From assembly GCF_000719705.1 (NCBI RefSeq), contig NZ_JOHO01000071.1:1-28074 (forward strand): DNA of 28,074 nucleotides. The letters run 5' to 3'. Below the pieces are notes generated by a model, which had not been told where the DNA came from, made no database searches, and saw only the letters and a program-made list of their open reading frames with translations. Below, piece by piece: positions 1 through 28,074 of this stretch (its first letter is position 1; each line of letters starts with the position of its first letter). The translations under genes and the position numbers were made by a program. This stretch comes from Streptomyces sp. NRRL S-350 (lineage in GTDB: Bacteria; Actinomycetota; Actinomycetes; Streptomycetales; Streptomycetaceae).

Positions 1-442
1 CTTATCAGATGTTTTCCGCTCCGTTTCCGGGGCTTCGATCATCCAACTCGCCGGTGTCTTCCGGGGCTTGACGCCCTGTCCGACGTTTCAAACTCTAGCT
101 GATCCCCGCCTCGAAAGGCGAATCCAGCCGCAATCCGATAAACACGCAAAGCGAATACGTGTCGGAGTCGTACGTGCCCATGGCAAGCGCGACCCGGCCC
201 GAACCGGGAAGTGGTGTTTCAAAGGATTGGCCGCCCCGGGACCGTCCGCGCAGATGCGTGTCCGGTGCTCCCAGCCGAGCGACTGGGAGACAGTACTCCC
301 ACTCCGCGCCCGAAAACAAATGCCCGGGTCGGGAGGTGCCGACGCACCGGCGCGTCCCGACCCGGGGCCGTCACGATGTCCCGCGGTCCTGCGGTCCTGC
401 AGTCCAGCCGCCCAACTGTGCCGCCGGGCCCCGCCTGTGCCC
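1..442. other. Non-coding left edge
   Basis: I see no convincing gene here on either strand. The long plus-strand open frames that start here run antisense through the phospholipase gene and look like GC-composition artefacts. The only clear structure is the terminator hairpin at 323-366. A short imperfect 8-base tandem repeat (GCGGTCCT twice, then GCAGTCCA) lies at 383-406. Bases 1-300 are somewhat richer in A/T than the coding part of the window, but I recognise no tRNA or attachment site. Confidence 0.6.
323..366 (-). terminator. Rho-independent terminator after the phospholipase gene
   Basis: Perfect 12-base arms, CCCGGGTCGGGA (323-334) and TCCCGACCCGGG (355-366), enclose a 20-base loop that can itself fold (GGTGC/GCACC). 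On the minus strand the stem is followed by CATTTGTTTTC (311-322), a T-rich tail that is unusual in this GC-rich DNA. It lies about 76 bases beyond the stop codon at 443, so it most likely ends the phospholipase transcript. Confidence 0.85.
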
Positions 443-1432
443 TTACTTGAACAGGCGGTCGCCGCTGGTGGCCATGCGGTGGGTGGAGCTGTGGTGGTTC
501 ACCCAGTCGCGGACGAGGTTGACGGCGTTGGCGCACTGCCAGCTGTTGTCGTACTCCCGCACGCCGGTGAAGGCGCCGTAGCCGGCGATGATGCCGTCCA
601 CGCGTGCGTCGCCCAGCAGCTTGTCGACGTACCAGGGGTCGTTGTAGGTGGTGGTCCAGGACAGCGTGGCCGCGAGTTGGCCCGCGGCGCGGTCCGTGGC
701 TCCCTTCTTCAGTTCCGCGCACGTGTTGTAGGTGGGTTCCGTGCAGTTGCCGAAGCCCTTGGTGATGTCGCTGTCGCCGTAGTCCATGGCCCGGTGGCCG
801 GTGGGGAAGCCGGATCCGGACTGCTCGAAGGCGCTGCGGACCTTGTCGCGGCTCCCGGTCGTGGTGATGCCCTCCAGGGGGCCGAGCTTGCCTTCGAGGC
901 TCTTCCAGCCCCGGCCGCCGACGTCCGGGGTGTTCCCGCCGTGGTACTCGTAGAACCCGTAGAGCACCTGGATGCCGGCGGCCGTCAGCCGCTGCGCCTT
1001 GTCACGGAGTCCGGCGACGCTGCAGGTTCGGTTCGGTGCCTCTCCGCAGTAGTTCGGGTCCTTGATGTCCAGCCAGACCAGTGACAGTCGGCGCCCCGCG
1101 TTGGCGTTGGAGACGATCCGGTCGATCATGCTGTCGAAGCTGGGGCCCAGCCGGTTCTCGCCGGCGGAGGAGCAGTCGTGGTAGGCGCGCCATTCGTTCG
1201 GGTTCCACCAGGCGCATACGTCGATCTCGATGCCGTTGGCGCCGTGGTTGATCGCGGCGTCCACGCCGTCCAGGGTGTCGACCCGGTGCGCGATGGCGTA
1301 GATCGGGTGTCGCTGGTCGGCTGCCGCCGCCGGGGTCGTACCGACCGCGGTGGCACCGGCGATCCCGCACAGCGTCGCCATCAGGGCCGCCGCCGTCCGC
1401 GGGCCTGAGCCGTTCCTGAGGTGAGTGGTCAA
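443..1432 (-). CDS. Secreted sphingomyelinase D / phospholipase D-like protein (GDPD-like fold)
   Basis: Predicted secreted phospholipase of the sphingomyelinase D family, which removes the choline head group from sphingomyelin or lysophosphatidylcholine using a metal-dependent GDPD-like TIM barrel. Counting from the TTG start (329 aa), the expected catalytic residues are all visible: His49 (IAHRVD), Glu69 and Asp71 (GIEIDV), His85 (AYHD) and Asp122 (LDIKD). A C-terminal TYNDPW segment resembles the family's tail motif. The N-terminus has a hydrophobic stretch ending in TTPAAAAD, a good signal peptide. I chose TTG at 1432 because GAAGGAG lies 8 bases upstream; an in-frame ATG at 1471 would add 13 residues but has a weaker ribosome site. 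The open frame continues to 2311 without support. It has its own candidate PHO-box-like upstream region and terminator, so it is probably not part of the CIS operon. Exact substrate is unknown. Confidence 0.85.
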   Translation of the reverse strand: MTTHLRNGSGPRTAAALMATLCGIAGATAVGTTPAAAADQRHPIYAIAHRVDTLDGVDAAINHGANGIEIDVCAWWNPNEWRAYHDCSSAGENRLGPSFDSMIDRIVSNANAGRRLSLVWLDIKDPNYCGEAPNRTCSVAGLRDKAQRLTAAGIQVLYGFYEYHGGNTPDVGGRGWKSLEGKLGPLEGITTTGSRDKVRSAFEQSGSGFPTGHRAMDYGDSDITKGFGNCTEPTYNTCAELKKGATDRAAGQLAATLSWTTTYNDPWYVDKLLGDARVDGIIAGYGAFTGVREYDNSWQCANAVNLVRDWVNHHSSTHRMATSGDRLFK

Positions 1433-1490
1433 GGAGGACACTCCTTCTCGCGAGATTCTTGAGATGAACATGACTATCCCATCGATCGCG

Positions 1491-1523
1491 CGTTGACGCA
1501 CAGTAAACGAACCATAAACGGAC
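1491..1523 (-). promoter_or_regulatory. Candidate PHO box: three 11-base direct repeats upstream of the phospholipase gene
   Basis: Read on the minus strand, three consecutive 11-base units occur with no spacer: GTCCGTTTATG (1513-1523), GTTCGTTTACT (1502-1512) and GTGCGTCAACG (1491-1501). Streptomyces PhoP sites are built of 11-base direct repeat units with a conserved GTTCACC-like half. Here the fifth base is G rather than A in every unit, so the match is imperfect. A phosphate-controlled phospholipase would make biological sense. The element ends about 20 bases upstream of the alternative ATG and 59 upstream of the TTG. Confidence 0.5.
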
Positions 1524-1607
1524 CGTGCGCTTGTCCGCAGAACGAGCGTGTGCTGAAAGCCCGTTGATCGGCAGTCAGGCTCCGGTCCAGCTCCGTGCCG
1601 TCCCGTC

Positions 1608-1645
1608 GTCCGGGCCCCCGGCAGCGGGACGAGGGGAGCCCGGAC
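1608..1645 (-). terminator. Candidate terminator hairpin after the CIS operon
   Basis: Inverted repeat with 8-base perfect arms GTCCGGGC (1608-1615) and GCCCGGAC (1638-1645) and a 22-base loop, about 70 bases past the stop codon of the last CIS-locus gene. There is no T-tract, which is common for streptomycete terminators but lowers confidence. Confidence 0.4.
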
Positions 1646-1683
1646 GGCTCGGTGCGACGGGGACAGGGACACCGACGGGGACA

Positions 1684-1719
1684 GGGACGGGAACGGGCTC
1701 AGGGACGGGAACGGGCTCA
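1684..1719. repeat. 18-bp tandem duplication across the stop codon of the zinc-ribbon gene
   Basis: The unit GGGACGGGAACGGGCTCA occurs at 1684-1701 and again, identically, at 1702-1719. The last three bases of the second copy are the stop codon (TGA on the minus strand) of the zinc-ribbon membrane protein. A looser GGGACA/GGGACG-rich tract extends to about 1660. Confidence 0.85.
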
Positions 1720-3069
1720 GGTGCGCTTGAAGAACTCCACCTCGGCCAGGGCGATGGCGCGGCCGGGGTCGGCGCCGGCGGCCTCGCGGATGGTGAGCTT
1801 CACCTGGACGGCGTCGCTGATCCCGGTCGCCACGGTTTGCGGACCCGGCTGGTCGTTGAGCGTGACCTGCTGACCGTGCGACTTCCCGTGCGCGTCCGTG
1901 ACCTCCAAGGACAGGACGAGGGGGCGGCCCTGCTGCTTGTACTGCTGCGGATCCGCCGAGCCGCCATTGTGGATGATCAGGTCCACCAGCCGGAACGGCG
2001 TGCGGAAGGAGAAGGTGACGGAGTCCCCGACCGCGGGTGCCCCCCAGTAGGTGTTGGTGAGTCCGTCGTCGGCCGCCGTCGCCGGGTGGCCCTCGACCGC
2101 GGCGCTCGCCGAGGCCGCGGCGGGGGTGATCGGCGCGGTGCCGCGGAGCTTGTCCAGCACGTCCTGGTAGACGTCCTTTCCGGTCGGGTACAGCAGGATC
2201 CCCGCGACCACCACGGCGGCCAGCACGAGCAGTGCGATGGTTCGGCGCAGCGCGTTGCCCGAACCGCCGATTCGCACCCGGCGCCGGAACGGCCAGCGGG
2301 TGCGCCACCACGGCAGTTTCGGCGGGGGTGCGGTGAGGGTCAGTGGGGCCGCGCAGCGGCGGCAGAACCGGCGGTCGGGCAGGTTGGGGGTGCCGCAGCG
2401 GGGGCAGGGCGGCCCGTCCGGGGTCTCATCGGCTGTGGAGGCCCGGACGACCGGGCGGGGTGCGACCGGCTTGGCGGGTTGCACGGCCACGGGGTCGGTC
2501 GACGGTTCGGGCGCCTGGGCGGCGGCCGCTGCCGATGCGGGAGCGGAGGCCGGGGCCGGGGCCGATTCGGAGGCCGGAGCAGCAGCGGGAACGGGATTCG
2601 GAGCGGACGCAGGGCCAGAGGCAGGCGCAGGAGCCGACGCGGGAGTCGCCCGCACCCGGGCGGAGGTCGAGCGCGGCGGCTCGGCGGGCGGCGAGGTCTG
2701 CGGTTCCCCGCTCGACGGGGTCGGCGGCTCGGTGTCCGCGGCGGGCGGTTGCTCCTTCCCGCCGCGGGTCACCCGTCGCGAAACGGTCCGCCAGGTGGAT
2801 TCGGTCCGCGAGGGCCTGGGCGGCGCAGCGGGCGCGGCCTCGGACACCCCGGTCGTAGGGCCGGCCTGCGCAGACGCGGCCTGCGTCGGCTCGGCCTCCG
2901 CGGGCTCGGTCCGCGCGGGCTCGGCCTGGGCGGGCTCGGCCTGGGCGGGCGCGGCGGCTGGTGCCGCCGTGGCGGCGCGGCCGTGCGACCAGCCGAGGTA
3001 GGCACCGCAGTTGCCGCAGAAGTCGTCCCCCTCCCCGTTGGCCGTTCCGCAGTCGGGGCACACCGGCAT
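1717..3069 (-). CDS. Zinc-ribbon single-pass membrane protein with C-terminal discoidin/glycan-binding-like domain (CisA-like)
   Basis: 450 aa. The N-terminus is a zinc ribbon (CPDC at residues 4-7, CGNC at 18-21), followed by about 190 residues of Pro/Ala/Glu-rich disorder. A second zinc ribbon follows (CPRC...CRRC, about 217-238), then a strongly basic stretch (RTRWPFRRRVR), one membrane helix (IALLVLAAVVVAGILLY, about 276-294), and a C-terminal beta domain (about 330-450) resembling the NADase-type glycan-binding/discoidin family. The positive charges before the helix predict the N-terminus inside and the C-terminal domain outside. The start has GGAGG upstream and lies 3 bases after the preceding stop. 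It is the last gene of the CIS run, and a bitopic protein in this setting matches what is reported for the Streptomyces CIS membrane-attachment protein CisA. The assignment rests on architecture and position, without an alignment. Confidence 0.75.
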   Translation of the reverse strand: MPVCPDCGTANGEGDDFCGNCGAYLGWSHGRAATAAPAAAPAQAEPAQAEPARTEPAEAEPTQAASAQAGPTTGVSEAAPAAPPRPSRTESTWRTVSRRVTRGGKEQPPAADTEPPTPSSGEPQTSPPAEPPRSTSARVRATPASAPAPASGPASAPNPVPAAAPASESAPAPASAPASAAAAAQAPEPSTDPVAVQPAKPVAPRPVVRASTADETPDGPPCPRCGTPNLPDRRFCRRCAAPLTLTAPPPKLPWWRTRWPFRRRVRIGGSGNALRRTIALLVLAAVVVAGILLYPTGKDVYQDVLDKLRGTAPITPAAASASAAVEGHPATAADDGLTNTYWGAPAVGDSVTFSFRTPFRLVDLIIHNGGSADPQQYKQQGRPLVLSLEVTDAHGKSHGQQVTLNDQPGPQTVATGISDAVQVKLTIREAAGADPGRAIALAEVEFFKRT

Positions 3070-3072
3070 CCG

Positions 3073-3756
3073 TCAGTCCTCCGCTCGCCCGGGTGGACCG
3101 GGCAGGATCTCCACCCGGCAGGTCAGGTGGACCGGGCAGCCCGCCCTGACGACAGCCAACACCTGTTCTTCGTCGAGCCCTTGGCCGGGCGCTCTGTCCA
3201 GTCCCTGGCCGGGCGCCTCGTCCGGCCCTTGCCCGGGCCCCTCGTCCAGCTCTTGCTCGGGCCCGTCGTCCGGCCCTCTGGCCGGCCCCTCGTCCGGCCC
3301 CGGGCCGCGCAGCGGCCAGACCCGGACCAGCAGTTCGCCGTTCGGCGCGGGCGGCAGCCCGGCACCGGCGGCGGTGGACCAGGAAGCGCCGCCGCCGTCC
3401 ACGATCTCGGCGCCGGCGCCCAGCACCAGGCGCAGCCGTTCGGCGAGTCCGCGCCGGGTGCCGCGCCAGCGGTGCAGTTCCACCGCGCGTTCGACCACCG
3501 CACGGCGCACCTCCTCCGGCCACGCCGGGTCGACGTCCACCGCTACCCAGGACGCCAGCCAGTCGAGGAAGTCGGGCGGCGCGAGGCGGGGCCGGAAGTA
3601 CGCGGGCAGGCTGTCCAGGGTGGTGAAGACGGGGGCGAGGACGGTGTCCAGGCCGGCCGTGAACCGCTGGGCGAAGTCGTCCTCGGCGAACAGCGCGGGG
3701 AGGAGTTCGCCGATCGGGTGCGGGCTGGGCAGTCCCGGGATGGCTGCTCGGGTCAT
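3073..3756 (-). CDS. Tail protein I-like baseplate wedge protein (CIS baseplate)
   Basis: 227 aa, probable baseplate wedge component related to the phage tail protein I / TIGR02242 group. Evidence: an N-terminal helical segment with the pattern LPALFAEDDFAQRFTAGLD, then FLDWLASWV (63-71), then HRWRGTRRGLAERLRLVLG (95-113), all typical of these proteins, and its position directly after baseplate J. The expected C-terminal beta strands (ELLVRVWPL at 141-149 and VHLTCRVEI at 209-217) are separated by about 46 residues of an acidic Gly/Pro repeat (152-197). That insertion is unusual. The start overlaps the end of the baseplate J gene by four bases (ATGA), so translation is probably coupled. Confidence 0.8.
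   Translation of the reverse strand: MTRAAIPGLPSPHPIGELLPALFAEDDFAQRFTAGLDTVLAPVFTTLDSLPAYFRPRLAPPDFLDWLASWVAVDVDPAWPEEVRRAVVERAVELHRWRGTRRGLAERLRLVLGAGAEIVDGGGASWSTAAGAGLPPAPNGELLVRVWPLRGPGPDEGPARGPDDGPEQELDEGPGQGPDEAPGQGLDRAPGQGLDEEQVLAVVRAGCPVHLTCRVEILPGPPGRAED
3166..3303 (-). repeat. Octapeptide-coding tandem repeat inside the wedge gene
   Basis: About five to six degenerate 24-base units encode an eight-residue repeat of the type QGLDEAPG / QGPDEAPG / RGPDDGPE, at residues 152-197 of the wedge protein. The unit length is a multiple of three, so copy-number changes keep the frame. The repeat is acidic and Gly/Pro-rich, hence probably a flexible surface loop. Confidence 0.85.
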
Positions 3757-5714
3757 GACGGCCCGCCCTCGGCCTGGGTGGTGACGATGACCTGGTGCTG
3801 GTGGGAGAAGACGAGGGCGTCCGGCAGGACTTCCACCCGCTCGGCCGGCGCGCCCCGGCGTCCGGTGATCGGGTCCGCCGGGAACAGTCGCAGTTCCTCG
3901 ACCCCCGCGACGGCGGCGACTCGCTGGAGCACCGCGAACACCTCGCCGTACTGCACCGCTCGGCCGAACGGCCAGCCGGAGCCGTCGGCGCCGCCGCGCA
4001 ACGGGTTGAGGTACCGGTACAGCGCCGCGAGGACCGCCTCACGGACCCGGTCGGGGTCCGCGGCGCGGGTGGTGAGCCGGGCGACCACCGTCACGCCCTG
4101 GTAGGCGGGGGGCTGTACGAGGATCCGGGTGCCGATCAGCCGGCGCTCGTCGAGGGCCCTGGCGACGGCGGCCAGCACCTGCTCGTCGGGGATCAGCTGC
4201 TCGAACCGCAGCCGGTCGCCCTCGTCCGCGACCGCGTCGGGGACCACCAGCACCCGCACCGCCCCCGCCTCACCCGGGCCGGCGGGCACGCAGCTGATCC
4301 GGGCGGCGGACGGCGCGGCCTGGCGGGCGATCAGCTCGAAGTCCCCGGCCGTGACGGCGCGCTCCTGCAACCTCAGCTGGTGCGGGGCGCGCAGCTTGGC
4401 GTTCTCCACGGTCTCGCCGTCGACGCCGCCCCGCGCCGCCTCCCGGTTGTCGACCCGGGCGATGTACGGGACCGAGCTGCGCAGCACCGTGATCGTGCTC
4501 CGGGCGACGTTGCCCGCGATGCCGCCGCCGGTGCGGTAGTGCGGGACGCGCAGCCGGGCGCCCTTGGGCGGCACCGCGCCGAAGGCCCGCAGGCTGCCGT
4601 CGGGTTCGCGCACCGCGGGCGGGAACTGGAACTCGCCGGTGGTCGCGTCGAGCACCACGTGCCGGTCGGTCGGCGCCGAGTCGCCGAAGTGCTCGACGAG
4701 TGTCCACGGCTCCCATCCGTCGCCGGCCGCGACCTCGACCACCGGCGGCTCGCCGTCGAGCAGGACCGGTGGCCGGGCGAGCGTGAAGCGCTGGCCGGCG
4801 ACCCCTTCCGAGGAGCCGAGCGGCGTGTCGGTGACGGTCTGCGCGTGGACGACGGTCGCGGTGCCGCCGACGGTGAACACCTCGGCCCGGCGGACGGTGG
4901 GCGACTCGGAGTAGAACGGCTGGCCCGGCTGCGGCTCGGTGACCCGGCAGCGCAGCCAGCCGGCCCGCCGCCCGGCGACCACCGACGCGGTGTGCCCGGC
5001 GGGCACGAAGACGACGACTTCGCCGGGCCGGTTGAGGCCGCCGGTGGTGTCGCTGCCGGTCTCGCAGCCGATCCAGCGAGCGCCGTCCCACACCTCCCAG
5101 GCCAGGGGCGGTTGGCGCGGGTCGACGCCGACGCCCTCCACCCGGCTGTCCAGCCGGACGACCAGGATGCAGCGCGGTACGACGGTCGGCAGGGCGAAGA
5201 GCATGGCGTCCCCGGCCGCGGGGCGCTGCTGGAAGCACCGGACGTCGGCCCCGTCGGCCAGCCGGGCGGTGCCGTCGGACTGCTCGCCGGAGGCGTTGAC
5301 GGTGACCAGCCGTTCCAGCGAGCTGGGGACGATCGGCAGGTCGTCGGCGGTGGAGAAGACCACCGCCTCATCGGTCTCGGTGCGCAGCGTGGAGACTTCG
5401 GTGCCCGCCCGCAGCAGGACCGTCTCGGGTTGCGGGGCGGAGAGCCAGAAGTCGACCTCGGCCCGGGCCGCGGCGGGCGGGAAGAGCCGGATGCCCAGCA
5501 GGTCGAGGAAGGCGGAGTAGTTCTTCTCCGGTACCCGGTTCAGCCGGTAGAGCAGTTGGTCCACCAGGTAGGCGAAGGTCTCGATGAGGGTGACGCCCGG
5601 GTCGGAGACGTTGTGGTCGGTCCATTCGGGCGCGCGCTGCTGGACGTACCGCTTGGCCTCGTCGACGAGTTGCTGGAAGCGGCGGTCGTCCAGGTTCGGG
5701 GAGGGCAGTGCCAT
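3753..5714 (-). CDS. cis11: Baseplate J family protein (CIS baseplate wedge)
   Basis: 653 aa, putative baseplate assembly protein of the gp47/baseplate J family (TIGR02243-like). The N-terminal region (about residues 33-66: NVSDPGVTLIETFAYLVDQL followed by YRLNRVPEKNY) is the hallmark of the family. The central part contains beta-rich insertions, and the J core with GGGIAGNV and VENAKLRAPHQL lies around residues 400-460. In phage tails and eCIS this protein joins the gp25-like wedge to form the hexagonal plate that triggers sheath contraction. Its start shares one base with the end of the gp25-like gene, and it overlaps the next gene by four. The symbol follows Streptomyces/Afp numbering. Confidence 0.92.
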   Translation of the reverse strand: MALPSPNLDDRRFQQLVDEAKRYVQQRAPEWTDHNVSDPGVTLIETFAYLVDQLLYRLNRVPEKNYSAFLDLLGIRLFPPAAARAEVDFWLSAPQPETVLLRAGTEVSTLRTETDEAVVFSTADDLPIVPSSLERLVTVNASGEQSDGTARLADGADVRCFQQRPAAGDAMLFALPTVVPRCILVVRLDSRVEGVGVDPRQPPLAWEVWDGARWIGCETGSDTTGGLNRPGEVVVFVPAGHTASVVAGRRAGWLRCRVTEPQPGQPFYSESPTVRRAEVFTVGGTATVVHAQTVTDTPLGSSEGVAGQRFTLARPPVLLDGEPPVVEVAAGDGWEPWTLVEHFGDSAPTDRHVVLDATTGEFQFPPAVREPDGSLRAFGAVPPKGARLRVPHYRTGGGIAGNVARSTITVLRSSVPYIARVDNREAARGGVDGETVENAKLRAPHQLRLQERAVTAGDFELIARQAAPSAARISCVPAGPGEAGAVRVLVVPDAVADEGDRLRFEQLIPDEQVLAAVARALDERRLIGTRILVQPPAYQGVTVVARLTTRAADPDRVREAVLAALYRYLNPLRGGADGSGWPFGRAVQYGEVFAVLQRVAAVAGVEELRLFPADPITGRRGAPAERVEVLPDALVFSHQHQVIVTTQAEGGPS

Positions 5715-6136
5715 CAGTTCTCGCTCCCGTCCGCCGAGCTGGGGGACTCCGGGATCGTGTAGAAGGGGAAGACCAGGTTGCGGCGGTCGTTCGTGGCGCG
5801 GACGGTGTAGTGCACGTCGATGTAGAGCGTGCCCTCCTCGATGCTGTCGAAGGCGATCACCACGTCGTCGACCTCGATGCGCGGCTCCCAGCGTTCCAGG
5901 GCGATGCGCACCTCGCGTGCGATCCGTCCGGCGGTGGTGCTGTCGCCGGGGGCGAAGACGTACTCGTGGATGCCGCAGCCGAACTCGGGCCGCATCGGCC
6001 GCTCGCCGGGGGCCGTGCCGAGGATGAGCCGGATGGCCTCCGCGATCTCCCGCTCCCGGTCGACCATGCCGATGCCGCCGGTGGCGTTCACCCGCAGCGG
6101 GAAGGCCCAGCCCCGGCCGATGAAGCTCGCGCTCAT
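5714..6136 (-). CDS. cis9: gp25-like baseplate wedge protein (GPW/gp25 family)
   Basis: 140 aa, about the usual length for the GPW/gp25 lysozyme-like wedge family (no enzymatic role expected). Recognised by the N-terminal pattern GRGWAFPLRVNATGGIGMVD, the central EAIRLILGTAPGERPMRPEFGCGIHEYVF and the terminal strands of the form DVHYTVRATNDRRNLVFPF. This protein connects the sheath to the spike/hub and nucleates sheath assembly in related systems. A good ribosome site (AGGAGG) precedes the ATG. It lies between PAAR and baseplate J, the expected order. Confidence 0.93.
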   Translation of the reverse strand: MSASFIGRGWAFPLRVNATGGIGMVDREREIAEAIRLILGTAPGERPMRPEFGCGIHEYVFAPGDSTTAGRIAREVRIALERWEPRIEVDDVVIAFDSIEEGTLYIDVHYTVRATNDRRNLVFPFYTIPESPSSADGSEN

Positions 6137-6170
6137 GCGCCCGCCCTCCTGTTCCGCTCGTCGCGCCGGC

Positions 6171-6482
6171 TCATATGACGCCTCCGATCAGCACGTTGAG
6201 CGCACCGGAGGTGATGGTGGCGCCGCAGGTCGTCTTGTCCTCCACGCGGGCGGCGGGGAGTCCGCCGATCAGCACCATTCCCCTGGTGGCCGTGCCGAGG
6301 GAGGGCTCGACGAGGTTGGCGGGGCCCATTTCCGCGTGCGGGACGCAGACGTGGAGGCTGCCGACGACCGCGGCGGGTCGGCCGCCGATCAGCACGGTCG
6401 CCACCTTGAGGGCGCCCGGCGGCGGGGTGGTGAGGGCGCCGCCGTGGTCGGTGAGGTCGCCGGTCCGGGCTGCGGGGGGCAT
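6171..6482 (-). CDS. cis10: PAAR-like spike-tip protein
   Basis: 103 aa from the ATG at 6482, which has GGAG seven bases upstream; a start at 6524 is possible but has no ribosome site. The sequence shows PAAR-type features: GDLTDHGG near the start, paired VLIGG(R/L)PAA segments, conserved HVCVPH and DKTTCGATITSGALNVLIGG. PAAR proteins cap the VgrG spike with a sharp cone, often coordinating a metal through His/Cys residues. It lies directly downstream of the spike gene and 34 bases upstream of the gp25-like gene. Confidence 0.9.
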   Translation of the reverse strand: MPPAARTGDLTDHGGALTTPPPGALKVATVLIGGRPAAVVGSLHVCVPHAEMGPANLVEPSLGTATRGMVLIGGLPAARVEDKTTCGATITSGALNVLIGGVI

Positions 6483-6502
6483 GTACGGTCTCCATTCCGA
6501 TG

Positions 6503-6524
6503 GTGCCCCCTGAAACGCGGGCAC
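6503..6524 (+). other. Hairpin with T-rich tail, antisense to the CIS operon
   Basis: Arms GTGCCC (6503-6508) and GGGCAC (6519-6524) enclose a 10-base loop. On the plus strand they are followed by GAATTTTCTTTCTG, the most AT-rich patch between the spike and PAAR genes. In plus orientation this looks like a small terminator. On the minus strand it lies just before the PAAR ribosome site. Its role is unknown. Confidence 0.4.
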
Positions 6525-6564
6525 GAATTTTCTTTCTGCTGCGGTCTTTCTGGTGCTTCGTCAG

Positions 6565-8343
6565 TCAGTTGAGGCGGACGAACGCCCCCCTGATCACGGC
6601 CTCGGCGCCGCCGTCGACGGTGACGGCGGTCGTGCCCCGGAGGGTCACCGATCCGCCGCGCACGTTCACCTCTCCGGTGCCCGCGTCGAGGGTGATGCCG
6701 GTGGAGGAGAGGCGCACGGTGCTTCCCGCCGCGCCGCCCACGCCGTGGACGGTCAGGACGATCTCGCCGCTCTGCTGGTCGAGCCTGACCTCCAGCTTCT
6801 TGTCCCCGCTCGCCAGCCGGACCCCGGACTTGCCGCCCGGCACGTCCAGCAGCTCCAGCCGGTGGCCCGAACGGGAGACCACGGAACGGCGGTTGACCTT
6901 GCCGGAGCCCGCGTCGACCAGCGGCACGTCGTGCGGCGAGGGCCGGTCCACGCCGTTGTAGAGCCCGCCCAGCACGTACGGGCTGTCCAGGTCGCCCTGC
7001 TCGAACCCGACCAGCACTTCGTCGTTGACCTCGGGGCTGACGATGCCGCCGCCCCCGTTCCCGCCCCACTGCACGGTGCGCACCCAGTCGGAGACGTAGG
7101 TGTCGTCCAGCCAGGGGAACTTCAGCTTCACCCAGCCGCGCTGCCCGTCGCCCGGCTCCCGGACGTCGGTGACCACGGCGACGGCCAGGCCCGGCATCCG
7201 GGGCCCGCGCGGCGGCGCGTTGCCGCCGGTGACCAGCCCGGCCAGGGAGCGGTCCGGTGCCGCGCTGACCACGACGGTGGTGCGGTAGCCGCGGAACGGT
7301 TCGAGGAGGTGGCGCACCCCCGTGGCGGTGTAGCGGCCGGCGAAGGCCGCCCCGACGTTGCCCAGGGCGACGGCGACGCCCGCCCGCAGCCGCGGGTTGC
7401 CCTCGACGACCACCTCCAGTTCGCCGAAGCCGGCGGCCACCGAGGCGGCCAGCGACCGGGCGGCGGCGGAGGTCTCCGCCTGGGTGCGGTACGGGGTGTC
7501 GGCGACGGTCAGCCGGGCCGGGCCGGGGAAGGCCGAGGTCACCGTCGCGGGGCTCATCCCCGGCTGCACCGTCCGGGAGGTCACCGACGGCTCGGTGGCG
7601 ACCAGGGCGCTCTTGGTGGTGACGTTCCAGCCGCGCGCCTCGACGGTGTCCGCGCCGGCGACGCCGGTCAGCACGCCGCGCAGCTCCAGCAGGTTGCGGC
7701 CGTACTCCAGGACCAGCGGGCTCTGCGGCGCCGGCGTGGACGGGGCCGGTGCGCCCGACGCCGGCTCGGGCCGGACGAACTCCAGCTGCCCGTCGTCGTC
7801 CACGCGCACCTGCGCGCCGCTCTCCTGCGCCAGGAACTGCAGGAACTCCCAGTCCGGGACGTTCGCCTGGGACAGCTGCTGGTGGACCACCGGGAAGGAG
7901 TCGATCCGACCGCAGGCCAGGCCCGCGTCCGCGGCCACCTGGCGGACGATGTCGGCCGTCGTCATGTTCCGGAAGGCCTTCACCCGGCGCCCGCGCATCA
8001 GCCGGTGGGTGACCGCCGAGGCCCGCACCACGGTGTACGAGCCGGTGGTGTCCACCTCCAGCTCCAGCGCGGTCACCTCGCCGGTGAACAGCCGCACCTG
8101 GGTGTGCCCCTGCACGGTGACCACCGACACCCGCAGCTTCGTACCGATGGTGATGCCGGTCGCGGCGAGGAAGGTGTGGTTGGCGTCCCGGAAGGTCAGC
8201 ACCGCGGTGTCCGGCAGGCCGACGCTCTCCTCGATGTCGCAGGAGACCAGTTGGGCCGCCCAGACCGGCGGCAGCGGGCCCGGCGCCTCGACGACGGGAT
8301 CCGCGGCGAAGGGCCGGCCGCCGCGGGACTCGGGAGTGGTCAC
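6565..8343 (-). CDS. cis8: VgrG-like central spike protein
   Basis: 592 aa central spike combining a gp27-like hub (about 1-370) with a gp5-like OB fold (about 378-465, including RGWVKLKFPWLDD, VNDEVLVGFEQGD and PYVLGGLYNGVDRP, all classic VgrG/gpV motifs). A short C-terminal beta-helix ends in TTAVTVDGGAEAVIRGAFV. No effector domain follows the beta-helix, so cargo would have to be carried in the tube or by the PAAR protein. The start overlaps the end of the LysM gene by four bases (ATGA). Confidence 0.95.
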   Translation of the reverse strand: MTTPESRGGRPFAADPVVEAPGPLPPVWAAQLVSCDIEESVGLPDTAVLTFRDANHTFLAATGITIGTKLRVSVVTVQGHTQVRLFTGEVTALELEVDTTGSYTVVRASAVTHRLMRGRRVKAFRNMTTADIVRQVAADAGLACGRIDSFPVVHQQLSQANVPDWEFLQFLAQESGAQVRVDDDGQLEFVRPEPASGAPAPSTPAPQSPLVLEYGRNLLELRGVLTGVAGADTVEARGWNVTTKSALVATEPSVTSRTVQPGMSPATVTSAFPGPARLTVADTPYRTQAETSAAARSLAASVAAGFGELEVVVEGNPRLRAGVAVALGNVGAAFAGRYTATGVRHLLEPFRGYRTTVVVSAAPDRSLAGLVTGGNAPPRGPRMPGLAVAVVTDVREPGDGQRGWVKLKFPWLDDTYVSDWVRTVQWGGNGGGGIVSPEVNDEVLVGFEQGDLDSPYVLGGLYNGVDRPSPHDVPLVDAGSGKVNRRSVVSRSGHRLELLDVPGGKSGVRLASGDKKLEVRLDQQSGEIVLTVHGVGGAAGSTVRLSSTGITLDAGTGEVNVRGGSVTLRGTTAVTVDGGAEAVIRGAFVRLN

Positions 8344-9062
8344 GGTCGTCCGCCTTGGGTGAGTTCGTCGATCCCGGGCACGATCAGCTCCGCGCCGGGG
8401 ACCAGGGTCATCGGATCGTCGATGTCGTTGACCTCCGCGATGGTGCGCCAGGCCGTCGCGTCCCCGTACGCGCGCCAGGCGAGCAGCGGCAGGCTGTCAC
8501 CCGCGATCACCCGGTGGGTGCTGCGGGCCTCCGGCGAGCCGGAGGTCGGGTTCTGGCCGGCCGGGTCGACGCTGGCCTCGTCGATGGTGAGCGAGCAGAC
8601 CGCGCGCAGCGGATTGCCGTCGACGTCGAAGAGCGTGTAGGTGACGGAGAGGCCGGTCAGCACCCCGTTGAACGAGGTCGTCTTCAAGGTGCCCCAGTCC
8701 AGCCGGATCCACGGGCTGGCCGGCGTCTTGCGCGCCAGGCTGGTCGGGGTCGGCACGCAGGCCGTCATCAGCTGCTCGACCGCCCGCTCCACCGAGTTGT
8801 CGTGCGTCGCGGTCGAATCCAGGAACACGTCGAGCGAGAGCGAGCGCGGTCCGCTGCCGACGAACTCCGGCAACGCCGACTGGCCGGCCATCCGGGACGG
8901 CGTGCGCCGCCACTCCGTGGTCTTGCGCAGCACCAGCGTCGCCGGGTTGAACTGGAGCGGAAGCCGCACGAGCGCCCCGCCGGGCTGGGCACCGACCGTG
9001 GACGGGGGCTCCATGATGGTCAGTTGGGCCCGGGTGACGCTCGCGGGGACCGCCGGGGACAT
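8340..9062 (-). CDS. cis7: LysM-containing hub/spike-adaptor protein (gp53-like)
   Basis: 240 aa from the ATG at 9062, which has AAGGAG seven bases upstream. The N-terminal beta-rich part (LPLQFNPATLVLRKTTEWRR, SLSLDVFLDST, WGTLKTTSFNGVLTGLSVTY) matches the conserved eCIS protein equivalent to Afp7/PVC7. The C-terminus (about 183-232) is a LysM-like module, starting THRVIAGDSLPLLAWRAYGD and ending VPGAELIVPG. In contractile tails this class staples neighbouring baseplate wedges or the hub; the LysM here is thought to be structural rather than peptidoglycan-binding. Longer open frames upstream overlap the giant disordered gene and are rejected as starts. Confidence 0.9.
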   Translation of the reverse strand: MSPAVPASVTRAQLTIMEPPSTVGAQPGGALVRLPLQFNPATLVLRKTTEWRRTPSRMAGQSALPEFVGSGPRSLSLDVFLDSTATHDNSVERAVEQLMTACVPTPTSLARKTPASPWIRLDWGTLKTTSFNGVLTGLSVTYTLFDVDGNPLRAVCSLTIDEASVDPAGQNPTSGSPEARSTHRVIAGDSLPLLAWRAYGDATAWRTIAEVNDIDDPMTLVPGAELIVPGIDELTQGGRP

Positions 9063-9097
9063 CGTGGTGCTCCTTACGTGGGTGGGGCCGGTGGGGC

Positions 9098-9106
9098 GGG
9101 GGGGGG
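9098..9106. repeat. Run of nine G
   Basis: A G9 homopolymer (C9 on the coding strand) in the 74-base gap between the second tube gene and the LysM gene, 36 bases upstream of the LysM start codon. It could vary in length by slippage, or simply be a difficult stretch for sequencing. Confidence 0.7.
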
Positions 9107-9136
9107 CTGGGCCGGGTGGGCGGCGGCGGGTCGGCG

Positions 9137-9562
9137 TCAGGACGGGCGCAGGCCCGCGTGGGCGATCTCCAGGGTCTCCATCGCCGCCTGCGAGCTGGAC
9201 GGGTCGAAGGACGGCCCCTCCCACCGCACCGGGACGATCCCGAGCACCTGCCAGCCGACGATCCGGCTCAGGTCGGGCCGCAGCGCCACGATCTCCCCGT
9301 CCTTCGGTTCGACCTTCCGGACGATCTCGCCCAGCCAGCGCGCGATCTTGAGGGTGTCCGCGGTGACCGCGCGGCTCAGCGTGATGTTCGACCAGGTGAT
9401 ACGGCCCGGCAGCTGCCAGGCGAAACCGTTGTTGCCACCCTCCGCGTACTGCTCGATCTCCACCTGCGCCCCCAGACCCGAGCAGGTGGTGAACTCGCCC
9501 AGGTCGTTGCCACCGATGGTCAGACTGAAGAACACACTGGTCGCGAAGATGTTGTCGGTCAT
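9137..9562 (-). CDS. cis5: Second tube protein / tube initiator (T4 gp19-like family)
   Basis: 141 aa from the ATG at 9562 (AGAAGG 8 bases upstream); an earlier start at 9595 would add 11 residues. It is a paralogue of the main tube protein at 14117: both have a LTIGGNDLGEF / VQLGGYNVES type N-terminus and a C-terminal RWEGP followed by Ser/Ala and an ETL/ETV strand. In eCIS the second tube protein usually sits between the hub and the first ring of the main tube. Its location next to the hub and spike genes supports that initiator role. Confidence 0.88.
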   Translation of the reverse strand: MTDNIFATSVFFSLTIGGNDLGEFTTCSGLGAQVEIEQYAEGGNNGFAWQLPGRITWSNITLSRAVTADTLKIARWLGEIVRKVEPKDGEIVALRPDLSRIVGWQVLGIVPVRWEGPSFDPSSSQAAMETLEIAHAGLRPS

Positions 9563-9637
9563 CGGTTCCGCCTTCTGCTTCCTGCTTCCGGTCACGTCGC
9601 TGCGGTCGCCGGGTCGGGCCGCGCGCCTGGTCTGCGC

Positions 9638-12600
9638 TCAGCGGCGCACGTCGTACGGTCGCCCGCTGCGCTCCCTCCCCCGACGCAGCTCGGTGCGCAG
9701 CAGCCGCCCGACGGGCTCGACCAGGCGCCGGGCCAGTTCGTCGAGGTCGGCGATCCCGGCGACCCCGGTGGCATGGGCGTCGGCGGGCTCGGCCGGTGAT
9801 CCACCGGCGTCCGCCGCACGTCGTGCGCCGGCCTGGGACGGCGAGGCGGTCGACCGGCCTGTCTGCGGGGCGGCCTGCACGGTGGTCGACGTCCGGGCCG
9901 GTACGGCAGTCAGCGGCACCCCCACCAGTCCCGCCTGCTCGGCCACCCGCTGCAGCACCCGCGCCGTACCGGCCGACGGCAGCGCCGTACCGGCCGACGG
10001 CAGCGCGGGGCCGGCCGGGGCGGACGGCGCCGCCGAGGCGGACCATACGGAAGAGGCGCCCGCAGCCCGCGACACGACGGGCGAGGACCCGGCGGCCGGC
10101 GGCGAACCCGCTGCCCGCCCAAGACCGGCCGTCGCCGGGGACAGCTGCACCGGCGACGGCTGCGGGGACCGCGCCCCGGCCGGAAGCCGCTGGGCCGACG
10201 GGGCCGTCGGCGGCGCCGGCCGGACCACCGGCGGGCGCGGAGCCGACCCGGCAGCGGACGGCGCGGCGAACGACGCAGCGGAGCCGCCGGGCCCCGGCCG
10301 CCCTCCCGACGCCGGCGCGGCGACCCGCTGCACGGCCGGGGGGCCGCCTGCGGACGACACCGCCGCACGGGCGCGGCCGTGCGCGGCGGGCAGCGGGTCG
10401 CTCTGCGTCGAACTCCCCCGCCCCGACGGCTGCTCGGCCGCACCCCGGCCGGCACCACGCGCCGACGACCGCCGCGCACGCGAACGCTGCAGCACACCCG
10501 CGAGCCCACGCGCCGCAGCCCCGCCCACACCTGCGCCCGCACCGGCACCCGTACCTGCACCCGCGCCTGACGAGCGGCCCGGCGCCGGGGCCACCGGGGT
10601 CGCGCCGGTCGGCGCCCCGCCCGGCTGCGTCGAAGGCCGAACGGCCACACTCCGACCGTCGACCTGCTCCGCCCGTTCCGCCCGGAACGCCTGTTCCGTC
10701 GAACGCCGCGCACGCGAACGCTGCAGCACACCCGCGAGCCCGCGCGCCGCACCGGCACCCGCACCGGACGCCTGGCCCTGCGCTGGTGCTGGGCCCGAAA
10801 CTCCGGACCCCGACGAACCTGGCTCCGCCGCCGATGGACCGGCGGCGGAGCGGCCGCCTCCCGCCCCCGGCGTGTGCCGCGAGCGCGAGGACTGCGGCAC
10901 GGCCCCGGCGCGGGACGCGCGACCGCCGGACGAGCGACCGCCGGACGCGCGACCGCCGGACGACGTCTCCTGCCCGGCAGCGGTCGAGTCGCCGTCCGCG
11001 CCCGGTTGGAGCGCCCTGGGCCAAACGGCCGGCACCACGGGCGTGGCGGGCGCCGCCGCACCGGTGCCGGTACGAGCGCCGCCACCGGTCACGGAGGGCG
11101 GCGTCGGGGCTGCGAGGGCGAACGTCATCGGGCGTTCGCCGATCAGTCCACGCCTCCGGCCGGTGACCGCGACGGCCCGCTGCACGCCCCAGCCTCCGAC
11201 CGCCGGCCGCGCCGGAACCGCCGGGCCGCCGCCGCTACCGTGCGGAGCACTCCCCTGGCCCGGGGCCTGGGCAGGACCGGTCCGGGGCGCGGGCAGGGTC
11301 TGCTGCGGCGCAACCCCCGGCCGGTGCTCCGACCCGGCGCCGGGCGTCGGGACGGCGGAACGGCCACCGGCCGAGCCACTCCCCGATCCCGGCGCCGGCG
11401 CCAACGCCGAAGCCGACGGGGCATCTCCGGGGCGCTGGACGGCACGCTGGACGGCACGTTGAACGCGCGGCCCTTCGCCGGCCGACGGCGAAGCAGCGGT
11501 CGGCGCGCCCGAACCGCCCTCGACCGAGCCGCGCTGACGCCGAGCCGGCGGCGCCGTCGATGCCACAGAAGCCGCAGCGGCCGGAGAAGCCGTTGTGTCC
11601 GTGGGAGCCGAAGCCTCGCCGGAACGCCGGACAGCGCGCTGCACCCGCAGCGCTTCACCGGTCGCAGCTCCCGCCGCAGCCCCGGCGGCGGCGGGCCTGG
11701 CAGCGGCAGAGCCGGCAGCGGCAGGGCCGGCCTGTTCCGCCGCGCTCCTGGTGCTGCTGCCTGCGGCACCGGTCGCCGCCGGGCCCGTGAGCCGCCGGAC
11801 CGGCCCGCGGCCGCCGAGCAGTGGCGCGGTGCCGCGCGGTGCCGCCGCCGTGGGCGGCAACGCGTCGAGGGGCGCACCCAGGCCTCCGCGGGTACGGGCG
11901 GGGGCCGGGTCGGGGCGGACCTGGTCGGTGCTCGCGGGGCGTTCGGTGCCTTCCGGGCGGGCAGCGCGCTCGGGGGCTGCCGCCGACGGTGTGCGCGCGG
12001 AAGTGCCTGTCCCGGACGGCGCGCGCTGGACGGATGCGCCGTCGGCGGCCCCACGCACGGGACGGGACGGTGTCGAGCCTCCCGACTGGGTGGCCGTACG
12101 GGCGCCGCCCCTTTGGGTGGCGTCACGGTGCCCGTTCCCCGTCTGCCGGGCGCCGTCGGGGCCGGCCGTCTCGGCTCGGGTGGCCCCCGTGTCGGTCGGA
12201 ACGACCGGCATGGGCGGCAGACCCGAGGCGGTGTCGGGGCGCTGACGGCCGGTGGCGGCCAGGGGTGCGGCAGTCGCGGGCAGCGAGGTCAGGGGCTCGC
12301 CGAGGACTGGGCGTGCGGGCGTGGCCACGCCCGGCGCGACGGCGCGTTGGACAGCCCCTTCGCCCGGGCCGCGCCTCGCGGGCGCGGACGCTGTGGTCTC
12401 CTCCGGCCTCGCTTGCGTCGGCGTGACGGCTTCGCCGCTTCCGGGCGCGGGCGCGCCGCCGACCGGGTCCGCCGCCGGGGCGGGCCGCGGTGTGTCCGTG
12501 CCGCGGCTCGGCGGCTCGGTGGCGGCGGCCGGCGTCCTGGCCGGTGTCCTGATCGGCCCCGGGACCACCGTCACCGGGCGGGCGGACACCGCCAGGGGGC

Positions 12601-13462
12601 GCCGCGCCACGATCAGCGGTTCGCCGACGGAACGGGGGCGCACCGGGTGGGGCGGACTCCCCTCACCGCTCGGGCGCGGGACCGCGACGGCCTTTCCCGG
12701 CGGCGTCGACTCAGGCTTCGTCACCTCGGGTGTCGTCGCACCAGGCTTCGTCGCGCCAGGCTTCGTCGCGCCAGGTGGCGCGGCCTCAGGCGTCGCCACC
12801 CGGCCGTCCGGCACGGCCGTACGGTCGGCCCCGCCGGCGCGCACCGCTCGCTGGGCCGACCGTACGGGAAGCCGCCGCAGTCCGACCGAGCGCTGAACAG
12901 GCCGCTTCTGCGCCGGTTGCCCGGCGCGGACCGACCCGGCTGACCCGGCTGACCCGGTCGCCTCACCTGCGCGTGATCCGACGGCCTCAGCTGCTGCGCT
13001 CGCCCCTCCGTCGGCCGATCCCGACGTCCTGGTGGCGACCGGCAGGGCAGCCCCGCCTCCGCCCGCGGCGGCGGAGGAGGAGGCCGGTGCAGTCGATACG
13101 ACCGGTGTCGCCACCGCCCGCAGGATCCCCGCCGGGGCGGACGGAAGGACCGCGTGGCCGAGCGGACCGCACAGCGAGGGGTCCTGCCACGCGGAGAGCC
13201 GGGACCGGAACTTCAGGCCGTCACTGACCCCGTGCGCCGTCCCGGCCACGGTCGGGACCAGCGGTCGCACCGCGCGCCACCCCTCGTCCCCCGCCGCCGG
13301 GCGCCGCCCGCCGACAGCGGAACCGCCGGCGGCTGAACCACCGGTGCCCGTGGTGCCCGCGGGGCCGGTGACGCCACCGGTCACACCACCGGTCGCACCA
13401 CCGCCCGCCGCCTCACCCGCCGCCCGGCGGCTGATCCAGTCCCGAAGCCCCACCCTGCTCAC
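9638..13462 (-). CDS. Giant Pro/Ala/Gly-rich disordered protein in the tape-measure position
   Basis: About 1274 aa from the GTG at 13462, which overlaps the stop of the preceding small gene (GTGA). Another GTG lies at 13453. I recognise no catalytic domain. A short N-terminal motif (RVGLRDWISRRAAG) is followed by a compact-looking segment at about 59-120 (WRAVRPLVPTVAG, then KFRSRLSAWQDPSLCGPLGHA). Then about 1100 residues of Pro/Ala/Gly/Ser/Arg-rich sequence carry many (V/L)QR motifs (VQRAVQR, VLQRSRARRS, VQRVAAP). A C-terminal amphipathic helix ends the protein (LDELARRLVEPVGRLLRTEL). It follows the sheath, tube and chaperone-like genes and precedes the tube initiator, which is the tape-measure slot of P2-like tails. 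It lacks the coiled coil expected of a tape measure, so cargo or scaffold is an alternative. Several in-frame DNA repeats suggest expansion. Confidence 0.7.
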   Translation of the reverse strand: MSRVGLRDWISRRAAGEAAGGGATGGVTGGVTGPAGTTGTGGSAAGGSAVGGRRPAAGDEGWRAVRPLVPTVAGTAHGVSDGLKFRSRLSAWQDPSLCGPLGHAVLPSAPAGILRAVATPVVSTAPASSSAAAGGGGAALPVATRTSGSADGGASAAAEAVGSRAGEATGSAGSAGSVRAGQPAQKRPVQRSVGLRRLPVRSAQRAVRAGGADRTAVPDGRVATPEAAPPGATKPGATKPGATTPEVTKPESTPPGKAVAVPRPSGEGSPPHPVRPRSVGEPLIVARRPLAVSARPVTVVPGPIRTPARTPAAATEPPSRGTDTPRPAPAADPVGGAPAPGSGEAVTPTQARPEETTASAPARRGPGEGAVQRAVAPGVATPARPVLGEPLTSLPATAAPLAATGRQRPDTASGLPPMPVVPTDTGATRAETAGPDGARQTGNGHRDATQRGGARTATQSGGSTPSRPVRGAADGASVQRAPSGTGTSARTPSAAAPERAARPEGTERPASTDQVRPDPAPARTRGGLGAPLDALPPTAAAPRGTAPLLGGRGPVRRLTGPAATGAAGSSTRSAAEQAGPAAAGSAAARPAAAGAAAGAATGEALRVQRAVRRSGEASAPTDTTASPAAAASVASTAPPARRQRGSVEGGSGAPTAASPSAGEGPRVQRAVQRAVQRPGDAPSASALAPAPGSGSGSAGGRSAVPTPGAGSEHRPGVAPQQTLPAPRTGPAQAPGQGSAPHGSGGGPAVPARPAVGGWGVQRAVAVTGRRRGLIGERPMTFALAAPTPPSVTGGGARTGTGAAAPATPVVPAVWPRALQPGADGDSTAAGQETSSGGRASGGRSSGGRASRAGAVPQSSRSRHTPGAGGGRSAAGPSAAEPGSSGSGVSGPAPAQGQASGAGAGAARGLAGVLQRSRARRSTEQAFRAERAEQVDGRSVAVRPSTQPGGAPTGATPVAPAPGRSSGAGAGTGAGAGAGVGGAAARGLAGVLQRSRARRSSARGAGRGAAEQPSGRGSSTQSDPLPAAHGRARAAVSSAGGPPAVQRVAAPASGGRPGPGGSAASFAAPSAAGSAPRPPVVRPAPPTAPSAQRLPAGARSPQPSPVQLSPATAGLGRAAGSPPAAGSSPVVSRAAGASSVWSASAAPSAPAGPALPSAGTALPSAGTARVLQRVAEQAGLVGVPLTAVPARTSTTVQAAPQTGRSTASPSQAGARRAADAGGSPAEPADAHATGVAGIADLDELARRLVEPVGRLLRTELRRGRERSGRPYDVRR
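9961..10002. repeat. 21-bp perfect tandem repeat (2 copies) in the giant gene
   Basis: A unit beginning GCGCCGTACCGGCC is repeated exactly at 9961-9981 and 9982-10002. On the coding strand it encodes a seven-residue repeat (LPSAGTA). It lies in the disordered part of the giant protein, close to its C-terminus. Confidence 0.85.
10470..10517. repeat. 48-bp dispersed repeat, copy 1
   Basis: Nearly identical (one mismatch) to 10704-10751. It encodes the segment AARGLAGVLQRSRARR of the giant protein. The copies are 234 bases apart, in the same frame. Confidence 0.85.
10704..10751. repeat. 48-bp dispersed repeat, copy 2
   Basis: Partner of 10470-10517, differing by one base. A recent duplication or conversion within the gene would explain the near identity at DNA level. 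Confidence 0.85.
10921..10965. repeat. 15-bp tandem repeat (3 copies) in the giant gene
   Basis: Three units of GACCGCCGGACGNGC type, giving a five-residue repeat (SGGRA/SGGRS) in the disordered region. The third unit diverges at its end. Confidence 0.75.
12736..12780. repeat. 15-bp tandem repeat (3 copies) in the giant gene
   Basis: Three units of the form TCGCGCCAGGCTTCG, encoding the pentapeptide repeat TKPGA. The first and last units carry substitutions. Confidence 0.75.
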
Positions 13463-13617
13463 CCGCCTTCGTTGACACGGGTGTTGAGCCGTGCGATCTC
13501 GCGCACCCACTGCCCGCGTTCACGGTGGGTGAGGTCGAGGATGTCCTCCCGCTGCCAGTGGAAGTGGTAGGCGATGTACGCGATCTCCTCGTACAGCCGA
13601 GCAGGCGCGTACGTCAC
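13459..13617 (-). CDS. Small E'-like tail assembly chaperone (DUF6760-type), 52 aa
   Basis: Short gene starting at GTG 13617, which overlaps the stop of the upstream gene as GTGA, and ending at 13459, where it overlaps the next GTG. The product reads VTYAPARLYEEIAYIAYHFH for its first 20 residues, then WQREDILDLTHRERGQWVRE. The pattern of Ile-Ala...Phe-His-Trp, a short acidic helix, and Trp-(V/R)-RE matches the small GpE-type tail proteins of P2-like phages (IA-x-IFHW...L..L..WRE). I therefore read it as the E'-like partner of a tail assembly chaperone that would bind the tape-measure protein. The similarity is judged by eye. Confidence 0.8.
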   Translation of the reverse strand: MTYAPARLYEEIAYIAYHFHWQREDILDLTHRERGQWVREIARLNTRVNEGG

Positions 13618-14120
13618 GATTCCCCCAGGCGCCCACCGGCGAGGTCGACCTCGAAGGCGCCGTCGCAGTGCGGGCAGGTCACCGCGGCGCGCGTGTGGCC
13701 TTCGCTGTTGATCCGCTGGTAGAGGTCCTGGAGGAAGGCGACGTCGGTGGCGTACATCCGCTCGACGATGCCGGCGTGCACGTCGGTGATGTCGCCGAGG
13801 CTGGTGATCACGTGGCTGAGCAGCACCACGCTCAGGTACGCCGGGTTCTCCTTGACCCGCAGGTCGATCTGCGGCATCAGTTCGTCGCGGGCGGTGGCCA
13901 GGCGCATGGTGCCGTGCCGGTGCACGCCGCCCTCGTCGTCGACGTAGCCGAGCGGCAGCTCGAACTCGAACTCGGTGCGCGGTGCGTGCCCCCGGGGCCG
14001 GGACCCGGTCGGCCCCGGCTGTCCCGGCTGCCCCGTGGGCTGCTGCTGTTGCGGCGGCGCGGTGTTCTGCTGGGCCGGGGCCCGTTCCAGCAGTTCGTCA
14101 AGGCCGATCCGTCGCCTCAC
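13614..14120 (-). CDS. Tail assembly chaperone / T4 gp26-like protein
   Basis: 168 aa starting at GTG 14120, which overlaps the tube stop codon (GTGA). Residues about 15-48 are Gln/Pro/Gly-rich linker. The core begins EFEFELPLGYVDDEGGVHRH and continues with TMRLATARDELMPQIDLRVK, followed by a helical region (LSVVLLSHVITSLGDI). It ends with a CPHC pair (about 149-152) that may bind metal as a dimer. The LPxGYVD...G..HR.G.MR.AT..DE pattern is that of phage tail assembly chaperone or gp26-like families next to tube genes. With the small gene behind it, it makes an E/E' pair. Precise role is inferred from position. Confidence 0.75.
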   Translation of the reverse strand: MRRRIGLDELLERAPAQQNTAPPQQQQPTGQPGQPGPTGSRPRGHAPRTEFEFELPLGYVDDEGGVHRHGTMRLATARDELMPQIDLRVKENPAYLSVVLLSHVITSLGDITDVHAGIVERMYATDVAFLQDLYQRINSEGHTRAAVTCPHCDGAFEVDLAGGRLGES

Positions 14121-14557
14121 TCTACGCTGATCTCCTCGAACACGATGGTCACGGTCTCCGTCGCGGCACTGGACTCGCCCGCGGTGAGCGTGGGGCCCTC
14201 CCAGCGGCTGGCCCAGGCGTTGGTGAGCTGGATGCGCCGCAGGGTGGCACCGGTGGTGTCCTTGACCTCGATGGTGAGGTTCTGGCGCGCGGTGTTGATC
14301 GCCCCGTTGTTGAGGGTTTCCTTGATCCAGTTGGTGAACGCGCCGCTCTTGTCGAGGCCGCGGGTGATCGTCACCTCGCCGGGCAGCCGGGCGCCCGGCT
14401 GCTTGCGGACGATCAGTTTGCCTTCCTGGGTCACCTGCTTGTACTCGACGACCTCCTGGTCGACCGTCAGGTTGCTGATCTCCTTGACGGACTCGACGTT
14501 GTAGCCGCCGAGTTGGACGCCGAAGATGTGTGTGGAGAGCGGATCGCCTTCAGCCAT
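14117..14557 (-). CDS. cis1: Main inner tube protein (T4 gp19-like)
   Basis: 146 aa, the usual size of eCIS/phage tube monomers. Sequence features are DPLSTHIFGVQLGGYNVES at the N-terminus, VVEYKQVTQEGKLIVRKQPG in the middle, VTITRGLDKSGAFTNWIKE, and the closing RWEGPTL...ATETVTIVFEE strand. The protein stacks as hexameric rings inside the sheath. It lies 42 bases after the sheath gene, with a GGAAGGTGA ribosome site, and ends in a four-base overlap with the chaperone-like gene. Confidence 0.95.
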   Translation of the reverse strand: MAEGDPLSTHIFGVQLGGYNVESVKEISNLTVDQEVVEYKQVTQEGKLIVRKQPGARLPGEVTITRGLDKSGAFTNWIKETLNNGAINTARQNLTIEVKDTTGATLRRIQLTNAWASRWEGPTLTAGESSAATETVTIVFEEISVE

Positions 14558-14599
14558 TGCTTGTTGTCACCTTCCGATGGGTGCCGACCGTACTGGTGG

Positions 14600-16141
14600 T
14601 CACTCGTTGACGAGGCTCGTGCTGTCTGAGAACTGGGACAGCCGGAACACCACGAACTCCGCCGGCTTCACCGGAGAGACCCCGATCTCGCAGATCACCT
14701 GGCCGAGGTCGATGGACTCCGGCGGGTTGTTGTCGCGGTCGCACTTGACGTAGAAGGCCTCGGCCGCGGTCTGGCCGAACAGCGCCCCGCGCCGCCACTC
14801 CTCGGTGAGGAACGCGGTGATGTTCCGGCGGATGCTGGACCACAGCCGGTCGTCGTTGGGTTCGAAGACCACCCACTGGGTCCCCAGGAGGATGGACTCC
14901 TCCAGGTAGTTGAAGAGCCGGCGCACGTTCAGGTAGCGCCAGGCCGGGTCGGACGAGAGGGTGCGCGCACCCCAGATCCGGATGCCGCGCCCGGGGAACG
15001 CCCGTACGCAGTTGACGCCGATCGGGTTCAGCAGGTCCTGTTCGCCCTTGCTGAGGCGGATCTCCAGGTCCACCGCGCCGCGGATGACCTCGTTGGCCGG
15101 CGCCTTGTGCACGCCGCGCTCGGCGTCGCTGCGCGCCCACACCCCGGCGACGTGACCGCTCGGCGGAACGAGCACGTTGCGGCCGCTCGCCGGGTCGAAC
15201 ACCTTGATCCACGGGTAGTAGAGGGCGGCGTAGCGGGAGTCGAAGCCCGCCTCCTCGTTGCGCCAGGTCCGCATCCGCTGGGCGTTCAGGCCGGGCGGCG
15301 GGTCCAGGACGGCGATCCGGTCGCCCATCTGCTCGCAGTGCGACATGACCGCCAGCTGGACGGTCCGCAGACCCTCGTCGTCGAGGTCGCCGCGCTGGTA
15401 GGCGCTCATCAGGTCGGGCACCGCGACCATGGTGATCTCGTCGATCGCCTCCAGGCCGGCGAAGCCGGTCCGCGCGGCGGCGTCGCCGACGTACTCGGCG
15501 GGGTCGAGCCGGGTGGCGGTGGCCGGGGCCGACGCGGGTGCGGGGGCGGCGGCGAGGGCGTGGGTCGCGCGCTCGGGGCGGCTCGGTGCGGTGCCGGTCT
15601 GTTCGGTGACCGCGACCAGCTTCGACTCGCGCAGCTGGGTGACGACGTAGCCCTTGGTGTTCCTGCGGGTCGAGACGTCGTAGGTCTCCGCGACCTCGCT
15701 GCCGCGGCGGACCAGGAGTCGGAACCGGTCCTCGGGGACGTTCTCGCCCTCGACGTCGGCGATCTCGACGGACACGTCGCCCGCGCCGGGCAGGGCCGAG
15801 AACAGGAAGCCGGAGACCGCGACGGGCGGGGGCGTGCTGACGGCGGGGGCGGGCGTGCCGCCGGCCGCCTGCCGGGCCGGGTCGCCGATCCGCACGACGT
15901 AGGCGGAGCCGCCGCCGTTGGCGAAGAACCCGTACACGGCGTGCGCCAGGTAGGTGCCCTCGGTGAATCCGCCGAACCGCTGGACGAACTGGTCCCAGTT
16001 GGTCACCAGCGTGGGCTCGTGGAAGGGTCCGGTCTCGGCGAAGCCGACGAAAGCGGCGACGGCCGTGCCGACGCCCTCGATCGGGCGGGCACCGGACTGG
16101 ACCTCCTCCACGTATACGCCCGGGGTGAGGTACGACGGCAT
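14600..16141 (-). CDS. cis2: Contractile tail sheath protein
   Basis: 513 aa from the ATG at 16141, chosen because GAAGGAG ends five bases upstream and the product begins MPSYLTPGVYVEEVQSG, the classic sheath N-terminus. Other sheath signatures are TAVAAFVGFAETGP, GGGSAYVVRIGD, PPSGHVAGVWARSD (about 370-385), FPGRGIRIWGARTLSSDP and YLNVRRLFNYLEESI. The variable outer domain holds an Ala/Pro-rich stretch near residue 200. Only one sheath gene is visible, unlike Afp/PVC systems with several. It has its own upstream intergenic region containing the element at 16191-16256. Confidence 0.96.
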   Translation of the reverse strand: MPSYLTPGVYVEEVQSGARPIEGVGTAVAAFVGFAETGPFHEPTLVTNWDQFVQRFGGFTEGTYLAHAVYGFFANGGGSAYVVRIGDPARQAAGGTPAPAVSTPPPVAVSGFLFSALPGAGDVSVEIADVEGENVPEDRFRLLVRRGSEVAETYDVSTRRNTKGYVVTQLRESKLVAVTEQTGTAPSRPERATHALAAAPAPASAPATATRLDPAEYVGDAAARTGFAGLEAIDEITMVAVPDLMSAYQRGDLDDEGLRTVQLAVMSHCEQMGDRIAVLDPPPGLNAQRMRTWRNEEAGFDSRYAALYYPWIKVFDPASGRNVLVPPSGHVAGVWARSDAERGVHKAPANEVIRGAVDLEIRLSKGEQDLLNPIGVNCVRAFPGRGIRIWGARTLSSDPAWRYLNVRRLFNYLEESILLGTQWVVFEPNDDRLWSSIRRNITAFLTEEWRRGALFGQTAAEAFYVKCDRDNNPPESIDLGQVICEIGVSPVKPAEFVVFRLSQFSDSTSLVNE

Positions 16142-16190
16142 TCGCGCTCCTTCGGGTGGCCGGTCAGTCGTCATCGAGTCTGCTGCCCGG

Positions 16191-16256
16191 GCGCCGTCCG
16201 GGGACATGTCCCGAGGTCCCGGACCGGGGGCAAGAACGACTGCCCCGGCGGGCAGC
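16191..16256 (-). promoter_or_regulatory. Conserved intergenic element upstream of the sheath gene (copy 1)
   Basis: Part of the 234-base gap between the ATPase and the sheath gene. It shares a common pattern with 22701-22766: GGGACA, then CCC, a CCGGGGG block at the same distance, AACGAC and a final CCCC-NNN-GGGCAG. It includes a perfect 12-base palindrome GGGACATGTCCC at 16201-16212. The near edge is about 50 bases upstream of the sheath start. Promoter/operator is the likely role; read-through control is an alternative. Confidence 0.5.
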
Positions 16257-16357
16257 GCCGCAGGTACCCGATGGCGTCGCCCCCGCCGGCCCACCGCCGG
16301 AGCCGGGCCGGGCGAGCCGCGGACGGGCCGGGCCGACCGTGCCCGCCGCCGACGGGC

Positions 16358-16385
16358 CGGGTCAGCCGCGCCGGGTCAGCCGCGC
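16358..16385. repeat. 14-bp tandem duplication across the ATPase stop codon
   Basis: CCGGGTCAGCCGCG occurs at 16358-16371 and 16372-16385. The second copy contains the ATPase stop codon (TGA, 16376-16378 on the minus strand). Confidence 0.8.
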
Positions 16386-18688
16386 CCGCCGCCCCCGAGG
16401 ACGCTCAGCCACGGCCCGAACTCGCTCTCCAGCACCAGCCGACCGAGCTTGCGGTACTCCCCGACGACCGCGGCGACCAGCTGCGCCATGCCCAGCGGCC
16501 CGCCCGCCCCCGCGGCCAGGTAGGCCGCCGAGACCGCGCAGGCCCGGATGGAGCCGCCGGTCAGCTCGAAGCGCCGGGCGCAGAAGTCCAGGTCGAGGTC
16601 GTCCCCGCGGGGCAGCCGCGACCCCAGGCAGCGGTCCCACAGCACGCGCCGCTGTGCCTCGTCGGGCAGCGGGAACTCCGCGATGACGTCGAGCCGCCGG
16701 GTGAACGCCTCGTCGAGGTTGGCGCGCAGGTTGGACGTGAGCACTGCGATCCCCTCGAACGACTCCATGCGCTGGAGCAGGTAGGCCGTCTCGACGTTGG
16801 CGTGGCGGTCGTGGGCGTCCTTGACCTGCGAACGCTTCCCGAACAGCGCGTCCGCCTCGTCGAACAGCAGGACGCCGTTCACCTGCGCGGCCTCGGTGAA
16901 GATGCGTTCCAGGTTCTTCTCGGTCTCGCCGATGTACTTGTCCACCACGGTGGACAGGTCCACGACGTACAGCTCCATGCCGAGTTCTGCGGCGACCACC
17001 TCGGCCGACATCGTCTTGCCGGTGCCGGACTCCCCGGCGAACAGGGCGATCACCCCGTTCCCCCGGCCGCCGCCCGGCCGCATCCGCCAGCGCCCGAGCA
17101 CCTGTTCACGATGCCGGGCCCGCATCACCAGCTCGCGCAGCCGGCCCTCGGTGGGCTCGGGCAGCACGAGGTCGGCCCAGCCGACGGCGGGCTCGATCCG
17201 GCGGGCGAGGCGGGCCAGGCCCGCGGCGTTCTGCGCCCGTACGGCGGCCCGCAGGTCCTCGGCGTTCACCGGGCGCCGCTCGGCGGCCGCCGTCCGGGCC
17301 GCCACCCCGGCGGCGCGCTCCAGCTTCTCGTGGTCCACCCGGTAGGCGGCCACCGCCTCGGTCAGCTCTCCACTCAGCTCCTGGCTCGGCTCGCCACCCG
17401 GTTCCCCGCCCGGCGCCTCGGTCGGCGTCCCGGTCAGCGGCGCCCGTCCGGCTCGCGCGGCCGGGCCACCCGGGTGGGTCCGGGCGGCGGCCAGCGCGCG
17501 GGCCCACCGTTCGGCCCGGGCGCGCGCATCCGGCGGCGGGACGGTGACCAACATCGGGCTCTCCCGCGCCCAGTCCGGATCCCACACCTGCGGGCCGTGG
17601 ACGAGCAACGGGACGCCGGCGAGTTCCGCGCACAGCTCGCGCAGCAGGGCCGCCCGCTCGGGCCGTTCCGGTTCGAGCCGGTCCAGCGGGCCGAGCACCA
17701 CGCCGCAACCGGCCAGCCGCGCCTCGCGGGCGAGCACCCGCAGGACGTTCCCGGGCGGGCGGGCGGCCAGCGCGGCGGCGTCGACGACCAGGGGCGCTCC
17801 GCCGTCGGCCGCGAGGGCGGCCACCGCCAGCGGGCCGGCGTGCCCGTCCCGGTCCAGCAGGTGCACCAGTCCGCCGTCCGCCGCCGCCGCGCGCAGCCGC
17901 TCGACGGGCTCCGCGGCCGCTCCGGGGCCGCCCGCGGGCGCGGCGAAGGGGCCGGCGACGGGCGCGGCTCGGCGGGCGAGCCCGACGAGCGCGGCGTCCG
18001 GCTCGTCGTCGCCGAGCAGATGGGCCGTCACCCGGTCCGGCACGCGCAGCGCACGGGAGAGCAGGGGCCGTTCCGGCTCGGAGACCTCCAGGAGCCCCCC
18101 GGCGATCAGGGGGGCCCGCGCGGAGAACCGGAAGCGGCCCGCGCCGAAGCCCGGCAGTCCGCACAGCCGCAGGGCCAGCCCGATGGTCGGGCGGCGCCGG
18201 GTCAGGTCGTCGTTGAGGTAGCCGTAGAGCTGTTCGAAGCGGGTGTCCAGGTCGGGGGCGAGGGCCACCAGCAGGAGTTCGACATCCACCGGGAGCAGCC
18301 CGAAGGCCTCGCTGAGCCGGGCGAGCCGTGAGCCGGGCGGCGGCGCGGGCGCGTCATCGGGGGCCGTACCGTCGTGGTACGTCGTGGCGGAGGCCGCCAG
18401 GATCCGCTCCGCCGCCTCCGGGCTGAGGTACTGGCCCCGGTACGGGTCGTCCGGGTCGGGGTCGTCGGCCCGGCGCTCGCGCACCGCGGTCCGGACCCGC
18501 TGTTCGACCCGGTGCAGCCGTTCCCAGAGGTGGTCGAGGCCGGCCGGGGTCTCGCCGGGGGCCGTCGTCGCCGGGGCGTCCGACGCGGCCGAGGCCGGGC
18601 CGGCGGAGGCACCGGAGGCAGCCGAAGTAGCCGACGTATCCGATGCATCCGCTGCGGCTGACCCGGCCGTCCGGAGGTCGAGGCTCAT
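16376..18688 (-). CDS. cis15: AAA+ ATPase of the contractile injection system
   Basis: 770 aa from the ATG at 18688, which overlaps the DUF4255 stop by four bases. The N-terminus is Ala/Ser/Thr-rich (about 8-45), followed by a winged-helix-like segment (YRGQYLSPEAAERILAAS) and a degenerate ATPase-like middle region. The C-terminal AAA module is complete: Walker A GESGTGKT (Lys about 558), Walker B LLFDEAD (Asp about 610, Glu 611), sensor region VLTSNLRANLDEAFTRR with a probable arginine finger, and a C-terminal lid. eCIS clusters nearly always carry such an ATPase. It is proposed to help assembly or loading, though the mechanism is unsettled. A longer open frame to 19159 overlaps the DUF4255 gene and is rejected. 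Confidence 0.93.
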   Translation of the reverse strand: MSLDLRTAGSAAADASDTSATSAASGASAGPASAASDAPATTAPGETPAGLDHLWERLHRVEQRVRTAVRERRADDPDPDDPYRGQYLSPEAAERILAASATTYHDGTAPDDAPAPPPGSRLARLSEAFGLLPVDVELLLVALAPDLDTRFEQLYGYLNDDLTRRRPTIGLALRLCGLPGFGAGRFRFSARAPLIAGGLLEVSEPERPLLSRALRVPDRVTAHLLGDDEPDAALVGLARRAAPVAGPFAAPAGGPGAAAEPVERLRAAAADGGLVHLLDRDGHAGPLAVAALAADGGAPLVVDAAALAARPPGNVLRVLAREARLAGCGVVLGPLDRLEPERPERAALLRELCAELAGVPLLVHGPQVWDPDWARESPMLVTVPPPDARARAERWARALAAARTHPGGPAARAGRAPLTGTPTEAPGGEPGGEPSQELSGELTEAVAAYRVDHEKLERAAGVAARTAAAERRPVNAEDLRAAVRAQNAAGLARLARRIEPAVGWADLVLPEPTEGRLRELVMRARHREQVLGRWRMRPGGGRGNGVIALFAGESGTGKTMSAEVVAAELGMELYVVDLSTVVDKYIGETEKNLERIFTEAAQVNGVLLFDEADALFGKRSQVKDAHDRHANVETAYLLQRMESFEGIAVLTSNLRANLDEAFTRRLDVIAEFPLPDEAQRRVLWDRCLGSRLPRGDDLDLDFCARRFELTGGSIRACAVSAAYLAAGAGGPLGMAQLVAAVVGEYRKLGRLVLESEFGPWLSVLGGGGRG

Positions 18689-19395
18689 CGCGTCCCGCCC
18701 CGGGTCCGGCGGCCGGGCGGCAGTGCGCGGTCCCGGGGCGCGGCGAAGCCGTCCGCGCCGGGGTCCGCGCCGCCGTGGTAGCGCAGTCGGCGGCCCGGGC
18801 CGCCGGCGGGTGCCGCGCTGTCCCTGGTGGTGTCCTGGGCGTGCACCACCAGGCCTTCGGTGACGGGCGGACCGACGGGGGTGCGCCCGCCGGGCAGCGG
18901 GGCGAGCGCCCTGAGGTCGATCGAGGGGCGCAGCTCCCCGCCGAGGGCGGACCACACGTCGGGCACCGACGGCAGGCCCGTGTCGCGCCCCGCGATGTCG
19001 AGCGTGACGGTCAGGCCGAGCTCGGCGAGCGTCCCGGTGAGCACCCGGGCGGGCAGCGCGTCCACGGCGGTCAGGCACTGCAACACCTCGGCCAGCAGCC
19101 GGTGTTCGTCCTGCGGCCGGCTGGTCCAGACGGTGACCAGGTAGGCCAGCTCGAACCACCGGGGCGCGGCCCGGTGGGCGACCACCATGCCGTCCGCGTC
19201 GTGTTCCGCGACGGCGCCGGTCTGCCGGCGGTCCGTCTCCTCGCGGATCCCGTACAGGAAGACGCTGACCGTCGGCGCGGTGCGCCGGGCGGTGAAGTCC
19301 CGGGTGGGCGCGTCGAAGACCACTTCTACCCCGCGCTCCGGCAGGCCGGCCTCGGCGAGCAGCAGCCGCAGTGCCTCGTCGACTTCGTGGATCAT
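18685..19395 (-). CDS. cis16: DUF4255 tube terminator / cap protein
   Basis: 236 aa. The N-terminus (MIHEVDEALRLLLAEAG), the segment PTVSVFLYGIREE, and FELAYLVTVWTSRPQDEHRL are standard for DUF4255/Pvc16-type proteins, which cap the distal end of the tube and fix its length. The last about 50 residues are Gly/Arg/Pro-rich and probably disordered. Its ATG overlaps the stop of the large secreted propeller gene upstream (ATGA), and it overlaps the ATPase downstream in the same way. It may therefore depend on translation of the propeller gene. Confidence 0.92.
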   Translation of the reverse strand: MIHEVDEALRLLLAEAGLPERGVEVVFDAPTRDFTARRTAPTVSVFLYGIREETDRRQTGAVAEHDADGMVVAHRAAPRWFELAYLVTVWTSRPQDEHRLLAEVLQCLTAVDALPARVLTGTLAELGLTVTLDIAGRDTGLPSVPDVWSALGGELRPSIDLRALAPLPGGRTPVGPPVTEGLVVHAQDTTRDSAAPAGGPGRRLRYHGGADPGADGFAAPRDRALPPGRRTRGGTR

Positions 19396-22300
19396 CGCCG
19401 CTCCACCTCTCCCGGCGGGCCGATGCTGCCCTCGACCACGAGGAAGGGGGTGGTCACCGGCGAGAATCCGGGGCCGTCGGCGGTGATGGTCCGCGGGCCC
19501 GTCTCGTCCTTGGGGAGGATGAGCAGCTGGCCCGCGAAGGTTCCGTCGGCCCTCGGGTAGGTGGGGGCCGCGGCGGCGGTGATGCCGGGCTGCCAGGTGA
19601 ACCGCACCGGCGCGCCGGGCGGGAAGTCGACGCCCCGGACGGAGGTGACGAAGCCGGGCTTGCCGATCGGCGGCACCGCGACGATGCGGGGCTGCAGGAT
19701 GCGCAGCGGCGTACTCGCCCGGTGCGGCCCCGGGACGGCGTCGGTGCCGGTGGTGGTGAGTTCCGCGTTGACGGTGGTCTGCAGCGCGGCCACGGGTGAC
19801 AGCACCACGCGGACCACCTGGCTGCGGCCCGGGGACAGGTCGGCCAGTTCGCAGGCCCCGTCGCGGCAGCCCGGGGGCAGTGCCTCGGCGGGCACACCGG
19901 CGGGCAGCCCGAGCGACAGGCGCAGCCCGGTCGCGAGGGCTTGGCCGGTGTTGCGGACCGTGTAGCTGACGGTCACGTGGCCGCCGACGTAGCCGGGGTT
20001 CGGCTGGGCGTCGACGGACACTACCGGGCCGGCCTGCGGCGGCGGTGCCGGTGCCGGTTCGGGGGCCGGCGGGGGCGGCGGCGCGGGGGTCGGTGTGGCG
20101 GGCGGTGCCGGGGTGGGTGTCGGCGAGGCGGACGGCGACGGCGAGGCCGACGGTGAGGCGGTCGGGGACGGCGAGGGGGAGGGCGGGTCCAGCACCGGGA
20201 GGAACGTCTGGGCGAAGTCGTCCTCGGGGTTCGGGTCGACCACCGCCCCGGTGACGCTCCAGCCGAACGGCTGCGTGCCGGGCCGGGTGCCGATCAGGCG
20301 GGCGGTCACCCGGACCACCGCGCCCGGCGCCAGGGTGCCGAGGTCGCAGCGCAGCGCGCCGGCGTCGCACTTGCCGACCGGGGTGGTGAGGCCGCCGAGC
20401 CGGGCACCGGTCGGCACCGAGACGGTGAGGGCGGTCCCGGGCGAGGACGCGGGGCCCTTGTTGGTGACGGTGATCGTCACGTCGGTGCCGCCGTCGACGG
20501 GGACGGCCGGGGTCCGGGCGGGGACGGTCAGAGCCAGGTCCACGGACTGCTGGACGGCCGGTTCCTTCTGTCGGCCCGGCAGTCGCCGGTCGAGCGGCGT
20601 GAGCGTGCCGGCCGCGAAGTCGTAGACGGCCAGCCCCTCCGGCGAGTTCGGCGGCAGGGCCCGGCGGGAGGTGAGGACCAGCTGGGCGCCGTTCGCCGTC
20701 CAGGCGACGTCACGCGGCTGGAAGGGCCCGGACTCGGAGGTGTCGGGCAGCGGTCGGGTGCATGCGCCCTTGTCCCGGCCGAGCCGGGTGGGCAGGACCA
20801 CCGTGCAGTCGCTGCCGGTCGGCGAGGTGACCACCACGCCGTCCTGGCGGTTGTTCCCGCCGTCGCCGGCCCGGCGGTTGAAGGCGATGCGCCGGCCGTC
20901 GGGCGAGAACACGGGGCTGTCGTCGATGACGTTGCAGGTGCCCGGGCAGACCGCCCGGCTGAGGTCGGTCTGCTGGGTGAGGTCGCCTGCGGCCACCGTC
21001 CAGACGTGCAGGTTGCCGGCGTTGCCGTTGACGACGGCGGTCCTGGAGAAGGCGATCGACTTGCCGTCGGGGGACCAGAAGGGCTCGCCGTCGGAGGCGC
21101 CCGCCTGGCCGGCCGGCGGCTCGACGGTGCCGACGATCGCCCCCGTGGACACCTGGGCGATCAGGACCCGTCCCGGACGCGCGGGCTGTTGGCCGCCGCC
21201 CGGGGCGCTGCGGCTGAACACGATCAGCTTGCCGTCGGGCGAGAAGGAGGGGTCGGTGTCCCGGTCGGTCGGGCCGCGCCCGGCCAGGTTCATCGGGTGC
21301 GGGTTCGAGCCGTCGGCGTCGGCCAGCCAGATCCGTTCGATCCGCCCGGCCGGGGAGTCCTCGTAGCGGGTCGCCACGATCTTGCGGCCGTCCGGTGTGT
21401 AGCCCTGCCGCTCGTACCAGGGGTCGTAGCCGGGGCGGGGGTGGAATAGCGGGTCGGCGGCCGGGTTCGGATCGGTGTTGGTGTCGGCGGCCGGGTCCTC
21501 CCTGAGCACGCTGATGCCCAGGTCGCGCGGGTCGGCCCCGTCAGGGCGGACGTCCTGGACGTCGGCGACGTTGGCGGCGGAAGCGCTGGTCTGCTCCACC
21601 ACCGGGCCGCCCTCGGCCTGGGTGCCGAGCCAGGTCGGCGCCGCGATCAACCGGTCCGTGCCGTAGAGCAGTTGGGGGTCGTCGCAGGAGCAGGTCGGCG
21701 CGCGGTACAGCTTGACGACCGGCGGTCGGCCCGGGTCGGGCTGCGGCGGGTTGGGGGCGAGCGGGTCGGCGCTCAGGAAGAGGACCCCGCTGCCGTCGGC
21801 CATCCAGGAGGCGGAGCCGGTCCGCCAGGTGGAGCCGGTGCGGAGGAAGAACGCCTTGTCGCCGCCGGTGGGTGAGGTGAGCATCAGGGTCCGGCCCTGG
21901 TCGCCCCGGTCCCAGGTGTAGACGATCTGGTTGCGGTGGGCGTCGTCGTTCACCGGGTTCCAGGCCGGGTCGACGGCGTTGCCGTCGGTCACGTTGGTGA
22001 CCTTGGTCGGCGCGCCGCCGGTGAACGGGCGCAGGTAGACCTGGGTGTGCGCCGGGTCGCCGGTGCAGGCGTAGGCGACCCACCGGCCGTCGGGCGAGAC
22101 CGTCGGATGCGTCTCGTCGGCCGCGCCGTCGGTCAGCCGGCGCAGGCCGCTGCCGTCCCGGTTGACCACCCACAGGACCTTCTGGGGCGCGCCGCCGCTC
22201 GCGCCGGGCTCCAGCGCGACGAAGACGACGCCCTTGCCGTCCGGGGCCAGCGCGGGCTGGGAGGTGTCCATGCCGGTGGTGAGCTTGTGCACCGCGCCGG

Positions 22301-22649
22301 CCGTGTCCCGCAGGTACACCTGGGGCAGCGGGCCGTCCCGCAGGCTGGTGAAGACCAGTTCGCCGCCACGGGCCGACGGGTCCTGGTCGAAGTGGATCGG
22401 GCCGGGCCCGAACAGCGGGGTGCTGGCCGCCGCGCCGGTCACCCGGCCGAGGCCGCGGTGGTTCGTGCCGGCGAAGACGATCCGCCCGCCGGACGGGTCG
22501 GCAGCGGCGGCGGCGGCCGCGGGGGCGCCCGGCCCGCCGGAGGCGGCGGTGCCCAGGGTCACGACGGCCGCCGCCAGCGCGAGCAGCACGGCGACGGCGG
22601 CACGGGCCGGCCGCCGGATGAAGCGGGGGGTGGCGGTGGCGCCGATCAC
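19392..22649 (-). CDS. Secreted PD40 beta-propeller protein with Ig-like repeats
   Basis: About 1085 aa from the GTG at 22649, which has GAGG six bases upstream; a GTG at 22661 would add four residues but lacks a ribosome site. A signal peptide or membrane anchor is clear (VAVLLALAAAVVTLGTAASG). Next come TolB-like PD40/WD40 blades with repeated (P)xxSPDGxxIxF motifs (e.g. PTVSPDGRWVAY, PSFSPDGKLIVF, PFWSPDGKSIAF, PVFSPDGRRIAF). Two DUF11/CARDB-like modules (TVTNKGPASSPG and SYTVRNTGQALATG) flank a Pro/Ser-rich linker, and a TIG-like C-terminal domain closes the protein. It should act outside the membrane, yet it is coupled to the tube-cap gene by an ATGA overlap. Possible roles are an envelope docking site or sensor for the particle; binding partner unknown. 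Confidence 0.85.
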   Translation of the reverse strand: MIGATATPRFIRRPARAAVAVLLALAAAVVTLGTAASGGPGAPAAAAAAADPSGGRIVFAGTNHRGLGRVTGAAASTPLFGPGPIHFDQDPSARGGELVFTSLRDGPLPQVYLRDTAGAVHKLTTGMDTSQPALAPDGKGVVFVALEPGASGGAPQKVLWVVNRDGSGLRRLTDGAADETHPTVSPDGRWVAYACTGDPAHTQVYLRPFTGGAPTKVTNVTDGNAVDPAWNPVNDDAHRNQIVYTWDRGDQGRTLMLTSPTGGDKAFFLRTGSTWRTGSASWMADGSGVLFLSADPLAPNPPQPDPGRPPVVKLYRAPTCSCDDPQLLYGTDRLIAAPTWLGTQAEGGPVVEQTSASAANVADVQDVRPDGADPRDLGISVLREDPAADTNTDPNPAADPLFHPRPGYDPWYERQGYTPDGRKIVATRYEDSPAGRIERIWLADADGSNPHPMNLAGRGPTDRDTDPSFSPDGKLIVFSRSAPGGGQQPARPGRVLIAQVSTGAIVGTVEPPAGQAGASDGEPFWSPDGKSIAFSRTAVVNGNAGNLHVWTVAAGDLTQQTDLSRAVCPGTCNVIDDSPVFSPDGRRIAFNRRAGDGGNNRQDGVVVTSPTGSDCTVVLPTRLGRDKGACTRPLPDTSESGPFQPRDVAWTANGAQLVLTSRRALPPNSPEGLAVYDFAAGTLTPLDRRLPGRQKEPAVQQSVDLALTVPARTPAVPVDGGTDVTITVTNKGPASSPGTALTVSVPTGARLGGLTTPVGKCDAGALRCDLGTLAPGAVVRVTARLIGTRPGTQPFGWSVTGAVVDPNPEDDFAQTFLPVLDPPSPSPSPTASPSASPSPSASPTPTPAPPATPTPAPPPPPAPEPAPAPPPQAGPVVSVDAQPNPGYVGGHVTVSYTVRNTGQALATGLRLSLGLPAGVPAEALPPGCRDGACELADLSPGRSQVVRVVLSPVAALQTTVNAELTTTGTDAVPGPHRASTPLRILQPRIVAVPPIGKPGFVTSVRGVDFPPGAPVRFTWQPGITAAAAPTYPRADGTFAGQLLILPKDETGPRTITADGPGFSPVTTPFLVVEGSIGPPGEVERR

Positions 22650-22700
22650 GCTCGACCTCACAGGATGGCAGGGGCGGTCTCCCCCGCAGTCTCCCCGGCC

Positions 22701-22766
22701 CGGGCGCCCGGGGACAGAGCCCAGGTGCCCGAGCCGGGGGTAACGACCGGTGTCCCCAAAGGGCAG
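22701..22766 (-). promoter_or_regulatory. Conserved intergenic element upstream of the propeller gene (copy 2)
   Basis: Counterpart of 16191-16256. The first 40 positions align without gaps to the sheath copy, with 27 identities counted by eye (GGGACA, CCC, CCGGGGG in register). After a small gap AACGAC and CCCC-NNN-GGGCAG also match. Its edge is about 50 bases upstream of the propeller start, nearly the same distance as at the sheath gene. Confidence 0.5.
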
Positions 22767-22793
22767 TCCGCCACGGCCGCGGGCCTCGCCGTC

Positions 22794-22837
22794 GCGGACC
22801 CGCCGTCCGCTGCCCGCCCGACTGCGGACCCGCCGTC
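22794..22837. repeat. 14-bp direct repeat downstream of the LuxR gene
   Basis: GCGGACCCGCCGTC occurs at 22794-22807 and 22824-22837, in the gap between the LuxR gene and the propeller gene. No function is evident. Confidence 0.7.
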
Positions 22838-22868
22838 GGGGACCTCGGATCAGGCCAGGCCGCGTACG

Positions 22869-23612
22869 TCAGATCAGGCCGCGCCGCATGGCGTACCCCA
22901 CCGCGTGCGCCCGGTTGCGCAGGCCCAGCCGCGTGGTGATCTCGTGCAGCACGTTCTTGACGGTGCGTTCCGAGTAGGAGGTCTTCGCGGCGATCTCGCT
23001 CGTGTCGAAGCCCTCGGCGACCAGCCGGAGCATCTCCGCTTCCCGGGCCGTCAGGGTCGACAGGGTCAGCCCCCGCCCGTCGAGCATGGTGCGCTGGAGG
23101 ATGCCGATCCGGTCGAGCAGTTCGCCGAGGAGGTCCCCGGGCATCACGCCCTCACCGTTGGCCAGGGCGGTGATGAGGTGCACCAGTCGGTCCTGGTCCG
23201 CTTCCGAGCGGCGCAGCACGGCGGCGACCCCGCATTCGACGATCGTCTGCAGCCCACCGGCCTCGAAATGACCCACCACCAGGCCTATGCGGCCCGAGGT
23301 GGCGAGTCGTAGCCGGCGCAGGTGCTCGGCCACGGCCTCGGTGAGGGCGTCGACCACCAGCAGGGAGACGTCCGCCTTGGCCGCGTCGCTCTCGCTCAGC
23401 AGTTCCACCTCGGGCCGCTGGCGCAACTGCTGGACCACACCGGTCTGGAGGATGAGGTCCTCGGCGTACACGGCCACGCGCACCTGCGCCGGCTTGCCGC
23501 GCATCTGGGCGGGGACGACCGGCCCGGACCGCCGCGCACTGCCGGACGGCGGTGTCATCACGGTCCGCCGGGTGGTGACGGCTTCCTCGCGGGATGTATC
23601 GGTCGGCGTCAT
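22869..23612 (-). CDS. LuxR/NarL-type response regulator with degenerate receiver
   Basis: 247 aa from the ATG at 23612 (GGAG eight bases upstream). Residues about 1-40 are a Ser/Thr/Arg-rich tail. A receiver-like domain (about 43-155) follows, with YAED replacing the usual acidic pair, VVDAL at the phospho-Asp position, and Arg instead of the conserved Lys (VAAVLRR). The C-terminal LuxR helix-turn-helix (about 180-247) is clear: LTAREAEMLRLVAEGFDTSE, then IAAKTSYSERTVKNVLHEI. It heads the CIS locus and is divergent from the plus-strand membrane-protein gene, so it is a natural candidate regulator of both. No histidine kinase gene is visible, and the Lys-to-Arg change suggests signalling without classical phosphorylation. 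Confidence 0.9.
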   Translation of the reverse strand: MTPTDTSREEAVTTRRTVMTPPSGSARRSGPVVPAQMRGKPAQVRVAVYAEDLILQTGVVQQLRQRPEVELLSESDAAKADVSLLVVDALTEAVAEHLRRLRLATSGRIGLVVGHFEAGGLQTIVECGVAAVLRRSEADQDRLVHLITALANGEGVMPGDLLGELLDRIGILQRTMLDGRGLTLSTLTAREAEMLRLVAEGFDTSEIAAKTSYSERTVKNVLHEITTRLGLRNRAHAVGYAMRRGLI

Positions 23613-23748
23613 CGCACTACTCCATTCTCCAGGGACCTGCGGTGGTGACGGGCCGACCGCCGAGGGGCGGAGCCGGCCGTGGGCGTGGGCGGTACGTGCG
23701 CCCGGGCCGCGGGGTGCGCCGCGACGGCACCGGGCAGGGCCGGTCTGT

Positions 23749-23788
23749 CCGTGCGGGCAAGGGGTGTGCCCACGGCTTGCCCGCACGG
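23749..23788. promoter_or_regulatory. Perfect 13-base inverted repeat in the divergent upstream region
   Basis: Arms CCGTGCGGGCAAG (23749-23761) and CTTGCCCGCACGG (23776-23788) enclose 14 bases that themselves contain GGG-TGTG-CCC. It lies between the LuxR gene (start 23612, minus) and the plus-strand membrane-protein gene (start 23828), 40 bases from the latter. It is a candidate operator for the divergent pair; a structured 5' RNA is less likely because it lies so close to a leaderless-looking start. Confidence 0.55.
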
Positions 23789-23827
23789 CCCTCTCCTCGG
23801 AGCGTCTCTCGGCCCTACCGTCACGCT

Positions 23828-25315
23828 ATGACCACATCCGCCGAACTCGGCCTGCCCGCACTGACGGTGGCGCCCGGTGGCGTGGCCACCACGACCCTGA
23901 CGGTGCGCAACGACCTCGACATCGTCGAGGCGTACTCGTTCGAGGTGGTCGGCGACTGTGCCGCGTGGACGACGGTCGAGCCGACCCGGGTCTCCCTCTA
24001 TCCGGGGACGTCCGAAACGGTGACGGTCCGTCTGGCTCCGCCCCGTTCGCCGGCCTCGCGGGCCGGGGACTTCCCGCTCGGCATCCGGGTACTTCCCGCC
24101 GAGCACCCCGAGCTGGTGACGGTCCCGGAGGCCACCGTCACCGTGACGCCGTTCCACGAGCTCCAGGCCGCCCTCGCGCCGCGCCGCCGCCGCGGCTGGC
24201 TGCGCGGACGCTACCGGACGTCGGTGCGCAACCTGGGGAACGCCCCGGGCACCGTCGCCCTCACCCCCGGTCAGGCCGGCGAGGACCTGCGGTTCCGCAT
24301 CACGCCGGAGCGCCTGCGCCTCGAACCCGGAGAGTCCGGCGAGCTGCGGGTGCAGGCGCGCGCCCGCAAGCTGATCTGGTTCGGCAAGCAGGCGTCCTGG
24401 CCGTTCGAGGTCACGGTGGGCCCGGAGGAGGCCGCGGCCGACAAGGACGGGGCCGGCAAGGGTTCGGGTGGCAACGGCACCGCCGGCAAGGGCGCGGACG
24501 GAAAGGCCGCGGCCGCTACGGGCCGCGCGGGCACCCCGGGCGACGCCGCCACGGTGCCGACGGCCACGACCGCCCGGACGGCCACCCTCGACCCCACCCC
24601 CGCCGCCTCTCCGACGGCCGTCCAACGCACGGTGCTGGACGGCGAGTTCATTCAACTTCCGATCCTCCCTCGGTGGCTGCTCGCCCTGCTGGCGGCACTT
24701 CTCGCATTGCTGCTGGCCTGGTTCGCCCTGGTCCGCCCGGCGGTGCGCAGCTCCGCGAAGCAGGCCGCCGAACAGGCCGTCGCCCAGCAGAGCGCCACCC
24801 CGGCCCCGCCCGCCGGCGCTCCCGCCGAGGGCAATCCGACGGCCCCGGCCGGCGGAGGCGCCGGCGGCCAGGCCAAGCCGGGCGCCGGCCAGGCGAGCGC
24901 CGGTGCCGGCAGCCGCAACTCGGGGCCGGGCCAGGCGGTGCCGGGCACCGGCCAGCAGAGCTCCGCCACGATCGACGTGCAGACGGCGAACGGTGCTGCT
25001 GCGACGGGCAGTTACGTGGTGCCGCACGGCAAGGTCTTCGACATCACCGACCTCGTGGTCGCCAACTTCCAGGGCGACCAGGGGCTGGTGACCATCACGG
25101 CCGGCAACAAGACGATCACCACGATCGCCTTGGAGACCTTCCGCAACCAGGACTACCACTGGGTGACTCCCATCCAGGTTTCCGAGGACCAGGCAGTGAC
25201 GGCGAACGTGACCTGCGAGTCGCCGGGCACCCCGGCCTCGGGCAAGCAGGCGGGCACGTGCCACGAACTCCTCAACATCAGCGGCGCGCTGAGTGATCTC
25301 AGGCAGGGCAACTGA
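23828..25315 (+). CDS. Single-pass membrane protein with Ig-like modules and C-terminal beta domain
   Basis: 495 aa. No signal peptide is present. The N-terminal half has two Ig-like modules (about 1-105, with TLTVRNDLDIVEAYSFEVVG, and 110-200, with SVRNLGNAPGTVALTPG). A Gly/Ala/Lys/Thr-rich linker follows. One membrane helix (about 281-303, RWLLALLAALLALLLAWFAL) precedes a Gln/Ala/Gly/Pro linker and a C-terminal beta domain (about 378-495) with two Cys. The likely topology is N-in, C-out, although basic residues occur on both sides. Similar streptomycete proteins are often labelled hydrolytic protein, but I see no hydrolase motif. No ribosome site precedes the ATG; TACCGT at 23816-23821 could be a -10 box giving a leaderless message. 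It is divergent from the LuxR gene and probably belongs to the CIS locus. Confidence 0.8.
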   Translation: MTTSAELGLPALTVAPGGVATTTLTVRNDLDIVEAYSFEVVGDCAAWTTVEPTRVSLYPGTSETVTVRLAPPRSPASRAGDFPLGIRVLPAEHPELVTVPEATVTVTPFHELQAALAPRRRRGWLRGRYRTSVRNLGNAPGTVALTPGQAGEDLRFRITPERLRLEPGESGELRVQARARKLIWFGKQASWPFEVTVGPEEAAADKDGAGKGSGGNGTAGKGADGKAAAATGRAGTPGDAATVPTATTARTATLDPTPAASPTAVQRTVLDGEFIQLPILPRWLLALLAALLALLLAWFALVRPAVRSSAKQAAEQAVAQQSATPAPPAGAPAEGNPTAPAGGGAGGQAKPGAGQASAGAGSRNSGPGQAVPGTGQQSSATIDVQTANGAAATGSYVVPHGKVFDITDLVVANFQGDQGLVTITAGNKTITTIALETFRNQDYHWVTPIQVSEDQAVTANVTCESPGTPASGKQAGTCHELLNISGALSDLRQGN

Positions 25316-25344
25316 ATCGATGTCAGGGTGACCTTCCCTCCCCT

Positions 25345-25375
25345 GGCAGCCGGACCGGACGGTACGCCGGCTGCC
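25345..25375 (+). terminator. Candidate terminator after the plus-strand membrane-protein gene
   Basis: Perfect 9-base arms GGCAGCCGG (25345-25353) and CCGGCTGCC (25367-25375) with a 13-base loop, beginning 30 bases after the stop codon. There is no T-tract. Position and stem strength suggest termination. Confidence 0.55.
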
Positions 25376-25634
25376 CCGAACAATGGTGACGAGCCCCTTC
25401 CCGGCCTGCTCGCCCCCGCGATCTCCCCCTCCGGTATCTCCTCCCGCAGCACGTGACCATGTCAATACCCGACAGTAACCACGAGCGGTTCGGACACCCA
25501 CCGACAATACGGCCAGACCGCATCAGCTCGGACGGGGCACCCCCCTCGGGGCAACCGGACCTGCCCTCAGGGGCACCCGGTCCGTCCCTCACGGTCAGTC
25601 GACCCTACCCCCGCAGACGGTGAAGTCTGCCCCC

Positions 25635-25673
25635 GGCGCCACTGCCTGACGCTACGCCGTCAGCAGTGGCGCC
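25635..25673. repeat. Long inverted repeat (hairpin) in the intergenic region
   Basis: GGCGCCACTGCCTGAC (25635-25650) pairs with GTCAGCAGTGGCGCC (25659-25673), leaving one bulged C and an 8-base loop. The stem is about 15 bp and is one of the strongest in the window. There is no T-tract on either side. It could be a terminator, a small-RNA structure or a protein-binding site. Confidence 0.6.
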
Positions 25674-25921
25674 GCGTCGTTCCCCCACGGCAGGCGCCGT
25701 CGGAGCCTCAGGCGCACCGCCCCCGCCACCTGGAGAAAAGAACGCGATCGCCACAGTCGACCGCAACCGAGTCGGCGAGCCGACCGCAGCCCCCCGGGAG
25801 GCAAACGGCACCTCCGGGCAGGGCGGACTGCCCCTCCGGCGCCCCCTCGGGACCCCACCGCCTCCTCGTCGACACACCGGGTGTGACGGCCGCCTCAACG
25901 GCAGCTCGACAGGCATCCGAC

Positions 25922-25941
25922 GGAACGTCACGGAACGTCAC
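25922..25941. repeat. 10-bp tandem direct repeat upstream of the SPFH promoter
   Basis: GGAACGTCAC is repeated twice without spacing (25922-25931 and 25932-25941), followed by GTCGACG. The second copy ends 35 bases upstream of the predicted -35 box, so an activator site is possible. Confidence 0.6.
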
Positions 25942-25976
25942 GTCGACGGCGTCGCGACCCATCCCTTTTCGTCACC

Positions 25977-26006
25977 TTGACGGTATTGGTCGAGCAGTCT
26001 TATCGT
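25977..26006 (+). promoter_or_regulatory. HrdB-type promoter of the SPFH operon
   Basis: TTGACG (25977-25982) and TATCGT (26001-26006) are separated by 18 bases, fitting the streptomycete vegetative consensus (TTGACN and TANNNT). The -10 box ends 26 bases upstream of the ATG at 26033, leaving a short leader that contains the ribosome site. Confidence 0.7.
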
Positions 26007-26032
26007 CTCCATGACGAAAAGAGGTGCCCTCC

Positions 26033-27064
26033 ATGGCCGACATCACCAGACGATTCGGACTCCGCCACCTGCGCGCCGTCCCCACCGCCCACATCCGCCA
26101 CCTCGACCGCGGCAAAGTCGCCCACGACGGCACCGGCCTGGCGTTCTGGTTCCGCCCGCTCACCGCCGCGCTCTCCGAGGTGCCGGTGGACGACCGCGAG
26201 TTGGCCATGCTCTTCCACGCCCGCACCGCCGACTTCCAGGACGTCACCGTGCAGGCGACGCTCACCTACCGGATCACCGAACCCGCCGTCGCGGCGAGCC
26301 GGGTGGACTTCGGCATCGACCCCGACACCGGCGCCTGGCGAGCCGCCCCGCTCGACCAGCTCGCCTCCCTCCTCACCGAGACCGCCCAGCAGCACGCGCT
26401 CGGCCTGCTCGCCCGGATCCCGCTCGCCACCGCCCTGGTCGACGGCGTCAGCACCGTCCGGGAGCGGATGGCGACCGGGCTCGCCGCCGAACCACGGATC
26501 TCCGAGACCGGACTCGCGGTGATCGCCGTCCGGGTCATCGCCCTGCGCCCCGAACCCGACGTGGAGCGGGCGTTGCGCACCCCTGCCCGTGAGCTGGTCC
26601 AGCAGGAGGCCGACCGGGCCACCTTCGAGCGGCGCGCCGTCGCCGTCGAGCACGAACGCGGCATCGCCGAGAACGAACTCGCCAACCGGATCGAACTCGC
26701 CCGCCGCGAGGAGCAGTTGCTCGCCCAGCAGGGGGCCAACAGCCGACTCCAGGCGGAAGAGGAAGCAGTCGCCGACCGGGTCCGCACCAACGCCGAGGCC
26801 GAGCGCCGGACCAGGCTCGCCACCGCCGAAGCGGATGCCGCCCGCTCCCTCGGCGAAGCCCGCGCCGCCGCCGAGGCCGCGTGGCTCAGCGCCCACCAGC
26901 AGGCCGACCCGGCCGTCCTGCAGGCGCTCGCCCTCATGCGGCTGGCCGAGCACCTGCCGCGGATCGACAGCATCACCCTCACGCCGGACGTGCTGACCGG
27001 GCTGCTCGCGAAGCTCGGCACCCCGACCGGCGGGACCAGCGGGACCAGCGGGACCAGCAGATGA
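26033..27064 (+). CDS. SPFH/band-7 domain protein
   Basis: 343 aa from the ATG at 26033 (AGAGG 8 bases upstream); a GTG at 26024 would add three residues. The SPFH/prohibitin-type domain spans about residues 10-180 (AFWFRPLTAALSEVPVDDRE, VTVQATLTYRITEP, ISETGLAVIAVRVIALRPEP). A charged helical region at about 185-290 (EADRATFERRAVAVEHERG, ELARREEQLLAQQGANSRL) should form a coiled coil. There is no obvious membrane helix, so association with membranes would be peripheral or through oligomerisation. The C-terminus ends in a threefold Gly-Thr-Ser repeat. It overlaps the NAD-kinase-like gene by four bases (ATGA). Function in streptomycetes is not established. Confidence 0.9.
   Translation: MADITRRFGLRHLRAVPTAHIRHLDRGKVAHDGTGLAFWFRPLTAALSEVPVDDRELAMLFHARTADFQDVTVQATLTYRITEPAVAASRVDFGIDPDTGAWRAAPLDQLASLLTETAQQHALGLLARIPLATALVDGVSTVRERMATGLAAEPRISETGLAVIAVRVIALRPEPDVERALRTPARELVQQEADRATFERRAVAVEHERGIAENELANRIELARREEQLLAQQGANSRLQAEEEAVADRVRTNAEAERRTRLATAEADAARSLGEARAAAEAAWLSAHQQADPAVLQALALMRLAEHLPRIDSITLTPDVLTGLLAKLGTPTGGTSGTSGTSR
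27031..27060. repeat. 9-bp tandem repeat (3 copies) at the end of the SPFH gene
   Basis: Three copies of a 9-base unit of the form GGGACCAGC encode Gly-Thr-Ser three times at the C-terminus of the SPFH protein. Being a multiple of three, the array can change length without a frameshift. Confidence 0.85.
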
Positions 27065-27960
27065 GCCTCGCCCCGCGGGCCGTCCTGGTCCACCGCCGCA
27101 CCGAGTACGAGGAGTTGCTCGCCCACCACGGCACACCCGGGCAGGCCGCCTTCTTCCTGTCCACCCGCGGCCGCTCGGTCGACGAGGTGGAACAGCGCCA
27201 CCGACGCCAGGCCGCGGCCCTGGCCCGAGCCGCGGCCGCTGTCCCGCTGGACTGGCGCCGCACCCGGGTCGAACGAGCCGACCTGCCCCGGTTCGCGTTC
27301 GAGCCGGAGGACGTGGTCGTCGTGGTCGGCCAGGACGGCCTGGTCGCCAACGCGGCCAAGTACCTCGACGGCCAGCCGGTGATCGGCATCGACGCCGACC
27401 CGGGCCACAACCCCGGCGTCCTGGTCCGGCATCCCGCCCCGGCGCTCGCCGCCCTGCTGCCGGCCGCCGTCACCCCCAGCGCGGCCCGGCACGTCGAGGA
27501 ACGCACCATGGTCGAGGCCGTCGCGGACGACACCCAACGGCTGCTGGCACTCAACGAGGTGTACGTCGGCCAACCCGGGCACCAAACCGCGCGCTACCGG
27601 GTCGCGGTGGACGACGAGGAACCAGAACGGCAGGCATCGTCGGGCGTCCTCATCGGCACCGGGACCGGCGCCACCGGCTGGTGCCGCTCCGCCTGGCTGG
27701 AGCGCGGCGGCCCGGTAGCCCTGCCCGAGGCCGCCGCACCGACCCTCACCTGGTTCGTCCGGGAGGCCTGGCCCTCCCCCACCACCGGCACCAGCCGGAC
27801 GCACGGCGTGCTCGACCACGGCCGCCGGCTGCTGCTGACGGTCGAGTCCGACCGACTCGTCGCCTTCGGCGACGGGATCGAGACGGACGCCCTGGAACTG
27901 ACCTGGGGTCAGAGCATCCGAATCGGCATCGCCAAGACCCGACTACGGCTTCTGACCTAG
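27061..27960 (+). CDS. NAD kinase-like protein (degenerate)
   Basis: 299 aa, start ATG overlapping the SPFH stop (ATGA). The layout is that of ATP-NAD kinase family proteins. A Rossmann-like N-terminal half carries VVVVVGQDGLVANAAKYL (about 86-104) where true NAD kinases have GGDGT. LNEVYVG (about 164-170) corresponds to the family's conserved N-(E/D)-V motif, and GTGTGATGW (about 199-207) replaces the usual TPTGSTAY. The C-terminal half is the beta-sandwich region (LLLTVESDRLVAFGDGIETD). The altered glycine motif leaves catalysis uncertain: it may bind NAD or phosphate ligands without being a housekeeping kinase. It is co-transcribed with the SPFH gene and ends 22 bases before the terminator. 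Confidence 0.8.
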   Translation: MSLAPRAVLVHRRTEYEELLAHHGTPGQAAFFLSTRGRSVDEVEQRHRRQAAALARAAAAVPLDWRRTRVERADLPRFAFEPEDVVVVVGQDGLVANAAKYLDGQPVIGIDADPGHNPGVLVRHPAPALAALLPAAVTPSAARHVEERTMVEAVADDTQRLLALNEVYVGQPGHQTARYRVAVDDEEPERQASSGVLIGTGTGATGWCRSAWLERGGPVALPEAAAPTLTWFVREAWPSPTTGTSRTHGVLDHGRRLLLTVESDRLVAFGDGIETDALELTWGQSIRIGIAKTRLRLLT

Positions 27961-27982
27961 GCCGGCCGAACCCCGAAACGCA

Positions 27983-28016
27983 AAAAGACCCCCTCCCGGC
28001 CGGGAGGGGGTCTTTT
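27983..28016. terminator. Palindromic bidirectional terminator between the NAD-kinase-like gene and 5S rRNA
   Basis: Perfect 17-base arms (27983-27999 and 28000-28016) begin with AAAA and end with TTTT, so the stem is followed by a T-tract on both strands. It lies 22 bases after the plus-strand stop and about 10 bases beyond the 5S 3' end on the minus strand. It should terminate both converging units. Confidence 0.92.
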
Positions 28017-28026
28017 CGGAATGATT

Positions 28027-28074
28027 GTTCGGCGGCGTCCTACTCTCCCACAGGGTCCCCCCTGCAGTACCATC
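28027..28074 (-). rRNA. rrf: 5S ribosomal RNA, 3' part (gene continues beyond the window)
   Basis: Read on the minus strand, the end of the window gives GATGGTACTGCAGGGGGG, then ACCCTGTGGGAGAGTAGG and ACGCCGCCGAAC, the characteristic 3' third of actinobacterial 5S rRNA. The mature 3' end is placed at about 28027, by comparison with the usual ending. The rest of the rRNA operon (23S, 16S) should lie beyond the right edge. Confidence 0.93.

Follow-up and report, generated by a model that had tools for sequence, protein, structure and literature searches.

In phage lambda (G, GT, H) and, from its sequence record, in phage P2 (E, E+E', T), tail genes stand in the order tube, chaperone, an extension of the chaperone in the -1 frame, and tape measure, and the streptomycete contractile injection system (CIS) described here has the same order. 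The P2 slip site is a T-run, where ours is the heptamer GGGGGAA; the E' part of P2 is similar by profile to DUF6760, the domain of our 52-aa protein, whereas the first P2 chaperone, E, is not detectably akin to our 168-aa protein. Unlike in lambda and P2, the extension frame here usually has GTG or ATG at the junction, and the tape-measure slot holds a Pro-rich, disordered-looking protein within a bacterial injection system. The SEA-PHAGES phages are actinobacterial. According to the PRFect paper on their tail assembly chaperone (TAC) frameshifts (PMC10274946), the identical heptamer, called the 'fivetwo' motif, occurs in a high-GC setting and in chaperone genes, nearly all phage frameshift genes that carry GGGGGAA being TACs; those systems belong to phages, whereas most relatives of our locus are cellular CIS loci.

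Within CIS, a similar length control has been proposed for Afp14/Cis14, the tape measure of Afp-type systems, which we liken to our candidate by its putative role. Streptomyces clusters have been reported to be without Afp14/Cis14 and without a (typical) tape-measure gene (PMC10066040, PMC12237407), and one of these two papers describes Streptomyces CIS particles as all identical in length. Large CIS-linked proteins are also known from S. lividans (Sle1) and S. davawensis (Tme), with remote tape-measure homology according to their authors. Tme is about 70% disordered and carries DUF4157 and a nuclease domain, and the Sle1 gene, accompanied by a DUF4157 partner, lies upstream of the sheath, unlike the giant protein of our locus; in the genome studied here, DUF4157 was found only on two other contigs.

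The window, a stretch of 28,074 nucleotides from Streptomyces sp. NRRL S-350 analysed as a whole, holds sheath, tube, hub, baseplate, AAA ATPase and Pvc16_N genes in one cluster, that is, a CIS with an ATPase and a Pvc16 cap:

3073..6524, minus strand: PAAR, gp25, baseplate J and tail I genes (PAAR 3.6e-18, GPW_gp25 2.9e-29, Baseplate_J 3e-16, Tail_P2_I 1.8e-15)
6565..8343, minus strand: VgrG-like spike, Cis8 (Phage_base_V 4.1e-16, Phage_GPD 1e-8)
8340..9062, minus strand: LysM hub protein, Cis7 (CIS_tube 7.9e-24, LysM 8.8e-5)
9137..9562, minus strand: second tube protein, Cis1b, the tube initiator (Phage_T4_gp19 2.3e-28; PDB 9gtp_a 1.3e-41)
14600..16141, minus strand: tail sheath gene, Cis2 (PDB 8bky/9gtp sheath 8.6e-222, residues 52-558; synteny)
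16376..19159, minus strand: ORF with AAA+ ATPase, Cis15 (AAA 5.6e-24, WHD 2.7e-28)
18856..19386, minus strand: cap protein domain Pvc16_N, Cis16 (E 2.7e-38, the sole match in the genome)

The longest sheath ORF reaches 16294, yet its alignment to solved sheaths begins at residue 52 of the ORF; the 9GTP entry models the baseplate of S. coelicolor. Between sheath and Cis1b lie the genes with which we are concerned:

14117..14557, minus strand: inner tube protein in the Cis1a position, 146 aa (Phage_T4_gp19 4.6e-25; TIGR02241 1.8e-27)
13614..14120, minus strand: 168-aa TAC (phrog_508 8.3e-5; fold matches; hhalign 2.5e-18 to the related chaperone family A4)
13459..13617, minus strand: 52-aa DUF6760 protein, P2 E'/GpE-like (PF20546 8e-15; GpE similarity)
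9638..13462, minus strand: giant protein, 1274 aa, GTG start, Ala/Gly/Pro-rich, with VQR motifs, in the tape-measure position (position, composition, relatives)

The original prediction had read tube, 168-aa, 52-aa and giant genes in succession inside a CIS, the last three with 4-nt overlaps, and the ORF coordinates, all on the minus strand, confirmed it: 4 nt are shared by the tube and 168-aa genes, by the 168-aa and 52-aa genes (GTGA) and, in the window, by the 52-aa gene and the giant. Besides the window's own, 34 of 35 places at the genus level (one small contig omitted) and 20 of 22 at the phylum level were fetched. The overlap between the 168-aa and 52-aa genes measured 4 nt in 31 of the 34 loci fetched from the genus (L056, L060 and L065 having 1 nt) and in 54 of 54 junction-containing loci among 80 named ones, the other 26 being without a DUF6760 match, many of them at contig edges; conserved in this way across loci, the overlap is not due to chance. 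No such conservation holds for the overlap of the giant with the 52-aa gene, the first start codon of the giant lying 3 nt past the stop in most Streptomyces-type loci.

We consider it quite likely that this trio of genes makes up a tail-length module of phage type retained by a streptomycete CIS, with frameshifting, chaperone binding and a length-setting giant inside the tube as its putative workings. The 168-aa gene would be the source of a TAC; some ribosomes would slip by -1 at G_GGG_GAA, aided by a stem-loop beginning 2 nt on, and read into DUF6760, yielding a TAC-DUF6760 fusion like lambda gpG/gpGT and P2 E/E+E'. Chaperones would then coat the giant while the DUF6760 part recruits tube subunits, and the tube would polymerise along the giant, starting at the baseplate hub and displacing the chaperones. 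As a ruler, the giant would have its conserved C-terminal end anchored in the hub and its N-terminal end meeting the cap, and its disordered Pro-rich middle would set the number of rings. We lean, if only slightly, towards the proposition that the streptomycete-type CIS, a cellular, non-phage system, makes its chaperone pair by programmed -1 frameshifting and uses a disordered, Pro/Ala-rich tape measure that is not a coiled coil, its VQR motifs possibly serving as chaperone or tube contacts. The proposed module supplies Streptomyces CIS with one candidate for the ruler, two for assembly chaperones, and likely functions for the three unmodelled genes between the tube and Cis1b; a disordered ruler would change the notion of what a tape measure must look like, and a real frameshift would link cellular CIS machines to phage tail assembly.

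Two stretches of the giant are conserved:

13127..13279, minus strand: N-terminal stretch, residues 62-112 (residue conservation among order-A members)
9638..9748, minus strand: C-terminal end (C-termini alike among relatives)

Because of its position, its conserved ends and the real tape measures found in its slot in relatives, we regard the giant as the best candidate for the missing Streptomyces CIS tape measure and as a putative ruler. The original prediction of a tape measure is upheld to that extent and has no counterpart in profiles, since none of 31 members matched a PHROG family at E 0.01, hence no tape-measure family. Among order-A giants, W62 is kept in 25/26, H103 in 21/26, A109 in 23/26 and G112 in 22/26, and the predicted fold of the N-terminal 170 aa is of low confidence (pLDDT 57.6, pTM 0.19). 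The C-termini of order-A and order-B giants match (0/200 decoys as good; order-B set of 6 sequences, from which loci whose slot gene was very short or unclear were omitted), and this end looks like an amphipathic helix. In two related contigs, L201 (3.8e-12) and L206 (5.2e-14), a recognised tape measure is encoded next after DUF6760, and in clusters of the L206 type long proteins of the tape-measure kind share a C-terminus with two disordered-looking proteins (0/200 decoys). Direct likeness of the window-type C-terminus to classical tape measures was marginal (7/200 decoys as good; 0/200 with more sequences but at E 0.006), with 1/200 when it was compared with the two disordered proteins, and the order-B C-terminus gave 0/200 and later 1/200 and 22/200 against classical tape measures; this likeness is not taken as proof.

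Giants are Pro/Ala-rich and disordered by composition. In four of them the middle is 14–23% Pro and the longest Pro-free run spans 17–50 aa, figures that do not accommodate a long helix or coiled coil, so that a giant with such a Pro-rich middle cannot adopt a long coiled coil of the usual sort. The diffocin study (PMC10996793) describes a tape measure, CD1366, whose C-terminus is anchored on the spike, a model for the conserved C-terminal end of the giant, and which is a trimeric coiled coil, a structure that the Pro-rich giant cannot form. Four complete giants, from loci whose Cis1b is 98–100% identical to that of S. coelicolor, measure 1285–1357 aa; set against the 60 tube rings of the S. 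coelicolor CIS (PMC12237407), this gives 21–23 aa per ring, as one data point drawn from giants of close relatives, and the diffocin tape measure (PMC10996793) spans 32 layers with at least 817 aa, or at least 25.5 aa per layer. By mass spectrometry, SCO4251, which by gene count is the TAC, was detected in at least one purification, and those named do not include the gene where the giant would be expected, though one known structural protein was missed as well (PMC10020575).

A different account, which we judge unlikely, is that the giant serves as cargo or as a tether, being a disordered protein specific to actinobacterial CIS that the chaperones load into or onto the tube, with length set by the cap, the sheath or tube energetics. 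It would suit the giants' want of tape-measure similarity, their low identity to the window giant (22–42%) and their very variable length, which is 547–1486 aa in the main gene order (89 of 95 order-A loci, six with N runs excluded). Even next to tubes about 95% identical to the window's, giants differ (911 aa in L034, 1243 aa in L035), and the slot of L180, L182 and L183 holds only 116–242 aa. A VQR motif, to our knowledge not a tape-measure feature, is 51-fold enriched in giants, which also favours a cargo or tether (counts on 81 of 92 giants, sequences with X letters dropped beforehand); regular spacing of the motif was considered and rejected, its spacing being irregular. Other Streptomyces CIS, moreover, have the tape-measure-related effectors Sle1 and Tme. 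Against a cargo or tether, recognised tape measures occupy the giant's place in the two relatives, both ends of the giant are conserved while the middle is free, and 101 of 103 loci having both DUF6760 and the LysM gene fill the slot with an ORF of 200 aa or more, whereas effectors would be expected to come and go. Deletion of sle1/2 caused no apparent structural defect (PMC13277306), so that a known tape-measure-like effector is seemingly not a ruler; Sle1-like effectors were rejected as length setters on the same ground.

The chaperone pair that would serve a ruler is joined by a probable -1 frameshift signal, which goes beyond what the original prediction had claimed:

13620..13626, minus strand: slippery heptamer G_GGG_GAA, in phase, at the end of the TAC gene (conservation and codon usage)
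13571..13617, minus strand: stem-loop just 3' of the heptamer, overlapping the start of the 52-aa gene (folding energy, conservation)

The TAC gene ends in an in-phase G_GGG_GAA and DUF6760 lies in the -1 frame, so that the two marks of a frameshift chaperone pair, an in-phase slippery heptamer and a following frame shifted by -1, were both found. The heptamer falls within the last 8 codons of 97/108 genes, as compared with 2 occurrences in 17,264 codon positions elsewhere; its GGG is kept in 100% of 100 and its GAA in 96% of 102, at codon usages of.28 and.16. Among viral-collection relatives, 7 of 8 junctions examined keep a G-run slip site. As a point against the signal, L174 and L178 retain the stem but have GGGGCGA in place of the heptamer. 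From heptamer, -1 frame and stem-loop together, expression of the pair probably follows the pattern of lambda G/GT or P2 E/E+E', and the 52-aa DUF6760 is, to judge from these sequence features, probably also made as the C-terminal part of a TAC-DUF6760 fusion. A search for natural fusions gave no clean one and two candidates, neither valid: P0186 is a TAC with its second half in a different frame, and P0187 is without a TAC part.

In the window, the stem-loop has a folding energy of -25.3 kcal/mol (z -3.31; 1/200 shuffles as low), and 0/200 synonymous controls fold as low at the junction. The folding minimum lies exactly after the heptamer in 22/22 loci hand-chosen for diversity from the 108 (without L055, L061, L063, L064, L168 and L186; mean z -4.35). 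When all loci were run, the 96 with the heptamer at a fixed place had a mean z of -3.57, with 93/96 below -1.5, and 90/96 were below -1.5 against synonymous recodings. Among 15 representatives under 93% identity, 12 were below -1.5 against synonymous recodings, one at the limit, and L055, L063 and L168 did not exceed the synonymous controls. Six stem pairs were changed on both sides (0/500 shuffles), while one of five pair measures was matched by 46/500 shuffles. RNAalifold, run unguided on the 15-sequence alignment, did not choose the stem; a conserved downstream RNA structure was nonetheless found, although RNAalifold skipped it and 3/15 representatives failed the synonymous control. The spacer between heptamer and stem is 2 nt, shorter than usual. 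An Rfam search gave 3 matches, far under gathering scores and all on the plus strand, which is not the coding strand.

That the junction provides translational coupling only, GGGGG acting as ribosome binding site for the DUF6760 GTG four bases on and no frameshift taking place, strikes us as improbable. Such coupling would fit the GTGA or ATGA overlap (100/108), the GTG (93/108) from which DUF6760 could be translated separately, and a G-rich stretch near ribosome-binding-site distance. It would not explain why GAA, at 16% usage, is held in 96% although GAG would be the stronger Shine-Dalgarno match, and the stem-loop right after the heptamer would bury the start codon. Relatives, furthermore, replace the heptamer with other G-runs, some (L189, L190 and L196) have no ATG or GTG at the junction, and the in-phase G_GGG_GAA is reported as a frameshift motif (PMC10274946).

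As to the chaperones themselves, the 52-aa protein matched PF20546 (DUF6760) at 55.1 bits (curated cut-off 27, E 8e-15), and 24/24 members scanned matched the family. The IA..FHW pattern, followed after 15 residues by W, is present and aligns by eye without gaps to the P2 E' frame, and the GpE-type nature that the original prediction had read from it found weak but above-chance profile support (DUF6760 against GpE: hhalign probability 48.7, E 1.8e-4; 0/200 column-shuffled decoys equally good, P0172 excluded). The GpE relatives came from another search, a P2-E scan of viral contigs having retained 80 near-identical P2 relatives. The two best PHROG families of DUF6760 (0.063, 0.13) are also matched by P2 E' (1e-5, 1.5e-21). 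Phage_P2_GpE (PF06528) matched 3/24 members, with a best E of 0.018 and the window protein unlisted; without a significant match, we call the protein GpE-like and not a filed member, and on its sequence it appears weakly P2 E'/GpE-like.

Profile and fold support the 168-aa protein as a tail or hub assembly chaperone. The proposal of a P2 E-type chaperone held as regards chaperone family, phrog_508 (tail assembly chaperone) being matched by 21/21 scanned relatives at E 1 or less (best 1.9e-8), but not as regards P2 E: homology to it (Phage_TAC_7) was rejected, hhalign showing no similarity and TAC_7 appearing in 1/21 members at E 0.22. No match was found by tblastn in phage records at E 1 or by sequence among PDB chains, and the PDB fold search gave nothing at E 1e-3 or less, its sole fair match being 3klu YqbN (rank 5, E 1.4). 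Viral proteins gave 8 fold matches with E no higher than 0.001; two of these bear the name T4-like baseplate hub assembly protein and two the name baseplate protein, with a phage 'tape measure chaperone' at rank 29 (E 0.06); TM-scores of the fold matches were 0.35–0.49. These hub assembly matches, and phrog_150 'baseplate hub', matched only by double-module relatives of L201 and L205, would agree with the two proteins being hub (baseplate) assembly chaperones like T4 gp26 that act on hub proteins and not on the giant, for which we see little chance given the tail assembly chaperone annotation of phrog_508, the place of both genes between tube and giant, and a frameshift architecture that, as in lambda, marks chaperones acting on the tape measure; hub and tail chaperone roles may in any case be compatible. 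The C-terminus of the 168-aa TAC carries a CPHC piece, zinc-ribbon-like from weak matches only.

The original prediction placed a P2-like E/E'/T tail module inside a contractile injection system (CIS), and its coordinates, sizes and gene order for the tube, 168-aa, 52-aa and giant genes were confirmed on the minus strand, neighbours overlapping by 4 nt. The genes concerned, and the cap gene of the cluster, are as follows:

14117-14557, minus strand, tube gene
13614-14120, minus strand, 168-aa gene (tail assembly chaperone, TAC), overlapping the tube gene by 4 nt
13459-13617, minus strand, 52-aa gene (DUF6760), overlapping the 168-aa gene by 4 nt
9638-13462, minus strand, giant gene (1274 aa), overlapping the 52-aa gene by 4 nt
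18856-19386, Pvc16_N cap

The sheath of the window matched (E 8.6e-222) a PDB chain common to S. coelicolor entry 9GTP, the S. coelicolor baseplate, and the window also held tube, second tube (tube2, Cis1b), LysM hub, VgrG spike, PAAR, gp25, baseplate J, tail I and AAA ATPase genes. The relatives that scored best against the 168-aa protein mostly bore the name Kitasatospora. DUF6760 was found in 33 of the 61 genomes searched in the genus and in 23 of the 396 searched in the phylum (own genome counted in both). We fetched 34/35 other genus places and 20/22 other phylum places, collected 80 named loci with the S. coelicolor Cis1b sequence, and surveyed gene order in the 103 loci with both DUF6760 and a LysM gene. 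Order A (sheath-tube-TAC-DUF6760-giant-tube2-LysM) accounted for 95 loci, order B, with tube2 ahead of the large gene, for seven, and one was unclear. The slot of the giant was occupied by an ORF 200 aa or longer in 101/103 loci, with lengths of 547-1486 aa in order A (median 1146; 89 loci, those with N runs omitted) and 116-1451 aa in order B; part of the short lengths may reflect frame or assembly errors. Tube2 preceded the large gene in L060, L180-L185 and L187, the heptamer described below being absent from those tested, and the slot of L180, L182 and L183 held only 116-242 aa. Several viral-collection contigs with CIS-like clusters (L188-L200 and others) are perhaps not phage sequences.

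The 168-aa gene ends in CGC CTG GGG GAA TCG TGA, and DUF6760 lies in the -1 frame relative to it. The slippery heptamer G_GGG_GAA occurred in phase within the last 8 codons of 97/108 TAC genes and at only 2/17264 codon positions elsewhere. Among genes with the same residues at the junction, glycine was encoded by GGG in 100/100 (usage in those genes 0.28) and glutamate by GAA in 96% of 102 (usage 0.16). Of the genes without GGGGGAA, L062 and L065 had GGGGGGA, and L174 and L178 had GGGGCGA with the stem retained. In-phase GGGGGAA, GGGGGGA, GGGGGGG or GGGGGAG stood at the same place in 7/8 viral-collection junctions, the eighth (L194) having no such G-run there. The heptamer was found in 0/7 order-B or similar loci (L060, L180, L181, L183, L184, L185, L187). 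A GTG was present at the junction in 93/108 genes and may be used as well; ATG and GTG were both missing there in L189, L190 and L196. Taken with the RNA folding results that follow, these observations make it likely that order-A clusters use a -1 programmed frameshift.

In 22 loci picked for diversity, a sliding fold reached its minimum directly 3' of the heptamer (mean z -4.35; 22/22 below -1.5); the lowest window off the heptamer was at -2.0, and the DUF6760/giant junction showed no comparable minimum. A weaker second minimum lay within the TAC gene, at about -222 from the stop (mean z -2.0, 11/22 loci). Across all 96 loci whose heptamer occupied the fixed position, mean z was -3.57 (93/96 below -1.5), and under a synonymous-recoding control 90/96 remained below -1.5 (mean -2.28). 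Because many of these are close relatives, 15 representatives below 93% identity were viewed separately: 12 passed the synonymous control, with L061 at the limit, and L055, L063 and L168 failed. A 15-pair stem was paired in 80.9% of cells, against at most 46.7% for slid versions, and six of its pairs were changed on both sides; shuffles gave 0/500 for four of five measures and 46/500 for the fifth. Unconstrained RNAalifold chose another, weak structure. Among the seven order-B or similar loci, z was low in L185 only.

All 21 diverse members of the 168-aa family matched phrog_508, and by profile the protein is a tail assembly chaperone. The predicted chaperone role stood; similarity to P2 E itself was not detectable. 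Its predicted core (about residues 50-140) had block means of at least 89 pLDDT; eight viral fold matches at E 0.001 or less (TM-scores 0.35-0.49 to the query) included, by name, two T4-like baseplate hub assembly proteins and two baseplate proteins. In hhalign (E 2.5e-18) it also corresponded to the first half of a set of larger chaperones, most of them built of two modules (alignment A4). The TAC genes of L205 and L207-L209 encode chaperones in which two modules follow in tandem and which contain two CxxC pieces; the L205 chaperone matched both hub and chaperone PHROG families.

The 52-aa protein belongs to DUF6760, a family of unknown function that no paper found in our literature search names. 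Two PHROG families matched it, neither significantly when taken singly (E 0.063 and 0.13), and P2 E' matched both (1e-5 and 1.5e-21). Phage_P2_GpE was matched by 3/24 DUF6760 members (best 0.018), and profile comparison against 21 aligned GpE sequences gave E 1.8e-4 (probability 48.7). With trimmed alignments the score reached 20.4, and none of 200 column-shuffled decoys exceeded 12.1: the predicted GpE-like character is weak but above chance. The P2 record annotates E+E' as a -1 frameshift product adjoining T; similarly, DUF6760 lies in the -1 frame of TAC, beside the giant. The chaperone mechanisms of lambda G/GT and P2 are the background for this comparison. The analogy to the phage module holds for the chaperones and reaches beyond the original claim; for the giant, a ruler role would be the best, as yet unproven, explanation.

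The giants have conserved ends, with an N-terminal W..LPP stretch followed by a motif and a C-terminal end of amphipathic-helix look, and a variable, Pro/Ala-rich middle; composition suggests disorder. VQR occurred 895 times in the middle of 81 giants, against 16.6 expected, and its enrichment over shuffled sequence was 51-fold. Irregularly spaced [VIL]QR sites numbered 20-21 in the S. coelicolor-group giants L069 and L070, 12 in the window and 1-4 in three distant giants. The N-terminal 170 aa had no confident predicted fold. As to the predicted tape measure, profiles did not support it, since none of 31 giants matched PHROG families at E 0.01, whereas position did. In the cluster type with the A4 chaperones, the gene after DUF6760 in L201 encodes a tape measure of 1114 aa (phrog_167, 3.8e-12). 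In L206 the one that follows a DUF6760-like stretch (tblastn) encodes a tape measure of 713 aa, which matched phrog_8462 at 5.2e-14 and, at 1.8e-8, phrog_28, to which P2 T belongs. Both cases support the giant as tape measure. L205 and L208, of the same type, had no tape measure at E 0.05 after the DUF6760-like stretch, and six other large proteins in the same scan gave no such match below 0.05. In the L206 type, seven 645-714-aa proteins, of which the scan covered that of L206 only, shared a C-terminus with two shorter, disordered-looking ones (436 and 454 aa; 0/200 decoys as good), so that a disordered protein can occupy the tape-measure place. Order-A and order-B giants matched at their C-termini (0/200 decoys); the direct link between window-type giants and classical tape measures was marginal.

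According to PMC12237407, the S. coelicolor particle is 268 nm long, with 60 tube layers and uniform length, and its authors describe a tape-measure gene as absent, as PMC10066040 does for a typical one in Streptomyces CIS; other published lengths are about 230 nm and 295 nm on average. Published models cover SCO4243-4248, 4252-4253 and 4260, which leaves exactly three genes between Cis1b and tube, SCO4249-4251; going by gene order, they would encode giant, DUF6760 and TAC, respectively. If the chaperones depart once the particle is built, and if the ruler is asymmetric and disordered, neither would be visible in a map of this kind. Of three purifications, one or more contained SCO4251, and the expected giant is not among the proteins named from them (PMC10020575). 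The four complete giants from loci with Cis1b 98-100% identical to that of S. coelicolor (L067, L069, L070, L071) measured 1285-1357 aa, or 21-23 aa per ring over 60 rings, a single data point from relatives rather than S. coelicolor itself; L074 (Cis1b 97%) had 1433 aa, or 24 per ring. For diffocin, whose tape measure has no fewer than 817 aa and whose tube has 32 layers (PMC10996793), the figure is at least 25.5 aa per layer, against 21-23 per ring for the S. coelicolor-like giants.

Among the matches listed for CIS literature on frameshift, chaperone, tape measure and Streptomyces, no title or abstract start described the module or the frameshift. Upstream of the ATPase lie genes for a 1089-aa PD40/DUF11/CARDB protein (19392-22661) and a LuxR-type regulator (22869-23786). 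A zinc-ribbon protein at the cluster end (1717-3069), with a sub-threshold NADase_transloc (F5/8C-type) match, perhaps stands in place of SCO4242. A genome-wide search found no DUF4157 effector-type gene in the window; two DUF4157 (eCIS_core) proteins on other contigs of the genome (C55:11247-11462 and C53:59714-59929) are possible unlinked effectors.
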